A stretch of DNA of 64,000 bases. It comes from an uncultured Lachnospiraceae bacterium. GTDB taxonomy: Bacteria > Bacillota > Clostridia > Lachnospirales > Lachnospiraceae. Both the position numbers and the translations under genes were made by a program. The notes under the pieces are model-generated. The model saw nothing but the letters and a program-made list of their open reading frames with translations. It was not told the origin of the DNA and searched no databases. The stretch spans positions 38,009-102,008 of the forward strand of contig CANOCU010000006.1 in NCBI GenBank assembly GCA_947564645.1. Reading direction: 5' to 3'. This document shows positions 1 through 64,000 of this stretch, in pieces; position 1 is the first letter of the stretch; the number at the start of each line of letters is the position of its first letter.

Positions 1-1158
1 CCCGAGAGCCTTATCATAAGGACGGATGATATCTTCCCTGGTCAGCGATACATGATACCGCTCGTTGAACTCCTGCAGCCACTTTTCACACCGCTCATAG
101 AACCCGTTCTTCTTCAATTCGTCCAGGTTCTCTCCCAGCGTCCTGCCCGTCACGGTCATCACATCCAGATGCAGATGCTCTCTGATCTCCTCCATGATCG
201 CCGGCACGCCGCCCGCATAGTAGAAGCACTCCGCCGGCCAGCGTCCTGCCGGGCGCACATCCAGAAGATATCTGGCATTCCTATGCAGCCTGTCAAACGT
301 ATCGCCCGTAACCTCCAGCCCGAATTCGTGCGCGATCGCCGGGATATGCAACAGACAGTTGGTGCTGCCGGACACGGCCGCATGCACCAGAATCGCATTC
401 TCGAAGCTATCCATGGTGATCATCTCACTGGGACGCATATGCGGCATCGTAGCCAGCTTCACCGCCTGCGCTCCTGCCTCTCTGGCAAACCGCAGCAAGT
501 CAGGACTCGTGGCCGGCATCAGTGCGCTGCCCGGCAGCGCCAGGCCCAGCGCCTCCGCCATGATCTGCATCGTGGAAGCCGTACCGATAAAGGAGCATGC
601 CCCGCAGCTGGGACAGGCGTTGCATTTCGCCCAGTTCAGCTTCTCCTCATCGATCTCACCGCGCTGGTATTTGGCGCTGTACATGCCCAGCTGCTCTAAG
701 GTGAGCATCTCCGGCCCGGCATTCATGGTACCGCCCGGCACTACCACGCAGGGCACATTCGCTCTCGCCAGCCCCATCAGATTCGCCGGCATCCCCTTGT
801 CGCAGCTTGCCAGATAGACTGCCGCATCAAAAGGCGTGGCGCCCGCATGGATCTCGATCATATTGGCGATCATCTCCCGGCTCGCCAGACTGTAATTGAT
901 GCCGTCCGTCCCCTGGCTCTCACCGTCGCAGATATCCGTACAGTAATACCTTGCGCCATGTCCGCCGGCCTCCTCGACACCCTTCTTCACCTCTTCCACC
1001 AACAGGTTTAAATGTCCGCTTCCCGGATGGCTGTCGCCGTAAGTGCTCTCGATCATCACCTGCACCTTCGAAAGATCCTCCGGCTTCCACCCCGTCCCGA
1101 TCCGCAGCGGATCAAGTTCCGGCGCCAGCTTACGCATTTCCTGACTTTTTAATTCCAT
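1..1158 (-). CDS. IlvD/Edd-family dehydratase, YjhG/YagF-like (3' end cut by window edge)
   Basis: This is an iron-sulfur dehydratase of the dihydroxy-acid/phosphogluconate dehydratase family. Such enzymes remove water from sugar acids to give 2-keto-3-deoxy acids in the cytoplasm. The frame is open for 386 codons from an ATG at 1158 to the left edge, so the C-terminus is missing. A good AAGGAGAAG site precedes the start. Visible motifs are CDGESQGTDG near residue 77, SCDKGMPAN (C119, D120, K121) and a CNACPSCGAC cluster near residue 183, which supply the Fe-S cysteines. LLHIPAIAH and DVMTVTG.TL.ENLD resemble the YjhG/YagF xylonate dehydratase subgroup more than biosynthetic IlvD; this assignment is from recalled similarity. 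It lies downstream of gntP on the same strand, which supports a sugar-acid catabolic role. The exact substrate (xylonate, gluconate or other) cannot be told. Confidence 0.85.
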   Translation of the reverse strand, partial: MELKSQEMRKLAPELDPLRIGTGWKPEDLSKVQVMIESTYGDSHPGSGHLNLLVEEVKKGVEEAGGHGARYYCTDICDGESQGTDGINYSLASREMIANMIEIHAGATPFDAAVYLASCDKGMPANLMGLARANVPCVVVPGGTMNAGPEMLTLEQLGMYSAKYQRGEIDEEKLNWAKCNACPSCGACSFIGTASTMQIMAEALGLALPGSALMPATSPDLLRFAREAGAQAVKLATMPHMRPSEMITMDSFENAILVHAAVSGSTNCLLHIPAIAHEFGLEVTGDTFDRLHRNARYLLDVRPAGRWPAECFYYAGGVPAIMEEIREHLHLDVMTVTGRTLGENLDELKKNGFYERCEKWLQEFNERYHVSLTREDIIRPYDKALG

Positions 1159-1317
1159 ACCCCTTCTTCTCCTTTCCTTTTCTTAAATCTTTTCTTATAT
1201 TCCCGCTGACACGCTTCAACACGGTCATCTGATATATTTTTTCCCTTTTACACCTCTTTCGGAAGATGTGTATATCTATATTTTTTTAAATGTGGCAAAC
1301 CTGTTTCAGTGCACAGG

Positions 1318-1493
1318 CGGTTTGGGACTGGCCTTCCTCTAAGCAAACCCTTCGAGGGCGCTCTTTGCGGAGACGAAATCCACTGCTTACGCAGACTTAG
1401 AGACGAAGGTTTACCGGAGTCTCTTAGTCGGAGTTAGCAGTTAGTTCGGCGGAGCTTTGCCCTGTTTGTGTGAGGAAGGCCAGCCCCAAACCG
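1318..1493. repeat. 176-bp element with 22-bp terminal inverted repeats
   Basis: The 433-bp gap between gntP and the dehydratase gene (1159-1591) holds no gene but contains this element. The arms are 1318-1339 and 1472-1493 and match at 21 of 22 positions. In minus-strand RNA, the sense of the flanking genes, the single difference becomes a G-U pair, whereas in plus-strand RNA it is an A-C mismatch. The interior is also structured: a CTGC/GCAG hairpin near 1392 and an 8-of-9 inverted repeat (CTTAGAGAC / GTCTCTTAG) around 1399-1430. It could be a MITE-like repeat or a structured RNA in the operon transcript. No target-site duplication is evident. Confidence 0.6.
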
Positions 1494-1591
1494 ACGTCCG
1501 GTTTCTACATTCCACAGCCCTGCCTTTTCCCCACACCCAAACAGTCACCTCTCTGCACAGAGAATATCCGCACTATTAACATCCCTTCACG

Positions 1592-2950
1592 CTACGCGAA
1601 GAACGAGATGATCAGCGCCACCACGAATCCGGTTCCGCCCACCAGCGTCTCCATGATCGTCCATGTCTTAAGCGTCGTCTTCTCATCCATTCCCACCAGC
1701 GACTTTACCAGCCAGAACCCGGAGTCGTTGAAATGGGAACATACCGTCGCGCCGCCTGCCACTGCCGCAGTTGTGCAGGCCAGATATAACGGAGACAGAT
1801 CCGCGATCCCCGGCATTGCCGCGATAATGCCTGCTGCCATCGTCATGGCCACCGTCGCGGAACCCACACAGATCCTGACTAATGCCGCCACGATAAACGC
1901 CACCACCACGATCGGCAGATTCGCCGAAGACACCGCATTGCCGATCAGATCACCTAGCCCCGAATACTGCAGCATATACCGCAGCACACCGCCGCAGGCC
2001 GTTACCAACAGGATCAGTCCGGTAGGCTCCAGCGACTTGGTCATGATCTTCTCCAGTTCTTCCATATTGTAGCCATGTTTCAGACCGAGGATCAGCATCG
2101 CCGCGATCGTCGCGATCAGCAGCGCCACGAAAGGCTCTCCCAGGAAGCCGAAGATCGGCGAAAGGGCGCTTAATGCCGGTACGACTCCCGCTACGGAATC
2201 CAGAATAATGAGTACCAGCGGGATCAGGATGATGCCTACGATCGTCCAGAACTTCGGCAGCTTCGACTCGTCGAAGTCCGCCTGGTTCGCCACATGTTCC
2301 GGCACCGGCACCATATACTTATTACCGCAGATGGAACCCCATACCGGCCCCGCGACCACCATGGCAAAGATGCCGCAAAGAACGCCTACCATAATCACCC
2401 AGCCCAGTTCTACATTCAGCATGGTCGCCACCAATACCGGTCCCGGCGTGGGCGGAATAAACGCATGTCCTACCGCCAGTCCTGCTAACAGCGGGATCGC
2501 ATAGAACAGGGAAGAGCGGTTCGTTCTCTTCGCCAACGAGAATGCCAGTGGAATCAGAATAATCAAGCCTGCATCGAAGAACACCGGCATGGCGATGACC
2601 AGGCCCGTAATGCCTAACGCCCAGGCCGCTTTTTTATCCCCAAACCACCGTACCATACTGACTGCCAGCGTCTGCGCGCCGCCCGATGCCTCCAGGATCG
2701 CCCCGAACATGGAACCTAAGCCTACTAACAATGCGATTCCCTTCAATGTGTTTCCGATACCGTCATTTACCGCCGTCACAATGTTCTCGAAAGGCATACC
2801 TGCCCCGAGTCCGATCACGATCGCCCCCACCAGAATGGAAACCATCGCCTGTACCTTAAACTTAATGATCAACAAAAGTAATACCGCAAGCCCCAGAATT
2901 GCCGCGATCACCAATCTGGTTGGATTTAATGCCATTGCCTCACCAGCCAT
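1592..2950 (-). CDS. gntP: GntP-family sugar-acid permease
   Basis: This is a 452-residue polytopic membrane protein of the gluconate:H+ symporter (GntP) family, which imports gluconate, idonate or related sugar acids. The sequence is hydrophobic throughout, with about 12 or more membrane segments. Family features include the early glycine-rich helix AIVIGLGAGMPFENI, FFDAGLIILIPLAFSLAKR, FIPPTPGPV and a C-terminal half with HFNDSGFWLVK, a strongly conserved GntP motif. Length is typical. GGAGGG sits 8 nt before the chosen ATG; an alternative ATG lies five codons downstream. It precedes an IlvD/Edd-family dehydratase on the same strand and is preceded by a promoter flanked by palindromes, with a FadR-type regulator gene about 1.1 kb upstream. 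Together these suggest an inducible sugar-acid module. Substrate is inferred only to the level of sugar acid. Confidence 0.92.
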   Translation of the reverse strand: MAGEAMALNPTRLVIAAILGLAVLLLLIIKFKVQAMVSILVGAIVIGLGAGMPFENIVTAVNDGIGNTLKGIALLVGLGSMFGAILEASGGAQTLAVSMVRWFGDKKAAWALGITGLVIAMPVFFDAGLIILIPLAFSLAKRTNRSSLFYAIPLLAGLAVGHAFIPPTPGPVLVATMLNVELGWVIMVGVLCGIFAMVVAGPVWGSICGNKYMVPVPEHVANQADFDESKLPKFWTIVGIILIPLVLIILDSVAGVVPALSALSPIFGFLGEPFVALLIATIAAMLILGLKHGYNMEELEKIMTKSLEPTGLILLVTACGGVLRYMLQYSGLGDLIGNAVSSANLPIVVVAFIVAALVRICVGSATVAMTMAAGIIAAMPGIADLSPLYLACTTAAVAGGATVCSHFNDSGFWLVKSLVGMDEKTTLKTWTIMETLVGGTGFVVALIISFFA

Positions 2951-3044
2951 AATTTAAACCCTCCTATTTTCCTTATCCTTCTTTCTTTTTTCGGTTATGA
3001 TTCTTTTATACTTTTTGAGCTTCTGTTTGTCCCAACATTCTATA

Positions 3045-3062
3045 ACATCTGACGTCTTATGT
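3045..3062. promoter_or_regulatory. Candidate operator downstream of the gntP promoter
   Basis: The 18-bp imperfect palindrome ACATCTGACGTCTTATGT has symmetric ACAT..GACGTC..ATGT. It lies just downstream of the expected transcription start of gntP, a position where a bound repressor would block transcription. The nearby FadR-type regulator is the natural candidate; this is inference. Confidence 0.5.
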
Positions 3063-3074
3063 TATTGTGGCTAA

Positions 3075-3103
3075 ATTATATAATTACCACGCTTTTTGTT
3101 CAA
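3075..3103 (-). promoter_or_regulatory. Sigma-A-type promoter of gntP
   Basis: On the minus strand TTGAAC (3103-3098) is followed by exactly 17 nt and TATAAT (3080-3075), a near-consensus promoter about 125 bp upstream of the gntP start. It is bracketed by two palindromes that share the half-site ACATC.GA. Confidence 0.8.
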
Positions 3104-3104
3104 G

Positions 3105-3115
3105 ACATCTGATGT
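3105..3115. promoter_or_regulatory. Candidate operator upstream of the gntP -35 box
   Basis: The 11-bp palindrome ACATCTGATGT ends two bases from the -35 hexamer and shares ACATCTGA with the site at 3045-3062. Paired sites either side of a promoter suggest a looping or double-block repressor. Confidence 0.45.
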
Positions 3116-3206
3116 ATTTATTTTCAGTTCTATATTTTGCACAAAAAATGATGGGTAATTCCTGCTAATACCCACCATCTTTTGTTTATTATTTCCATTT
3201 ATTTTT

Positions 3207-3659
3207 TCAGTCGTTTGTGGGAGAGTCGAAGTTGTCTGATGTATCTAACAGAATCGTCTCCAAATATCTTTCTACCAGGACCACTACTTCCTCTGCTGTT
3301 CTTAACTGCTCCTCTGCATCCTCCGCAGAAACTATATAAAAATCATCATAGTCACTTGCATGGCGTATTTCCTGCGCTCTGCTGATCTTTTTGCTTATTT
3401 CTTTATGAAAAATTCCTGTATGAACGAAATCCTTATTAAAATTTCCTATTACCTGCGCATGTTGTTTGTATGCTTTAAATTTCAGAGCAAGACATGCAGA
3501 TATAGCTCTGAAAATCGCATAATAGGCCCTGTTATTAGATGTCCTGTATTGCCCGCTCGCATAGTTCATGCGTGCAGCCTCCAAATCCTCTTTTGCCGTA
3601 TGAAGCCTATATGCCGCTAATTCCTTTGCGCCACCCTTGTCATCCAGATCAAGCTGCAT
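3207..3659 (-). CDS. HEPN-domain protein of a MNT/HEPN pair, catalytic His replaced
   Basis: This 150-residue alpha-helical protein resembles the HEPN half of MNT/HEPN toxin-antitoxin modules (HepT-like). HEPN toxins are RNases with an R-x4-6-H motif in the second long helix. Here the helix reads NNRAYYAIFRA: Arg44 is present, but the position six residues on, normally His as in RAYYA.FHA, is Arg51. The protein may therefore be a non-nucleolytic or altered HEPN. Its ATG lies inside the end of the upstream MNT gene (11-bp overlap), implying translational coupling. The gene stands alone with its partner between a FadR-type regulator and gntP. It could instead be a diverged pair with a housekeeping role; no phage or plasmid genes flank it. 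Confidence 0.75.
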   Translation of the reverse strand: MQLDLDDKGGAKELAAYRLHTAKEDLEAARMNYASGQYRTSNNRAYYAIFRAISACLALKFKAYKQHAQVIGNFNKDFVHTGIFHKEISKKISRAQEIRHASDYDDFYIVSAEDAEEQLRTAEEVVVLVERYLETILLDTSDNFDSPTND

Positions 3660-3987
3660 AAAGTTCTACTCCTTCTTTCTTGATATTATAATAAAACGGA
3701 TATGCTCTAAGCCATCTGTTAAAGTGATCCAGATTTTTGACAATCGGCATTATCATTAAACCATAGTCGAAATTATAGTCAAATGTCACATCTGAAAGCC
3801 GCCGTCCCCTTTCTCTGATCTCTTCATCTGCCAGATCGACTAATATCATAATATCAATATCTGAATCTTCCTGAAAATCGCCTCTTGCATAGGAACCATA
3901 TAAAATTACATTTTTTAACCGGCCTCCATATAATTTACGCACATCATCCACATATTTCCGTAATATTTCATTTACACTTTGCGACAT
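3649..3987 (-). CDS. MNT-type minimal nucleotidyltransferase (putative antitoxin)
   Basis: This 112-residue protein belongs to the minimal nucleotidyltransferase (DNA polymerase beta-like) family. The active-site signature is intact: GS at residues 31-32 (GSYARG), then SDIDI with D43 and D45 as metal-binding carboxylates. In studied MNT/HEPN modules the nucleotidyltransferase modifies (AMPylates) the HEPN partner and so neutralises it. Gene order is MNT first, HEPN second, with overlapping reading frames. It begins 86 nt after the FadR-type regulator gene on the same strand. Antitoxin function is inferred from family and context. Confidence 0.82.
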   Translation of the reverse strand: MSQSVNEILRKYVDDVRKLYGGRLKNVILYGSYARGDFQEDSDIDIMILVDLADEEIRERGRRLSDVTFDYNFDYGLMIMPIVKNLDHFNRWLRAYPFYYNIKKEGVELYAA

Positions 3988-4073
3988 ACCACCACTCTCT
4001 CCCTATTCTCTTCTTGGCAGAATACTCTTACCCAGTTTTCCTGTCAATCTATGGGAACCGACATAAGATTCCT

Positions 4074-4781
4074 CTATTCCAGCCCTCTCTCCTCGATAAT
4101 CTTCATGATCGCCTGCCTGTTATACGTCAGATGCATCATCATGGCGCATCTGGCGCCCACCGAATCCCGCTTCAGCACGGCATCCGTCACCGCCCGGTGC
4201 GTCTTCAGCGTCTCCTCCATCAGCATATGATGCGTCAGATTGGCGAAGGTATAGACTGCCGTATTTATAACCGGGATCAATGTCTCCACCACCTGGTTTT
4301 TGCTGCAGCGGGCAATACAGGTATGAAATTCGATATCCTTGCTGATATGGTTGCGGTTACTTCGGTACAGCTGTTCCGTCTCGTCACACAGCCGCTTTAA
4401 GAGTTTAAGTTCCTCCCCGGACGCATTCCTGCAGGCCAGCGCCGCAATCTCCGGCTCGATCATCAGCCGCACCTCGAACAGATCCAGCGCCAGCTTATAT
4501 TTGTCTTCGATCTTACCGAACCCCAGCGGGTCAACCTCTATGGAATTGGTATTGATCACATAAGTGCCGGAACCTCTGCGCACCTCCAGGATCCCCCGGG
4601 ATACCAGGCCCTTCACCGCTTCTCTGATCGTACTCCTGCCCACGCCGAACCGCTCGGCCAGTTCGAATTCATTGGGGATCTTCTGTCCCGGCTCCACCGG
4701 CTCCTGCAGGATATATTTCATCAGTTCGTCCTCTGTCCTGGCTCCCAACGGCTTCCTGTTCCTTTTATCTGCGCTGTACAT
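4074..4781 (-). CDS. FadR-subfamily (GntR) transcriptional regulator
   Basis: This is a DNA-binding regulator with an N-terminal winged helix (recognition segment GVGRSTIREAVKGL, then the wing RRGSGTYV) and a C-terminal all-helical FCD ligand-binding domain. Such proteins usually repress sugar-acid or organic-acid genes. An upstream ATG at 4820 exists, but the ATG at 4781 is preferred because GGAGG lies 10 nt before it and a likely promoter (-10 TAGAAT at 4835-4830) would put the transcript start almost on the upstream codon. That gives 235 residues. It lies 49-88 bp after treC on the same strand and may get some read-through. Regulation of the gntP/dehydratase module is inferred from proximity and family. 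Confidence 0.88.
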   Translation of the reverse strand: MYSADKRNRKPLGARTEDELMKYILQEPVEPGQKIPNEFELAERFGVGRSTIREAVKGLVSRGILEVRRGSGTYVINTNSIEVDPLGFGKIEDKYKLALDLFEVRLMIEPEIAALACRNASGEELKLLKRLCDETEQLYRSNRNHISKDIEFHTCIARCSKNQVVETLIPVINTAVYTFANLTHHMLMEETLKTHRAVTDAVLKRDSVGARCAMMMHLTYNRQAIMKIIEERGLE

Positions 4782-4852
4782 AAACGGTCTGTCCTCCCAC
4801 CGGATTTCCTTTTCAATCATCTTATCCCTATTCTACCACTTTTATCCGCTTT

Positions 4853-4884
4853 ATGGGAATATCGGAATTTCATGATATTCCCAT
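4853..4884. promoter_or_regulatory. 11-bp inverted repeat at treC stop / FadR-type regulator promoter
   Basis: ATGGGAATATC and GATATTCCCAT form a perfect 11-bp inverted repeat with a 10-nt spacer that includes the treC stop codon. No T-run follows on either strand, so a terminator is unlikely. A weak -35 (TTCCCA) in the left arm and -10 TAGAAT at 4835-4830, 18 nt apart, suggest an operator for autoregulation of the FadR-type gene. Confidence 0.45.
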
Positions 4885-6537
4885 ATTTCCAAGAACCAGA
4901 TGTTCATAGGGCTCCAGGATGTAGCGCTCTTCTGCCGCAGCCACGTCTTTTTCCCGGTCCGCGTAATTTTCCAACAGCACCTGATACGCACGCCACGCAT
5001 CTTTCAGGCGAATACTCTGTCTTGCCCTGTCCAGGTTACAGATCACGACGATCTGCTGTTCTCCCAGTGTTCTTACGTAGGCCATCACCAGATCCGTTTC
5101 CGTCTCTTCAAAAGAGATCTCACCTCTTGCGATCACCGGATACCGCTTCCGCATGGCAATCAGCTTCTTATAAAAGGCAAGAATGGAATCTTCGTCCTTT
5201 CTCTGCGCTTCCACCGTGATCTCACTCCGAAAGGCATCGGACATGGGAAGCCACGGTTCTGCCTCCGAAAAGCCCCCGTACCGTTCTCCAGTCCACTGCA
5301 TGGGCGTTCTGCCATTGTCCCGGGATCTGGCTGCCAGGACTGTCAGCGCCTCTTCCTCCGTCCTGCCCCGCTCCAACAGGATCTGATAATAATTCAGGCT
5401 TTCCACATCCCGGTACCGGTCTATGGAAGGATAGTGGGCGTTCAGCATCCCGATCTCCTCCCCCTGATAGATATACGGTGTGCCGCGCATCAGATGGATC
5501 ATGCCTGCCAGCATTTTGGCCGACGCCTTCCAGTAAGGACCTTCATCCCCCAGTCTGCTTACGATCCTGGGCTGGTCATGATTACACCAGAAAAGCGCAT
5601 TCCAGCCACCGCCTTCCTGCATACCCATCTGCCACTCGATGAAGAGTTCCTTCAACTTCTTATAATCCGTATCCATAAGCCCCCACTTGTCGCCATCCTT
5701 ATAATCCGCCTTCAGATGATGGAAATTAAAGCACATGGAAAGCTCTTTTTCCCGGGGTGCGGAATACCGGATACAGTGCGCAAGCGATGTGGAAGACATC
5801 TCACCCACCGTCACAAACTCCTCGATTCCCGCGTCCGCCACCAGTTCTTTCAGATATTCGTGAATATGGGGACCGTCGCTGTAGAAACGCCGCCCGTCTC
5901 CTTCCAGATCATCCTCCATCCGTTCCGGCTTGGAGACCAGATTGATCACATCGAACCGAAATCCCTGAATGCCTTTTCCCTTCCAGAATCGCAGGATCTC
6001 TTTCAGTTCCTCCCTTACTTCCGGGTTATCCCAGTTTAAATCTGCCTGGGTCACATCGTACAGGCGAAGATACCATTTGCCCAGGGCAGGGACATATTCC
6101 CATGCGGAGCCCCCGAATTTGGACTGCCAGTTGGTAGGCGCCCGGTCCGGCGTCCCCTCCTTGAAAATATAGTACTGCTGATATTTCTCCTCTCCCGCCA
6201 GCGCCTTTTCAAACCATTCATGCCGGGTGGACGTATGATTAAACACCATATCCAGCATAATGCCCATCCCCCGCTCCCCGCTGCGCCTGATCAGTTCCTC
6301 CAGATCCTCCATCGTTCCAAACTGCGGATCGATCTTCCGGTAATCCGCCACATCGTATCCGTTGTCTCTCTGCGGCGAGATAAAAAAAGGCGTCAGCCAC
6401 AGATAATCCACTCCCAATTCCTGCAGGTAGTCCAATTTCCCGATCACGCCGGGGATGTCTCCAAAGCCATCCCCGTTCGTATCCCGAAATGACTTCGGGT
6501 AGATCTGATAAACCACTTTATCTCTGAAATCCGTCAT
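4870..6537 (-). CDS. treC: Alpha,alpha-phosphotrehalase (GH13)
   Basis: This 555-residue cytoplasmic GH13 enzyme hydrolyses trehalose-6-phosphate, the product of trehalose PTS uptake, to glucose and glucose-6-phosphate. The start is set at the ATG at 6537, preceded by GGAAGGGAAG; the longer frame upstream overlaps the end of treP and lacks GH13 homology. Catalytic residues are D196 (GFRFD), E246 (TVGEM) and D321 (CNHDQPR). TreC hallmarks are LTPFFISPQRDNGYDV near residue 48 and DLEGDGRRFYSDGPHIHEYL at 211-230, which bind the sugar phosphate and are absent from oligo-1,6-glucosidases. It follows treP by 67 nt in the same operon, with treR divergent upstream. The identification is firm. Confidence 0.95.
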   Translation of the reverse strand: MTDFRDKVVYQIYPKSFRDTNGDGFGDIPGVIGKLDYLQELGVDYLWLTPFFISPQRDNGYDVADYRKIDPQFGTMEDLEELIRRSGERGMGIMLDMVFNHTSTRHEWFEKALAGEEKYQQYYIFKEGTPDRAPTNWQSKFGGSAWEYVPALGKWYLRLYDVTQADLNWDNPEVREELKEILRFWKGKGIQGFRFDVINLVSKPERMEDDLEGDGRRFYSDGPHIHEYLKELVADAGIEEFVTVGEMSSTSLAHCIRYSAPREKELSMCFNFHHLKADYKDGDKWGLMDTDYKKLKELFIEWQMGMQEGGGWNALFWCNHDQPRIVSRLGDEGPYWKASAKMLAGMIHLMRGTPYIYQGEEIGMLNAHYPSIDRYRDVESLNYYQILLERGRTEEEALTVLAARSRDNGRTPMQWTGERYGGFSEAEPWLPMSDAFRSEITVEAQRKDEDSILAFYKKLIAMRKRYPVIARGEISFEETETDLVMAYVRTLGEQQIVVICNLDRARQSIRLKDAWRAYQVLLENYADREKDVAAAEERYILEPYEHLVLGNMGIS

Positions 6538-6604
6538 CCTGTCTTCCCTTCCTTTCTGCTGCCCCGTCCGTGTCATAAGTCTGCACCTGCGAGGCGGTGA
6601 TTCC

Positions 6605-8557
6605 TCAGATTCCTCCGTCTTCCCTGTTCCTGAAACTTGCCACCACCGACTCTTTTGCGCGAACCTGCATTCCTGTATGGAACCGGATGTCCTGCGCGCT
6701 TCCTTCCTCGGTGACAACACACACCGTCACATCCGGATGCCCTGCCGCCTTGATCTTCGCTCTGTCAAACCGGATAAGCGGCGTCCCGGCGCTGACCTGC
6801 TGCCCTTCCTGCACCAGATATTCGAATCCGTCCCCGTTCATGCTCACGGTATCAATACCGATGTGCAGCAGCACTTCCATCCCGTTTGCAAGCCGCAGTC
6901 CGCAGGCGTGCCTGGATTCTGCCATCACCACCGCAACCTCGGCGTCTGCCGGCGCATATAAGATTTCGCCTTCCGGCAGGATCGCCATGCCGTCACCCAT
7001 GATCCCTTCCGAGAAAACACCGTCCCCCACTTCCGCCAGCGGGATCGCTTTCCCGGATAAAAACGCGCTCAGCTTTTCCGGCGCCGCACTCCTGCCTGTT
7101 CCGTCTGCGGTCTTGACCGGTTCCGCAGTCTCATCTGTCTGCTCTGTCTGCATCCGTCTCTTTCCCACGACTACGGTCAGGAAGAACGGCACTGCAAGTG
7201 CGATTGCCATACAGATTGCAAAGGAAATCATGAACTGCGGCTGGATGGACAGGATACCCGGAAGGCCGCCTACCCCGATCGCATTCGCCGTGGTTCCCGT
7301 GGCCACACAGACGACCGCCGCGATGCCGGAACCGATCATACCGCAGACAAACGGAAAGCCTCTCTTTAAGTTAACACCGAAGATAGCCGGTTCCGTGACG
7401 CCGAGATAACAGGAAATACAGGCCGGAACATTGACTTCCTGCGCTTCCGGATCTTTTCTCTGCAGCCAGATCATGCCAAGGACCGCAGAACCCTGCGCGA
7501 TATTGGATAAAGCGATCATCGGCCACAGCATGGTTCCGCCGTAATCCGCGATCAGCTGCAGATCGATGGCGTTCGACATGTGGTGCAGTCCCGTGATGAC
7601 AAGCGGTGCGTAGACAGCGCCGAAGACTACGCCAAACACCACCTTAAAGGTTCCTGTAATACCCGCAAATACGAGGGAAAAAACCGCCGCGCCGATCTTC
7701 CAGCCGATGGGCCCCAGTATAAAATGCGCCGCCATCACCGATAATAGCAGACTGCAGAACGGCACTACGATCATGGAGATGACCTGCGGCGTGATCCTGC
7801 GGAAGAATTTCTCCAGATAGACCAGCGTAAATGCCGCCAGGATCGCCGGGATCACCTGCCCCTGATAGCCGATCATATTGACCTGAAAGCTGCCGAAATT
7901 CCACTTCGGGATATCCGCCGCCGCGGTTCCTGCAACCGCGTAAGCATTTAACAGCTGCCCGGACACCAGTGTCAGACCAAGGACAATGCCAAGCATCTGC
8001 GTCGTGCCCATCTTCCTGGTCACCGACCAGCAGATCCCCACCGGAAGCATATGGAACACCGCCTCCCCGATCAGCCACAGGAAACTGTCTATCCCTGCCC
8101 AGAACTGGCTGATATCGCACAACGTCTTCGTTCCGTTTTCGAACAGATACAGGCTGTCGATACAGTTTCTGAAACCAAGGATCAAACCTCCCGTGATAAT
8201 CGCCGGAATCAGTGGGGCAAAGATCTCTGCCAGTGCCGTGATCACCCGCTGCAGCACGTTCTGATTCTTCTTGGCCGCCTGCTTGACGGCATCCTTCGAT
8301 ACGCCCTCAATCCCCGCCTCTTTCACAAAGTCATTGTAGAAATCGGCTACCGTATTCCCGATGATGACCTGAAACTGTCCCGACTGCGTAAAACTTCCCT
8401 TGACTGCCTTCATGGCTTCAATTGCTTTCACATCCGCCTTGCCCGGCTCTACCAGCGCAAAACGCATTCTTGTCATACAATGCGAAACCGCTGCGATATT
8501 TTCTTTGCCGCCTACCAGCTGCAGCAGCTGTCTTGCATCCTCCGCATACTTACCCAT
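6605..8557 (-). CDS. treP: Trehalose-specific PTS transporter EIIBCA
   Basis: This 650-residue membrane protein imports and phosphorylates trehalose using phosphoenolpyruvate via HPr. Domains in order are EIIB (residues 1-85, phosphocysteine C27 in SHCMTRMRF), the polytopic EIIC (about 105-465) and a fused EIIA-Glc-type domain (about 500-650) with phosphohistidine H565 in EVLLHIGIDTVSMNG. Many trehalose EII proteins lack the EIIA part, so this one is self-contained. The ATG at 8557 is chosen because GGAGG lies 7 nt upstream and EIIB begins there; the extension to 8665 is basic and non-homologous. It is the first gene of treP-treC and is divergent from treR, with a TreR-type palindrome between them. 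Confidence 0.95.
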   Translation of the reverse strand: MGKYAEDARQLLQLVGGKENIAAVSHCMTRMRFALVEPGKADVKAIEAMKAVKGSFTQSGQFQVIIGNTVADFYNDFVKEAGIEGVSKDAVKQAAKKNQNVLQRVITALAEIFAPLIPAIITGGLILGFRNCIDSLYLFENGTKTLCDISQFWAGIDSFLWLIGEAVFHMLPVGICWSVTRKMGTTQMLGIVLGLTLVSGQLLNAYAVAGTAAADIPKWNFGSFQVNMIGYQGQVIPAILAAFTLVYLEKFFRRITPQVISMIVVPFCSLLLSVMAAHFILGPIGWKIGAAVFSLVFAGITGTFKVVFGVVFGAVYAPLVITGLHHMSNAIDLQLIADYGGTMLWPMIALSNIAQGSAVLGMIWLQRKDPEAQEVNVPACISCYLGVTEPAIFGVNLKRGFPFVCGMIGSGIAAVVCVATGTTANAIGVGGLPGILSIQPQFMISFAICMAIALAVPFFLTVVVGKRRMQTEQTDETAEPVKTADGTGRSAAPEKLSAFLSGKAIPLAEVGDGVFSEGIMGDGMAILPEGEILYAPADAEVAVVMAESRHACGLRLANGMEVLLHIGIDTVSMNGDGFEYLVQEGQQVSAGTPLIRFDRAKIKAAGHPDVTVCVVTEEGSAQDIRFHTGMQVRAKESVVASFRNREDGGI

Positions 8558-8591
8558 TCTGAATCCTCCATTCCTCCGCCTTTTTTGATTC

Positions 8592-8608
8592 CGCGCTACG
8601 TGAGCGCG
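8592..8608 (-). other. Short GC hairpin in the treP leader
   Basis: CGCGCT and AGCGCG pair perfectly around a 5-nt loop, 35-50 nt upstream of the treP start. It is not followed by a T-run. It may affect mRNA stability or translation; no function is shown. Confidence 0.3.
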
Positions 8609-8634
8609 TCGTTTCTCCTGTCCATCGCCTCTAA

Positions 8635-8650
8635 ACTTGTTTAAACAAGT
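8635..8650. promoter_or_regulatory. TreR operator
   Basis: ACTTGTTTAAACAAGT is a perfect 16-bp palindrome in the treP-treR intergenic region. It ends two bases before the treR -35 box and lies about 80 bp upstream of treP. Its position and symmetry fit a GntR/HutC regulator acting on both divergent genes. Confidence 0.8.
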
Positions 8651-8652
8651 AA

Positions 8653-8681
8653 TTGACTTTTGCATTTTCCATTTTTATAAT
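8653..8681 (+). promoter_or_regulatory. Promoter of treR
   Basis: TTGACT (8653-8658), a 17-nt spacer and TATAAT (8676-8681) form a near-consensus sigma-A promoter 46 bp upstream of treR. It abuts the operator, consistent with autoregulation. Confidence 0.8.
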
Positions 8682-8726
8682 GGAATCATACATTTACTAC
8701 TTCCACTATTAAGAAAGGAACCTTTC

Positions 8727-9458
8727 ATGCCAAAAGCCATCTACGAAACGATCTATAAAGATTTAAAGCAGAAAATTGAAAACGATGTTTTCGCCTATCA
8801 GGAACTTCTCCCATCGGAAAACACCCTGATCCGGACTTATGACTGCTCCCGCAATACCCTGCGCCGGGCCGTCAGTCTCCTGGTGACCGACGGCTATGTG
8901 CAGACCATGCAGGGCAAGGGCGTCCGCAATATCTATCAACCCATAACGCAGACCGCCTTCACCATCGGAGAGATCGAGAGCTTCCGGGAATCAGCCCTCC
9001 GCAACGGTCATCATCCCCATACAAGCGTCCTTCTCTTTACCGAATTTGCGATAAGTGAGAAACAGGCCCAGACCACTGGCTTTCCTGCGGGAACGCAGAT
9101 CTACTATATCCAGCGGCTCCACTACCTGGACGATATGCCGCTGATCCTGAACCATAATTACTTCCTGAAAGAAGCCGTCCCCGGCCTCACCAAAGAGATC
9201 GCGGAAAACTCCATCTATCATTATCTGGAAAATACGCTGCATATGACGATCGTGAACAGCAAACGGATCATGACCGTGGAAAAGATGACACAGATCGATG
9301 AGAAATATCTGAAAATGAACGCAGAAGATTATAATTGCATGGCAGTGGTCAGCAGCCAGACCTACAACAGCGACGGCGTAATGTTTGAATATACCCAGTC
9401 CAGGCACCGACCCGATCATTTCCGCTTCTACGACAATGCGGTCAGGAAGTCTGTCTGA
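8727..9458 (+). CDS. treR: Trehalose operon repressor, GntR/HutC family
   Basis: This 243-residue regulator has an N-terminal GntR winged helix (about 5-70: YETIYKDLKQKIENDVF, LPSENTL, SRNTLRRAVSLLVTDGYV) and a C-terminal UTRA effector domain (about 90-240) that in TreR proteins senses trehalose-6-phosphate. It is divergent from treP-treC with a perfect palindrome between them. The start at 8727 follows AAAGGAA; a longer frame from 8637 would begin inside the operator and is rejected. Confidence 0.92.
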   Translation: MPKAIYETIYKDLKQKIENDVFAYQELLPSENTLIRTYDCSRNTLRRAVSLLVTDGYVQTMQGKGVRNIYQPITQTAFTIGEIESFRESALRNGHHPHTSVLLFTEFAISEKQAQTTGFPAGTQIYYIQRLHYLDDMPLILNHNYFLKEAVPGLTKEIAENSIYHYLENTLHMTIVNSKRIMTVEKMTQIDEKYLKMNAEDYNCMAVVSSQTYNSDGVMFEYTQSRHRPDHFRFYDNAVRKSV

Positions 9459-9531
9459 TTGTCTGCTGCGGGAAGCGGCCATTTATTAGATCGTTTACTA
9501 TAATAGGGAAAAAGAGTTCACATAGAAAGTT

Positions 9532-9590
9532 TGGAAGTTGAAACTTCCATTACGCATTCAGGGATATTGCAGACATAGCCAGCAATATCC
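9532..9590 (+). other. Two hairpins in the leader of the 9614/9689 gene
   Basis: TGGAAGTT/AACTTCCA (9532-9549, 2-nt centre) and GGATATTGC/GCAATATCC (9562-9590, 11-nt loop) are perfect inverted repeats of 8 and 9 bp, just upstream of the ribosome binding site at about 9604. Neither is followed by a T-run. They may be operator or leader structures; the gap between treR and the next gene otherwise shows only a GC-rich stem near 9470. Confidence 0.4.
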
Positions 9591-9613
9591 ACGCAGAGGT
9601 AAAAGAGGTAAAA

Positions 9614-9688
9614 ATGGAGAAAAGCAGAAAAGCATCTATAAGCATCGCGTTAGGTATTCTTTTTTGAGGCAGTGTTCTGATCGGATAC
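9614..9688 (+). pseudogene. 5' part of membrane protein gene, broken by in-frame TGA
   Basis: An ATG at 9614 with a good AGAGG site is in frame with the ORF starting at 9689. Codon 18 (9665-9667) is TGA; the flanking codons encode a hydrophobic helix (SIALGILF then GSVLIGYM). A single TGA for TGG change would explain the break. This suggests a recent nonsense mutation or a sequencing error, leaving the downstream ORF without its first helix and native start. Confidence 0.55.
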
Positions 9689-10183
9689 ATGCCCATTCCG
9701 GAATATACACTTGAATTGACATGTATCTCTAATTTATGTACCGGTATTTTACTGCTTTTTACCGGAATAAATACAGCAAAGAAAAAGATTAAAATTCCGA
9801 GTGTTATTTATCATATGTGGCTTGTGACGATTCTGCTTGTCTGCATCATATCATGCATCGGACATTTTAATTTTCATGGCGCCTTTTTCTTCTTACATCT
9901 GGTAAATCCGCTCCTGTTTCTGATTTACTATCTGGTTTTCATCGATGACACAAAAAGATCAAAGCAAATACTGCTCACACCATTCCCCGTGCTGTTCTAT
10001 CTTATTTTTGATTACATAGTCGGAAAGTTAAGGGGAAGGTTTATCTATGGCATATTCGAGGTTAAGGAGACAGATTTCGCCTCTCTGCTATTGGTCCTAT
10101 GCGGTGTCTGTCTTTCTTTGTTGGTAATTGCTGTTATCACACAATACATAAATCAGAAGTTGAAGCGGTTAAGGACCAGATGA
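9689..10183 (+). CDS. Uncharacterised membrane protein (probably N-terminally truncated)
   Basis: This 164-residue hydrophobic protein has about five predicted membrane segments (near residues 8-26, 38-57, 62-84, 95-110 and 130-150) and a basic C-terminus (NQKLKRLRTR). I do not recognise the family. The first available ATG has only a weak ribosome site, whereas an in-frame ATG at 9614 has a strong one but is separated by a TGA codon. AT-rich composition differs from the neighbouring sugar genes, which may indicate separate ancestry. It ends one base before a convergent nuclease-family remnant. Confidence 0.5.
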   Translation: MPIPEYTLELTCISNLCTGILLLFTGINTAKKKIKIPSVIYHMWLVTILLVCIISCIGHFNFHGAFFFLHLVNPLLFLIYYLVFIDDTKRSKQILLTPFPVLFYLIFDYIVGKLRGRFIYGIFEVKETDFASLLLVLCGVCLSLLVIAVITQYINQKLKRLRTR

Positions 10184-10456
10184 TCACAGCGTGATCTCCA
10201 GATCAATGCATCCATATTTTTTCATACACGCGATCGCCTCTTCCAAAGACATACCAATCTTCTCCTGTATTCTTTGCAGGATCGTTGTGTCATCCAACCC
10301 ATCTTCATGTCCTATCTCAATAAGCATTTTTGCCTGCCCCTGCTGCATACCCTGCTGCATGCCCTGCTGCATACCCTGGCGCATCCATTTCTCAGACTCT
10401 GTCTCAATGATCGTTCCGCCCATAACATTCACCAGCCTTTCTTCCTGCCTGGTCAG
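10184..10456 (-). pseudogene. C-terminal remnant of an Rpn/PD-(D/E)XK-type nuclease gene
   Basis: The frame encodes about 90 residues resembling the tail of Rpn-family (putative transposase/recombination nuclease) proteins: an EER..NVM...ET segment, the repeated MQQG units (three in a row) and a helical end SLEEAIACMKKYG. The catalytic N-terminal nuclease domain is missing. The only in-frame start is GTG at 10432, without a convincing ribosome site. The homologous frame begins right at the cls stop codon (10458-10460), so the 5' part was probably lost by deletion at that point. It is likely nonfunctional. Confidence 0.6.
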
Positions 10457-10457
10457 G

Positions 10458-12035
10458 TCACAACAACGGCGCCGCCACCTTCATCAGACTCCCCAGCAGC
10501 TTCACCGTCCACTTCTCCTGCCGCACCGTCTCCTTCGTCGCCTGCCTGCACTGCTTAAGCGTCGCCTGGAAATCCGCCTCGATCTCCGGGATGCAGTCCG
10601 TATCGTACTGATAGGTGGCGCATTCGAAATGGTGATACAGGCTCCGGTAATCCAGATTGATGGTGCCTACCACCGCCTCCCTGTCGTCGCTGACAAATAC
10701 CTTCGCATGGACAAATCCCGGCGTATACTCGAAGATCTTCACGCCCGATTCCAGCAAGGAAGCATAGTGGGTCTTGGCCAGTGCATAGGGAATCCGCTTG
10801 TCAGGAATCCCCGGCAGGATCAGCGCCACTTCCACGCCTCTTTCCGCCGCAAACTTAAGCGCCGTCTCCATCTCCCCGTCCAGGATCAGATAAGGCGTCA
10901 TGATATGCACATATTTAAGGGCCCGGTTCAGCATATCCATATACACCCGCTCCCCCAGCTGGTCCTCGTCCAGCGGCCGGTCGCCGTAAGGGATTACATA
11001 CCCCTTTGCCTCCTGCACCGGCAGTGTGGGACAGGCAAGGAATGTCTCGAATTCCGCCTTCCCGCCGTCCATACCCCACATCTGCAGAAACATCAGGGTA
11101 AAACTTTTCACCGCTTCCCCCTTGACCATGACGGCCGTATCCTTCCAGTGTCCGAACTTCACCTTCTGGTTGATATATTCGTCCGCCAGATTGACGCCGC
11201 CGTTAAAGGCGGTATGCCCGTCGATCACCAGGATCTTCCGATGATCCCGATAATTATAGTGGGTGGAGACAAAGGGCGATACCGGCGCAAAAGTCTTGCA
11301 CTTGATCCCCAGCTTCCGCAGGCGCTTCGGATAATCATGGGGCAGCAGCGCAAACTCGCAGGTACCGTCGTACAGTAGGCGCACATCCACGCCCTGCGCC
11401 GCCTTCTTCGCCAGGATCTCCAACACCCTGCCCCACATGATCCCCTCGCTCACGATAAAATATTCCAGGAAGATAAAATGTTTCGCCGCCTCCAGTTCCG
11501 TAAGCATCGCGTCGAACTTATCTTCCCCCAGCGGAAAATATGTGACAGCCGTCTTATCATACACCGGATGACAGCCGCTCCGCCCCATATAATGCGCCAG
11601 AGCCGCCACACCGCCATTCTCCCTGGCCAGGCGCGCTGCCACCTCCTCGTCCTGCCGGATGCATGTTCTCGTGTCCGAGATCACCTTACTCGTCCACTCC
11701 TTTAAGACCCGGTGCCCCAAGTCGCTCTGGGTATATACGAACAGCAGCACGCCGAACACCGGCAGCAGCAGAATCACGATCAGCCATGTGATCTTCGCCG
11801 TCGGATTGATCCGGCTGTTCAGCAGATAGACAACGATCACAAAGGTCAGGACTACCGTGCCGCCGAAAATATGCGGGATCACGCCCCGAAACCATTCGAA
11901 TATGCTAAACAGGATCAGAACCTGCGCCAGTAACATCAACAGAATCAGGCCGAAACGGCTGAATACGGCGTGAACGATCCCGCCTTGTCCCTTTTTCAAT
12001 AAGGTGAGTCCTTTGTTCTTATAATCGATCGACAT
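10458..12035 (-). CDS. cls: Cardiolipin synthase, PLD family
   Basis: This 525-residue membrane enzyme condenses two phosphatidylglycerol molecules to cardiolipin and glycerol. Three N-terminal hydrophobic helices (about 30-48, 60-73, 82-101) are followed by two phospholipase D HKD motifs: H265, K267, D272 in RDHRKILVIDG and H443, K445, D450 in FVHAKVFVSDD. Start at 12035 is preferred since AAGGAG sits 5 nt upstream; the frame extends further to 12092 without homology. The neighbouring GH13 gene lies upstream on the same strand (79-bp gap), so co-transcription is possible though functionally unexplained. Confidence 0.93.
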   Translation of the reverse strand: MSIDYKNKGLTLLKKGQGGIVHAVFSRFGLILLMLLAQVLILFSIFEWFRGVIPHIFGGTVVLTFVIVVYLLNSRINPTAKITWLIVILLLPVFGVLLFVYTQSDLGHRVLKEWTSKVISDTRTCIRQDEEVAARLARENGGVAALAHYMGRSGCHPVYDKTAVTYFPLGEDKFDAMLTELEAAKHFIFLEYFIVSEGIMWGRVLEILAKKAAQGVDVRLLYDGTCEFALLPHDYPKRLRKLGIKCKTFAPVSPFVSTHYNYRDHRKILVIDGHTAFNGGVNLADEYINQKVKFGHWKDTAVMVKGEAVKSFTLMFLQMWGMDGGKAEFETFLACPTLPVQEAKGYVIPYGDRPLDEDQLGERVYMDMLNRALKYVHIMTPYLILDGEMETALKFAAERGVEVALILPGIPDKRIPYALAKTHYASLLESGVKIFEYTPGFVHAKVFVSDDREAVVGTINLDYRSLYHHFECATYQYDTDCIPEIEADFQATLKQCRQATKETVRQEKWTVKLLGSLMKVAAPLL

Positions 12036-12113
12036 ATCGCTCCTTCTTTCGTACGTTTTCCTGTTACGATAACACGGCTTCCCGTTTACCACAATCCCAG
12101 GTGCATTTTCTTC

Positions 12114-14066
12114 TCAGGATTCATCGCGCCGCCAGATCCGCGCTTCGTACCCCTCCAGCGTGCGCACCGGCCTGTGCCCGGCCTCCATCGTGTCATATAC
12201 CAGCTTCCACTGTCCCTTCAGGGCAAAGGCCCTGCACTTCTGAGCGCCCAGATTACAGTCCACCACGTAAAGCCGCTCCCCCAGCTTCCTGGCGTAGACA
12301 AACCGGTCCTTCCTCCTATTAAGCGCCCGGAACGCGCCGTAGACAAAGGCCCGCTCCTTTCGCCGCAGACGAAGCAGCTTCCGGTAAGCCGCAAGCACCT
12401 CTTCCTTCGTCTCCTGCCGCAGTCCCGCATGGCAGGGCGGCAGCTTCTCGTTCCAGGGCAGCAGCACCCGTGCGTGCTCTCTGGTCCCCGCCAGGATCCT
12501 GGAAAATACCTGGTCTGCCGGCTCATGCTTACTGTGCTCGGCATAATATCCCTTCGCCTCCACATCCGTGATCTGCTCCATGGACGTAAAATCGTAGTTG
12601 GCAAGCCCCATCTCATCCCCCTGGAAGAGAAAAGGCGTGCCCTTAAGCGTCAGCTGCATCACCGCCAACAGTTTGGCAAGCGCCGTATGCAGGGAAGTAT
12701 CCTGCGTAATCTTGCTGATCATCCGCGGATTGTCATGATTGTTATAGAAAAGGGACATCCAGCAGTTGTTGCCGTAGTGCTCCATCCAGTCGATCATATA
12801 ATCCCTGAAGTAATTCAGGTCATAGGCGTATTCCTCCATTCGCACATGCCCCGGCGTCTCCAGATGGTCGAAGGAGAATACCATATCAAGTTCCCCTCGC
12901 TCTTCTCCTGTCACCAGTTGGCACATTTTCATGCCCAGTCCCGGCGTTTCCCCCACGGAAAACGCCCCATGCGGCGCAAAGGCCTTCGCCCGCAGCTCCC
13001 GCAGATACTGGTGCAGCTTCGGCCCGTAATAATAATGCTCGATCCCCGTATAGCCCATCAGAGCGCCGATCGTCTCATTCCCCGCAGGCAGCCCTTCCTT
13101 CTTGGAGATATAATTGATCACGTCCATGCGGAACCCGTCCACACCCCTGTCCAGCCACCGGTTGACCATATCGGTCACTTCCTCCCGCACCCGCGGATTG
13201 TCCCAGTTTAAGTCCATCTGCTTTTTTGAAAAAAGGTGCAGTGCCCAGCTGCCGCGTGTCTGCTCCTGCCCGTGTCCCACGCCATCCTCATCGCAGACGT
13301 TCTGCCGATTCTCCTCATACTTCCAGGCAGACCCCGAGAAAAAGGATGTCCAGTTGTTGGGCGGCGTACGGCTGCCGTCGTCCTCCCGGAAGAAATAATA
13401 GTCCCGGTAAGGAGAACCGGGCTTTAGCGCCTCCCGGTACCATCTGTGCTCGTCGGAAGTATGATTCACCACCAGATCCATGATCAGCCGCATGCCTCGC
13501 TTATGCACCTCGGAAAGCAGCCGTTCGAAATCCTCCATGGTGCCGAACTCTTCCATAATCTTGTCGTAATCCCGAATATCGTATCCGTTGTCGTCGTTAG
13601 GCGAATCATAAATGGGCGACAGCCACAAGGCATCCACGCCAAGCTCCTTCAGATAATCCAGCTTGCTGATAATCCCCGGCAGATCACCGATGCCGTCCCC
13701 GTCGCTGTCACAGAAGCTGCGCGGGTAGATCTGATAGAACACCGCTTCCTTCCACCATCTGGGCGTGATCTTCCCCGCAGAAGCCACCGGTTCGTCCTGC
13801 TCACCGCTCACCAGTTCCAACAGTGCATCGAAGAAATCCACCCCGAATTTTCCGCCGGACAGCCGTTTTCCCAATCCGTCACGCCCTGCCAGATTCGCCA
13901 GCGTGCGCAACTTCAGATTCGATATCACCCGGTTGGTAATGACCCGCTCCGGCAGCCCCAGCTGTAGCAGCACCCTCGCCAGGGCGTCATGCCCCACCGG
14001 GTTTTCGTACAATTCTCCGATCGTGCTGTCGTAGGTCAGCCAGTGTTCTTTTCCTCTTTTCTCCAT
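12114..14066 (-). CDS. GH13 alpha-glucosidase with extra N-terminal helical domain
   Basis: This is a cytoplasmic oligosaccharide hydrolase of GH13 (subfamily 31-like). From the ATG at 14066 (650 residues), about 100 residues of a helical domain (STIGELYENPVGHDALARVL..., FFDALLELV) precede the catalytic barrel that starts at WWKEAVFYQIYPRSF (about 104). Catalytic residues are D315 (GFRMDV), E373 (SVGET) and D445 (NNHDNPR). Val after the nucleophile is the residue usual in alpha-1,6-acting members. Extra insertions occur around 251-272. Start is uncertain: GAGGAAGG lies 12-13 nt before 14066, and in-frame ATG at 14114 and TTG at 14141 also exist. A GPH-type sugar symporter gene precedes it by about 125 bp on the same strand, suggesting import then hydrolysis of an isomaltose-like substrate. 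Confidence 0.88.
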   Translation of the reverse strand: MEKRGKEHWLTYDSTIGELYENPVGHDALARVLLQLGLPERVITNRVISNLKLRTLANLAGRDGLGKRLSGGKFGVDFFDALLELVSGEQDEPVASAGKITPRWWKEAVFYQIYPRSFCDSDGDGIGDLPGIISKLDYLKELGVDALWLSPIYDSPNDDNGYDIRDYDKIMEEFGTMEDFERLLSEVHKRGMRLIMDLVVNHTSDEHRWYREALKPGSPYRDYYFFREDDGSRTPPNNWTSFFSGSAWKYEENRQNVCDEDGVGHGQEQTRGSWALHLFSKKQMDLNWDNPRVREEVTDMVNRWLDRGVDGFRMDVINYISKKEGLPAGNETIGALMGYTGIEHYYYGPKLHQYLRELRAKAFAPHGAFSVGETPGLGMKMCQLVTGEERGELDMVFSFDHLETPGHVRMEEYAYDLNYFRDYMIDWMEHYGNNCWMSLFYNNHDNPRMISKITQDTSLHTALAKLLAVMQLTLKGTPFLFQGDEMGLANYDFTSMEQITDVEAKGYYAEHSKHEPADQVFSRILAGTREHARVLLPWNEKLPPCHAGLRQETKEEVLAAYRKLLRLRRKERAFVYGAFRALNRRKDRFVYARKLGERLYVVDCNLGAQKCRAFALKGQWKLVYDTMEAGHRPVRTLEGYEARIWRRDES

Positions 14067-14191
14067 ATCGTTCTCATTTCCTTCCTCTCGTCCGTCCTCA
14101 AAAATGTGCCGCATATGCTTTTTCTCATCATACTCTGTCAAAAAATCATTCGCAGTACCTCACTTTTCTGCTGAAAATACACTATCACTAC

Positions 14192-15688
14192 TCAAAGTCT
14201 TCCCACTTCCCGGCAGATCCGGTCATACTCCTCTTCATCCAGCCTGTATTTCTTCTTATATAAGAAGTAGGAAAGCAGCATCAGCGCGCACGGCAGCACC
14301 GTCATCGTGATCAGAAGCCCCGTACTCTGCCACGCCATGACACCACTGTATCTGCCGCCCGTCGTTCCAAAGATAACGCTCGATATCTCCGTCAGCTTCT
14401 GCTCCTCCGTGAGCAGTCCCTGGGCACACTGCTGTTCTAAGTCGGAGATCTGGTTGGTATAACCCGTCACCCCGAAGAGCAAATAGGAGGCGGACGTAAG
14501 CGCCACGATCAGCGCCGAACTCATTTTGGTGATAAAAGGCCGAAGCGACGTGATAATGCCCTCATCTCTCGTTCCGAATTTATATTCATTGTACTCCACC
14601 GTATTCATAATGGAGATCATCATGATCAGATAGAAGCAGTACTGCCCGAAATTGGAAAGCATAAAGCCCACCGTGAGCAGGCCGAATTTCCCCATGCCGT
14701 TCCCCGGAACCGGCAGGCACACAAGCATCAGACCATATCCGGCCACCGAGAACGCCGCCATGATCCCCATCAGCTTCTTCCGATGAAGCCGCCTGGAAAT
14801 AGCCGGATAGAAGACCATCAGAAAGGCCGTGGCAAACATTCCCACCATCGTAAACAGCGAATACAGCCCGCCATCATAGCCAAAGGTGAAATAAATATAT
14901 GTGGAACCGATCCCGCCGCCCACGAGTCCGTTTCCCACCTGCTGGATCAGGAAAATGACCGCGATCCACACCAGCTGGTCATTCCGGGCGATCGTTCGGA
15001 AGACCTGCCTTAAGGAGAATCGCTCCTTTTTCTTTTCCGCAGGAACCGCTTCCCGGTTCTCCCGCACCCCGAACAGCGTAAACAGGATAAAAAGCGAGGA
15101 CAGAACGGCGATCACCATGGCGATCCGCCCGTAAGCCACCGCCGTGCTGCCGCCGATCGCCGTCTGCCCCGTGCTGAACATGGGGATCAGGATGGATGCC
15201 AGCACCCCGCCGATCCCTGCAAAGAGCGTCGCCCTGGACGTAAACTGATTCCTGGCGTCGGCATCCGACCCCAGCGCCGGGATCATCCCCCAGTAGGAAA
15301 TATCACTCATCGTATAGGTAATACTGAATGCAAAATACATCAAGGCAAAGAACCACACAAAAGCCCACCCCTGCAGCTGCACATTGAACAGCAGGACGAT
15401 CACCACCGAAGTGGACAGTCCCCCGGCTAGCAGCCAGGGCTTAAACTTCCCGTATTTCGACCGGGTCCGCTCAATGATATTCCCCATCACCGGGTCGTTT
15501 AAGGCGTCGAACACCCGGGCCGCGATCATGATCCCCGTGACAGCCGCCACCTGTGCGCCGCTTAGGGTATGCGTAAACAGCACGAAGGTCAGCAGATAAC
15601 TGTTGATCAGGCTGTACACCATATCCCTGCCCACCGTCCCCAGCGGAAAATACAGCAGATTCTTCTTCGTTCGCTTCTTGTCTTCCAT
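14192..15688 (-). CDS. GPH-family sugar:cation symporter (MelB-like)
   Basis: This 498-residue, roughly 12-helix transporter belongs to the glycoside-pentoside-hexuronide:cation family. Typical marks are an N-terminal NLLYFPLGTVGRDMVYSL, the cytoplasmic loop DALNDPVMGNIIERTRSKYGKFKPWL, and TYTMSDISYWGMIPAL. The ATG at 15688 is fixed by GGGAGGAAAAG; the frame continues upstream for 136 codons of non-homologous, antisense-like sequence. It precedes the extended GH13 enzyme, so an alpha-glucoside is a plausible substrate, but the sequence alone does not show it. Confidence 0.9.
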   Translation of the reverse strand: MEDKKRTKKNLLYFPLGTVGRDMVYSLINSYLLTFVLFTHTLSGAQVAAVTGIMIAARVFDALNDPVMGNIIERTRSKYGKFKPWLLAGGLSTSVVIVLLFNVQLQGWAFVWFFALMYFAFSITYTMSDISYWGMIPALGSDADARNQFTSRATLFAGIGGVLASILIPMFSTGQTAIGGSTAVAYGRIAMVIAVLSSLFILFTLFGVRENREAVPAEKKKERFSLRQVFRTIARNDQLVWIAVIFLIQQVGNGLVGGGIGSTYIYFTFGYDGGLYSLFTMVGMFATAFLMVFYPAISRRLHRKKLMGIMAAFSVAGYGLMLVCLPVPGNGMGKFGLLTVGFMLSNFGQYCFYLIMMISIMNTVEYNEYKFGTRDEGIITSLRPFITKMSSALIVALTSASYLLFGVTGYTNQISDLEQQCAQGLLTEEQKLTEISSVIFGTTGGRYSGVMAWQSTGLLITMTVLPCALMLLSYFLYKKKYRLDEEEYDRICREVGRL

Positions 15689-15749
15689 CTTTTCCTCCCG
15701 TCTCCCTGTTACCCCTTCTCCCTTCAAACTATACCATACTTGCACGCAA

Positions 15750-15779
15750 CAGAAAAGCGGAGAAGATACACTTCCCCGC
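15750..15779 (-). terminator. Rho-independent terminator of the cobalamin-uptake operon
   Basis: In minus-strand RNA GCGGGGAAG (15779-15771) pairs with CUUCUCCGC (15765-15757) with one G-U, followed by UUUUCUGUU. It lies 8 bp past the ECF S-component stop codon. The plus strand has a mismatch in the stem. Confidence 0.75.
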
Positions 15780-15786
15780 CCCTTTT

Positions 15787-16329
15787 TTATTTTGTATGCT
15801 CTTCCGCAAACCGCAGCAGCGATATGACCGGCACGATCAGGATACCGCAGAAGAAATTGCTCACACCGTGAATAAAGTCCCAGGGCAGTCCCGCGATGAT
15901 CCATGCGATCATTCCCTTGAAATTCAGCCCGAACAAGATCGCCTGCGCCGGTGCATACAGCGTGCCGAACAGGAACCCATGGGCCGCGCACACCGTCATA
16001 TAGACGAAGGGCTGATATCTCTTCGGCATCTGCCGCGGCAGCAGCATCACTGCTCCCCAGAGGACTGTCCATAGATACAGGTATGGAACCCACCACGTGG
16101 CGAATCCGCTGAAAATACCGTTCAGAAGCACATAAAGATAGATCGGATACAGCGCCTTCTTCCGGTAGACCACGGTAAAGGCCACCACGAAGGTGCCTAA
16201 CAGATGCACGTTGGGAAGCACCTCCATCAGCATTTTGGAAGCGTACATCACCGCCCCCAGCATAGCGAAAACCGTGAGTTCTCTGGTCGTCAGCCGCTTG
16301 CCGCCCGTCTTACTCCACCTTGAGGGCAT
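15787..16329 (-). CDS. ECF transporter S-component, predicted cobalamin-type
   Basis: This 180-residue membrane protein has about six hydrophobic segments and the look of an energy-coupling-factor substrate-binding (S) subunit: RELTVFAMLGAVMYASK at the N-terminus, a short helix-breaking PNVHLLG loop and a GLPWDFIHGVSNF segment near the C-terminus. No EcfA/EcfT genes lie nearby, as expected for group II S-components that share a module. The ATG at 16329 has GGGG 7 nt upstream and overlaps the end of the DUF4430 gene by 20 bp. Because the operon leader is a cobalamin-class riboswitch, cobalamin or a precursor is the likely substrate. Assignment to CblT/CbrT-like proteins is inference. Confidence 0.8.
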   Translation of the reverse strand: MPSRWSKTGGKRLTTRELTVFAMLGAVMYASKMLMEVLPNVHLLGTFVVAFTVVYRKKALYPIYLYVLLNGIFSGFATWWVPYLYLWTVLWGAVMLLPRQMPKRYQPFVYMTVCAAHGFLFGTLYAPAQAILFGLNFKGMIAWIIAGLPWDFIHGVSNFFCGILIVPVISLLRFAEEHTK

Positions 16330-16780
16330 AGCTGTCCCCTTCCACAATCTCCGTAACGTCAACGCCCGAAGCCGCATACTCGTCGTTGACATAGAAGGCC
16401 CAGTAAACGCCGTCCGCATCATAATCCGCGGTAATGCCGTTCACCGTCTTCACATAAAGGCCGTATTCCCCTTCCTCACCGTCGATCAGGTTAAGCTCCT
16501 GCAGCGCCTCCCCCACGGTCTCCTTGTCCGTATGGATCGTAAACTGCGTCTCGTTACCGTCCTTGTCCGTCACGGTCAGGGCAAATTCCTTACTGCCCTC
16601 TCCCAGCTCGCCGCCTTCCCGCTGCACATCCGCACCTGCCTGTGTGCCCTCCGCACCGGAAGCCGCCCCACTGTTCTTACTGCCATTACAACCAACTGTA
16701 CCGAGTGCCATAGCCACCATAAGCACCATACAAAGGATGAATGACGATACTTTTCTGTTGTTGCTGTGATTCATCTGCAT
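16310..16780 (-). CDS. DUF4430 lipoprotein, putative surface cobalamin-binding protein
   Basis: This 156-residue lipoprotein has a signal peptide with lipobox GTVGC (Cys about residue 31), a short E/G/A-rich linker, and a DUF4430 domain (about 65-150) with LTVTDKDGNE..F..HT..ETVGEAL..L, YG.YV.TVNGI.ADY and YWAFYVND..A..GV. DUF4430 resembles the C-terminal beta domain of the animal cobalamin carriers transcobalamin and intrinsic factor. The ATG at 16780 has GGAG 9 nt upstream. It is the first gene after the riboswitch and overlaps the S-component gene. I infer that it captures corrinoid at the cell surface and passes it to the S-component; binding is not shown by sequence. Confidence 0.85.
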   Translation of the reverse strand: MQMNHSNNRKVSSFILCMVLMVAMALGTVGCNGSKNSGAASGAEGTQAGADVQREGGELGEGSKEFALTVTDKDGNETQFTIHTDKETVGEALQELNLIDGEEGEYGLYVKTVNGITADYDADGVYWAFYVNDEYAASGVDVTEIVEGDSYALKVE

Positions 16781-16933
16781 GTTTTCTGTCTCCTTTGTTT
16801 TATTTGTGCCGGACTCTACCTTAAAGTAAAAGTCTTCCCGGCGTCCTTTTCTCTCTGCGGCCGGCGCTCGCGGTCGTACCAACTGTCATGGACATCTGTG
16901 AATGGTATGGATAATCATTACTCTTCACAGTCG

Positions 16934-16956
16934 AAATGCGCATAAACTGCGCATTT
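16934..16956 (-). promoter_or_regulatory. Hairpin of the riboswitch expression platform
   Basis: AAATGCGCA and TGCGCATTT form a perfect 9-bp hairpin with a 5-nt loop, about 150 nt before the DUF4430 start. Its 3' arm overlaps ATTTCGACT (16931-16939 on the plus strand AGTCGAAAT), which is also perfectly complementary to AGTCGAAAT further upstream in the leader (about 16997-17005). The two pairings exclude each other, as expected for a switch. The rest of 16781-17036 holds only further stems such as CTGTGAA/TTCACAG; no gene was seen. Confidence 0.55.
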
Positions 16957-17036
16957 GCGATCCAATATGGTAACGGAGAATCTCCTCTGTCCGGATATTT
17001 CGACTTGACACAAATACGCTGCCGCCTTCTCAAAGA

Positions 17037-17192
17037 AACGCAGCCGTTTCTGTACTCTCCTGCTGCGTTCTGGCTTCAATGGCTTGTCCCGGACAGTGGC
17101 TTCCGGTCAGGCAGATATTTATTGTTTCCTATTTCTGTTACGTGTCTCACGGCGACGGGCTCGTACAGGATTTACACCTGTTTCCCCGGGCA
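17037..17192 (-). ncRNA. Cobalamin-class riboswitch
   Basis: Read on the minus strand, the leader has the cobalamin aptamer landmarks in order: GGGGAAACAGGTG.AAATCC (17187-17168), a C-rich CCCGTCGCC segment, then AAGCCACTGTCC (17102-17090), GGGACAAGCC and the B12-box-like GAAGCCAGAACGC (17077-17065). An 8-bp closing stem AACGCAGC/GCTGCGTT lies at 17037-17069. It starts just after a promoter and precedes the DUF4430/S-component operon. The match is by recalled consensus; covariance scoring was not possible. Confidence 0.85.
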
Positions 17193-17203
17193 GATTCTTA
17201 TCT

Positions 17204-17232
17204 ATCATAGTACTTTATGGCTGATTGGTCAA
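17204..17232 (-). promoter_or_regulatory. Promoter of the riboswitch operon
   Basis: TTGACC (17232-17227), 17 nt, TATGAT (17209-17204). The predicted start, about 17197, is at the 5' edge of the riboswitch. Confidence 0.75.
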
Positions 17233-17239
17233 GTCACAG

Positions 17240-17287
17240 AAAAAACCGCCCCACAGTCCGATTTGGCAGTCAGTCGTGGAGCGGTTT
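17240..17287 (-). terminator. Rho-independent terminator of the OFA transporter gene
   Basis: On the minus strand AACCGCTCCACGACTGACTG and its partner GACTGTGGGGCGGTT form a long stem followed by six T. It lies about 30 bp past the transporter stop codon and isolates it from the riboswitch promoter. Confidence 0.85.
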
Positions 17288-17318
17288 CCCTCGCTTCTAT
17301 CTTCTTATCTCTTCCTTC

Positions 17319-18626
17319 TTATTTCTTCTTCGCATCCTTATTTAACGGCCGTACCATAAACAAACTGATCAGCAGCGCCACGATATAGAGCACGATCGTT
17401 AAGTACAGCACATTCTGGTATCCCACCGGATTGATGCTGTTGCCGTGGGAATCCTGCATAAATTCACCGGTACTGTTCACGATCAGGTTCGCCACCTGGT
17501 TACCCGTAAGTCCTGCAAACGCCCACGCCGAAAGTGTGATGCCGTGCAGCGCACTGATACTGCCCATTCCGTAATGATCGGAAAGCAGGGTCGGTACATT
17601 GGAGAAGCCACCGCCGTAACCTGCATTGACTACGAAGATCAGTCCCAGTACAAGCACTACCAGAAGCATGTTGCCCTGTCCGTTCTTGATGCCGCCGGTC
17701 ACCATTACCAATGCGGTAAAGATGATGGAAAGCACGAAGATCAGCTTGTAGATGGTGTTCCTGTCCTTCATGGTGTCAGCCCATGCGGAGAAACCGAGAC
17801 GTCCGCCTGCATTGAAGACTGCGGAAACCGTGGAGATCACGCCCACGGCGCCTGCCAGGCCGATACATTTCACGATCATCTTCTCCTGAGAGATCAATGC
17901 CAGGCCGCAGGTAATATTGATGTAGAACATCAACCAGATACCGATATAGTTGGCAACCGGTCTGGTCTTGATCACAGCCATAATACTCTGACCCTTCTCC
18001 TTCTTCTGCGGCTCATGCCAGCCTGCCGGTTTCTTCAGCAAGATATGGCCCGTGAACATCATCACAAAATATACCACCGCCAGGATCAGGAACATCTTGT
18101 AGATACCACCCTCTCCCAGATTGTCCAGCATCGCCTGCATGATCGGGCTGGCGATCGCCTTCGCCGCACCGAAACCTGCCACTGCCAGTCCGGTCGCCAG
18201 ACCCTTCCGGTCTTCAAACCATAGCATAAGCGTCTTGACGGGAGACAGGTAACCGGTTCCCAGACCGATACCCATGATAAAACCATAACATATGTAGATA
18301 CCGATAAGCGCCAACGGGCTCTGCTGATGCTGTCCGCCGTAATAGATGAAAAATCCGGTACCTGCCATACCTGCCGCGAAACAGATCGCTGCGATCAGGG
18401 ATGATTTGTGGATATCCTTCTCCACCACATTACCCAGGAATGCCGCCGACATACCCAGGAAGAAGATTGCGAAACTGAACGCCCACTCCGTCGCACCCTT
18501 GGAGAACCCGATATAATCTGCTATCTCCTGACTGAAGATCGACCAGCAGTAAACCGTACCGATACTGCAATGAAGTAAGAGCGCCGGAATCGCGGCACAA
18601 ACCCATTTGTTTTGACTCTTGTTCAT
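17319..18626 (-). CDS. OFA-type major facilitator (oxalate/formate antiporter family)
   Basis: This 435-residue, 12-helix MFS carrier belongs to the oxalate:formate antiporter family, whose members move small carboxylates. Visible marks are HCSIGTVYCWSIF in helix 1, YGFIMGIGLGTGYLSPVKTLMLWFEDRKGLATGLAVAGFGAAKAI, and NAGYGGGFSNVPTLLSDHYGMGSISALHGITLSAWAFAGL. It is a single-gene unit with its own promoter and terminator. The substrate cannot be assigned. Confidence 0.9.
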   Translation of the reverse strand: MNKSQNKWVCAAIPALLLHCSIGTVYCWSIFSQEIADYIGFSKGATEWAFSFAIFFLGMSAAFLGNVVEKDIHKSSLIAAICFAAGMAGTGFFIYYGGQHQQSPLALIGIYICYGFIMGIGLGTGYLSPVKTLMLWFEDRKGLATGLAVAGFGAAKAIASPIMQAMLDNLGEGGIYKMFLILAVVYFVMMFTGHILLKKPAGWHEPQKKEKGQSIMAVIKTRPVANYIGIWLMFYINITCGLALISQEKMIVKCIGLAGAVGVISTVSAVFNAGGRLGFSAWADTMKDRNTIYKLIFVLSIIFTALVMVTGGIKNGQGNMLLVVLVLGLIFVVNAGYGGGFSNVPTLLSDHYGMGSISALHGITLSAWAFAGLTGNQVANLIVNSTGEFMQDSHGNSINPVGYQNVLYLTIVLYIVALLISLFMVRPLNKDAKKK

Positions 18627-18668
18627 GTTAAACTCTATCCTCTCTTTCGTCTTTAAAATCTTTTATCT

Positions 18669-18697
18669 ATTTTACTATTAATTAAGAAAGATTTCAA
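18669..18697 (-). promoter_or_regulatory. Promoter of the OFA transporter gene
   Basis: TTGAAA (18697-18692), 17 nt, TAAAAT (18674-18669), about 43 bp upstream of the transporter start. Confidence 0.65.
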
Positions 18698-18842
18698 TTC
18701 CAAATGCCAAAAAGCTCCCCGCGATTCTCGCCATTCTCTTAAATTTCCGGACAAAACTTTTCTTTTTCTGAATCACACCGCATTTCTCCCACGTTATAAT
18801 AAGCAAAGATCGTATAATCTTTCACAAACAACGAAGCAGGCA

Positions 18843-19439
18843 ATGCCACAGCAGGTAACATCCAGGACCGGACGGACGGGAAGGATGACAGGAAGGCAGG
18901 ATATCACTTTGACGCACGAGGACGAACTGATCCGACAGATTCAAAAAGGCAGGCAGGAATGTCTGGACGAACTCATAGAGCTGTATTACCCTGCCATCCT
19001 CCGCTACTGCATGTGGCATATGCCGGATACGGAGAGCGCCCAGGATGCCACACAGGAGACCTTTCTCAAGCTGGTGCGTTTTATCGGGCGTTATGAGCAC
19101 AGAGGACAGTTCAGGGCCTTCCTCTACCGGATCGCCGCCAACACCTGCATCGATCTCCGGCGCCGTCTTCCCCCGCAGGAGCCTTTCCCCGAAGAACCCG
19201 GTCAGGTCCTCTGCCGGCCGGAATCCGGTTATCAGGCCGCGGAGGACAGACAGCTCCTCGCCACAGCCTTTGCCATACTGCCGGATGAACAACGTGAACT
19301 GATCCTGCTGCGCTACGGACAGGAACTGACCCTGCGGGAGATTGCCGCCGTCACCGGTAAACCCCTGCGCACCGTACAGACAAAGCTGAGCAGGGCGGTG
19401 AAAAAGATGCGGGCGCATTTGGACGATATATCCTGTTAA
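18843..19439 (+). CDS. ECF-family RNA polymerase sigma factor
   Basis: This sigma-70-family ECF factor of up to 198 residues directs RNA polymerase to a small regulon, often for envelope stress. Region 2 spans about 28-95 (LIELYYPAILRYC, DATQETFLKLVRFIGRY, FRAFLYRIAANTCIDLRRR) and region 4 about 130-195 (ILPDEQRELILLRYGQELTLREIAAVTGKPLRTVQTKLSRAVKKM). The first 20 residues are basic and low-complexity; the true start may be further in, since no strong ribosome site precedes 18843. A -10-like TATAAT lies at 18813-18818 without a good -35. It heads an operon with a membrane protein and an ABC transporter. Confidence 0.9.
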   Translation: MPQQVTSRTGRTGRMTGRQDITLTHEDELIRQIQKGRQECLDELIELYYPAILRYCMWHMPDTESAQDATQETFLKLVRFIGRYEHRGQFRAFLYRIAANTCIDLRRRLPPQEPFPEEPGQVLCRPESGYQAAEDRQLLATAFAILPDEQRELILLRYGQELTLREIAAVTGKPLRTVQTKLSRAVKKMRAHLDDISC

Positions 19440-19471
19440 CTATTATTAACCAATTAAGAAAGGAAGATCTT

Positions 19472-20245
19472 ATGAAGCACAACGAACAATGGAGCGCCTT
19501 CTTTGCGATCGAAAAAGACTTGCCATACAGGTCCCATATGGAGGTGACAAAAGAACGCGCCCGGCTTTCTCTGACCGCTGCCGTTTCGGCTGCCAGGCAC
19601 GGCCCCTCCCTTTCCTTCGGCGCTCTCATCAGAAAACAGCTTCGATTTTTTGCCTGGAAGATCTGGTTCTTACAGGGCATGATACTGGCCGCGCTCTGTA
19701 CCGCTTTCCTCTGTCTGTACCATGAAAGTGCCCTGAGCTGGTTTGCCGCCACTCTGCCGAAATTCCTCTGCTGCTGCAGCGGAGCCGTAGCGCTGAGCGC
19801 CGTTCCGTTACTGCGAAGATCCTTCCGGTATCGGATGATGGAACTGGAACAGTCAACGCGCTTCTCCGTCACCGGAAGTTTGGCCGCACAGCTTCTTTTT
19901 ATCGGAATCGGAGACCTGACCATGCTGACTGTACTGGCTGGTATTGTGTGGCAGTACGGCTTGAACGGTTCAGTCATATTCATTTCTCTTGTGATACCGT
20001 TCCTGACCACTGCCGCCACATGCCTGATGCTGTGGATCCGGACAACACCGTCCGGCTTCGAACGACGGGCCGTTCTTCTTAGCATCACGACAACCCTGCT
20101 GATGAATCGGCTCATTGACTGGTATCAGATTTCTTCTCTGGATGGTATTCTCTGGGGATGGTGTCTGTATGCGCTCATCTGCCTTGCGATCCTGTACCAT
20201 GCATACAGGAAGCTGCGAAGCATCAGCTACACGGAGCATATGTGA
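19472..20245 (+). CDS. Membrane protein in ECF-sigma operon, possible anti-sigma or ABC subunit
   Basis: This 257-residue protein has a soluble N-terminus of about 50 residues (MKHNEQWSAFFAIEKDLPYR...) followed by about six hydrophobic helices. It starts 32 bp after the sigma gene with a strong GAAAGGAAG site. I do not recognise a named family. Its place directly after an ECF sigma gene is where an anti-sigma factor usually sits, but no HxxxCxxC zinc motif is visible; the short cytosolic N-terminus could serve that role. It may equally be a membrane component of the following ABC transporter. Both readings are inference. Confidence 0.7.
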   Translation: MKHNEQWSAFFAIEKDLPYRSHMEVTKERARLSLTAAVSAARHGPSLSFGALIRKQLRFFAWKIWFLQGMILAALCTAFLCLYHESALSWFAATLPKFLCCCSGAVALSAVPLLRRSFRYRMMELEQSTRFSVTGSLAAQLLFIGIGDLTMLTVLAGIVWQYGLNGSVIFISLVIPFLTTAATCLMLWIRTTPSGFERRAVLLSITTTLLMNRLIDWYQISSLDGILWGWCLYALICLAILYHAYRKLRSISYTEHM

Positions 20246-20374
20246 TCATGCTTCGCCCGACCGGCATCAGGCCTGAAACGCCCTGAGGGAAAAAGGATGT
20301 ACTCAACACCTGCACTGTATAAAGAGCAGATCCGGATAACAGGAAAGAAACAAACACGCTGTAAGGAGGTATCC

Positions 20375-21253
20375 ATGGAACTCACATTAGAACATGTATC
20401 AAAACATTTCAAAGACAGAAAAGAAAACAAGAAGGCCGTAGACGACGTCAGTCTGCAGTTTCAACCCGGCGTCTGGGGACTGCTTGGCGCCAACGGCTCC
20501 GGCAAGACCACCCTGATGCGCATGATCTGCGGGATCATGAAGCCCACTTCGGGCCGCATCCTCTATGACGGCGTGGAGATCGATCAGCTGGGTGACGCCT
20601 ACCGGGACGTGATCGGGTATCTGCCCCAGGAATTCGGCTTTTATCCGGAATTTACCGTACAACAGTATCTGGAATATATCGCCGCCCTGAAAGGCCTGAC
20701 GGACAAACAGGCCGGACAAAAGATCGACGAACTGTTAACCCGCCTGTCTCTGGAAGATGTCCGGCGGAAAAGGATCTCCAAGCTCTCCGGCGGCATGAAA
20801 CGCCGGGTCGGCATCGGTCAGGCACTTTTAAACGATCCCGAATTTCTTGTGCTGGATGAGCCGACCAGCGGATTAGATCCCGGCGAACGCGTCCGCTTCC
20901 GCAACCTGCTGTCGGAATTTGCCCACGACAGGATCGTTCTGATCTCCACCCATATCGTGTCAGATATCGAATACATCGCGACCCGTAACGCCATTATGAA
21001 GAACGGCGCCATCCTGCAGGTCGGTTCCACCCAGGAACTGGTCGTCCAGATGGAAGGGCGGGTCTTCGAGGCTTCGATTGATCCCCGGGACTTAAGCCGC
21101 CTGGAAGAAAAGGTACAGGTGGTCAACGTTCGCAACGAAGCCGACGGCAGCGTTTCCCTGCGCTATCTGGGAACTCCAGATGATATCCCACAGGCAAGGC
21201 CGCAGGACCCCCGTCTGGAAGACCTGTACCTGGAACTGTTTCCCAAGAGATGA
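20375..21253 (+). CDS. ABC transporter ATP-binding protein
   Basis: This 292-residue nucleotide-binding protein has Walker A GANGSGKTT (38-46), signature KLSGGMKRR (136-143), Walker B LVLDEPTSGLDPGE (158-171) and a switch His in ISTHIVSD. It resembles the CcmA/BcrA-type ATPases of ABC-2 transporters. The ATG at 20375 follows AAGGAGGTATCC. The 129-bp gap after the membrane protein gene shows no clear terminator. Its stop overlaps an alternative start of the permease gene (ATGA), so the two are coupled. Confidence 0.92.
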   Translation: MELTLEHVSKHFKDRKENKKAVDDVSLQFQPGVWGLLGANGSGKTTLMRMICGIMKPTSGRILYDGVEIDQLGDAYRDVIGYLPQEFGFYPEFTVQQYLEYIAALKGLTDKQAGQKIDELLTRLSLEDVRRKRISKLSGGMKRRVGIGQALLNDPEFLVLDEPTSGLDPGERVRFRNLLSEFAHDRIVLISTHIVSDIEYIATRNAIMKNGAILQVGSTQELVVQMEGRVFEASIDPRDLSRLEEKVQVVNVRNEADGSVSLRYLGTPDDIPQARPQDPRLEDLYLELFPKR

Positions 21254-21282
21254 GAAAAGTCAAAAAAGAAAGGATCACAACT

Positions 21283-22527
21283 ATGTGGAGATTATACAGA
21301 CAAGAATTAAAACGCATCCTGTGCACCAGAAGCACCCTTCTGTTTCTGGCGGCGGCACTGGCATTGTCAGTCTTTATGGCCTGGGTGCCGGTCACATACG
21401 AGCGCTATACCTATGAAGAAAACGGAAAAGAAATCACGATAGAAGGCGCCAAAGCCCTGGCCCTCACGAAACAGATGGAAGCTCCCTCCGCCGGGGAAGT
21501 GACCCCGCAGAAACTGGCCGAAGGTCTCTCCTACTACCACAAAAATCTGGAAATCTACGGTGATTTCTATAACGAGGATTTCCCGTTAAATCTCAAAGTG
21601 CGGGAAATCTATCCCTGGCGGCCGCTGCTGCAAAGGCTCCGTGAAGCCATGGCCGATCCGGTAAACGGCCTTGCACTGGAATATACGGAAATTTCCGAAG
21701 AGGACGCCCTGGCCTTCTACGACCACTGCCGGAGCCATATCGCCGACCTGATGCGGTTGGAACAGAGAAACAATCCCCAAGCACAACAGACCGCAATAGA
21801 AATGTACGAAAAAGTTGAAACACCCTTTTACTACTATCCCGGCTACAACACCAATATGGCTGAATACGAAGGGCTCTGTCTCTTCCTGCTCATGTTCCTG
21901 TGCGTGATGATCACCGCTCCGCTTTTCTGCTGTGAATATCAAACCGGCGCAGACGATATCCTGCGCAGCACCAGACACGGCCGCAAGCGGCTTGCCCTGG
22001 TCAAGATCTTCGCTGCCCTGAGCATCGGGATCGCTGTTTTTATTCCCTGTATGATCATCTTCCAACTTATTTCCAACAGCCTGTTCGGCTGGGAGTGCCG
22101 GCAGACCTCCATGCAGATCCTGTTCTCGGTGGTCAGCCTGCTTGACATGAATGTAGGGCAGATGCAGAATCTTGTCATGCTGGGCGGCTTTGTAACGCTG
22201 CTCTCCAGTATCAGTTGCGTGCTCTTTCTCTCCGCCGCCTGCAAAAACACTACGGCAGCCATCGGGCTGGCCATCGCCTCCGCCCTCCTGCCGTCCCTTT
22301 TCTATATGCTGATCGGCGGCAGACTTGGATCCTGCCTGCGGGTACTGCTTCCCTCCGGCGGGTTGGGCGGCAGCAACGCCTTCCTGTATGCCGTGACGGA
22401 TTTTGAATTCCTGAAAGTCGGCCCATTCTCCGTATGGACGCCCTGGCTGTTACTCATCGTCCCGGCGCTTGAGATTCCGGTGTTCCTCTGGCTCACCGTG
22501 CGGACTTACTGCCGCCGGTCACTATAA
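21283..22527 (+). CDS. ABC-2-type permease of the ECF-sigma operon
   Basis: This 414-residue membrane subunit has one N-terminal helix (LLFLAAALALSVFMAWV), a large extracytoplasmic segment of about 170 residues and five or six C-terminal helices, an ABC-2 permease plan. An earlier ATG at 21250 overlaps the ATPase stop codon; the ATG at 21283 with GAAAGGA upstream is preferred by its match to the protein N-terminus. Transport substrate is unknown; export or an envelope-stress role is inferred from the sigma factor. It converges on the MBL protein gene with a 15-bp gap. Confidence 0.85.
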   Translation: MWRLYRQELKRILCTRSTLLFLAAALALSVFMAWVPVTYERYTYEENGKEITIEGAKALALTKQMEAPSAGEVTPQKLAEGLSYYHKNLEIYGDFYNEDFPLNLKVREIYPWRPLLQRLREAMADPVNGLALEYTEISEEDALAFYDHCRSHIADLMRLEQRNNPQAQQTAIEMYEKVETPFYYYPGYNTNMAEYEGLCLFLLMFLCVMITAPLFCCEYQTGADDILRSTRHGRKRLALVKIFAALSIGIAVFIPCMIIFQLISNSLFGWECRQTSMQILFSVVSLLDMNVGQMQNLVMLGGFVTLLSSISCVLFLSAACKNTTAAIGLAIASALLPSLFYMLIGGRLGSCLRVLLPSGGLGGSNAFLYAVTDFEFLKVGPFSVWTPWLLLIVPALEIPVFLWLTVRTYCRRSL

Positions 22528-22542
22528 GATTCCGACAGGATC

Positions 22543-23736
22543 CTATGGATTACACCGCTTGCAAGGATCGTCATAGCCGGCTGCCACGGCTTCCTCTCTG
22601 GTGGAAAACACCGCCTGATTCTTCTCCATAGGAAGAGAATTGCAGCTGGCCTTATGCAGCTTACCGTTATTCTTATTGCCGATATAACTGCCCGTGGCCG
22701 GCGCCTCCCCTGTGGGAATCTGCGTGCCGCCGGCATTCTGCCGGCTGCCTTCCTGTGACGGAGTCTGACCTTTGTCCTTACTGCCGTCGTTTCCTGCCGT
22801 CGAACCTCCTGTCGGCTCCCCTGCCTTCCAGCTGTCGGAGGGTGCGCTGTTCCACGTGATCTTACTGCCGTCGGATACCGCCAGGATCGTGCCCTGCTCG
22901 TCGCTGCGGAATACCTCCACCCCCATGGCCCGCAGGTTATTGAGGGTTTCCGCATGGGGATGGCCATAGCTGTTGTCCTCGCCGCAGCTGATCACCGCAC
23001 AGGACGGATCCACCGCCTGCAGGAACTTCCGGGAAGACGAGGAACGGCTGCCGTGATGTCCCACTTTCAGCACATCCGCCTCCACGTCCGCACCGCTTCT
23101 GATCAGATCAGCTTCCGCATCCTCCTCCGCATCTCCCATAAAGAGAAAGCGGTTGTCTCCATGCTCGATCTTTAACACGATCGAGTTATTGTTGGCATCC
23201 TCATAGTCCTGGACCGGCCCTAACACCGTACAGACGGCGCCGCCGAGTGTAAAGCTGTCTCCCGGCTCCGGCACGGTATTCCGATACCCCTTCTGCTTCA
23301 TCGTGTCCACCACGTCCCGGTAAGTGGCCGTATCTTTGGACATATCCGGCATCATCACCTTACCGCAGTCAAACTTATAGAGGATCACGTCCAGACCGCC
23401 GATATGGTCCGCATCCGGATGAGTGCCCACGGCGTATTTCAGCTTCTTCACGCCCTGCTTCGTGAGATAATTCTGGATCTTCGTGCCCTGATCGTTATCC
23501 CCGGCGTCGATCAGCATATACTCGCCGTCGCACTCCGCCAGGATACAGTCCCCCTGCCCCACATCCAGATAATGGATCGTCAGCTCGGACGCCTGTGCCT
23601 GTACCTGCGTCTTCCCCTGCCGCTCTGAGGCCTGTGCATAAGCCTCTCCGAACGCGCCTCCCAGCAAGGGAATACCGACCATAGCCGTCAGCAAAAGCGC
23701 AGACAGCCTGCCTGAAAGTTTCTTATTATTCTTCAT
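22543..23736 (-). CDS. Secreted ComEC/Rec2-like MBL-fold hydrolase with C-terminal Zn-binding module
   Basis: This 397-residue exported protein has a signal peptide (KLSGRLSALLLTAMVGIPLLGG), a metallo-beta-lactamase domain (about 45-290) and an S/G/N-rich linker to a 45-residue end domain. Metal ligands are seen in GTHPDADHIGGLD, FMGDAEEDAE, VLKVGHHGSRSSSS and SYGHPHAETL. The fold matches the nuclease-like domain of ComEC but lacks the channel. The end module reads IGNKN..KLH...CNSLP..KN..VF.....A...GY.PC.RC, an Ada-type cysteine zinc site. GGAGG precedes the ATG at 23736 by 9 nt. An extracellular nuclease or phosphodiesterase role is inferred. Confidence 0.88.
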   Translation of the reverse strand: MKNNKKLSGRLSALLLTAMVGIPLLGGAFGEAYAQASERQGKTQVQAQASELTIHYLDVGQGDCILAECDGEYMLIDAGDNDQGTKIQNYLTKQGVKKLKYAVGTHPDADHIGGLDVILYKFDCGKVMMPDMSKDTATYRDVVDTMKQKGYRNTVPEPGDSFTLGGAVCTVLGPVQDYEDANNNSIVLKIEHGDNRFLFMGDAEEDAEADLIRSGADVEADVLKVGHHGSRSSSSRKFLQAVDPSCAVISCGEDNSYGHPHAETLNNLRAMGVEVFRSDEQGTILAVSDGSKITWNSAPSDSWKAGEPTGGSTAGNDGSKDKGQTPSQEGSRQNAGGTQIPTGEAPATGSYIGNKNNGKLHKASCNSLPMEKNQAVFSTREEAVAAGYDDPCKRCNP

Positions 23737-23854
23737 ATCAGGAAGCCTCCCCTGTATCACAGTCAATCGGATATTATAATGGTGAATAGATCAGAAATCT
23801 GCTGCTACAATGTTACTGTAAACGGTCCCCAAACCATGCATAGTAACTTCTGTT

Positions 23855-23889
23855 TATAGTAAGCGATATTAGAAATTTCGTTTACTATA
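23855..23889. repeat. Inverted repeat upstream of the MBL gene
   Basis: TATAGTAAGCG and CGTTTACTATA match at 10 of 11 positions across a 13-nt spacer, between the ABC exporter end (23908) and the MBL gene start. There is no T-run on the minus strand, so an operator is likelier than a terminator. A similar repeat occurs at 51768-51791. Confidence 0.35.
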
Positions 23890-23907
23890 ATTATAATGAC
23901 ACAGCTG

Positions 23908-25809
23908 TCACGTCGCGATCGCGTTCCCCGTATACAGCTGATAGTATTTCCCCTGTTCCTCGATCAACTGATCGTGGGTGCCGCGCTCGATGATCCGGCC
24001 CTGTTCCAATACCATGATGCAGTCGGAATTTCTGACCGTGGAAAGCCTGTGGGCGATCACGAAGGTGGTCCGGCCCTTCATCAGCTTATCCATGCCGTCC
24101 TGCACGATACGCTCCGTCCTCGTATCGATGGAACTGGTGGCTTCGTCCAGGATCAGCACCGGCGGATCGGCGATGGCCGCTCTGGCAATGGCAAGCAGCT
24201 GTCTCTGGCCCTGGCTTAAGTTGGCGCCGTCCCCGGTCAGTACCGTGTCGTAGCCCTCCGACAGATGTCTGATAAACCCGTCCGCGTTGGCTAACTTCGC
24301 CGCCGCGATGACCTCCTCGTCCGTGGCGTCTAACTTACCGTAACGGATATTGTCCATGACCGTTCCCGTGAAAAGGTGGGTATCCTGCAGTACGATGCCC
24401 AGCGACCGCCGCAGATCCGCCTTCCTGATCTTATTCACATTGATGCCGTCATAACGGATCTTACCGTCCTGGATATCATAGAAACGGTTGATCAGGTTGG
24501 TAATCGTCGTCTTGCCTGCGCCTGTGGAGCCCACGAAGGCGATCTTCTGCCCCGGCGTGGCAAAAAGCTCCACGTCATGCAATACGATCTTCTCGTCGTT
24601 GTAGCCGAAATCCACACCGTCGAACACCACGTCTCCCTTGAGCTCCACATAGTCCACGGAATGATCCGCCTGGTGCTCATGCCGCCATGCCCAGCGTCCT
24701 GTGCGCTCTGCGCTCTCCACCAGTCTGCCGTTCTCTTCCCGGACATGGACAAGCGTCACGTAACCGTTGTCCGTCTCCGGCTCCTCGTCCATCATCTTGA
24801 AGATCCGCTCCGCACCGGCCATAGCCATGACGATGGAATTCAGCTGCTGGCTCACCTGGTTGATCGGTCCGTTAAAGCTCTTGTTGAAAGTTAAGAAGCT
24901 GGCCAGCGATCCAAGCGACAGACCGGAGATCCCGGAGAGCGCCAGCGCGCCGCCCACGATGGCGCAGACCACATAACTCACATTGCCAAGCTGCATGTTC
25001 ACCGGCCCTACGATATTGACCAGATAGTTGGCTCTGTCCGCACTGTGATACAGGTTATCATTCAATTCCCGGAACTTCTCTATGTTCTCCTCCTCATGGC
25101 AGAAGACCTTCACCACCTTCTGGCCTTCCATCATTTCCTCGATAAACCCGTTTACCTTACCGATATCCCTCTGCTGCTGCAGGAAATAGCGGCCGCTGAT
25201 GCCCGCCGTCTTGGCTGTCACCACCAGCATCACCGCCACCATCACAAGCGTCACCACCGTCAGCGGCACGCTTAAGATGACCATGCTGATAAAGACGCTG
25301 ACAATGGTGATCGCACTGTTAAATACTTGGGGCATGCTCTGGCTGACCAACTGTCTGATCGTATCCGTATCATTGGTATAGACGGACATGATATCCCCAT
25401 GGGAATGGGTGTCAAAATATTTGATGGGCAGCGTCTCCATATGGGAGAACAGATCGTTTCGCAGGTTCCGCAGAACACCCTGCGTCACATTGATCATGAT
25501 CCGGTTATAAAGATAGGCCGCCGCCACGCCGATGGCGTAGAAGCCCGCCACCCGCAGGATCGCTATCGCCAGCGGATGATAGTCCGCCACATCTGCCGTC
25601 AGCAATGGCTGTATATAATCGTCGATCAGACTCTGGATAAACATCGTCCCCTGGACATTGGCCAATACGCTGACCAGGATCAGCACCGCCACGATGACCA
25701 GATGCGGCCCGTAGCTTTTCATAACATATTTCATCAGTCTCTTAAAGATTCTGCCCGGATTCTCTATCCTCTTCTGTCCGGGCATTCTGCCTCTCATCGG
25801 TCCCGGCAT
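23908..25809 (-). CDS. Heterodimeric ABC exporter subunit, consensus NBD
   Basis: This 633-residue half-transporter has six membrane helices (about 35-330) and a C-terminal ATPase. The NBD carries GSTGAGKTT, NLSQGQRQLLAIARA and the canonical LILDEATSSIDTRTE with catalytic Glu. A basic glycine/proline-rich N-terminus precedes helix 1. It overlaps the upstream subunit by one base (TAATG) and so forms an obligate pair with it. Such exporters handle drugs or peptides; the substrate is unknown. Confidence 0.92.
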   Translation of the reverse strand: MPGPMRGRMPGQKRIENPGRIFKRLMKYVMKSYGPHLVIVAVLILVSVLANVQGTMFIQSLIDDYIQPLLTADVADYHPLAIAILRVAGFYAIGVAAAYLYNRIMINVTQGVLRNLRNDLFSHMETLPIKYFDTHSHGDIMSVYTNDTDTIRQLVSQSMPQVFNSAITIVSVFISMVILSVPLTVVTLVMVAVMLVVTAKTAGISGRYFLQQQRDIGKVNGFIEEMMEGQKVVKVFCHEEENIEKFRELNDNLYHSADRANYLVNIVGPVNMQLGNVSYVVCAIVGGALALSGISGLSLGSLASFLTFNKSFNGPINQVSQQLNSIVMAMAGAERIFKMMDEEPETDNGYVTLVHVREENGRLVESAERTGRWAWRHEHQADHSVDYVELKGDVVFDGVDFGYNDEKIVLHDVELFATPGQKIAFVGSTGAGKTTITNLINRFYDIQDGKIRYDGINVNKIRKADLRRSLGIVLQDTHLFTGTVMDNIRYGKLDATDEEVIAAAKLANADGFIRHLSEGYDTVLTGDGANLSQGQRQLLAIARAAIADPPVLILDEATSSIDTRTERIVQDGMDKLMKGRTTFVIAHRLSTVRNSDCIMVLEQGRIIERGTHDQLIEEQGKYYQLYTGNAIAT

Positions 25810-27560
25810 TACGCATCACCCTCCTTTTCGTCAAAGTCTCCGCTGCCTCCGGTCTGGGATTCATACACTTCACGGTAAATCTCATTGCTTAGCAGCAGCT
25901 CCTCATGGGTTCCGTAGCCGTCGATACGGCCTTCCTCCATGACAATGATATGATCCGCATGTTCGATACTGGATACGCGCTGTGCGATGATCAGCTTCGT
26001 GGTATCCGGAATCTCCTCCGCAAAAGCCCTCCGTATCTTCGCATCGGTGGCCGTATCCACGGCGCTGGTACTGTCGTCTAAGATCAGCACCTTCGGCTTC
26101 TTGAGAAGTGCTCTGGCAATGCACAGACGCTGCTTCTGTCCGCCGGATACGTTCGTGCCGCCCTGCTCTATGTAAGTGTGATAGCCCTTCGGCATCTTCT
26201 CCACAAATTCATCCGCACAGGCCAGCCGGCACACCCGTCTGCATTCCTCCTCGGTGGCGTCGGCGTTGCCCCAGCGCAGATTCTCCAGGATCGTACCCGA
26301 GAAGAGCACATTCTTCTGCAGTACCACCGACACCTGGTTCCGCAGGCTGTCCATGTCATACTCCCGCACGTCATGACCGCCCACATAGACTGCCCCTGTG
26401 GTCACATCATACAGGCGGCTGATCAGATTGACCAGACTGGTCTTCGAACTGCCCGTACCGCCCAGGATACCCACCGTCTCACCTGCCCGGATCTTCAGAT
26501 TGATATCATGCAACACCGCATTATTCTCGTCATTATAATAGGAAAAGTTCACATCCCGGAATTCGATATCGCCGCTTGGCACTTCGTGGATCGGGTTGAC
26601 CGGATTGGTCAGGTCGCTCTTTTCATTTAACACCTCACTGATCCGCCTGGCGCTGGCGATACTCATGCTCATCATGACAAAGATCATGGCCACCATCATC
26701 AGACTCATGAGAATGTTCATACAGTAGGTCATCAGACTCATCAGCTCGCCCGTCGTCAGCTCGCTCTGCACGATCATCTTCGCTCCCATCCAGCTGATCA
26801 GCAGTATGCAGGTATAGACCGTAAACTGCATCACTGGCATATTTAAGACCACATTCTTCTCTGCCTTGATGAAGATATCATAGATGGCCTGACTGGCCTT
26901 CCGTAATTTGGATGTCTCATAGTCTTCCCGCACGTAGGCTTTCACCACACGGATGGCGCTGACATTCTCCTGCACGGAGGCGTTTAACTCGTCGTACTTC
27001 GGAAAAGCCATCTGGAAATATTTCATCGCTCTTCTTATTATAAGGAAAAGAATACAGGCCAGCAGCACAAGCGCCACCAGATAGACCGTAGCCAGTCTGG
27101 CATTGATCATATAAGCCATGGACATGGCGCAGATCATGCTGATCGGCGCACGGAAACAGATACGCAGCAGCATCTGGTATGCCATCTGAATATTCGATAC
27201 ATCCGTGGTCAGCCTTGTCACCAGACCCGCCGTGCTGAACTTATCCAGGTTGGAGAAGGAGAAGGTCTGAATATTCTCAAACATCGCCTGCCGCAGATTG
27301 CGTGCAAAGCCGGTGGAGGCCCTGGCCCCGAACTTACCGCCCATGATACCGCACAGCAGACCGCACAGCGCCGCTCCCACCATAAAAGCTCCTACATAAT
27401 AGATATGGCGCATGTTCCCTGCCTCCACGCCGTCGTCTATGATCGAAGCCATCATCAACGGGATCAGCATCTCGAAGACTACCTCCAGGATCATAAAGAC
27501 CGGCGTCAGGACAGATGCTCTCTTAAATTCCTTGATCTGCGCCGCAAGTGTTTTGATCAT
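25809..27560 (-). CDS. Heterodimeric ABC exporter subunit, degenerate NBD
   Basis: This 583-residue half-transporter, first gene of the pair, has six helices (about 15-320) and an NBD with GGTGSSKTS, VSGGQKQRLCIARAL and LILDDSTSAVDTATD. Asp replaces the catalytic Glu after Walker B, the mark of the degenerate ATP site in asymmetric exporters. AAGGAG lies upstream of the ATG. The pair has its own promoter at 27630-27658. Confidence 0.92.
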   Translation of the reverse strand: MIKTLAAQIKEFKRASVLTPVFMILEVVFEMLIPLMMASIIDDGVEAGNMRHIYYVGAFMVGAALCGLLCGIMGGKFGARASTGFARNLRQAMFENIQTFSFSNLDKFSTAGLVTRLTTDVSNIQMAYQMLLRICFRAPISMICAMSMAYMINARLATVYLVALVLLACILFLIIRRAMKYFQMAFPKYDELNASVQENVSAIRVVKAYVREDYETSKLRKASQAIYDIFIKAEKNVVLNMPVMQFTVYTCILLISWMGAKMIVQSELTTGELMSLMTYCMNILMSLMMVAMIFVMMSMSIASARRISEVLNEKSDLTNPVNPIHEVPSGDIEFRDVNFSYYNDENNAVLHDINLKIRAGETVGILGGTGSSKTSLVNLISRLYDVTTGAVYVGGHDVREYDMDSLRNQVSVVLQKNVLFSGTILENLRWGNADATEEECRRVCRLACADEFVEKMPKGYHTYIEQGGTNVSGGQKQRLCIARALLKKPKVLILDDSTSAVDTATDAKIRRAFAEEIPDTTKLIIAQRVSSIEHADHIIVMEEGRIDGYGTHEELLLSNEIYREVYESQTGGSGDFDEKEGDA

Positions 27561-27629
27561 AATATAGTACTAAGCTCCTTTCTTCTTTTTGTCTCATTCC
27601 CTGTCTGTCAAAATTGTTTATCCTAAACT

Positions 27630-27658
27630 ATTATTCAACAAATAAAAAATATTGTCAA
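27630..27658 (-). promoter_or_regulatory. Promoter of the ABC exporter operon
   Basis: TTGACA (27658-27653), 17 nt, AATAAT (27635-27630). Just downstream is the small palindrome GTTTAGGATAAAC, a possible operator for an unlinked regulator. Confidence 0.65.
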
Positions 27659-27742
27659 AGGCTTCACAAAATTTTCACAGTACTTCACAGGAATTTTAGA
27701 AAAACATTAGAAAAACATCCGAACTTTTATGAAAAAAGGGAA

Positions 27743-27771
27743 TTGCTTTTCTGTCCTTGTAGTGCTATATT
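27743..27771 (+). promoter_or_regulatory. Promoter of the nucleoside-importer operon
   Basis: TTGCTT (27743-27748), 17 nt, TATATT (27766-27771). The leader that follows has a GGAACT/AGTTCC stem at 27792-27822 containing a direct repeat of TGTTAAT. No purine-riboswitch core was recognised. Confidence 0.6.
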
Positions 27772-27845
27772 AACGGATGTAGACATGCTTGGGAACTGTT
27801 AATGAACCTGTTAATAAGTTCCTTATCACAGAGAGGAGAATTAGT

Positions 27846-29099
27846 ATGAAAAAGAAAGTTTTAGCAGTTATCCTTTCTTCTGTTCTGGCCCTTTCCTTAT
27901 TCGGCTGCGGCAGTGAGCCCGCCACTGAGGAAGTACCGGCAGAAGAGGCAACAGAAAGCACCGACGAAGCGGAAGCTGCACCGGAAGCTGAGGCAGACGC
28001 TGCAGAAGCAGAGCCGGAGGCTGATGCTGATGGCGGCGAAACAGCAGAGATAGAAGAAGGCACCGACGCGGCAGCACTCAAGATCGCCATCGTCAGCAGC
28101 CCTTCCGGCGTAGACGACGGTTCTTTCAATGAAGACAACTACAACGGCATCCTGACCTTTATCGAGAGCCATCCCGACTGCACCGTGACCCCGGTACAGG
28201 AGACCACCGGCGACGTTACGGCAGCCGTACAGGCAGTGGCGGATATCGTGGCTGACTACGACGTGATCGTCTGCTGCGGTTTCCAGTTCGCAGGTATCGC
28301 TACCATCGCACAGGAGAACCCGGATGTTGATTTTATCCTGGTAGATTCTTTCCCGTCCGATGCCGAAGGCAACGAAGTGACCGTAGACAATATCTATGCC
28401 ATGCAGTTCGCTGAGCAGGAGTCCGGCTTCTTCGCAGGTATGGCAGCCGCTCTTGAGACTAAATCCGGTAAGGTAGCCGTTGTCAACGGTATCGCTTACC
28501 CTTCCAACGTAAACTATCAGTACGGTTTCGAGTGCGGTGTGAAATACGCCAATGAGACCGAAGGTCTGAATGCGGAGATCGTAGAACTTGCTTCCTATGC
28601 GGGTACGGATGTGACAGGCGCGGACGTTGGCGGTAACTATATCGGTTCCTTCGCTGACGAGGCAACCGGTAAGGTAGTCGGCAACGCACTGATCGCGGAA
28701 GGCGTAGACGTTGTATTCGTTGCGGCAGGCGCATCCGGCAACGGTGTCCTGACAGCAGTGAAAGAGGCTGAGGGCGTTATGTTTATCGGCTGTGACGTAG
28801 ACCAGTATGACGACGGCGCTAACGGCGATGCTAACGTAGTGCTGACATCCGCACTGAAGGTAATGCATCTGAACGTAGAGCGTGCGCTGAATTCCATCGT
28901 GGACGGCAGCTTTAAGGGCGCTAACGTGGTGCTGCAGGCCGACACGGATTCCACAGGCTATGTGAAGGAAGACGGCAGATGCCAGCTGTCCGCCGAGACC
29001 ATCTCCAAGATCGACGCTGCTTACGAGCAGGTGAAGGGCGGCACGATCGTTCCGGCTGCAAACTTCAACGGCGTAACACCGGAGGACTTTACCTGGTAG
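27846..29099 (+). CDS. nupN: BMP-family lipoprotein, nucleoside-binding
   Basis: This 417-residue substrate-binding lipoprotein belongs to the BMP (PnrA) family, which binds nucleosides. It has a signal peptide and lipobox LFGC, a strongly acidic E/A/D linker (about 25-75) and a periplasmic-binding-like domain (IAIVSSPSGVDDGSFNEDNYNGI at its start, later VIVCCGFQFAGI, GCDVDQYDDGANGDANVVLTSALK). GAGAGGAG precedes the ATG at 27846. The ATPase and two permease genes follow. Nucleoside specificity follows from family (B. subtilis NupNOPQ, PnrA), not from residues checked here. Confidence 0.9.
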   Translation: MKKKVLAVILSSVLALSLFGCGSEPATEEVPAEEATESTDEAEAAPEAEADAAEAEPEADADGGETAEIEEGTDAAALKIAIVSSPSGVDDGSFNEDNYNGILTFIESHPDCTVTPVQETTGDVTAAVQAVADIVADYDVIVCCGFQFAGIATIAQENPDVDFILVDSFPSDAEGNEVTVDNIYAMQFAEQESGFFAGMAAALETKSGKVAVVNGIAYPSNVNYQYGFECGVKYANETEGLNAEIVELASYAGTDVTGADVGGNYIGSFADEATGKVVGNALIAEGVDVVFVAAGASGNGVLTAVKEAEGVMFIGCDVDQYDDGANGDANVVLTSALKVMHLNVERALNSIVDGSFKGANVVLQADTDSTGYVKEDGRCQLSAETISKIDAAYEQVKGGTIVPAANFNGVTPEDFTW

Positions 29100-29150
29100 G
29101 CGAGATCTGCTTCTCGGCCTCATAAATTTGACAAATTTCATAAAAATGCG

Positions 29151-29184
29151 GGCTGCAGGAGGTTTTCTCTTGCGGCCTTTTTTA
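29151..29184 (+). terminator. Terminator after the BMP lipoprotein gene
   Basis: GGCTGCAGGAGG and CTCTTGCGGCC pair around a T4 loop and run into TTTTTTATTTT. Partial read-through would give more binding protein than ATPase and permeases, a common pattern. A 12-bp palindrome (CTATAATTATAG, 29197-29208) follows before the ATPase gene. Confidence 0.8.
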
Positions 29185-29252
29185 TTTTGCCGTATTCTAT
29201 AATTATAGTGATTTCTATTTCCATATTTTAATTTCTAAAGCGAGGGCAGCGC

Positions 29253-30791
29253 ATGTCAGATTATATTATTGAGATGAATCATATCACGAAGCGTTTTCCC
29301 GGAATCGTGGCCAACGACGACGTGTCCATCCAGATCAAAAAGGGCGAAATCTATGCCCTTCTGGGAGAGAACGGCGCCGGCAAGTCTACTTTGATGAGTA
29401 TGCTCTTCGGTATGTACGAACCGGACGAAGGCGAGATCATCATCCGCGGTGAGAAAGTGAAGATTCAGTCTCCCAACCACGCGACAAAACTGAATATCGG
29501 TATGGTACACCAACATTTTAAACTGGTCAGCAACTACACGATCGCCGAGAATATCATTATGGGCATGGAGCCCGTAAAAAAGACTCTGGGCCTTTTTCCT
29601 TCCGTAAATCTGAAGAAAGCAAATGAGGATATTCTGGAATTATCCCGCAAGTTCGGCCTGGAAGTGGATCCCACGAAGGTGATCGAACAGATCAATGTCT
29701 CCATGCAGCAGCGGGTGGAGATCCTGAAAATGCTCTACCGGGAGGCGGAGATCCTCATCTTCGACGAGCCTACGGCAGTGCTCACACCGCAGGAAATCGA
29801 GTTTCTGCTGGAGATCATCCGCAGCCTGCGCGACGACGGTAAGACCATTATCCTCATCACCCATAAACTGGAAGAGATCAAGAAGATCGCGGACCGCTGT
29901 GCGATCCTCTGCCGCGGCAGGCTGATCGACGTACTAGACGTGGCCGATACCGATACGAAGACCATGGCCAATCTAATGGTGGGCCGCGAGGTCAGCTTCA
30001 CCGTGGACAAGCCGGAACCTGAATTCGGCAAAGAAGTACTGCGTGTGGAGCATCTGACCGTCAGGAACGAAGATAAATATGAGGTGGTAAAAGATGTATC
30101 CTTCTCCATCCGGGAAGGTGAGGTCTTCGTAGTCGCCGGTGTCTCCGGCAACGGACAGATCGAACTGGCCGACGCTATCGCGGGCCTGATCAAGCCTTCC
30201 GGCGGCAAAGTGACCTTAAACGGCGCAGACATTACCTCCTGTTCCATTCGAAAAAGAAACCTGGCCGGCATCTCCTATATCCCGGAAGACCGCCATAACG
30301 TAGGACTCGTCATGGATTTTACCCTGTCCGACAATCTGGCGCTTAAGAGTTATTTCAAGGAACCTTTTTCCAAAAAGGGCGTGATACAGTCGGATGCATT
30401 CATGAAATACGGCGAGACACTGATCGGGCAGTACGATATCCGGAGCAGCCAGGGCAATGACACCATCGTCCGTTCCATGAGCGGCGGCAATCAGCAGAAG
30501 GCCATCATTGCCAGAGAGATCGAGCTGGACTCCTCTCTCACGATCTTCGTTCAGCCTACCCGCGGCCTGGATATCGGCGCGATCGAGAACATCCACAAAC
30601 AGATCGTGGATGAGCGCAATAAGGGGAAGGCAATCCTTCTGATCTCCCTGGAACTGGACGAGGTCATGAACCTGGCAGATACCATCGGCGTCATCTACAA
30701 CGGCCGAATCCAGAAGATCGCAGATGCCAGAACGCTCACGCCGACCGAGGTCGGAGAGTTTATGATGGGTGTGGGCGGAAAGCATCAATAA
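29253..30791 (+). CDS. nupO: Nucleoside ABC importer ATPase (two NBDs)
   Basis: This 512-residue protein has two tandem nucleotide-binding domains as in sugar and nucleoside importers. The first has GENGAGKST (about 37-45) and LIFDEPTAVLTPQE. The second has a reduced Walker A (GVSGNGQIE), MSGGNQQKAIIARE and FVQPTRGLD, where Gln replaces the Walker B Glu, normal for this family. Spacing and order with the two permease genes mark one operon. Confidence 0.92.
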   Translation: MSDYIIEMNHITKRFPGIVANDDVSIQIKKGEIYALLGENGAGKSTLMSMLFGMYEPDEGEIIIRGEKVKIQSPNHATKLNIGMVHQHFKLVSNYTIAENIIMGMEPVKKTLGLFPSVNLKKANEDILELSRKFGLEVDPTKVIEQINVSMQQRVEILKMLYREAEILIFDEPTAVLTPQEIEFLLEIIRSLRDDGKTIILITHKLEEIKKIADRCAILCRGRLIDVLDVADTDTKTMANLMVGREVSFTVDKPEPEFGKEVLRVEHLTVRNEDKYEVVKDVSFSIREGEVFVVAGVSGNGQIELADAIAGLIKPSGGKVTLNGADITSCSIRKRNLAGISYIPEDRHNVGLVMDFTLSDNLALKSYFKEPFSKKGVIQSDAFMKYGETLIGQYDIRSSQGNDTIVRSMSGGNQQKAIIAREIELDSSLTIFVQPTRGLDIGAIENIHKQIVDERNKGKAILLISLELDEVMNLADTIGVIYNGRIQKIADARTLTPTEVGEFMMGVGGKHQ

Positions 30792-30869
30792 CCGGACGTC
30801 TGTGTCGAAGCAGACACGGAAGTGCAAGTTTGGGAATGCGAACAGACAAGGAAAGGGATAACAGATACG

Positions 30870-31997
30870 ATGAAAAATAAGAATAACTTCCTACATAAAT
30901 TAATCTTACAGACCATCGGGCATGAGAAGCGGCAGCATTATATGATCCCCGTCTTCACGATCCTGCTCAGCCTGCTTTTCGGTATCCTGGTGATCGCCCT
31001 TCTGGGCAAAAATCCGCTGCAGGCCTATTACAATCTGCTGCAGGGTTCGGGCCTCATGCCCAAAGCCTCCTATGCAGGACATAAAGGCATGATTACGGAC
31101 TTCACCAGTTTCCTGAATGCCCTGACGCCGATGCTCTTCGCGGCGCTGGCGGTACTGATCGCCTTAAAGGCAGGACTTTTCAATATCGGTGTGTCGGGCC
31201 AGATGCTGGCTGCCGGTTTTACGGCCACCATTCTGATCGGCTATTCCGCCCTGCCCGCCGTGATCGCCAAACCGCTGGTGATCCTGACCGGCTTCGTCAT
31301 CGGCGCGCTGGCCGGTGCACTGGTCGGTTACCTGAAACACCGTTTTAACATCAACGAGGTCGTATCCACGATCATGTTCAACTATATCTTCCAGAATGTG
31401 ATCAGCTTCCTCATCAACACCTTCTACGTGGATCCTGTCTCAAGACAGTCCAGAAACGTGGGACAGGCAGGCCGCCTGACTCTGGTGGATGTGGTGGTGG
31501 GAGATTATAAGATGGATATCCCGCTAGGCATCCTGATCGCCGCCGTCGGCATCGCCGTCACCGCTTTTATCCTCAATAAGACCACGCTTGGCTTCGAGAT
31601 CAAGGCTGTGGGCAGCAGCATCCGCGCCGCAGAATATGCCGGAATCCAGGTAGGCCGTACCCGCGTGCTGGCCATGATGCTCTCCGGCGGATTTGCAGGA
31701 CTGGCAGGCGTCACCTATTATCTCGGATATTTTGCTTCCATACAGCCGAAAGTACTGGTCAGCACAGGCTACGACGCCATCGCCGTGGCTCTGCTTGGCA
31801 ACAGCTCTCCCGTCGGCATCATCTTCTCTTCCTTCCTGATCACCGTGATCTCGAAGGGAAGCACCTACATGAGTTCCACATCCGGCGTCCAGGCAGAGAT
31901 CGCCTCCGCCATAACCGGTATCATCCTGCTGTTCTCCGCCTGCGGCGCTTATGTGAAGTATAAGGTGAACCGATGGAAAGACGACAAAAGCAGCTGA
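30870..31997 (+). CDS. nupP: Nucleoside ABC importer permease 1
   Basis: This 375-residue BPD_transp_2-type permease has about eight to ten helices and the signature stretch GFEIKAVGSSIRAAEYAGI in the cytoplasmic coupling region. The ATG at 30870 with AAGGGATAAC upstream is preferred to an earlier one at 30822. It pairs with the next gene to form the channel. Confidence 0.9.
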   Translation: MKNKNNFLHKLILQTIGHEKRQHYMIPVFTILLSLLFGILVIALLGKNPLQAYYNLLQGSGLMPKASYAGHKGMITDFTSFLNALTPMLFAALAVLIALKAGLFNIGVSGQMLAAGFTATILIGYSALPAVIAKPLVILTGFVIGALAGALVGYLKHRFNINEVVSTIMFNYIFQNVISFLINTFYVDPVSRQSRNVGQAGRLTLVDVVVGDYKMDIPLGILIAAVGIAVTAFILNKTTLGFEIKAVGSSIRAAEYAGIQVGRTRVLAMMLSGGFAGLAGVTYYLGYFASIQPKVLVSTGYDAIAVALLGNSSPVGIIFSSFLITVISKGSTYMSSTSGVQAEIASAITGIILLFSACGAYVKYKVNRWKDDKSS

Positions 31998-32054
31998 CTT
32001 TCTGCAGGCGATCATTACCGATACCATAAAGCACTTTAAAATGGAGGAATTTCA

Positions 32055-33014
32055 ATGAACACGATTATCATAGACGGCTTATCCTTCGCGCTTCCGCTGT
32101 TTATCATGGCGATCGGCGGTATCTACTGCGAGCGGAGCGGCATCACCAATCTGGCGATCGAGGGACTGCAGGGATTTGGCGCTTTCTGCGGCGCACTGTT
32201 TGCAGTCTGCATCGCACAGTATTTTGCAGGCAACTCGCCGGTTCCCTTCTATCTGGCGATGCTCTTTGCCTTCCTCGGCGGTATGCTGTTCTCCCTTCTT
32301 CATGCCATGCTCTGTATCAAATTCAAGGCCAATCAGGTGATCAGCGGCGTCGTGATCAATATCCTGGCCATGGCGCTGACCGAATTTCTGACCAAACAGA
32401 TCAATGCCAGCATCTTCGGCGCGGCCTCCAACAAGTTCGTGCTGGGCGTATCCGCCCGCATCACGGTACCGGGGCTTTCGAAGATTCCCGTGCTGGGCGC
32501 GGTGTTTACGAATCTCTATCCCTTCGAGATCGTCATTGCGCTGATCGCCGTCGGCGCCTGGTACATCCTGTATAAGACCAGATTCGGCCTGCACCTGCGC
32601 GCCTGCGGCGATAATCCCCATGCGGTGGATGCTGCCGGTATCGAGGTAAGCAGGGTACGCCTGATCGCCGTCATGGCATCCGGCGCGCTGTCCGGACTCG
32701 GCGGTATCTGCTTTGCTTATTCGATCTCCGCCAACTTTTCTTCGAATATCTATTCCGGTTACGGCTATCTGGCCATCGCCGCACTGATCTTCGGCAACTG
32801 GAAGATCATGCCCACGCTGGGCGCCTGCCTGCTGTTCGGCTTTGCCCGTTCCGGCGGCTATGAACTGGTGAAGGTCCTCGAGATGCCCAGCAGCTACCAG
32901 GATCTGGTCATGGTGCTGCCCTACGTACTCACACTGCTGATGCTGATCTTTTTCAGTAAGAAGAATCACTCGCCGAAGGCGCTGGGTGAGATTTATGATA
33001 AGGGGGCAAGATAA
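32055..33014 (+). CDS. nupQ: Nucleoside ABC importer permease 2
   Basis: This 319-residue permease of the same family shows GIYCERSGITNLAIEGLQGFGAF near the N-terminus and the coupling segment LHLRACGDNPHAVDAAGIEV. GGAGG precedes the ATG. Last gene of the importer operon; a strong hairpin follows at 33091. Confidence 0.9.
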   Translation: MNTIIIDGLSFALPLFIMAIGGIYCERSGITNLAIEGLQGFGAFCGALFAVCIAQYFAGNSPVPFYLAMLFAFLGGMLFSLLHAMLCIKFKANQVISGVVINILAMALTEFLTKQINASIFGAASNKFVLGVSARITVPGLSKIPVLGAVFTNLYPFEIVIALIAVGAWYILYKTRFGLHLRACGDNPHAVDAAGIEVSRVRLIAVMASGALSGLGGICFAYSISANFSSNIYSGYGYLAIAALIFGNWKIMPTLGACLLFGFARSGGYELVKVLEMPSSYQDLVMVLPYVLTLLMLIFFSKKNHSPKALGEIYDKGAR

Positions 33015-33035
33015 CAAAAGTAAATTTGCTTCGCA
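33011..33035 (+). repeat. 25-nt repeat, copy 1
   Basis: This copy overlaps the nupQ stop codon and matches 51867-51891 at 24 of 25 positions, with AAAAGTAAATTTGCTTCGCA identical in both. Each is followed some distance on by GCCTCG. Nature unknown. Confidence 0.6.
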
Positions 33036-33090
33036 CGCAGCCTCGAAAATCCGGAAAGACTTCCCATAAAAATGTAAAGCCCATTTAAAA

Positions 33091-33125
33091 GACGGCAATC
33101 TGCTTATATGCTGCAGAATGCCGTC
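33091..33125. terminator. Bidirectional terminator hairpin
   Basis: GACGGCAATCTGC pairs with GCAGAATGCCGTC (12 of 13). On the minus strand it is followed by TTTTAAAT and terminates the EEP-family gene; on the plus strand it ends the nup operon with a weaker T-tract. Confidence 0.75.
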
Positions 33126-33156
33126 TCCTGTTTGTCTGGCGTACACGTCGCGCCTG

Positions 33157-34263
33157 TCATTTCAATTCAAATTCCATCAACACCGGATCATGGTCTGAAT
33201 AAGCATAGCCCGTATCTATATGCCTGTAAGATCTGACGATCACATTATCCGAAACAATAAATCCGTCCAGCGTCACCGTATAGGTCGTTTCTTCACTGTA
33301 AGGCTCATCGGCGCTGCGGCAGGTATTATGAGCCGTGTCTTCCTCTGTCACACCGCTGTCATCTATGGCCATCCGGAATCCTTCCGGCAGACTCTCCCGC
33401 GGAAAAGGATAGGCCCATTCCGGCGCATTCTCCGGCGCTTCCGTCTTCAGATTATGGTTAAAATCCCCGCCGCAGATCACGTAGTTTCCCGCTTCGTAGT
33501 CCGCCGTCATGTCTTCATAAAGCATGGCAAGCTGTCCCGCTCTAATCTCGTCACTGCTGCCGTAAGCCGACATATGCATGTTGTAGAGACAGAGCATTCT
33601 GCCACCCGCAGCGGCGCTCGTCCCTGGTTCTCCTGACAACGCCGATAACGGAATCCGTGAGATTGAATAACACCGATCCAGATCCACGAACCTGGAGAAA
33701 GATTCCGATATGGGAAGGCTCCTCCTGATAGCATCTGTGATCTCTGCTCTGGAGTACGTCACCACACCCGCCTTATTCGCCCCATGCGGCTCCCAGGGTG
33801 GGAAAAACAGGAACGGCGAATCATAATTCTGAGCGTAAGTGTAATAGTACCCTTCCATAAACTGATTCAACAGCTCCAGTTCGTCGATGTGATACGAGCG
33901 CGTTCCGTCCCTGTCCACTTCCTGCAAAAGCGCAAAGTCCGGATCCACCTCACTGATGACGCCCGCCGCTCCGCAGACTGCGGCCGTCACGCTGTCCGCA
34001 TCCTTCCCCCAGGAAGACTTGCCGCCGTCCATGAAGAAACTGTAGTCCGGCAGGTATGCGCCGAAGCCGATGTTGTAGGACAGAATAGTATAGGGCTCAC
34101 CGGAGTGATACGCCTCGTTCTCTGAAGACATGTTCCTGCCAACCTCCAGAGTCAGTTGATCCGGAAGTCGCTCATAAGCGGCAAAGACATAGATCACATA
34201 GCCTATAAGGATCAGAACTATGATGAGAAAGATTGCGACGATCCATTTGAATGCTTTTTTCAT
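33157..34263 (-). CDS. Endonuclease/exonuclease/phosphatase-family protein, membrane-anchored
   Basis: This 368-residue protein has one N-terminal helix (WIVAIFLIIVLILIGYVIYVFAAY, shown in part) and an extracytoplasmic EEP domain. Family motifs are ILSYNIGFGAY, ALLQEVDRDGTRSYHI, VICGGDFNHNL and the C-terminal YSDHDPVLMEF with the catalytic SDH. It may hydrolyse nucleic acid, phospholipid or inositol phosphates outside the membrane. GGGGG precedes the ATG at 34263; a GTG four codons earlier is also possible. Confidence 0.88.
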   Translation of the reverse strand: MKKAFKWIVAIFLIIVLILIGYVIYVFAAYERLPDQLTLEVGRNMSSENEAYHSGEPYTILSYNIGFGAYLPDYSFFMDGGKSSWGKDADSVTAAVCGAAGVISEVDPDFALLQEVDRDGTRSYHIDELELLNQFMEGYYYTYAQNYDSPFLFFPPWEPHGANKAGVVTYSRAEITDAIRRSLPISESFSRFVDLDRCYSISRIPLSALSGEPGTSAAAGGRMLCLYNMHMSAYGSSDEIRAGQLAMLYEDMTADYEAGNYVICGGDFNHNLKTEAPENAPEWAYPFPRESLPEGFRMAIDDSGVTEEDTAHNTCRSADEPYSEETTYTVTLDGFIVSDNVIVRSYRHIDTGYAYSDHDPVLMEFELK

Positions 34264-34360
34264 GTTGTCCCCCACTGCTTTTGCTACAGATTTCTATAAA
34301 TCAAACTCGTGAAATAACGTCCGCTGATATTCCGCGTCTTCTGATGAACGCTGCAGATCC

Positions 34361-34906
34361 TCAATCCGACCCTGCTCCAGCAGGAGTCTTGTCAAGCGGT
34401 TCACACGGTCTATGCCCTGTTAATGTCTCATACAAGATGCTATGTTCCAGGCAATAATCTATCGCCGCATTCAATGTATACTGCTTAGAAAAATCTGACA
34501 GATACTGTCTGAAGGTGCGATGTGCACGCTTTATAGAATTTTCTGATAATTCTATGATAATCAAATACGAACTATTTGTCAACCATACACCGTCACTTTC
34601 ATTTATAGCCATATGTATTAAATCAGGAACCTCCTCAGATAGCATCCGCATCACGCCATCTTCCGCATAAACATGTTCCCTTGCCACAAAATCTCTGTTG
34701 TGAGCCGTCCCTTCAAAAGCAAAGATCAGGTTATTATACAGAAATGCCTGCCGCACAGAAGACAGCACCTCCGTCCCATAATTAATATCAAAACAGAAAT
34801 CACACTTTTCAAAAAATTCCTCTATTTCGTCTGCCCAGCGTTGTAAAGACAAACCGGACATTTGCTCCGATGCGGCGAAGTACCTTCGCCCTGTATGCCT
34901 GCGCAT
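34361..34906 (-). CDS. Hypothetical protein, 181 residues
   Basis: I do not recognise this protein. It is soluble and acidic in the middle (DEIEEFFEKCDFCFDINYGTE), with an ISY-type start after GGGGCGG. The C-terminus ends in a proline/glycine-rich stretch that looks out of frame with the rest, so the 3' end may be degraded. It lies in a tract of weakly conserved, lower-GC sequence with other remnants and no operon partner. The gap 34907-35019 upstream shows nothing clear. Confidence 0.5.
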   Translation of the reverse strand: MRRHTGRRYFAASEQMSGLSLQRWADEIEEFFEKCDFCFDINYGTEVLSSVRQAFLYNNLIFAFEGTAHNRDFVAREHVYAEDGVMRMLSEEVPDLIHMAINESDGVWLTNSSYLIIIELSENSIKRAHRTFRQYLSDFSKQYTLNAAIDYCLEHSILYETLTGHRPCEPLDKTPAGAGSD

Positions 34907-35019
34907 ATTCCGGTCCGCCCCTGACTCAATAATAGAAATGATGAAAACTATATACCATACTAATCCTCCAGATAAAACTGCCAGGACAGCACATCCCGCT
35001 TTTTTTCCGAGAAAAGGCG

Positions 35020-35232
35020 TTAGGAAACAAAAAACGGTGTGGATAAGGAATTAAAGAAGATCCTGTGCTGTGTCAATCCGGCTTTTTCAAGAACATGAAC
35101 GACAAAATCCGTCCTGGTGCGGAAAAATTCCACTTCTTCCCCGTCGTTTAGGATGATATCCCCTGTCACTCTGATCCTCTTGTTTCGGATGATGCCGGAT
35201 GTAACTGCTAACGTATTTTTATGGTTACATAG
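35020..35232 (-). pseudogene. Possible 3' gene remnant, about 70 codons
   Basis: Within the 565-bp gap 34907-35471, a minus-strand frame of 70 codons between two stops has coding-like composition (RNKRIRVTGDIILNDGEEVEFF..., LEKAGLTQHRIFFNSLSTPF). It has no ATG; a GTG with AGAGG upstream could start a 50-residue product. I see no family. It may be the tail of a deleted gene. The remaining gap (35233-35471) is AT-rich and shows no gene. Confidence 0.3.
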
Positions 35233-35471
35233 TTATCCTATCGCGCAATTATCGTTTTTTCGAATATATTTTTTACAAAAATTACTTGCAAAATACACTT
35301 CATCATGATACCATAAATTACACATATCTGGGAATCCAAAGTTCTGATATCACGTCTGTTATACGTCATCTTTTCTTAGTGGCTCCCATTTATGCAATTT
35401 TTACGGGCAGACCAACATACAGAAAATTATGACCTAACAGCAGATGAATCATAACAAGGAGGTACTTATAC

Positions 35472-35759
35472 ATGAATAACGAACAGCTACTACAAGCTAT
35501 ATCTGATATGCTGGATGAGAAACTCGATCAGAAACTGGACGAAAAGCTAGATCAGAAACTGGATGAAAAGCTTCAACCAGTCTTCATGCGGCTTGATGTT
35601 CTGGAAGCAAGACAGAACCATATGGCTCAAAAACTAAATGACTTTCAACTTGAAGTCAGATATTCCATCCGGGATATCAACAAAAATATCCATAAACTTC
35701 AGGATGAAATGGAAACAGTAATCACCGTCCTGAAGATGAACCAGCTGATTCCCCAATAA
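35472..35759 (+). CDS. Small coiled-coil protein with heptad-like tandem repeats
   Basis: This 95-residue protein is preceded by a strong AAGGAGG site. Residues 15-35 consist of tandem DEKLDQKL units, mirrored by an imperfect DNA repeat of 24 nt, followed by a helical segment (RLDVLEARQNHMAQKLNDF) and a second helix ending IHKLQDEMETVITVLKMNQL. The pattern predicts a parallel coiled coil that oligomerises. No catalytic domain or signal peptide is visible. It stands alone with a hairpin after it. Function unknown. Confidence 0.7.
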   Translation: MNNEQLLQAISDMLDEKLDQKLDEKLDQKLDEKLQPVFMRLDVLEARQNHMAQKLNDFQLEVRYSIRDINKNIHKLQDEMETVITVLKMNQLIPQ

Positions 35760-35797
35760 AGCGATAAGAACGTTTCTGCGTGTTGTCCTGCCAAAAG

Positions 35798-36299
35798 GTG
35801 TAAAGATTCTCCCTCTCCGGAAGAACCTTTACACCTTAACCATTTTTGCATTATCACCTTATATAAACTCAGATTACTACAAGCTCACGGCATTGCCGCC
35901 TGCAATTTTTGCGTCAGATCGGTATAATACCACATTTCGGACAGATTCGACGTGAGCAATTCTCCGCGATACATATACCGTTGGCCATATCAAATAAGTG
36001 CACACGTCCGACGCTGTCCTGTTCTGCCCGTGCCCTTTCCACAGCCTCCTCAAACTGCTGTGTGTCCAACGTCAACGTTAATCTGCTCTTAAAACAGCAC
36101 CGTCCCTCTCTGATCTCCACATACTCGTCATCCGGCAGTCCAACAGATAACAGTTGACCTTTGAGACGATAGATCAGGTTATTCAAATCTAATATGGGAA
36201 AACTATACAAAAACTTCTTGCTAAATATACATATTTTGTTAATATTATATGCACTTTTTTGACGATGTCAGCTTTTTTACCGGAGAAGAATCTTTACAC
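35798..36299. repeat. 502-bp segment bounded by imperfect inverted repeats
   Basis: The left end GTGTAAAGATTCT-CCC-TCTCCGG (35798-35820) and the right end CCGGAGAAGAATCTTTACAC (36280-36299) are inverted copies apart from a 3-nt insertion. A further copy of the motif directly follows the left end (35821-35835), forming a local hairpin of about 15 bp. The segment encloses only a regulator fragment (35914-36210). It may be a small non-autonomous element or a deletion scar. Confidence 0.45.
35914..36210 (-). pseudogene. Fragment of a BTAD/SARP-type transcriptional regulator
   Basis: The 98-residue frame resembles the junction of an OmpR-like winged helix and a bacterial transcriptional activator domain: LNNLIYRLKGQLLSVGLPDDEYVEI then LTLDTQQFEEAVERAR. 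The start would be TTG at 36210 with no good ribosome site, and the frame runs upstream without an ATG. Both the DNA-binding helix and nearly all of the activator domain are missing, so this is a remnant. Confidence 0.55.
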
Positions 36300-36340
36300 T
36301 TTACCCATGAACAATATTCTATTTACACACATCAGCCTGG

Positions 36341-36988
36341 TCACAGATGAAACACCCTTTGAATCTGCTTCATCGTCCCCAGCACCAGCAGAGTCTGGCG
36401 GTCCGTAATACCCGTATCCGGCGTAACCGTAAGGTTCATCTTACCATTCTCCTTCAAACCCATGATATTAAGGCTGTATTTCTTACGCACATCCAGTTCA
36501 CCGACTGTCTTACCCACCCATTCCTTCGGCACCTGTACCTCGAAGATGGCATGTTCATCATCCAGCTCAATATAATCAAAGATATGATCCGCACTGTAGC
36601 GGATCGCCACCCAGTTAGCCAGCTGCTTCTCCGGATAGATGATCTCGTCTGCCCCATTCCTTAACAGGAACTTCGCATGTACGTCACTGGCCGCTCTCGA
36701 TACCACCAGCCTGGCACCAAGCTCCTTGAGCAGAGACGTCGTCTCCAGTGAACTCTGAAAATCATCCCCGATCGCCACGATGCAGAAATCAAAGTTCCGG
36801 ATTCCAAGCGATGTCAGAAAATCCGGATTGGTGCTGTCACCGATCTGCGCATTCGTGACAAACGGCAGAATCGCATCTACTCTGCCCTCTCTCCTGTCCA
36901 CCGCCATCACCTGATGATTCAATGCATTCAGCTTCTCCGCAATATGCCTGCCGAAACGTCCCAACCCTACTAACAGAATTGATTTCAT
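36341..36988 (-). CDS. ktrA: Potassium uptake gating subunit (RCK/TrkA-N)
   Basis: This 215-residue cytoplasmic regulator has a Rossmann RCK_N domain (LLVGLGRFGRHIA at 5-17, acidic D near 34) binding ATP/ADP or NAD(H) and a C-terminal RCK_C domain (about 135-215). It assembles as an octameric ring on KtrB. GGGAGG precedes the ATG at 36988. It lies 78 bp after ktrB in one operon. Confidence 0.92.
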   Translation of the reverse strand: MKSILLVGLGRFGRHIAEKLNALNHQVMAVDRREGRVDAILPFVTNAQIGDSTNPDFLTSLGIRNFDFCIVAIGDDFQSSLETTSLLKELGARLVVSRAASDVHAKFLLRNGADEIIYPEKQLANWVAIRYSADHIFDYIELDDEHAIFEVQVPKEWVGKTVGELDVRKKYSLNIMGLKENGKMNLTVTPDTGITDRQTLLVLGTMKQIQRVFHL

Positions 36989-37014
36989 CAAAATATCCTC
37001 CCATCTCGTTCTTC

Positions 37015-37070
37015 CCGCTCATTTTTAACCGTTCATTCTTTTCCGCTCATTCTGAACCGCTCACTCCTAA
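37015..37070 (-). repeat. Four 14-nt tandem repeats between ktrB and ktrA
   Basis: Plus-strand units CCGCTCATTTTTAA, CCGTTCATTCTTTT, CCGCTCATTCTGAA and CCGCTCACTCCTAA follow without gaps from 37015 to 37070, with a diverged fifth unit at 37001-37014. The array starts at the ktrB stop codon and ends at the ktrA ribosome site, so its copy number sets the spacing between the two genes. Confidence 0.6.
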
Positions 37071-38422
37071 CCGACCATGATCTTTTCCTGTGGAAATTCC
37101 GATACATACGGATGCTTCGTGGAAAGCGCGGCATATACGATCGTCATCCCGCCCACACGTCCCAGGAACATCAGAATGATCAATACCACTTTGGAGGCCA
37201 CACACAGATCGGGCGTGATGCCAAGCGTCACTCCCACCGTAGCGATAGCCGAAGCCGCCTCAAACAGCGCCGGCACGATCGACATATGCTCCGCGCAGCC
37301 GATGAAGATTCCTCCGGCCAGAAACAAGCTTACATAGAGGATCAGGACCGTTGCCGCATAATGTGCCGTATCATTCGGTATCCTTCTCCCGAAAATATGC
37401 GCGTTGGGCCTGCGGCGAAACACCGCGATCGCCGTTGCAAAGAGCACTGCAAGCGTCGTAACCTTCATACCGCCGGCCGTAGAACCGGGCGCGCCACCGA
37501 CCAGCATAAGCAGGATCATGATCATCTGTCCCGACTGTGTAAGCTGCGTCAGATCCACCGTATTGTATCCCGCCGTACGGGTCGTGATCGACTGGAAAAA
37601 GGAAGCCAGAATCCGTTCCTTCGTCGTCATATCCACCCATACAGGCGTACCAAACTCATAGAAATAGAAATAAACCGCCGGCAGCACGATCAAAAGACCG
37701 GTCACTGCCAGGATCACCTTACTCTGCATCCGGTATCGCCGCAAATGCAGGCGGTTACGTTTCAAATCATCCCATGTCAGAAAGCCGATACCGCCCACCA
37801 CGATCAGTACCATCACGATCACATTGACCGCCATTCCTCCCGTATAAGATGTCAGAGAGGAATACTGTTCTTTGATTCCCATCAGGTCGAACCCTGCATT
37901 GCAAAAGGAAGAGATCGAATGGAACACCGCATACCAGATCCCTCTGGCTATACCAAATTCCGGAATCATGACCGGCAGCAATGCCGCCGCGCCAAGCGCT
38001 TCGATCAATACGACCATCTTCAGGATGAATCCTGTCATTCTTATGATGCCGCCCATCTGAGGCGCGGCAATGGCCTCCTGCATGGTACTTCTCTGCATCA
38101 GCCCGATCTTTCGCCCCGAAAGTTTGGTGATAAAGACCGCGACCGTGATCACACCCAGACCGCCCACCTGGATCAGACATAAGATTATCACCTGCCCGAA
38201 CGCCGACCAGTAGGTAGCCGTATCCTGCGTGATCAGCCCTGTCACACAAGTGGCCGAGACAGCCGTAAACAAGGCGTCCAGAAAGGGCGCGCCGCCTGCC
38301 TCTGCCCTCGCCCACGGCAGCATGAGCAGCATCGTTCCCAACGCGATCACACCCATAAATCCCAGCATAATAGTCTGCGATGAGGAAAGCCGCCTTCTTT
38401 TCCATTTATGTTTCATCATCAT
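37067..38422 (-). CDS. ktrB: Potassium uptake membrane subunit (TrkH/KtrB family)
   Basis: This 451-residue channel-like transporter has four M1-P-M2 repeats; selectivity-filter loops are visible as TAVSATCVTGL, SSFCNAGFDLMG, TRTAGYNTVDL and ASAIATVGVTLGIT, each with the central conserved Gly. Length is typical for KtrB. AGGAAAGG precedes a run of three ATG codons. A TAACCGGTTA palindrome (38466-38475) upstream may be regulatory; no c-di-AMP riboswitch was seen. Confidence 0.92.
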   Translation of the reverse strand: MMMKHKWKRRRLSSSQTIMLGFMGVIALGTMLLMLPWARAEAGGAPFLDALFTAVSATCVTGLITQDTATYWSAFGQVIILCLIQVGGLGVITVAVFITKLSGRKIGLMQRSTMQEAIAAPQMGGIIRMTGFILKMVVLIEALGAAALLPVMIPEFGIARGIWYAVFHSISSFCNAGFDLMGIKEQYSSLTSYTGGMAVNVIVMVLIVVGGIGFLTWDDLKRNRLHLRRYRMQSKVILAVTGLLIVLPAVYFYFYEFGTPVWVDMTTKERILASFFQSITTRTAGYNTVDLTQLTQSGQMIMILLMLVGGAPGSTAGGMKVTTLAVLFATAIAVFRRRPNAHIFGRRIPNDTAHYAATVLILYVSLFLAGGIFIGCAEHMSIVPALFEAASAIATVGVTLGITPDLCVASKVVLIILMFLGRVGGMTIVYAALSTKHPYVSEFPQEKIMVG

Positions 38423-38603
38423 TCAAACCTTTCCTATTTGCACTCATAATCAGTATAATACCTTTTAACCGGTTACACACTATCAAAAATGCCGTATCTT
38501 ACTGTTTTCCTTCACCAAAATTTGTATGACTTTTCCGCCCCTGTCCGATCTCTGATCCCTATACCAATATAGTACGCTGCCAACGCAGGAGCGGCCTTTC
38601 TCT

Positions 38604-41600
38604 TCACAGATGGATCTCTTCGCCCAATTTAAAAGAATACAGGATCTTCTCCGTGTCACGATACTGTGAGAACTGCTCCAATGCCTCCGCATAGTAATCG
38701 AGCTGCACATGATAACGCCTGGCCAGTTCTTCCGCCGTCTTCACCGCGTCGGTCTTATAATCGAGCAGGACATATCTGCCGTTCTCCTCGAAAAAGACAT
38801 CGATGATCCCCTGGATGAGCACCGTCTCCGTCTCCGGGAAATCGTTGCTTAAGCGGTATGCCGGAAGGCCAAGCACAAAGGGCTGTTCCTTGCACAGTCT
38901 CCCCGCGCGCGCAGCTTCTCCCATCCGCAGGGCAACGTCACTCATCAGAAAAGTCACCAGCTTCGACAGCGACACCACCGCACGATACTCTTCCGACAGC
39001 CTGCCGCTTCTCCGCATCTCATCCATCTGTACCTGCAATAAGGCTTCCACCGCCTCCCGGTCTTTTCTGACTGTATCAGTCAACTTTGTGAAATCAAACA
39101 ATTCCATCACTTTGTGGAAGGCGCTGCCCCTCATGGAACCGCTGACGGATTCGTCTTTTTCCAGGAAACCGGGCAGATAGGGAATCACCGTTTCCTCCTC
39201 AAACAATTTGAAGGAAAAGTCCGTCTCCTCCTGCATACCCGCCATCTTTAATTCCGAGACCGTCGTCTTCGTATAAAGATTTTGCAGATTTTCATACGGA
39301 TAGTTGTAAACAAAGCTTTCTGACAGCCGAGTCATAAGCGCTGGATCCACGTCCCGGGAAGGATCCGCCAACAGAAGGCTCCTCCTTCTCTCTTCCATAC
39401 GCACCGTCTCCTCCAGTTTATGTCCCACGATCTCTTCCCAATGATACAGTTTCACCTCAATACTCATGTCGCGTTCATACCAGGGACTTCTCCGTTCCGG
39501 TTCCAGGCCGCACTCCTGATAGAAAGCATCCATACACCGGTTCCTGGAAAGTGCCGCTAGCAAAAGGTCCAGGAAACTCCCCTGGTCAATCAGTACATCG
39601 TAGGAAAAAAGCATTTCCGCTTTATTCCACAGCGGTATCAGGGATGACGCCGTCTTTTCCGGCGATCTCACCGTACCGGTGAGGATCAGCTTCTCCTTTG
39701 CCCTCGTCATTGCCACATACAAGATCCGCATCTCCTCCGCCAGATTATCCGCCCACATCTTCTCGGCAATCACATTCCGGCGCAGATCCCTGCTTCGCAC
39801 ACGTCTGTCCGTATCCACATAGTCTGCGCCGATTCCCGCATCCATATCCAGAACCAGATGCGCGCTTAAATCCCTGGTCTGAAATCCTTTCGCCAGACCC
39901 GATACGAAACAGATCGGGAACTCAAGTCCCTTACTCTTATGGATGCTCATGATCCGCACAACATCCGCGTTCTCATCCTGTAGGCCCGCCTCACCGTAAT
40001 CCACCTCATATTTTTCCAACTGCTCCATATAGCGCAGGAAGTGATATAAACCGAAATAACTGGTCTTCTCATAATCCGCCGCCTTGACCAACAGCATCTC
40101 CACGTTGGCACGGCGCCTGTTCCCCTCCGGTCTGACTGCCACATAATGCAGATAATCCGTCTCCCTCAGAATGGTCTGTAAAAGTTCCTGTACCGAGAGG
40201 TAAGCCGCAAGCTCCCGGTAACGTTCCACTTGCTCCAGAAACACACCCGCTTTCTTAGCAAGCTTTTCACTCTTTTCTTCCTGTTCTTCCTCTGCATACG
40301 CCTTTAAGGCATCGAACAGATACTTTTTCTTCGGCCAGGCCGCCCGGATCAGCGCGATCTCTTCCTCCCGGAAGCCTCCCAGATAAGAATGCAGCACGCC
40401 GTAAAGCGGAATGTCCTGCAGTGGATTATCCAGCATCCGCAGAAAATGCATCAGTTCCTGTACCTCACTTGCCGCAAAATATCCCGTCCGCGAAGTCATA
40501 TGTACCGGTATGCCTTCCTCCTCCAGAATCCGCTTAAAGACCTCGTCCCAGCCAGACGTGGTGCGCAGCAGGATGACGATATCTTTATAGGATACCTGAC
40601 GCAGTCTGCCGCTCTCCTTATCCGTCACCTGAAATTCCCTGATCAGCTCCCTGATCTTCCCCGCTACGCCGTATGCCTCCTGTTCCCTGGCCGTAAGAGG
40701 CTTTTCCGACATAAATTCCGCCCCTGCAGGCTCATCCGCCTCTTCCTCCACCGCAAACAGCATCAACTCCGCCACATTGGGATTCTGCGCCTTTTCCTGT
40801 ACCGGATAGACTGCTCCCGGATGCAGGGCCGCCAGGTCGTCATAGACGATGCCGCCCACATCCGGTCCCATGATCTGTCCGAAGACCGTATTGACGATAT
40901 TGAGCACTTCCGGACGGCTCCTGAAATTCTGGTGCAGATCTATCTTCCGCGCCGCAGCCCTTTCCGCGCCTCTTTCCACACACTCTTCTGCGAGTCCGTA
41001 AGAGGCATACTTTTCCAGGAAAAGCTCCGGCCTGGCCAGGCGGAACTTATAGATGCTCTGCTTCACGTCCCCTACCATAAACCGGTTGTACCGACCCTCT
41101 TCCTCTCCGGAAATACAAGACAGGATATATTCCTGTACGAGGTTGCTGTCCTGGTACTCATCGATCAGGATCTCATGGAAATGGCTGCGGTATGCAAGCG
41201 CCGTCTCCGTCGGCACACATGCACCCTTTTCATCCTGCCTTACAAGGATTGACAGGGCGAAGTGTTCAATATCATCAAAATCCAGCAGATTCTTATCCCG
41301 CTTCTTCGCATCGAAGACCTGCTTAAAGGCGATCGTCAGATCGATCAGCGCCGTTACCGCCCGCTCACAGCTCTTCATCTGGCTAAGGACCCGTTCCTTA
41401 CTCTGGAAAAAAAACTTCTTCTGCAGACCGGCCAGCTGCTCCTTTACCGCCGTGCGGATTCCCTTTACTGCTTCTCTCTTGACGGCGGAAATCGTCTCGT
41501 CCTTCTTGGATGACAGCCGTCCAAATTTTACCGCCTCGAAGGCCGTATAGAGTGCGTCATAGGTTCCGGCTGCATAAGTATCCGTCTCCCCGCATCTTTG

Positions 41601-42509
41601 CAGAAACCTCTCTGTCATCTCCTTCTCCTGCTCCAGCAGCGCTCCATACATATAGGGGCCGTCCGCCGTCTCACACATACGGATGGCTTCCGCAAGCTTC
41701 TCCACACAGCCTGTCAGAAGCAGTCTCGTCTGCCGCAGCAGTTCCTGCACCCAGGGCATCCCTTCGAAGCAAACCGCCTTCTCGTCCGGCTCTCCGGCAG
41801 CCACTCCCGTCTGTCCGCCGGGTGTGGCTCCCTCCTCCATGCTTTCGCTCTCTATATCCTCGCTCTCTATGTCTTTGCTCTCCCTGCTTTCGCTTCTTCT
41901 CCCAGACGTCCGGTAATCCGCTTTCCGCTCTTCCAGCCACTGTTCCGGGAATGGCGTGCTCATGGCAAAATCATAGAGCTTCAGAACGATCTCCTCCACC
42001 GCCGTATCCCTGCTGCCGGAACTGAAATATTCCATACAGCGCAGAAATCCCTCTTCCCCCGCGTCGTATCCGGCTTCCAACGTCGCCTCAAGCGCCTCCT
42101 GTCTGAGAAGCTTCCCCTCGCCCTCCTCGGCGATCCGGAATCCGGGATCGAGGCCGATCGTATGAAACTGGTTGCGCAACACGAACAGACAGAAACTGTC
42201 GATCGTCGTGATCCTGGCATTGTGCAGCAGCGTAACCTGCTTCTGCAGATGCTCATTCTCCGGATCTGCAGCCAGCCTGTCGCCCAGCGCACGGCTGATC
42301 CGCTCCCGCATTTCTGCCGCCGCCGCATTCGTGAAGGTCACAATAAGCAGCCTGTCAATATCTACCGGATGTTCCCTGTCGCTCACCATCTTCACGATAC
42401 GTTCCACCAACACCGCCGTCTTGCCCGACCCCGCCGCGGCAGAGACAAGCAGATTACAGCCTCTTGCATCGATCACCTGCTGCTGTTTGTCTGTAAATGA
42501 AATGCCCAT
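38604..42509 (-). CDS. addA: ATP-dependent helicase/nuclease subunit A
   Basis: This 1301-residue protein is the helicase-nuclease subunit of AddAB, which processes double-strand breaks for RecA. It has UvrD-type helicase motifs: SAAAGSGKTAVLV (Walker A, about 24-36), VTFTNAAA, LIDEYQDSN, DVKQSIYKFRLA, MSIHKSKGLEFP and MTRAKEKLIL, then a C-terminal PD-(D/E)XK nuclease with YVLLDYKTDAV. An acidic, serine-rich insertion lies near 205-235. It starts directly after addB without a gap. Confidence 0.95.
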   Translation of the reverse strand: MGISFTDKQQQVIDARGCNLLVSAAAGSGKTAVLVERIVKMVSDREHPVDIDRLLIVTFTNAAAAEMRERISRALGDRLAADPENEHLQKQVTLLHNARITTIDSFCLFVLRNQFHTIGLDPGFRIAEEGEGKLLRQEALEATLEAGYDAGEEGFLRCMEYFSSGSRDTAVEEIVLKLYDFAMSTPFPEQWLEERKADYRTSGRRSESRESKDIESEDIESESMEEGATPGGQTGVAAGEPDEKAVCFEGMPWVQELLRQTRLLLTGCVEKLAEAIRMCETADGPYMYGALLEQEKEMTERFLQRCGETDTYAAGTYDALYTAFEAVKFGRLSSKKDETISAVKREAVKGIRTAVKEQLAGLQKKFFFQSKERVLSQMKSCERAVTALIDLTIAFKQVFDAKKRDKNLLDFDDIEHFALSILVRQDEKGACVPTETALAYRSHFHEILIDEYQDSNLVQEYILSCISGEEEGRYNRFMVGDVKQSIYKFRLARPELFLEKYASYGLAEECVERGAERAAARKIDLHQNFRSRPEVLNIVNTVFGQIMGPDVGGIVYDDLAALHPGAVYPVQEKAQNPNVAELMLFAVEEEADEPAGAEFMSEKPLTAREQEAYGVAGKIRELIREFQVTDKESGRLRQVSYKDIVILLRTTSGWDEVFKRILEEEGIPVHMTSRTGYFAASEVQELMHFLRMLDNPLQDIPLYGVLHSYLGGFREEEIALIRAAWPKKKYLFDALKAYAEEEQEEKSEKLAKKAGVFLEQVERYRELAAYLSVQELLQTILRETDYLHYVAVRPEGNRRRANVEMLLVKAADYEKTSYFGLYHFLRYMEQLEKYEVDYGEAGLQDENADVVRIMSIHKSKGLEFPICFVSGLAKGFQTRDLSAHLVLDMDAGIGADYVDTDRRVRSRDLRRNVIAEKMWADNLAEEMRILYVAMTRAKEKLILTGTVRSPEKTASSLIPLWNKAEMLFSYDVLIDQGSFLDLLLAALSRNRCMDAFYQECGLEPERRSPWYERDMSIEVKLYHWEEIVGHKLEETVRMEERRRSLLLADPSRDVDPALMTRLSESFVYNYPYENLQNLYTKTTVSELKMAGMQEETDFSFKLFEEETVIPYLPGFLEKDESVSGSMRGSAFHKVMELFDFTKLTDTVRKDREAVEALLQVQMDEMRRSGRLSEEYRAVVSLSKLVTFLMSDVALRMGEAARAGRLCKEQPFVLGLPAYRLSNDFPETETVLIQGIIDVFFEENGRYVLLDYKTDAVKTAEELARRYHVQLDYYAEALEQFSQYRDTEKILYSFKLGEEIHL

Positions 42510-45500
42510 CTAAATGCCCACACCTTCCTCATCCCTGCCGCGGCGCTCTTCCTCCCGCCGCATACACAAAAGCGCTTCCTCTCTGCCAAGCTTCGGCAGC
42601 CTCCGCATCTCATATCCTTCTATGCGTCCGTCAAATCCGCATACGCTCTTATAAGCGCAGTAAGTACATGCCGTATTTCCGTTCTGCTCATAGGGATTGA
42701 CCGATATGGTTCCTGCCATGATCCCTCTTCCCAGCTCTCTGATCTTTCGGTTTACATAACTCGACACTGTCTGCATGTCCTCTTCCTTTATGACACTGGA
42801 GTAAGCAGAGAAGGTACCGTCCTTTTTCCGCTCCAACGGCAGGATATCAGACTTGTCCGTAAACTCTCTGTCCAATAACCTGACAGCCTCGTCATTTTCA
42901 TTGACTATACCGGTCATCTTCAACTCCTGCAACAGTTTTGCGTTGATCTGCTCAGGCGTCATTCCTTCCCCGTCTTCCACCACAGGATCGTCGATATGAT
43001 AATACAGCATGGCCGCCGGTACGATCTTTTTCCCCGGATGCTTCTTCTGTTCCACCTCCACAGCCGCATTCATATAGACTACAAGCTGCAGCTGCAGTCC
43101 AAAGTAAAGCGCCGCTAAGTCAAATTTCCGGCTGCCGGATTTATAATCTATGACTTTCACATAGACACAATCCTGCGTTTCACAGGTATCCACCCTGTCG
43201 ATACGCCCCTTAAGGCGCATCCTGTCCTGCTCATCCAACGCGATATTCAGGGAATCCAGATCCTCGATCATGGAAAAGGACATTTCAAATTTCTCGGGAA
43301 CAAAGGCCCCCCGTCTAAGCTGTGTCTGCAGGGTCAGAACGGTCCGCCGCAGTATCCTTATCATCCGCTGCATCAAATGCCGGTTACGGGCGCTGCTGTA
43401 AAGGATCGTTTCTCCGTAAACAGCCGCATAGGCCTCTACCGCCTCTTCCACCAGCTTCTTCGCCAGTTCCTCCGGGAAGTCAAACCAGGTATAGCCATTC
43501 TCTTCCAATTTCTGCGCAAACAATTCCAGGACACCATGGAAGACATTTCCCATATCCACATCCTCGAAGCTGTATCCCTCCCGTTCCCGAAGCGCCAGCC
43601 CATACTGCAGGAAATGTCCATAGGCACAGGCCGCATACCGCTCTAAACGGCTCACACTGTTATGCAAAAGCGTACCGTACAGCGCACGTGTCACCATCCG
43701 CGACAAGGGCGTATCGCTGTAACGATAGAAAGCAGTCTCGATCAGACGGTCTGTCATATCCTGATACCGGGGATTTGTGTGATAGCTGTGATAGAAAGTA
43801 TACGTCTTTCGCCTGTCGCTTTCCGTTACTCTGCCATAGGCATATTCCCGCAGCAGATCCGCCATCAGGCCGACACCGTCCGCACTGCATACGATCTGCT
43901 CTGACATCGGCTCCGTTTCCGGCATCTTAACCGTAAGACGCGGATACAGCTGGCGCACCAGATCGATCAGATAGGCAGGCCGCAGGCTCTTACCGTCATT
44001 GCCCACCTTGGCATAGGACAAAAACAGCTTTCCGGAAGGCTTGGTCATATTCAGATATAAATACAGCCTCTGGATATACATCTGCTGCCGCGGCGAAGGA
44101 GCCAGTTCCAGTTCCGATTCCCGTAAGAACTCCCTGTCGATATCGGAAATGATCCCGCCCCTCCCGGCGCCTTTCGGAATATTTCCGTCATTTACCCCCA
44201 GGAAAAAGAGCACCCGGACCTGTTTCAAGCGGGTTCGCTCGATATCCCCCACCAACACCCGGTCTACGTTCTGGGGAATCGTGCCCACACTGATCTCCGC
44301 AAGTCCGGAATCCAGGATATCTGCAAATTCCCTGCGTTCCATCTCTTCCTCTGCAAGTAATCCATAGATCTGATCCAGCAGATCGATCACCAGCGCATAG
44401 ATCTGTCCGTATTCCTTCGCCCGGGCCAGGTCCCCCTGTTCCTTAAACCGCCGCTCGTAAGCCGCCAGTTTCTGCTGCAGCTCGTTACGCACCAGGAACT
44501 CATAGAGGCCGCGCACCATCTCACCCGCGGTGCGCATCGGCATAAGCAGCGGCCCAAGCTGCATCAGGATCTGTTCCCGCATCGCATTACAACGGGCAAG
44601 CTGTGCGAGCGCTTTCTCCTCGCCCTCTGCACTGTCCTCCTTATAAAGAAAGATATCCTGCCATCTCTTTTTCCCGCGAATGCCAAATCTGCGGACATAG
44701 TTCTCCAGTCTGTCCACATCCTGTGCCGCAAGCCCCGTCAATCCGGTCCGCAGATAATGAAATACCGACTCATAACTGAAATCCTGCAATACGATCTGCA
44801 GCGCGCTCCTGATATATTCCGCAAAAGGATTGCGCAGGATCCCTCTGGTGTGGTCCAGATAGATCGGTATGCCGAATTTCGCAAACATTTCCTCCGCCAG
44901 ACTGCCGTACACCTCCATGTCTCCGGTGACCACCGCGATATCCCGGTAATGCAGGCCCTCTTCCTGATCCGTCCCGGTAACCAGCCTGCGGATGGCGATA
45001 CAGGTCTGTCTGATCTCCTCTTTTGGCGTAGAAGCCTCATACAGATGCAGGTTGTGTACCTCCTTCGTATAGGCTTGTGCCGGGTAACGGAACAGATTGC
45101 GCTCCAGATGACCAAGCTCCTCATTGCAGGCAAACCTCGGCAGCCTGCCCTCCGCCCGGTCGGTGCACCAAACCGGCTTATCTTCCGGCACATCAACCTG
45201 TGCGGCCAGTCTGCGCAGATCGGACGTTGTCTTCTTACTCAGATAGAAAAGCTTGTGTTCCCCGTCCATCTTGCAGGGATCTTCTCTGCCATCGATCGTG
45301 ACCGTCACAATGACCTGGCGGGACAGTCTTATCAGCTCCTGGATCACACGGTTCTGGATCGGCGTAAATCCGGTGAACCCGTCGAAGGCAATCACGCTGT
45401 TTCTGATGATCTCCGATTTCGGAAGCGCGCTTTTTAGCCGGTCCAGCATCTCCTCCGTTGTGATGAATTTCTCGTGGATATAACGCAGGAATGCCTGATA

Positions 45501-45986
45501 CAGGATACCAAGATCCTGCAGTTTATAATACAGCGTCCCACGGGAATGAGCGAATTGCGTCAGTTTTTCCATCTCCTGAAGACCGATCCCATACTGCATA
45601 AATTCGGAAATAGCGGACTTCACCTCATGGATATAGCCGATCTTATGCAGATGCGCTCCCATCACTCTAAGCTGACCCTGACACTGCTGCACCACCTTGC
45701 GCAGTACCAGGCTTTTGCCGGTATCATCGAGAACCGGCACGTCCTCACATCCCACTTCTTCCAGAATACGGTGCGTCAGCCTGCCGAAACTCAATACGTC
45801 TATATTCATAATAATATTGCGGGGATGTTCCACTACCAGATCCATCTGCGTCTGCATCGTAAACTGATCAGGCACGATCAGCAGATACTCCGTCTTCGGA
45901 TTTCGCTGCGATGCCCGTATGATATCCTCATGCAGCTTTTTGCTCTTGCCGGAGCCGGAAGCTCCGAAATAGAATTGAAGTGACAC
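42510..45986 (-). CDS. addB: ATP-dependent helicase/nuclease subunit B
   Basis: This 1158-residue partner of AddA has an N-terminal Walker A (FGASGSGKS, 7-15), an inactive helicase core and a C-terminal nuclease domain (VKVIDYKSGSRKFDL) with iron-sulfur cysteines: C near 801 (YAACAYGHFLQYGL) and the C-terminal CTYCAYKSVC group. The start is GTG at 45986, preceded by AGAGGG. It directly abuts addA and lies after the metQ terminator, so its promoter must sit in about 30 bp or transcription comes by read-through. Confidence 0.94.
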   Translation of the reverse strand: MSLQFYFGASGSGKSKKLHEDIIRASQRNPKTEYLLIVPDQFTMQTQMDLVVEHPRNIIMNIDVLSFGRLTHRILEEVGCEDVPVLDDTGKSLVLRKVVQQCQGQLRVMGAHLHKIGYIHEVKSAISEFMQYGIGLQEMEKLTQFAHSRGTLYYKLQDLGILYQAFLRYIHEKFITTEEMLDRLKSALPKSEIIRNSVIAFDGFTGFTPIQNRVIQELIRLSRQVIVTVTIDGREDPCKMDGEHKLFYLSKKTTSDLRRLAAQVDVPEDKPVWCTDRAEGRLPRFACNEELGHLERNLFRYPAQAYTKEVHNLHLYEASTPKEEIRQTCIAIRRLVTGTDQEEGLHYRDIAVVTGDMEVYGSLAEEMFAKFGIPIYLDHTRGILRNPFAEYIRSALQIVLQDFSYESVFHYLRTGLTGLAAQDVDRLENYVRRFGIRGKKRWQDIFLYKEDSAEGEEKALAQLARCNAMREQILMQLGPLLMPMRTAGEMVRGLYEFLVRNELQQKLAAYERRFKEQGDLARAKEYGQIYALVIDLLDQIYGLLAEEEMERREFADILDSGLAEISVGTIPQNVDRVLVGDIERTRLKQVRVLFFLGVNDGNIPKGAGRGGIISDIDREFLRESELELAPSPRQQMYIQRLYLYLNMTKPSGKLFLSYAKVGNDGKSLRPAYLIDLVRQLYPRLTVKMPETEPMSEQIVCSADGVGLMADLLREYAYGRVTESDRRKTYTFYHSYHTNPRYQDMTDRLIETAFYRYSDTPLSRMVTRALYGTLLHNSVSRLERYAACAYGHFLQYGLALREREGYSFEDVDMGNVFHGVLELFAQKLEENGYTWFDFPEELAKKLVEEAVEAYAAVYGETILYSSARNRHLMQRMIRILRRTVLTLQTQLRRGAFVPEKFEMSFSMIEDLDSLNIALDEQDRMRLKGRIDRVDTCETQDCVYVKVIDYKSGSRKFDLAALYFGLQLQLVVYMNAAVEVEQKKHPGKKIVPAAMLYYHIDDPVVEDGEGMTPEQINAKLLQELKMTGIVNENDEAVRLLDREFTDKSDILPLERKKDGTFSAYSSVIKEEDMQTVSSYVNRKIRELGRGIMAGTISVNPYEQNGNTACTYCAYKSVCGFDGRIEGYEMRRLPKLGREEALLCMRREEERRGRDEEGVGI

Positions 45987-46010
45987 TTGTCTGCCCTCTG
46001 TCCTTTATCA

Positions 46011-46054
46011 GAAAAACTGCCTTCCGGCGGCATAAACGCCCTCCGAAAGGCAGT
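46011..46054 (-). terminator. Terminator of metNIQ
   Basis: ACTGCCTTTCGG and CCGGAAGGCAGT form a near-perfect 12-bp stem on the minus strand followed by TTTTTC, 16 bp past the metQ stop codon. Its T-run lies about 25 bp before the addB GTG. Confidence 0.85.
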
Positions 46055-46069
46055 CGGTCAAATCCTCTC

Positions 46070-47041
46070 TTACTTAAACGGAATCACGCCGCCGTCGTAC
46101 TCGCTCGTGATGTACTCTGCAATCTCATCGGACTTCAGAACCTCCACCAGAGCCTTGATCCCTTCGTTGTTCTCATTGCCTTCCTTGACAGCGATCACAT
46201 TCACATAAGTCTTAGCCGCCTCGGAATCGGCCTGCTCGTAGGCAACTGCATCCTTGGCCACGGAAAACCCTGCCTCCAGTGCATAGTTACCGTTCAGCAC
46301 CACAAATGCAACCTCATCCTTCACTCTGGGCACCTGCGCTGCCTCTAACTCCTGGATCTCGATCTCATGCGGATTGTCTACGATGTCTCTTACGGTAGCT
46401 TCCAGTCCCACGCCATCCTTCAATGTGATAATACCGTTATCCTGCAGCAGCAGAAGCGCCCTCGCCTCGTTCGTCGTATCATTGGGCACCGCCACAACGT
46501 CTCCCTTTTCCAGTGTCGTAAGATCACTCTTCGTACCGGGATAGATGCCGAAGGGCTCATAGTGGATACCGCCGGCATTCACAAGATGTGTTCCCTGCTC
46601 CTCATTGAAGGAATCCAGATAAGGAATGTGCTGGAAATAGTTGGCATCAAACTCGCCGCTCTCCACTACCATGTTCGGCTGTACATAGTCATTGAACACC
46701 GTCACCTCAAGATCCCATCCTTTGGCGGACAGCAGGCTCTTAGCCTCCTCCAGAATCTCCGCATGAGGGGTCGCGGATGCTGCGATGGTGATCGTTCCCT
46801 TCGCTTCTGTCGTTTCCGCATTCTCCTCTGAGGCGCCGTCTTCACCCGCCTCGGGTGCAGCTTCCTCCGCCGCAGGCTCTGTCTCCTGCGCTGCATCAGT
46901 CTCCTCAGCGCCCTCTGTCTGCGTCTCTTCCGCACTGCTCTCTTCAAGAGCTGCCTCCTGCGTGTCGGAACCTCCGCACGCCGTCAGCACGCCAAGCGCA
47001 AGCGCTGCCGTTACCAAAGTTGCGATAAATCTTTTCTTCAT
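46070..47041 (-). CDS. metQ: Methionine-binding lipoprotein MetQ
   Basis: This 323-residue NlpA/MetQ-family lipoprotein supplies methionine to the MetNI importer. The signal peptide ends in the lipobox LTAC, followed by a long E/A linker (about 27-80) and the binding domain (ITIAASATPHAEILEEAK, VVESGEFDANYFQHIPYLDSFN, VAVPNDTTNEARAL). The linker is much longer than usual, matching that of the BMP lipoprotein in this window. GGAGG precedes the ATG at 47041 by 8 nt. Confidence 0.93.
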   Translation of the reverse strand: MKKRFIATLVTAALALGVLTACGGSDTQEAALEESSAEETQTEGAEETDAAQETEPAAEEAAPEAGEDGASEENAETTEAKGTITIAASATPHAEILEEAKSLLSAKGWDLEVTVFNDYVQPNMVVESGEFDANYFQHIPYLDSFNEEQGTHLVNAGGIHYEPFGIYPGTKSDLTTLEKGDVVAVPNDTTNEARALLLLQDNGIITLKDGVGLEATVRDIVDNPHEIEIQELEAAQVPRVKDEVAFVVLNGNYALEAGFSVAKDAVAYEQADSEAAKTYVNVIAVKEGNENNEGIKALVEVLKSDEIAEYITSEYDGGVIPFK

Positions 47042-47119
47042 AAATAAATCCTCCATTCTTGCTTAACGCGCGAATTTGGGCGCAAGCACAAATTTGCCAT
47101 ATCGGCTCTATCTATAAGT

Positions 47120-47150
47120 ACGCATGGCCGCCTTGTTGCCAGCCATGCGT
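47120..47150 (-). other. Hairpin between metI and metQ
   Basis: ACGCATGGC and GCCATGCGT pair perfectly (9 bp, 13-nt loop) in the 191-bp gap between metI and metQ. No T-run follows. It may be an mRNA processing or stability element that sets the higher level of the binding protein. Confidence 0.45.
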
Positions 47151-47232
47151 GACCTGTAGATCAATTCTTTACGCTGTGCAGATGCGAAATTTCTCACGGT
47201 AAACATCCGCACTTCGTCATTCCCTCAGACAT

Positions 47233-47898
47233 TCATCGCTGTCTTCTGTCAAGCTTCACCGACATCTTCATGCCAAGCGTCTGGAAGATCTGTACCAGTA
47301 CCACCAGCAGAATGACTGCCACGAACATGATCTCCTTCTCATAGCGATAATAGCCGTAGCGCATGGCGATATCGCCCAGGCCGCCGCCGCCCACAATACC
47401 GGCCATCGCGGAGTACCCCAGGATCGTGCCAAGCGCGATCGTCACACCCACCAGTATGGAAGTCCTGGCCTCCACCAGAAGCACTCTGATGATAATGGTC
47501 ATCGTACTGGCGCCCATACTCTGCGCCGCCTCGATCACCCCGCGGTCCACTTCGTTAAGGGAAGATTCGATCATCCGCCCGATAAACGGCGCCGCAGCCA
47601 CCGTAAGCGGCACCACAGTCGCCGCCGTTCCGTAACTTCTTCCCACAAGCAGCTTCGTCAGCGGCATAATCAGAATCAGCAGGATCAAAAAGGGAACGCT
47701 CCTCACCACGTTGGCGACCACATCCAATATCTTGTAAACCACTGCGTTTGGTCTGATACCGTTCTTATCCGTCACCGCCAGGGCTACCCCCATTGGCAGT
47801 CCCAGAAGATATCCGAAAATAGTTGACAGCAATGTCATAAAAAGGGTTTCCCGCACGCCGTCCACCATCATGATCGTCATCTCGTTAGTCCATTCCAT
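47233..47898 (-). CDS. metI: Methionine ABC transporter permease MetI
   Basis: This 221-residue permease has five helices and the EAA-type coupling loop RGVIEAAQSMGASTMTIIIRVLLVEA. The start overlaps the end of metN by 14 bp, so the subunits are translationally coupled. Confidence 0.94.
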   Translation of the reverse strand: MEWTNEMTIMMVDGVRETLFMTLLSTIFGYLLGLPMGVALAVTDKNGIRPNAVVYKILDVVANVVRSVPFLILLILIMPLTKLLVGRSYGTAATVVPLTVAAAPFIGRMIESSLNEVDRGVIEAAQSMGASTMTIIIRVLLVEARTSILVGVTIALGTILGYSAMAGIVGGGGLGDIAMRYGYYRYEKEIMFVAVILLVVLVQIFQTLGMKMSVKLDRRQR

Positions 47899-48958
47899 AA
47901 CCGTCCACCTCCTCTACAGCCAGTCCTCTCTCCGTCAGATATGCTTTCATCTCCTTCTGCATCTGCACATCATCCGGCAGACTTAAGATCATCTCTCCTC
48001 TGGCGATCCCCTCCACGTTCTTGGTATCTGCCCGCAGGATATTGATAGGCTGTCCGAACCGCAGTACCATATTGGCGATGACAGGCTCGAAGGAGGAGTT
48101 CACGGAAAAAACGATCCGGATACAGCACTTGCCCTTCATCATATCCTTCTGATGGCTTTCCAGCGTGCGCCGCTCCTCTCCTCTTCCCTTTACGATCAGT
48201 TCTTTGGCTTCCTTCGTCTTCGGATGGGAAAAGATATCCGCCACCCTGCCCTGTTCCACCAGGCGGCCGTCTCCAATGATCGCCACATGGGAACAAATCT
48301 CCCTGACCACCGACATCTCGTGGGTGATAATCACGATCGTAATGCCGTAATCCTTATTGATCTGCTTCAAAAGCTGCAGGATGGACTGTGTCGTCTGCGG
48401 ATCCAGCGCACTGGTAGCCTCATCACACAGCAGGATCTTGGGATTTGCCGCCAGCGCCCTGGCAATCGCCACACGCTGCTTCTGGCCGCCGGACAGCTGG
48501 GACGGATATGCTTTCGCCTTCTCCGTCAGCCCCACGATCTCCAACAGCTCCTGCGCCCTTTTCCTGGCATCCTTCCTGCTCATGGCGCCCTTCTTACCGC
48601 CGTCTTTCGTGCTGACCCCGCCATATAATAACGGGAAGCAGATATTATCGATCACATTCTTCTGCATCAGCAGATTAAAATGCTGGAAGATCATCGCGAT
48701 CTCGGCTCTCTGGGCCCGCAGTTCCTTCTCCCGCATTGTGCTCAAATCCCGGCCCTCGATCTCCACAGTCCCCGTTGTCGGTCTCTCCAGGAAATTCAGA
48801 CAGCGCACCAGGGTACTCTTCCCCGCTCCCGACATGCCGATGATCCCGTAAATATCCCCCTTCTGGATGGAAAGACTGATATCCTGCAATGCCTCCACAT
48901 TGGCATCCTTCGTTACGAATGTTTTGCTCAGGTTACGAACTTCTATCATTCCCGCCAT
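47885..48958 (-). CDS. metN: Methionine ABC transporter ATPase MetN
   Basis: This 357-residue ATPase has GMSGAGKST (Walker A), QLSGGQKQRVAIARAL, LLCDEATSALDPQTT and a C-terminal NIL domain (about 275-350) that binds methionine for feedback inhibition. Ribosome site at the annotated ATG is weak; an internal ATG at 48949 is the alternative. The leader is only about 50 nt long, too short for a SAM riboswitch. Confidence 0.94.
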   Translation of the reverse strand: MAGMIEVRNLSKTFVTKDANVEALQDISLSIQKGDIYGIIGMSGAGKSTLVRCLNFLERPTTGTVEIEGRDLSTMREKELRAQRAEIAMIFQHFNLLMQKNVIDNICFPLLYGGVSTKDGGKKGAMSRKDARKRAQELLEIVGLTEKAKAYPSQLSGGQKQRVAIARALAANPKILLCDEATSALDPQTTQSILQLLKQINKDYGITIVIITHEMSVVREICSHVAIIGDGRLVEQGRVADIFSHPKTKEAKELIVKGRGEERRTLESHQKDMMKGKCCIRIVFSVNSSFEPVIANMVLRFGQPINILRADTKNVEGIARGEMILSLPDDVQMQKEMKAYLTERGLAVEEVDGYGMD

Positions 48959-49007
48959 TTCTTTCGTTTAGTCCTTTCCTAAATAACTCGTCTTTTCATA
49001 CTGGTAC

Positions 49008-49036
49008 ATGATAGCATGAATGCCCGGATTTATCAA
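49008..49036 (-). promoter_or_regulatory. Promoter of metNIQ, nested in the cysK terminator
   Basis: TTGATA (49036-49031), 17 nt, TATCAT (49013-49008). The -35 box lies in the 3' arm of the hairpin that follows cysK, so the two elements share sequence. Confidence 0.6.
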
Positions 49037-49060
49037 GAATAGTTGCCGATAAATCCGGGC
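49022..49060 (-). terminator. Hairpin after cysK
   Basis: GCCCGGATTTATC and GATAAATCCGGGC form a perfect 13-bp stem with a 13-nt loop, 14 bp past the cysK stop. The following T-tract is poor (ATTCATG), so termination may be partial. Confidence 0.6.
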
Positions 49061-49073
49061 ACCTCCGTAACGA

Positions 49074-50012
49074 TTACTCTCCTGCAAACAATGGTGTGGA
49101 CAGATAGCGGTCCCCGGAATCCGGCAGAAGGGCCACGATCACCCTGCCCTTATTCTCCGGCCGCTTTGCCAGCTGCGCCGCCGCATGAAGCGCCGCCCCG
49201 GAAGTAATTCCCACCAGCAGTCCTTCCTCCACCGCGATCGCGCGGCCCGCCGCATAGGCATCCTCGTCGGAAACCGGAATAATCTCGTCATAAATCGCCG
49301 TATTGAGCACCTCCGGCACGAATCCGGCCCCGATTCCCTGCAGCGCATGTTTCCCGGCGCTGCCGCCGGATAATACCGGACTGCCCGCCGGTTCGACTGC
49401 CACGACTTTGATGTCCGGATTCTTTTCCTTCAGATATTCTCCGATCCCGGTGATCGTGCCTCCCGTGCCCACACCGGCCACGAAGATATCTACCTTGCCG
49501 TCGGTGTCCTCCCAGATCTCCGGTCCGGTCGTCTTCTTATGTACGGCAGGATTGGCAGGATTCACAAACTGCCCCAATATAACGGAACCCGGTATGGAGG
49601 CCTGCAGCTCCTGCGCCTTCTCGATCGCTCCCTTCATCCCTTTCGCGCCGTCCGTCAATACCAGTCTGGCCCCATATGCCTGCAGCAGTTTCCGCCGCTC
49701 CGCACTCATGGTCTCCGGCAGAGTCAGGAGCGCGTGATACCCTTTTGCCGCCGCCACTGCTGCCAGACCGATCCCCGTATTTCCGGAGGTCGGCTCGATG
49801 ATCGTCGCTCCCGGCTGCAGTCTCCCGGCTGCCTCCGCCTCCTCGATCATATTCAGTGCGACCCGGTCCTTCACGGATCCGGCCGGATTCAGATATTCCA
49901 GCTTTACCAGTACCGTTGCATCCTGAATGCCATGATTCTTTTCATAATGTGTGACCTCCATCAGGGGGGTCTTCCCAATCAGTTCCACTGCGCTTTTCTT
50001 AATATCAGCCAT
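49074..50012 (-). CDS. cysK: Cysteine synthase A
   Basis: This 312-residue PLP enzyme makes cysteine from O-acetylserine and sulfide. PLP lysine K48 lies in NPAGSVKDRVA; other motifs are PTSGNTGIGLA and GTGGTITGIGEYLKE. GGAGG lies 5 nt before the ATG at 50012; the open frame extends to 50102 without homology. It is followed by metNIQ, linking sulfur amino-acid synthesis and uptake, each with its own promoter. Confidence 0.95.
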   Translation of the reverse strand: MADIKKSAVELIGKTPLMEVTHYEKNHGIQDATVLVKLEYLNPAGSVKDRVALNMIEEAEAAGRLQPGATIIEPTSGNTGIGLAAVAAAKGYHALLTLPETMSAERRKLLQAYGARLVLTDGAKGMKGAIEKAQELQASIPGSVILGQFVNPANPAVHKKTTGPEIWEDTDGKVDIFVAGVGTGGTITGIGEYLKEKNPDIKVVAVEPAGSPVLSGGSAGKHALQGIGAGFVPEVLNTAIYDEIIPVSDEDAYAAGRAIAVEEGLLVGITSGAALHAAAQLAKRPENKGRVIVALLPDSGDRYLSTPLFAGE

Positions 50013-50110
50013 AGCTTCCTCCATTTCTGCATGTTTTACTCCCGCTTTACACTGTATTCCCGTGCCCTCTTCATTACGCATCTGCGCCGCGGATCCGGTC
50101 ATTTTGAATT

Positions 50111-50142
50111 ACCTATTCACTAAGTAGGTTTATTCATGTCAA
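50111..50142 (-). promoter_or_regulatory. cysK promoter with overlapping Rrf2-type operator
   Basis: TTGACA (50142-50137), 17 nt, TGAATA (50119-50114). The palindrome ACCTA-N9-TAGGT (50111-50129) covers the -10 box. It resembles sites of Rrf2-family sulfur or iron regulators (CymR/IscR type); that link is inferred from recalled motif likeness. Confidence 0.55.
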
Positions 50143-50212
50143 TACTACACCTTTCTCATTCCTCTGTCAATCATTTATCACATTCCTTCCACATAATTTG
50201 CAATAACCTGAA

Positions 50213-51673
50213 TCATGTTCTCACGGAATGCGCATTTACGCTGCGGCCCGTCTTCCAACATACGGCCAGATCATACACGATCATACTGCAGGCCGTGTAG
50301 AAAAGTCCCATTCCATACAACATATACCTTGGCTGCGCAAAGATGATCAGACCGACCACCAACGCATTCACCACAATTCCGGCCATAACAATCAAGGTAA
50401 AATAGAGCGTCCCGTCAATCTGTTTTGTCAACGCCCGACACGTATCGGATGTCTGCTCCCCCGGCCTGTTCAGTTTCCTTCTCTGCCATATAAGCCAGCA
50501 TACCGCAGCCCCCACAGCCAGATAGGCCGCCGCCGCATACAGGCTTAACAGGTGCCCGGCCCTTGCAACGGAATTTACCAGTCCCTTCCAGAGGTTATAG
50601 AAGTATACCTGCAAAAGCGGCATCCACGCCTGCCGGAACAGCGCATGGCTCATCTCGCCGCAGATCTCATCGTACTTCATGGCCGCCTCCGCCTCGGAAT
50701 ACCGGAACTGCTCTGCGATATAACTCTCCACCACCGGATTGACGATACCGTATCCGATCGCATCATAACTGTCCGCATAATGCGAAGAAACCGACAGCCA
50801 TCCCGGTTCGGCATACCGGTACAGAAGATGCTGTTCCTCCGCCTGCCGCATGATCTTTCCGTATAACTGCCGTGTCGTCTCATCCTCAAACAGTCCTGCG
50901 TCCCTCTCCACATCGGAAGAATACAGAAGCGTGCACAAAATGCCCATCGAATTTCCGCTGTGCTCCATCCACACTCCTCTGACGGCATACTGATAGCACC
51001 TGTCAAATGCCTTGCTTGCAAGAAGAACGCCAAAGATCATGACGATCAGGCACAGGCACCGCCATTTTCTCCGGTTCCTAATCAGTTCATGCCACAGAAA
51101 GACGATCCCCATAACAATCAGCGTAACCATCATCTGTTTCCGCAGACTGACCAGAAGGAAGGAAAACAGAAGCGTCCAACACAGATATCGGTTCCTTCCC
51201 GTCCATACCTGCAAAAAAAGACTGATCGAAAAGAGAACAAATAAGGAAAGCCCTAACCCCTCTGTCAAAATACTGTCCGTGTACGCAGAACCGCGTCTGG
51301 CCGCGAACCGGCACAGAAGCGTCACCGCGAATTGAAACAAAACTGCCAGGATCTGTAAAATCCTGCTGTCCTGTTTCACCCTGCGGACAGTCCACCCCAC
51401 CGACCACGCCGCTACCGCAGCCAACAGACTCTGTAAAATCACTGCGATCAGCAAAGCGTCTATTTTACTGATACCTGAGATTCCTCTGCACAAAGCAAGG
51501 AACACAGGGTACAACGGCTCCCTGGTGATATGCATGGATACATAACCGCCGGAATCCACGCACCACACCGGCCCGTCTAACAGCGGAAACAACAGATAAA
51601 AGGCTATGCAGACTCCTAACAGCAAATATTCCCACCTGTCCGTTTTCCTGAACTCTCTCTTATTTCTCTCCAT
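50213..51673 (-). CDS. Multi-pass membrane protein, GT-C glycosyltransferase-like
   Basis: This 486-residue protein has about eleven hydrophobic helices. The first extracytoplasmic loop after helix 1 has WCVDSGGYVSMHITREPLYPVF, shown in part, with an acidic residue where GT-C enzymes (PMT/ArnT-like) place the catalytic Asp. A soluble loop of about 120 residues (about 245-365) splits the helices. I infer a lipid-linked sugar or lipid-modifying transferase; the precise family is not recognised. It is monocistronic and divergent from the AraC regulator. Confidence 0.7.
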   Translation of the reverse strand: MERNKREFRKTDRWEYLLLGVCIAFYLLFPLLDGPVWCVDSGGYVSMHITREPLYPVFLALCRGISGISKIDALLIAVILQSLLAAVAAWSVGWTVRRVKQDSRILQILAVLFQFAVTLLCRFAARRGSAYTDSILTEGLGLSLFVLFSISLFLQVWTGRNRYLCWTLLFSFLLVSLRKQMMVTLIVMGIVFLWHELIRNRRKWRCLCLIVMIFGVLLASKAFDRCYQYAVRGVWMEHSGNSMGILCTLLYSSDVERDAGLFEDETTRQLYGKIMRQAEEQHLLYRYAEPGWLSVSSHYADSYDAIGYGIVNPVVESYIAEQFRYSEAEAAMKYDEICGEMSHALFRQAWMPLLQVYFYNLWKGLVNSVARAGHLLSLYAAAAYLAVGAAVCWLIWQRRKLNRPGEQTSDTCRALTKQIDGTLYFTLIVMAGIVVNALVVGLIIFAQPRYMLYGMGLFYTACSMIVYDLAVCWKTGRSVNAHSVRT

Positions 51674-51767
51674 ATACTATCCTCTGTCTGTCGTTGTCAA
51701 TATCTGGCCTTTATACCAAATCTCGCTTTCTGTCCTGCAAAAGCTGCCACATACATTTGTTATGCCG

Positions 51768-51791
51768 TTTACTATATCATATTATAGTGAA
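51768..51791. repeat. Inverted repeat in the GT-C/AraC divergent region
   Basis: TTTACTATA and TATAGTGAA match at 8 of 9 positions over a 6-nt spacer, and resemble the repeat at 23855-23889. The 287-bp region 51674-51960 otherwise holds the AraC promoter and the 25-nt repeat, and no gene. Confidence 0.35.
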
Positions 51792-51843
51792 ATATACAAT
51801 CAACAGGACCGGTTTAGAAGACGTGCAATACCTTATTTTTCTC

Positions 51844-51871
51844 TGTACATATTCCTGGTGTGCATTATAAT
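51844..51871 (+). promoter_or_regulatory. Candidate promoter of the AraC-type gene
   Basis: TGTACA (51844-51849), 16 nt, TATAAT (51866-51871), about 90 bp upstream of the regulator start. The -35 match is weak. Confidence 0.45.
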
Positions 51872-51891
51872 AAAAGTAAATTTGCTTCGCA
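51867..51891 (+). repeat. 25-nt repeat, copy 2
   Basis: This copy overlaps the -10 box of the AraC-type gene and matches 33011-33035 at 24 of 25 positions. Here AAATTTGC also pairs with GCAAATTT about 40 nt downstream, giving a possible leader hairpin. Confidence 0.6.
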
Positions 51892-51960
51892 AACTCAAAT
51901 AAGCCAGTCATCTTTTGCCTCGCAAATTTAACTCCAATTAAATCAGAAAGGAACCCCTAC

Positions 51961-52929
51961 ATGCAGCAGCCCCACCCCTCCACCCTGAAAGAAATCCGTT
52001 CCCACGGCACCAAATCCTTTCCCTGCGCGGTCTACCGGACCTGCTCCGCGAGAAAAGGCACCCTGGTCAAGCATCACTGGCACGACGAAGTGGAGATCCT
52101 CTACTTTTCCGGCGGTGCGTTCCGCCTGGAGATCAATATGGAACAGTTCTCCATCGGGTCAGAATGTCTGTACTTCATCAACCCGGGAGAACTGCACAGC
52201 ATCATTACGGAATCAATCGGCAGTTATGAAGATGCCGTCGTCTTCTCCCTGGATATCCTCAGCTTCGATTCCTATGATACGGCTCAGATGCAGCTGATCC
52301 ATCCCATCCGGAAAGGACGGATGCTCTTCCCGCGCTGCCTGACGCCGGCTCATCCGGCGTTTTCCCCGATCCGGGACTCCTTTATGGATATTCTGCGCAC
52401 CTTCCGGCATACCATGCAGGAGGAAATACCGCCGCGCCCTTTACAGCCAACACTGTCAGCTCCAAGCCAGCAAGATACGACCGCCGTCACCGATGACCTA
52501 ACCAGTCAATTGTACACGAAGGCCTCGCTGCTCTTTCTTCTGGCCGTTCTGTCCGAGCATCGGCTTTTTACTCCGACAGAGAAGAACTATGACAAGCGCG
52601 TGGAAGACATCAAGACCACCCTGACCTACATCAAGGACAACTACAAAGAGAAGATCTATATCTCCGATCTGGCAAGGCAGGTCAACCTGAACGAACAATA
52701 CTTCTGCCGCTTCTTCAAGAAAGCGCTGGGACGTACCCCCATGGAGTATGTCAATGAATACCGTATCAAACAGACCCGGCGTCTGTTGGAGGAAACCGAC
52801 CTGCCGGTGACCGACGTCTGCCTGGAATGCGGTTATAACAATCTGGGCAACTTCTTACGCGAGTTTCGGAAGAGCACCGGTACCACGCCGCTGCAGTACC
52901 GGAAGCAGACGCGTATGCCGAAAGCGTAA
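51961..52929 (+). CDS. AraC-family transcriptional regulator
   Basis: This 322-residue regulator has an N-terminal cupin-like sensing domain (HWHDEVEILYFSGGAFRLEI, FINPGELHSI, about 20-100) and a C-terminal double helix-turn-helix (about 215-318: YISDLARQVNLNEQYFCRFFKKALGRTPMEYVNEYRI and VTDVCLECGYNNLGNFLREFRKSTGTTP, each shown in part). GAAAGGAAC precedes the ATG. Two GH13 genes follow on the same strand, the likely targets; activation by an alpha-glucoside is inferred. Confidence 0.92.
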   Translation: MQQPHPSTLKEIRSHGTKSFPCAVYRTCSARKGTLVKHHWHDEVEILYFSGGAFRLEINMEQFSIGSECLYFINPGELHSIITESIGSYEDAVVFSLDILSFDSYDTAQMQLIHPIRKGRMLFPRCLTPAHPAFSPIRDSFMDILRTFRHTMQEEIPPRPLQPTLSAPSQQDTTAVTDDLTSQLYTKASLLFLLAVLSEHRLFTPTEKNYDKRVEDIKTTLTYIKDNYKEKIYISDLARQVNLNEQYFCRFFKKALGRTPMEYVNEYRIKQTRRLLEETDLPVTDVCLECGYNNLGNFLREFRKSTGTTPLQYRKQTRMPKA

Positions 52930-53010
52930 AAAGTCATAATTTCGTATTTTTTAATCAAATAACTGTAAGACTTATCTCTCCACTGTCAATAAAATGAATC
53001 TATACTGAGC

Positions 53011-53026
53011 GGCAGATAAATCTGCC
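53011..53026. promoter_or_regulatory. Palindrome before the first GH13 gene of the AraC locus
   Basis: GGCAGATAAATCTGCC has 7-bp perfect arms. It lies 50 bp before the first GH13 gene and just after a TATACT -10-like box (53001-53006) that lacks a good -35, as expected for an activated promoter. It could be an operator. Confidence 0.4.
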
Positions 53027-53075
53027 ATGCGCCTGTACAGATTTCCTGTAACAGGCAGGACACGGAGGTAAGGTC

Positions 53076-54740
53076 ATGACAAGAAAATGGTGGCACAACA
53101 AAGTAGCATATCAAATTTACCCGAAGAGTTTCCAGGACTCCAACGGCGACGGGATCGGCGACATTCCCGGCATTATCAGCAGACTGGATTACCTGCAGGA
53201 TCTGGGTGTGGATATCATCTGGCTTTCCCCCTGCTATCAGTCTCCACTGGCAGACCAGGGGTACGATATTTCCGATTACTACAATATCGATCCCCGTTTC
53301 GGCACCATGGAAGACATGGACCGGCTGATCGCCGAGGCGAAGAAGCGGAATATGTACATACTGATGGATCTGGTAGTCAATCACTGTTCCGATGAGCACG
53401 AATGGTTCCGCAAGGCCTGCGAAGATCCCGACGGCAAATACGGCAACTTCTTCTATCTGCGGGACAAGAAAGACGGAGAACTCCCCACCAACTGGCGCTC
53501 TTATTTCGGCGGCCCCGCCTGGGAGGATCTGCCGGGGACCAACAAACAGTATCTGCATGTTTTCCACAAGAAGCAGCCGGATTTAAACTGGGAGAACCCG
53601 GAGCTTCGCGAGGAAGTCTACAAGAATATCAACTGGTGGCTGGATAAGGGGCTGGGCGGTTTCCGCATCGATGCGATCATGAACATCAAGAAGGCTTTTC
53701 CTTTCCGCAGCTATGAGCCAGACAGAGAAGACGGACTCTCCGGGCTCCACAATATGATGCAGGAAGCCAAAGGGATCGGCGTATTCTTAAGCGAAATGCG
53801 GGACCGTACTTTTAAGAAATACGACGCCTTTTCCGTAGGGGAAGTCTTCAACGAGAAGCCGGAAGAAATCCCTGACTTCATCGGAGAAAACGGCTATTTC
53901 TCCAGTATGTTCGACTTCAATGAAGCCATCTGCGGTCAAAGCCCGGGCGGCTGGTACGACGCCTCTCCGGTCACGCCGGACGACTACAAACGGGCCTGCT
54001 TTGAAGCCCAGAAGAGAATCGGTACGGTCGGCTTTCTGTCCAATATCATCGAGAACCATGATGAACCCCGCGGTGTCAGCCGCTATATCCCGGCCGGAGA
54101 CTGCTGCGATGAGAGTAAGAAGATGTTGGCGGCCCTGAATTTCCTGCTGCGCGGTCTTCCTTTTATCTATCAGGGACAGGAACTGGGCATGGAGAACACT
54201 ACATTTACCTCCATCGAAGAAGTGGACGACATCTCCACGCTGGATGAATATCAGGTGGCCCTGAACGCAGGCCTTAAGCCCGACGAAGCCCTACGGGCCG
54301 TATCGGGACACAGCCGGGATAACGCCAGAACCCCCATGCAGTGGTCCGACGAAGCATATGCCGGATTTACCACCGGAACACCCTGGCTGAAAGTCAATCC
54401 CAACTACACGACCATCAATGCGGCATCCCAGATGGAAGATCCGGATTCCGTGCGCAGCTTCTATAAGAAACTGATCGCCCTGCGCAAAGATCCTGCTTAC
54501 AGCGAGACGATCGTGTACGGCACCCTGGAGCCGGTCTGGGAAGAGCGTCACAATCTGATGGCCTACTACCGAAAAGGGGACAAAACACTGCTGGTGATCG
54601 GCAACTATCAGCGCGACAGGCAGGAAGTTGTGCTGCCGGAAATGCCCAAGGCAGTGCTTCTCAACAACTATCCTGAGATGTCCGTGGAAAACGGTGTGAT
54701 CACAATGCAAGGTTATCAGGTGCTCGTACTGGAATTATAA
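53076..54740 (+). CDS. GH13 alpha-glucosidase, alpha-1,4-type region II
   Basis: This 554-residue cytoplasmic glucosidase has D199 (GFRIDA), E256 (SVGEVF) and D329 (ENHDEPR) as catalytic triad. The residue after the nucleophile is Ala, the state usually seen in alpha-1,4-acting GH13_31-type enzymes, whereas alpha-1,6-acting ones have Val. NGDGIGDIPG (calcium loop) and MDLVVNHCSDEH are typical. GGAGG precedes the ATG. It is followed after 104 bp by a second GH13 gene. Maltose or malto-oligosaccharides are the inferred substrates. Confidence 0.9.
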   Translation: MTRKWWHNKVAYQIYPKSFQDSNGDGIGDIPGIISRLDYLQDLGVDIIWLSPCYQSPLADQGYDISDYYNIDPRFGTMEDMDRLIAEAKKRNMYILMDLVVNHCSDEHEWFRKACEDPDGKYGNFFYLRDKKDGELPTNWRSYFGGPAWEDLPGTNKQYLHVFHKKQPDLNWENPELREEVYKNINWWLDKGLGGFRIDAIMNIKKAFPFRSYEPDREDGLSGLHNMMQEAKGIGVFLSEMRDRTFKKYDAFSVGEVFNEKPEEIPDFIGENGYFSSMFDFNEAICGQSPGGWYDASPVTPDDYKRACFEAQKRIGTVGFLSNIIENHDEPRGVSRYIPAGDCCDESKKMLAALNFLLRGLPFIYQGQELGMENTTFTSIEEVDDISTLDEYQVALNAGLKPDEALRAVSGHSRDNARTPMQWSDEAYAGFTTGTPWLKVNPNYTTINAASQMEDPDSVRSFYKKLIALRKDPAYSETIVYGTLEPVWEERHNLMAYYRKGDKTLLVIGNYQRDRQEVVLPEMPKAVLLNNYPEMSVENGVITMQGYQVLVLEL

Positions 54741-54844
54741 CGGATAAGGATAAAAGCAGGGCGTACGCCTCACGATATCCGACTATCGGGCAGGATCGTG
54801 GATCGCAGAAGAATTTAATATTACAAGAAAGGAAGGATAACGTT

Positions 54845-56512
54845 ATGAAGAAAACATGGTGGAAAGAAGCGGTCATTTATCAAATCTACCCCCGCAGCTT
54901 TATGGACAGCAACGGGGATGGCATCGGAGATCTAAAGGGGATCACAAGCAGGCTTGATTATTTGAAATATCTGGGCATCGACGTGATCTGGCTGTCTCCG
55001 GTCTATCAGTCGCCCAATGATGACAATGGGTATGATATCAGCGATTACCAGGCCATCATGGACGAATTTGGCACGATGGAAGATTTCGACGAAATGCTGG
55101 CGGCAGCCCATGAAAGAGGAATCCGCATCGTGATGGATCTGGTGGTAAACCACACTTCGGACGAACACAAATGGTTTATGGAAAGCCGGAAATCAAAAGA
55201 TAACGCCTATCGGGATTACTATATCTGGCGCGACGGCAAGGATGCACAGACACCGCCCAACAACTGGGGTTCCTGTTTCGGCGGCTCCGCCTGGCAGTAC
55301 GATGAGGAAACTGCCATGTACTATCTGCACCTTTTCTCTAAGAAACAGCCCGACTTAAACTGGGACAATCCCAAGGTGCGGCAGGAAGTATTCGACATGA
55401 TGACCTGGTGGTGTGACAAGGGGATCGACGGCTTCCGTATGGATGTCATCAGCATGATCTCGAAGACAAAAGAAATGCCGGACGGCGAGATCCAGGGCCT
55501 GTATGGCAGCTTTGGGCCTTACTGCGTGCACGGCCCCAACGTTCACAACTATCTGCAGGAAATGAACGAAAAGGTACTGTCCAAATACGACATTATGACC
55601 GTCGGCGAGACAGCCGGTGTGACGACCGAACTGGCAAAACAGTATGCAGGCGAGGACACCCACGAGCTGAACATGGTATTCCAGTTCGAACACGTGGAAG
55701 GCGACGGTAAATACGGCAAATGGACCGACGAGAAAATGTCCCTTACCACCCTGAAGAAGACCATGTCCCGCTGGCAGACGGAATTGTACGGCCAGGCCTG
55801 GAACAGTCTTTTCTGGGACAATCACGACCAGCCCCGGGCCGTCTCCCGCTTCGGCGATGACCGTCCGCAGTTCAGGGAGGCTTCCGCGAAAATGCTGGCT
55901 ACCTGCCTGCACATGCAGCAGGGCACCCCTTATATCTATCAGGGCGAAGAACTGGGTATGACCAACTATCCCTTCCAGTCTCCTGATGATTTCCGGGATA
56001 TCGAAAGTATCAATGCCTATCGGGAATGGTGTGCCGAGGGTTCCCTCTCCCACGAAGTCTTCTGGCCCTGCATTATCTACAAGAGCAGAGACAATGCCAG
56101 GACGCCAGTACAATGGGACGATTCACCGCAGGCCGGATTTACCACCGGAACACCCTGGATCGCGGTCAACCCGAATTATAAGAAGATCAACGCCAAAGCC
56201 GAGACGGCAGATCAGGATTCCGTCTTCCATTACTATAAGAAGCTGATCGCCCTGCGCAAAGCAAATCCCATCATGGTATATGGCAAGTATGAGCTTCTCC
56301 TTGCGGACAGCGAGGAACTTTTCGTCTACACGAGAACGCTGGAAGAGGAAAAGCTTCTGGTCGTATGCAGTTTCTGTGACCACGAGACTTCCTTTACCAT
56401 TCCGGAAGAATTTGCCGGCGCATCCTGCCTCATCGCCAACATGGAAAATGCGTATGATAAACCGGAGATGACGCTGCAGGCCTATGAGGCTTTTGTACTG
56501 TTGAAAAACTAA
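54845..56512 (+). CDS. GH13 oligo-1,6-glucosidase-type enzyme
   Basis: This 555-residue enzyme is a paralogue of the preceding gene. Its triad is D200 (GFRMDV), E255 (TVGET) and D328 (DNHDQPR). Val201 after the nucleophile is typical of alpha-1,6-specific oligo-1,6-glucosidases. SPNDDNGYDISDY and MDLVVNHTSDEH support the family. GAAAGGAAGG precedes the ATG. Isomaltose or panose are the likely substrates. The pair would cover both linkages of branched starch products. Confidence 0.92.
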   Translation: MKKTWWKEAVIYQIYPRSFMDSNGDGIGDLKGITSRLDYLKYLGIDVIWLSPVYQSPNDDNGYDISDYQAIMDEFGTMEDFDEMLAAAHERGIRIVMDLVVNHTSDEHKWFMESRKSKDNAYRDYYIWRDGKDAQTPPNNWGSCFGGSAWQYDEETAMYYLHLFSKKQPDLNWDNPKVRQEVFDMMTWWCDKGIDGFRMDVISMISKTKEMPDGEIQGLYGSFGPYCVHGPNVHNYLQEMNEKVLSKYDIMTVGETAGVTTELAKQYAGEDTHELNMVFQFEHVEGDGKYGKWTDEKMSLTTLKKTMSRWQTELYGQAWNSLFWDNHDQPRAVSRFGDDRPQFREASAKMLATCLHMQQGTPYIYQGEELGMTNYPFQSPDDFRDIESINAYREWCAEGSLSHEVFWPCIIYKSRDNARTPVQWDDSPQAGFTTGTPWIAVNPNYKKINAKAETADQDSVFHYYKKLIALRKANPIMVYGKYELLLADSEELFVYTRTLEEEKLLVVCSFCDHETSFTIPEEFAGASCLIANMENAYDKPEMTLQAYEAFVLLKN

Positions 56513-56540
56513 AATAAAGAAACCAGGCTGGTGTGATAAA

Positions 56541-56576
56541 GATCAGGCGTCCTGTCCCACGGCAGGGCACCTGATC
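56541..56576. terminator. Bidirectional hairpin between convergent genes
   Basis: GATCAGGCGTCCTG and CAGGGCACCTGATC match at 12 of 14. TTTAT follows on the minus strand; the plus strand lacks a T-run. It lies between the GH13 gene and the convergent lipoprotein gene. Confidence 0.6.
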
Positions 56577-56582
56577 AATCTC

Positions 56583-58079
56583 CTACTCCACGATCGTCCC
56601 GTCCATGGCATTAACGGTCAGCAGGCTCTCATACGCATTCTCGATCACATATTTTATCTCGCCTGCCGCATTCCTGCTGATCTTCCTGCCCGTAAAGTTC
56701 CACACCGGAACCAGGCTCCCCGTCATCTGCTCCGTCCCGGTATCCTGCAGCAGCTTATATCCAAGCCGCACATCAGACACCTGGATCTGCGTCTTATCAC
56801 CTTCCTCGCCAAACTCATCCAGGCTCTTCTTCACGACCATCTCCTGAAAGATATCCGCGATCTCCGCAAAAGGCATCAGAAACACCGGTTCCGCCGACAA
56901 ATTTTCCACGACCCATGGGTTCACCCATTCAAAAGCAGACAGCCCGTCATCCGTATATACGAAAGTCATCTCCTCCGCCGGCCACCAGATCAGGGCGTCT
57001 TCCGGCCGAATGCCCGTCTCATGCGTATAGAGCACCGGAACACCGTCTTCCACCCTGCTGCAGTGAACGATATAGCCCACCCCTCTGAGCAGATTAACCA
57101 CATCATCCCCTTGTTCCACCGCCGCATTCATATACCCGTACTCCCCTCCATAAGGCGCATATTCTTCCATTCCCATCTGCGTAAGCTGCTCTGCCGTCTC
57201 TTTTACTGCCGTTTCCGGGCGCATCTGCATTCCCTCAAACTTCGCCGCCAGGTCCTCCTCGACTGCTAGCTGTTCAGGATATTCGCCCTGCTTCGTAAAG
57301 TCCGTCATCAACCAGATCCAGGAACCATTGAACGCCACATTTTCCACCGAAAAAACAGCGTGCCTGATCTCACCCGTCAACAGACTGTTGTCAAGGTTAA
57401 CCCAATAATCTGCCCCATTCACCGTAGCGATTCCCTGCAGCCAGTTCTCCTCCGCCCCTTCCGGCAGAGATGCGTCATAATCAACTACCGCCGGAATCTC
57501 CACGATCACCGGTTCCGCAGGCGCCTTTTGCAGCATATCGCGATACACGGCAAGCTGTTCGTCCAATGTCTCCTTCTTACCTCCGTAGATCTGATGTCCT
57601 TTGACGCCGTTCTCCTTTATCGCTTCCAGCTGTCTGATCTTCTCTTCCACTTCCGATATCGTAAACCCATGACTCTCCTCCATGGCCTCATAATCCCTGT
57701 CCCACAGCTTACCGCCGCCAAGCAGCGCCTGGCTCACCCGGTCATAGTCTTCCTGCGTAAAAGCGCGCCCCGTCACCTTCTTCGTCCTGATCCCTGCTAC
57801 ATCCGGCACTTCCACCAAGGCATCCGCCGTCACACTGACCGTATCGGAACCCCCTTCCCACTGATACCGCTCTGGCGCCTGCACCATCCCGGCCACACTT
57901 CCCGTCAAAACCGCATCACCCGCCGCTTCCGGCGCTGCTCCCTTCTCCTCTGCCTGCCCTGCGGGAACCACCAGTTCTTCCGCCGTCTCCATCCCATCAC
58001 TGCATCCCGCCAGCACACAGCCGCAGATCCCCAGAACTGCCGTCAGTACAACCGCCCTTTTCTTACCGTTTCCGCACAT
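56583..58079 (-). CDS. Lipoprotein, DUF6034-like, linked to two-component system
   Basis: This 498-residue lipoprotein has lipobox CVLAGC near residue 23 and an A/E/G-rich linker, then a large soluble domain with repeated Trp-rich segments (DYWVNLDNSLL, NGSWIWLMTDF, ALIWWPAEEMTFVYT, VPVWNFTG). I believe it matches the DUF6034 family, from memory only. AAGGAG lies 7 nt before the ATG at 58079. It follows the histidine kinase by 145 bp on the same strand, so it may be an accessory sensor or target. Confidence 0.7.
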   Translation of the reverse strand: MCGNGKKRAVVLTAVLGICGCVLAGCSDGMETAEELVVPAGQAEEKGAAPEAAGDAVLTGSVAGMVQAPERYQWEGGSDTVSVTADALVEVPDVAGIRTKKVTGRAFTQEDYDRVSQALLGGGKLWDRDYEAMEESHGFTISEVEEKIRQLEAIKENGVKGHQIYGGKKETLDEQLAVYRDMLQKAPAEPVIVEIPAVVDYDASLPEGAEENWLQGIATVNGADYWVNLDNSLLTGEIRHAVFSVENVAFNGSWIWLMTDFTKQGEYPEQLAVEEDLAAKFEGMQMRPETAVKETAEQLTQMGMEEYAPYGGEYGYMNAAVEQGDDVVNLLRGVGYIVHCSRVEDGVPVLYTHETGIRPEDALIWWPAEEMTFVYTDDGLSAFEWVNPWVVENLSAEPVFLMPFAEIADIFQEMVVKKSLDEFGEEGDKTQIQVSDVRLGYKLLQDTGTEQMTGSLVPVWNFTGRKISRNAAGEIKYVIENAYESLLTVNAMDGTIVE

Positions 58080-58224
58080 TGTTCTGCTCCTTTCCATTTC
58101 GTGTCTTTATCATTTATGACATGCTTACAGTACACAGGCGGTTCGTGCTGACGAATCACCGTCCGCTCTCCATAATCCCTCATGTCCCCATCATCATACC
58201 CGTAAGCCATGTAAAAGGTCTTCA

Positions 58225-59610
58225 TCAACTCGTAAACGTTTTGTAAAACACGATTGTGACCGTCGTCCCCTCCCCGACTACACTCTCAATCCTAAGCTTT
58301 GCCTCATGCAGCTGCGCGATCCGCTCACAGAGTGCCAGCCCCAGACCACTTCCGCCTTCCCTGCGGCTCCTGGCCTTGTCCACCATATAGAAAGCCTCCG
58401 TCACCCTGGCGATCTCCTGCTCCGGAATACCGCATCCATGATCCTGTATCGTGATCTGCTCCCCCGACGCCGACAGTTCGATCACGCCGCCCTCCCGGCT
58501 GGCCTTGATCCCATTGTCGATCAGATTGATCAGCAGGCTCTCGAACAGATCCCTGTCCATCCTTCTTACCCCCATCTCACAGGATTGCCGCAGCGTCACC
58601 CCTTTTTCCCGCAGATGCGCTTCTTCCGCCCTGGCCACACGGTCAAACACCTCCTGCAGCGCAACCTCTTCCATCTGAATGCTGTCATTGTCATACATCC
58701 CGAGCAGGCTCATCAGCTTACTGCCAAGCCGCCCCAGCCTGCCGCATTCCTCATGGATATGGCTAAGCGCCCGCACCCTCTGTTCCTCCCTCAGGTTGAC
58801 ATGGAGCAGGGAATCCGCATAGCCCATAATGGATGTCATGGGTGTTTTCATCTCATGGGCCAGACTGCCCAGCATCTGTCTTCGCCGTTCCGACTCCTGC
58901 GACAGCGCCGCCACCTGCCCTTCGATCCGCTCCGCCATCTCATTAAAAGAGCGCGCCAGCATCCCGATCTCATCCCGTGACCGCACACCGGCCCGCCGCG
59001 CCAGATCGCCGCCGCTGATATCCTGCGCCGCGCGCTGCAGTTCCCGCATCGGCGACAGGACCCGCCCCACTGCCGCATAGACAAGCAGTGCCGCCAGAAA
59101 CGACACCCCGGCGCAGATCCCGAAGCAGAACAGGCTCTGTCTGTAGACATCCTCATACACCGACGTGATATCCTGGATCCATAACAGCTTGTACTCCCTG
59201 CTGCCCGAAACCGGCACCTTTCTGCCCACAAGCAGAAGGTATCTGTCCCCGCTCCTTTGTATGACGCTGCGGCTTGCCCACCTCATATCCGCAGGATCCT
59301 TCACTTCATAACCCGTCCGGTTGCAGACTACCTCCTCTCCCTCTATCAGAATGTAGCGGGAATCGCCATATTTCTGCAGCACATAGTCATAATAGGAAGC
59401 CAGCGTGGAATCCGTGAAATACGCCATCAGCTCATACTCCAGTTCCTTTCCCACCGCATAGGCCGCGGCTTCCGTCTGCTGCCTGCCGCTCTCCATCGTT
59501 TTTTCCCTGGTATAGAGGGAAGAACGGTAGATGACCGCCGCTCCCGACACGAGACTGCCCGCAAGCAGCGTCACCGCCGTGATCAAAGATACCTTCATCC
59601 GCAGCTTCAT
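58225..59610 (-). CDS. Sensor histidine kinase
   Basis: This 461-residue membrane kinase has helix 1 (about 8-28), an extracytoplasmic sensor (30-158), helix 2 (160-182), HAMP (183-235), HisKA with phospho-His252 (SLAHEMKTPMTS) and HATPase_c (N-box NLIDNGIKAS, DHGCGIP, GSGLGLAL). It starts one base after the response-regulator stop codon. The stimulus is unknown; the adjacent lipoprotein may take part in sensing. Confidence 0.93.
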   Translation of the reverse strand: MKLRMKVSLITAVTLLAGSLVSGAAVIYRSSLYTREKTMESGRQQTEAAAYAVGKELEYELMAYFTDSTLASYYDYVLQKYGDSRYILIEGEEVVCNRTGYEVKDPADMRWASRSVIQRSGDRYLLLVGRKVPVSGSREYKLLWIQDITSVYEDVYRQSLFCFGICAGVSFLAALLVYAAVGRVLSPMRELQRAAQDISGGDLARRAGVRSRDEIGMLARSFNEMAERIEGQVAALSQESERRRQMLGSLAHEMKTPMTSIMGYADSLLHVNLREEQRVRALSHIHEECGRLGRLGSKLMSLLGMYDNDSIQMEEVALQEVFDRVARAEEAHLREKGVTLRQSCEMGVRRMDRDLFESLLINLIDNGIKASREGGVIELSASGEQITIQDHGCGIPEQEIARVTEAFYMVDKARSRREGGSGLGLALCERIAQLHEAKLRIESVVGEGTTVTIVFYKTFTS

Positions 59611-59611
59611 C

Positions 59612-60277
59612 TTATCCCAAATCCTCCAATCGATAGCCCGTCTTGGAGACCGTGCGGATCACGTCATGGAAATCCAGCTTCTTCCGCAGCTGCCCGATAT
59701 GCACGTCCACCGTCCGTGTCTCCCCCACATAATCCGTCCCCCAGAGCCTGCTTAACAGTTCTTCTCTGCTAAGAGCCACATTCTTATGCTCCGCCAGCGT
59801 CACCAGAAGCTCATACTCCATCGGCTTTAGGCTTACCCGCTCTCCCGCCTTCGTCACACTGTGCTCCTTAAGGTCAATCACCACATCCCGCACCCGGATC
59901 CGCTCTCTGCCGCGCCCGGTCCGCTTCAGCACCTTTTCCATACGCACCAGCAGTTCCAATATCTCGAAAGGCTTGACGATATAGTCCTCCGCTCCGCTCT
60001 TTAAGCCATGCACCTTCGAGAGGACATCGTCTTTGGCCGTCAGGTAGATGACCGGAATCTGCGCCGCCTGCAGATCCTCCATCAACGCAAATCCATCCTT
60101 CCCCGGCAGCATTACATCCACCAGCGCCAATGCCGCATCGTCAAACATCCCGTCCCTTATCCCCTGTTGTGCGCCTATGCCGTCAAAAACAGGAAGCGGC
60201 TCATATCCCGCCGCTTCCAGATTCATACAGATCAGTTCCGATATCACAACATCATCCTCTATAACCAGAATCCTCAT
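59612..60277 (-). CDS. OmpR-family response regulator
   Basis: This 221-residue regulator has a receiver domain (acidic pair E7, D8, D9; phospho-Asp54 in ALVDVMLP; K in YLTAKDD) and a C-terminal winged helix (about 130-220, ending VDVHIGQLRKKLDFHDVIRTVSKTGYRL, shown in part). GGGGGGAG precedes the ATG at 60277; the frame upstream lacks homology. First gene of the two-component operon. Confidence 0.94.
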   Translation of the reverse strand: MRILVIEDDVVISELICMNLEAAGYEPLPVFDGIGAQQGIRDGMFDDAALALVDVMLPGKDGFALMEDLQAAQIPVIYLTAKDDVLSKVHGLKSGAEDYIVKPFEILELLVRMEKVLKRTGRGRERIRVRDVVIDLKEHSVTKAGERVSLKPMEYELLVTLAEHKNVALSREELLSRLWGTDYVGETRTVDVHIGQLRKKLDFHDVIRTVSKTGYRLEDLG

Positions 60278-60346
60278 GATAACTCCCCCCTGTTCATTAG
60301 AAATCAACCTGCCTGTATCATACCATATCCCCTCTGTAAAAAAAGC

Positions 60347-60391
60347 AACAAAATGTAAACAGGCAGAACATCCTGCAAGAATGTTCTGCCC
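60347..60391 (-). terminator. Terminator of glgP
   Basis: GGCAGAACAT and ATGTTCTGCC form a perfect 10-bp stem followed by TGTTTACATTTTG on the minus strand, 44 bp past the glgP stop. Confidence 0.75.
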
Positions 60392-60434
60392 GTTCCCGAA
60401 AGCGTCCGCTTCGTATCCGACGCCGCTATACAAC

Positions 60435-62744
60435 TTATCTCAGTTTCCAGATATCCCTGTTATACTCCATGATCGTTCTGTCGGAAGAGAAGAATCCTGC
60501 CTTCGCAATGTTGACAAGCATCATCCGGCGCCACTTCGCCTGATCCTCATAGTCTGCCATCATCTGATCCTTCACCTTGATATAATCTTCCAGATCAAGC
60601 AGCGTCATGAACCAGTCCTTATTCAACAGTTCCTTGTACAGTCTCTCCAGATTCTTCTTGTGGCCCGCCTTAAGCGCCTGCTTGCCGACGATGAAATCGA
60701 CCGCTTCTTTGATCACGGGACTCTTCCTGTAGTAATCCATGGAGACGTAATCCGCCTTCTCGTAGTGCCTGATGACCGTCTCGGACTTCTCACCGAAGAT
60801 ATAGATATTCTCGTCGCCCACCAGCTCATGGATCTCCACATTCGCGCCGTCCGACGTGCCCAGCGTTACCGCACCGTTTAGCATATACTTCATATTGCCG
60901 GTGCCGGACGCCTCCTTGGAAGCAAGGGAGATCTGCTCGGAAATATCACATGCCGGGATCATCTTCTCCGCATAGGCCACGTTGTAGTTCTCCACCATCA
61001 GCACGGTCATATACGGACTCACATCCGGGTCGTTATTGACGATCTCCTGCAGCACAAGCAGCAGGTGAATGATATCCTGGGCGATAATATAGGCCGGAGC
61101 CGCTTTGGCGCCGAAGATAAACGTCATCGGCCTTGCCGGCTTCTTACCGGCCTTGATCTCCAGATACTTGTGGATGATGTAGAGTGCGTTCATCTGCTGA
61201 CGCTTATACTCGTGCATCCGCTTACTCTGCAGATCGAAGATGGAATCCGGATTCAGCGTAATGCCCTCCACTTCCTTCACATAAGCCGCCAAATCCTTCT
61301 TGCGGTTCATCTTGATCTCGGCGATCCGGTTTAAGACTGCCTCGTCGTCTTTATAAGCAAGCAGCTGTTCTAACTTATCCGCATCCTTCTTATAGCCGTC
61401 TCCGATGGTCTCGGATAAAAACGTCGCCAGCTCATGGTTACAGGACAGCAGCCATCTTCTGAATGTAATGCCGTTGGTCTTATTGTTGAACTTATCGGGA
61501 TAGATCTTGTAAAAAGCATTGAGCTCGGTATCCTTCAGGATCTCCGTGTGGATCGCCGCCACACCGTTTACCGAGAAACCGTAGTGGATATCGATATGCG
61601 CCATATGCACCCTGTCGTCTTTATCGATGATCTGTACCTTCGGGTCCTTATATTTCTTCGCCACTCTCTTATCCAGTTCTTTGATGATCGGCACTAACTG
61701 CGGCACCACCTTCTCCAGATACTTAAGCGGCCACTTCTCCAGCGCCTCCGCCAGGATCGTGTGATTCGTGTAGGCACATGTCTTACTCACCACGTCGATC
61801 GCCTCATCCATCGTCAGCGCCTTGTCATTTACGAGAATCCTGATCAGTTCCGGGATCACCATCGTCGGGTGGGTATCGTTGATCTGGATCACCGCATGGT
61901 CATACAGTCTGCGCAGGTCGTACTGCTTCTCTTTCATCTCTTTTAAAATAAGCTGCGCCGCATTGCTCACCATAAAATACTGCTGATAGATACGGAGCAG
62001 ATTGCCCGCTTCATCGGAATCATCGGGATATAAGAACAATGTCAGATTCTTCTCGATATCCTCCTTATCGAAATCGATGCCTTCTTTCACAATGCTCTCA
62101 TCCACGCTCTCAAGATCGAAAAGCCGCAGCTTATTGACACCATTGTCATATCCAACCACGTCGATATCGTACAGTCTGGAAGTCACCTTCTTGTCACCAA
62201 AGCACACTTCGAAGGACGTATCCGTCTTCGTCAGCCAGGACTGCTCTTCGATCCAGTCATTCGGTTCGGCCGTCTGCAGTCTGTCCTTAAATACCTGCTT
62301 GAAAAGGCCGAAATGATAGTTTAATCCGATTCCCTCTCCGGGAAGTCCCAATGTGGCAATGGAATCCAGGAAACATGCCGCCAGACGCCCCAGACCGCCG
62401 TTACCAAGCGACGGTTCCGGCTCAACCTCCTCGATCTCACTTAAGACCTTGCCGTTCTTTGCCAGGATCTCATTCAGCTTATCGTAGATTCCCAGATTGA
62501 TCAGGTTGTTGGACAATAACTTACCGATCAGAAATTCCGCAGAAATATAATACACTTTCTTCGGGCCTTCGATGCGCGCCGATACCTCCATCAGTTTCTT
62601 GGACAGCTGCAAAAGGCTGTAATAAAGCTCCGTGTTACTGCACTCCGCCACGCTCTTGCCGCAGCTCTCCTTCGTCTGTGCCTCCAGTTCCTTCTCCAGA
62701 TTCAAGACTAAGACGTCTCTTGTCAGGTTGCCTCCCTGTGCCAT
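60435..62744 (-). CDS. glgP: Glycogen/maltodextrin phosphorylase
   Basis: This 769-residue GT35 enzyme releases glucose-1-phosphate from alpha-1,4-glucan ends using PLP. The PLP lysine is K619 in [16 protein letters not shown], followed by the phosphate-binding [10 protein letters not shown]. Other motifs are [32 protein letters not shown] and [16 protein letters not shown] precedes the ATG. The LacI-type gene upstream on the same strand is separated by 115 bp of AT-rich leader without a clear operator. Confidence 0.95.
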
Positions 62745-62859
62745 GATCCTACCTCCTGTTTGCTTGTGTTGTTGATTTTGTTACTGTTGTTATTGTATTT
62801 GTATTCTTTATGTTAAATTATGGTGTAACTCTGTTTTCAGTGCTTCGCCGCAGGCATCC

Positions 62860-63849
62860 TCAGCATATAATATCCAGATATTTCATGCGAACCAATTCGT
62901 AATCCAGTACGATCTGCCTCCCTGTGCCGCCGTCGATCAGCCGCTTTAACTCCGTCACTGCCTCCGAAGCGATCCTCTTGAAATCCTGCCGCACGGTGTT
63001 CATCTGCTTCCCGGCGTAGCCCATCAGCATAATACCGTCAAACCCGCAGACCGGCCGGAAGATATCCATCTCGATCAGCGCCTTCATCGCCCCGATCGCC
63101 ATCAGATCGGACGCGCAGACCACCACGTCCTTTTTCCTCGCATATTTAAAAGTATGGTTTCTCGCCTGCAATTCGGAAAACGCGCCGTTACGCACAAGCA
63201 GCGGCAGCTCCAGTTCCTCTGCCAGACGCCTGATACCCTTAAGCCGCTCCTCCGTCACATAGCCGTTCTTCTTCCCGGCCAAATAGAGGATACTCTTCCT
63301 CTTATTCTCCAGCACCGTCTTCTTCGCCACATCATACTGCGCCTGCTCCTGATCAATCCAGACAGAAGAAGTCGCCTCATTCACAATCGGAGCATCCACC
63401 AGCACGATCTTAAAAACCTGCGCCGCTATCAGTTTATGCAGCACCTTATCTTCCTTTGACATCCCGAAGATGATCAGACCCGTGATGCTCTGTACCTGTA
63501 AATAGCGTATCACCTCTTCGAGGTTCTTATTCTGTATCATGGAATAAAAAATGGTGATAACATCCAGATTCAATTCCACTGCCCGCCCGATGGTCCCCGC
63601 CATGTACTGCATGTTGATCTCATCCACCGCCTGCGAAGCATTGCTTAAGTTCAGAAGAATCGCTACTCTTCCGGACTGCTTCGACGATAATGCCGCCGCC
63701 ACCGAATTTGGCACGAAGTTCAACTCTTGTACCGCCTGATTCACTTTACGCTTCGTCTCTTCGCTGACATTCGGGTAGTTGTTCAGCACCTTGGATACCG
63801 TGGAGATCGCTACGCCCGCATGTTTCGCCACATCCTTGATCGATACCAT
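62860..63849 (-). CDS. LacI-family transcriptional regulator
   Basis: This 329-residue regulator has an N-terminal LacI helix-turn-helix (SIKDVAKHAGVAISTVSKVLNNYPNVS, about 3-29, shown in part, hinge AAALSSKQSG) and a periplasmic-binding-like sensor (about 60-329). It precedes glgP on the same strand. Tandem GGAAA-N4-TTTCC sites lie about 100 bp upstream, suggesting autoregulation. Malto-oligosaccharide sensing is inferred from glgP only. Confidence 0.9.
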   Translation of the reverse strand: MVSIKDVAKHAGVAISTVSKVLNNYPNVSEETKRKVNQAVQELNFVPNSVAAALSSKQSGRVAILLNLSNASQAVDEINMQYMAGTIGRAVELNLDVITIFYSMIQNKNLEEVIRYLQVQSITGLIIFGMSKEDKVLHKLIAAQVFKIVLVDAPIVNEATSSVWIDQEQAQYDVAKKTVLENKRKSILYLAGKKNGYVTEERLKGIRRLAEELELPLLVRNGAFSELQARNHTFKYARKKDVVVCASDLMAIGAMKALIEMDIFRPVCGFDGIMLMGYAGKQMNTVRQDFKRIASEAVTELKRLIDGGTGRQIVLDYELVRMKYLDIIC

Positions 63850-63945
63850 GCTTCATCCATTCTGAAAACGGTGTATATTCTCCGGAGATCGTGCCCTAAT
63901 GCATATACCGTATCCATGACTTGCTTAAATTCCTGCAAAATCAGC

Positions 63946-63973
63946 GGAAAAGGTTTTCCGGAAATCGTTTTCC
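63946..63973. promoter_or_regulatory. Tandem LacI-type operators
   Basis: GGAAAAGGTTTTCC (63946-63959) and GGAAATCGTTTTCC (63960-63973) lie side by side. Both have GGAAA..TTTTCC symmetry typical of LacI/CcpA-like sites, upstream of the LacI-family gene. A divergent gene beyond the right edge may share them. Confidence 0.6.
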
Positions 63974-64000
63974 GAAATCATCATACAACAAAAGAGCGGT

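Follow-up and report, generated by a model that had tools for sequence, protein, structure and literature searches.

A cobalamin-riboswitch operon pairing a DUF4430 lipoprotein with a CbrT-like ECF S-component, a probable corrinoid uptake locus in a Lachnospiraceae bacterium

Operon layout and the cobalamin-type leader

The window, a stretch of 64,000 nucleotides from an uncultured Lachnospiraceae gut bacterium, carries on its minus strand, in this order, a promoter-like site, a cobalamin-type aptamer, a leader of ~200 nt, a gene for a DUF4430 lipoprotein and a gene for an ECF S-component (Table 1). The S-component start ATG at 16329 yields the 20-bp gene overlap that an earlier note on this DNA had described; a longer ORF alternative begins at 16422 and is probably too long, because the alignments of 54 of 80 relatives begin no earlier than residue 28. 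That note had also read the overlap as an argument for a physical partnership of the two proteins: the overlap is real but is weak evidence alone, since the spacing of the genes varies across relatives from overlaps up to a gap of 89 bp (longest ORFs). The sigma-70 promoter candidate likewise weighs little alone, because the region holds two such sites versus 1.5 expected from shuffles. No intrinsic terminator or terminator-like site was found in the leader on the operon strand.

Table 1. Features of the operon, in window coordinates
Feature	Position	Strand	Evidence
Putative sigma-70 promoter, TTGACC-17-TATGAT	17204..17232	-	10/12 consensus match, just 5' of aptamer
Cobalamin-type riboswitch aptamer including P1	16986..17197	-	Leader covariance model, 129 bits (window among the leaders used to build it); RF00174, 22.9 bits at 17065-17185; covariation among relatives
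Remainder of leader	16781..16985	-	Fold and sequence; hairpin near 16931-16958 without U-run
DUF4430 lipoprotein gene, 156 aa	16310..16780	-	ORF (ATG at 16780, stop at 16310), Pfam, alignment; RBS-like AAAGGAG upstream
Lipobox cysteine codon, Cys31	16688..16690	-	Invariant in lipoprotein alignment A3
DUF4430 (transcobalamin C-terminal-like) domain	16331..16522	-	Pfam; family profile matches human transcobalamin-1
ECF S-component gene, CbrT-like, 180 aa	15787..16329	-	PDB 6fnp_A, 9.3e-5 (sequence) and 7.2e-4 (profile), sole match
20-bp overlap of lipoprotein and S-component genes	16310..16329	-	ORF coordinates

Two MFS genes that neighbour the operon, at 14192-15688 and 17319-18626, belong to sugar-type and monocarboxylate-type families, respectively, and we did not count them as part of it. 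The protein encoded at 17319-18626, beside the riboswitch operon, is closest to L-lactate and oxalate/formate transporters (under the NCBIfam cut-offs), and a homologue of it is also found upstream of the gene pair in four relatives (e.g. L001). We also considered the ABC proteins encoded at 23908-27560 as B12 importers and rejected them, both scoring best with MsbA-type exporters, below the cut-offs of those models.

The case for a cobalamin-class riboswitch, which the earlier note had placed ahead of the gene pair, is made by the relatives of the locus. An Rfam scan of the window at gathering score returned no match, and a covariance search of 701 bp with the leader in it matched RF00174 with E 0.001 and 22.9 bits, under the gathering score of 31.5; a genome-wide search with the same model (150 of 281 candidates scored) gave none at E <= 0.001. 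We then compared the window with 80 related loci, the best 80 of 305 candidates. A leader covariance model built from 32 leaders, the window's included, so that its 129 bits there arise by construction, matches 58 of the 80 related loci in addition to the window, in each case on the strand of the genes and before the DUF4430 gene ends, and it matches the window's genome in one place, the window locus (150 of 1004 candidates scored). In the alignment of these 32 leaders 27 of 45 consensus pairs show compensatory change and 94.9% of cells pair, falling to 26-42% (at most 41.5%) when the partner is slid by 1-3 columns, and none of 500 shuffled alignments reached any of five covariation measures. 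Moreover, Rfam scans of 36 distinct related loci detected Cobalamin at the gathering score in 12 (3/12, 0/13 and 9/12, with one locus scanned twice), and canonical cobalamin riboswitches of 90.9-108.5 bits precede the same gene pair in L030, L045, L068 and L073. On the basis that the relatives covary and some carry strong Cobalamin matches, we take the window aptamer, which alone is only suggestive, as cobalamin-type; covariation and the strong riboswitches in relatives rule out a chance look-alike. Judged by its sequence, the window riboswitch is a divergent member of the known RF00174 family. Its previously proposed span, 17037-17192, is too short, the 3' side of P1 lying at ~16987-16995.

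Twenty-two of the 80 related loci gave no match to the leader model: five have at most 170 bp of upstream sequence, and the other 17 show no aptamer despite upstream sequence, which counts against universal B12 control. Upstream genes were scanned in seven of these 17, and in six no B12 link was found there. The DUF4430-S-component pair of L074, for which no cobalamin riboswitch could be detected, is closely preceded by a thiamin pyrophosphokinase gene (4678-5415).

The two proteins and the import machinery of the genome

The first gene product matches PF14478 (DUF4430) at 4.8e-9, with 37 bits versus a cut-off of 23.8, and its 156 aa comprise a signal peptide, a linker and the DUF4430 domain only. 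It has the features of a bacterial lipoprotein, a signal peptide and a conserved lipobox cysteine, Cys31, invariant in 73 aligned sequences; residue -3 of the lipobox is Thr, which is less usual at this position. Searched against the PDB, the window protein retrieves Ruminococcus gnavus RUMGNA_00854 (3u7z) at 4.9e-14. The claim that DUF4430 resembles the C-terminal domain of transcobalamin and intrinsic factor proved correct at the level of the family: a profile (A6) built from a diverse set of 14 DUF4430 domains matched 3u7z at 1.7e-25 and then human transcobalamin-1 (4kki) at 1.2e-5, with nothing else in the PDB better than 0.03. It did not follow from the window protein alone or from the narrow clade profile (A3), neither of which reached transcobalamin in the PDB. 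Because the diverse profile matches transcobalamin-1, we regard the likeness as a real sequence relationship of the DUF4430 family, limited to the C-terminal domain. The N-terminal alpha/alpha barrel of transcobalamin and intrinsic factor, the half that makes much of the ligand site in transcobalamin, is absent from the 156-aa protein according to Pfam.

Neither Pfam nor NCBIfam offered a family for the second gene product. In the PDB its sole relative was chain A of 6fnp, in the sequence search (9.3e-5, 25.8 bits, over nearly the whole chain) as well as in the profile search (7.2e-4), and we took this chain (182 aa) as CbrT from its size. The entry is that of ECF-CbrT of Lactobacillus delbrueckii, which is reported to import cobalamin and cobinamide and to be functional when purified as well as in E. 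coli, CbrT alone binding cyanocobalamin at ~9 nM (PMC5997447). By this homology the window S-component belongs to a known kind and is likely a vitamin B12 membrane importer.

The genome also provides a motor on which such an S-component could operate. As the earlier note's appeal to a shared EcfAAT motor had implied, an EcfA-EcfA-EcfT module is present (G000:C54), with two ECF ATPases over the NCBIfam cut-offs, an EcfT (PF02361, 181 bits) and then TruA, and the genome has a second EcfT-like locus. A MetH-type methionine synthase is encoded as well (PF02310 in an 835-aa frame, 618 aa of which score 430 bits against NCBIfam metH, under the full-length cut-off of that model). The observation that no BtuFCD is encoded nearby holds more strongly than it had been made: no FecCD (BtuC-type) permease was detected in a genome-wide search of the 91% complete assembly, and the same search was positive in 13 of 14 control genomes. 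This leaves the S-component as the one candidate B12 importer found in this assembly. Corrinoid import by it is well supported.

Linkage of DUF4430 to ECF transporters and cobalamin riboswitches

Among the 80 related loci a DUF4430 gene lies ahead of the S-component gene on the same strand in 79, the only exception being L036 (4245-6537), where a RACo-type corrinoid-activator gene directly precedes the S-component gene instead. One of the six search patterns fell in the ORF part inside the lipoprotein gene, so this set favours linked pairs; a survey of the phylum does not carry that bias. Across 398 genomes of Bacillota, DUF4430 was found in 121 and a match to the S-component profile in 16, and in all 16, the window's own genome included, DUF4430 is encoded within 5 kb of the S-component. 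The other 15 genomes contribute 16 regions, 11 of which have a cobalamin riboswitch upstream on the strand of the cluster: inside the region itself in L135, L136, L140, L145, L146 and L147, just outside it in L148 and L149, and 5.5-8.5 kb from the DUF4430 match in L142, L143 and L144, where the genes in between may or may not form one operon. No upstream cobalamin riboswitch was found in the remaining five regions, L134, L137, L138, L139 and L141, the last of which ends at a contig end. In L140 the riboswitch is followed by DUF4430, the S-component and a cobalamin adenosyltransferase. DUF4430 is found on a Lactococcus plasmid together with a divergent 'cobalamin ECF transporter', an adenosyltransferase and a B12-dependent ribonucleotide reductase. 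In a plasmid record from Enterococcus it is the DUF4430 protein that bears the name cobalamin ECF transporter, so that an association of DUF4430 with B12 is already implicit in existing annotation.

We extended the survey to DUF4430 at large with 40 DUF4430-bearing genomes, picked by hand as about every third of the 121. In 34 of the 40, a cobalamin riboswitch is followed on its own strand, at no more than 5 kb, by a DUF4430 gene, versus 0.29 expected on the assumption that placement is uniform, with genome sizes rounded; one genome shows the opposite order, with the riboswitch up to 5 kb downstream of DUF4430. Counted by match, 61 of 88 DUF4430 matches in these genomes are riboswitch-linked; in most genomes part of the riboswitch candidates was scored, and one of the 136 riboswitch matches is under the gathering score. 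In three of the six genomes without riboswitch linkage (G077, G126 and G138) a contig starts no more than 1.4 kb from DUF4430. At least 31 of the 40 genomes encode EcfT within 3 kb of DUF4430 and on its strand, and none encodes FecCD within 3 kb. Both riboswitch and EcfT linkage are seen in 27 genomes and neither in two, taking EcfT from among the matches listed. The earlier note had named such a co-occurrence survey as a possible refuter, and overall it came out in favour. On the basis of the phylum-wide linkage to riboswitches and EcfT, with no linkage to FecCD, DUF4430 appears to accompany ECF corrinoid import as a general partner.

Several regions depart from the two-gene arrangement. The L146 operon consists of a riboswitch, a gene for an SLH-anchored cyclase-like protein with DUF4430, a second DUF4430 gene, EcfT, an EcfA fusion and an S-component. 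The first of these proteins (8364-11774, 1136 aa) combines a weak squalene-hopene-cyclase-like match (27.6 bits, cut-off 26.1) with DUF4430 and three SLH repeats, making it a possible two-domain bacterial B12 carrier. We also examined the toroid partner at L147, itself devoid of DUF4430, as a relative of the transcobalamin alpha-domain, and discarded it on finding that it matched squalene-hopene cyclases (3.4e-11), not transcobalamins. The idea of a two-domain 'intrinsic factor' thus comes from architecture only, since the L147 protein matches cyclases and the L146 match is weak. In G062, G165 and G240, DUF4430-S-component pairs (L137 5481-6382, L138 4442-5370 and L141 4086-4897) were found with no cobalamin riboswitch; the L137 pair adjoins genes for an NPN-dependent isomerase (group 22) and a Na+-pumping decarboxylase, L138 and L141 have ORFs of similar length in that place, and the three pairs perhaps serve a different substrate. 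Proteins of ~890 aa with the S-component domain at the C-terminal end are encoded near DUF4430 genes at L142 (4728-7412), L143 (7642-10302) and L144 (7429-10089), and in that of L143 Pfam places two ABC ATPase domains ahead of the S-component domain. Past the far end of the cluster, divergent cobalamin riboswitch pairs occur at L143 (11662-12122) and L144 (11450-11899), in two genomes of one genus, and the same two genomes have tandem pairs upstream of the cluster (L154 668-1131 and L155 3812-4274).

Interpretation and comparison with known systems

We consider it probable that the two genes form an operon for corrinoid uptake controlled by a cobalamin riboswitch, with a CbrT-type S-component on a shared motor and a DUF4430 lipoprotein that captures corrinoid. 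The operon would presumably be off when cobalamin is plentiful. The S-component would be the corrinoid-binding membrane subunit and would borrow the common EcfA-EcfA-EcfT motor of the genome. Anchored on the outer side of the membrane, the lipoprotein most likely captures corrinoid via its transcobalamin C-terminal-like domain and would either present it to the S-component or close over the S-component. From homology and linkage, capture and hand-over by the lipoprotein seem to us the most economical reading.

Because CbrT binds cyanocobalamin alone and ECF-CbrT works in E. coli and in purified form (PMC5997447), the lipoprotein is in principle not needed. The S-component might accordingly do all ligand binding, with the DUF4430 lipoprotein an accessory that stabilises, orients or gates it or anchors it to the cell surface. 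The sufficiency of CbrT in vitro, the presence in the window protein of the smaller transcobalamin-type domain only and the L036 S-component, for which no DUF4430 was found, all fit such a role, which we nevertheless judge unlikely: the homology is specifically to B12 carriers, the riboswitch linkage extends to 61 of 88 DUF4430 matches, and the occurrence of DUF4430 in the large SLH-anchored L146 protein of a riboswitch ECF operon suggests ligand capture over a mere scaffold.

Alternatively, the ligand could be a related salvage molecule, such as cobinamide or the lower-ligand alpha-ribazole, in place of intact cobamides. Alpha-ribazole is the ligand of the CblT system, and CblT and CblS stand under B12 riboswitches. 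That cobalamin salvage or DMB uptake is attributed to CblT/CblS (PMC6722938, PMC8123684), that ECF-CbrT imports cobinamide too (PMC5997447) and that the window S-component has no Pfam or NCBIfam assignment speak for this alternative. It is nonetheless improbable, given that the only solved relative is CbrT (in a PDB search; a CblT structure may or may not be among the entries), that relatives are linked to adenosyltransferase and B12-dependent ribonucleotide reductase genes, and that no FecCD-type importer was found that would bring in cobalamin otherwise. Least probable is that DUF4430 and the S-component form a general import module of lineage-dependent substrate, whose window copy could even serve a non-corrinoid: the neighbours of the L137 and L074 pairs and the 17 relatives without aptamer are compatible with it, but the aptamer in the window itself and in 58 of 80 close relatives and the phylum-wide linkage to cobalamin riboswitches oppose it.

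Beyond a probable corrinoid uptake operon in the window, we propose more tentatively, and with somewhat more doubt than conviction, that throughout Bacillota DUF4430 is the bacterial domain with which ECF importers capture corrinoid, and that it has a common ancestor with the domain that carries B12 in animal transcobalamin and intrinsic factor. If so, operons encoding an SLH-anchored cyclase-like protein with DUF4430 would hold bacterial two-domain 'intrinsic factors'. Partnerships like the one in the window are seen in many further Gram-positive bacteria. The data provide animal B12 carriers with a bacterial relative of known gene context, and they make DUF4430, until now without a function and present in 121 of 398 sampled genomes of the phylum, a testable candidate for the extracellular capture step. 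The new element is the DUF4430 lipoprotein partner, the S-component and the riboswitch belonging to known kinds; a literature search of mostly open papers, few of them in full, found no account of the DUF4430-S-component pairing or of DUF4430 in bacterial B12 uptake. B12 acquisition by gut Firmicutes is described as less well known than that in Bacteroidetes (PMC8941943).

Like BtuFCD, the proposed system would import corrinoid with the help of an extracytoplasmic binding protein, but the protein families are others and FecCD was not found in the genome of the window. BtuG of Bacteroidetes is an accessory surface B12-binding protein that works with a transporter, a role analogous to the one proposed here. 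BtuH is reported to be another, with a B12 domain that has no known structural homologues (PMC8941943). Both belong to Gram-negative outer-membrane systems. With transcobalamin, haptocorrin and intrinsic factor (4kki) the lipoprotein shares an extracellular location and a domain family whose profile matches transcobalamin-1 in its C-terminal domain; it differs in lacking the alpha/alpha barrel, in being a membrane lipoprotein versus a soluble carrier, and in that its ligand binding is putative. The R. gnavus DUF4430 relative of the lipoprotein is known here by its PDB name, 'putative metal binding protein'.

The closest parallel is ECF-CbrT, with which the window shares S-component homology over nearly the whole chain (6fnp) and a common EcfAAT motor, and whose cbrT gene is likewise reported to adjoin B12 genes, in the order nrdJ-cbrS-cbrT-pduO (PMC5997447). 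The two differ in that the similarity amounts to just 25.8 bits and in that the window S-component is translated with a DUF4430 lipoprotein, the comparison being with the CbrT protein. Next to larger ECF operons, the window operon would represent a slim form, a solitary S-component that presumably uses the motor of the cell, together with a DUF4430 lipoprotein.
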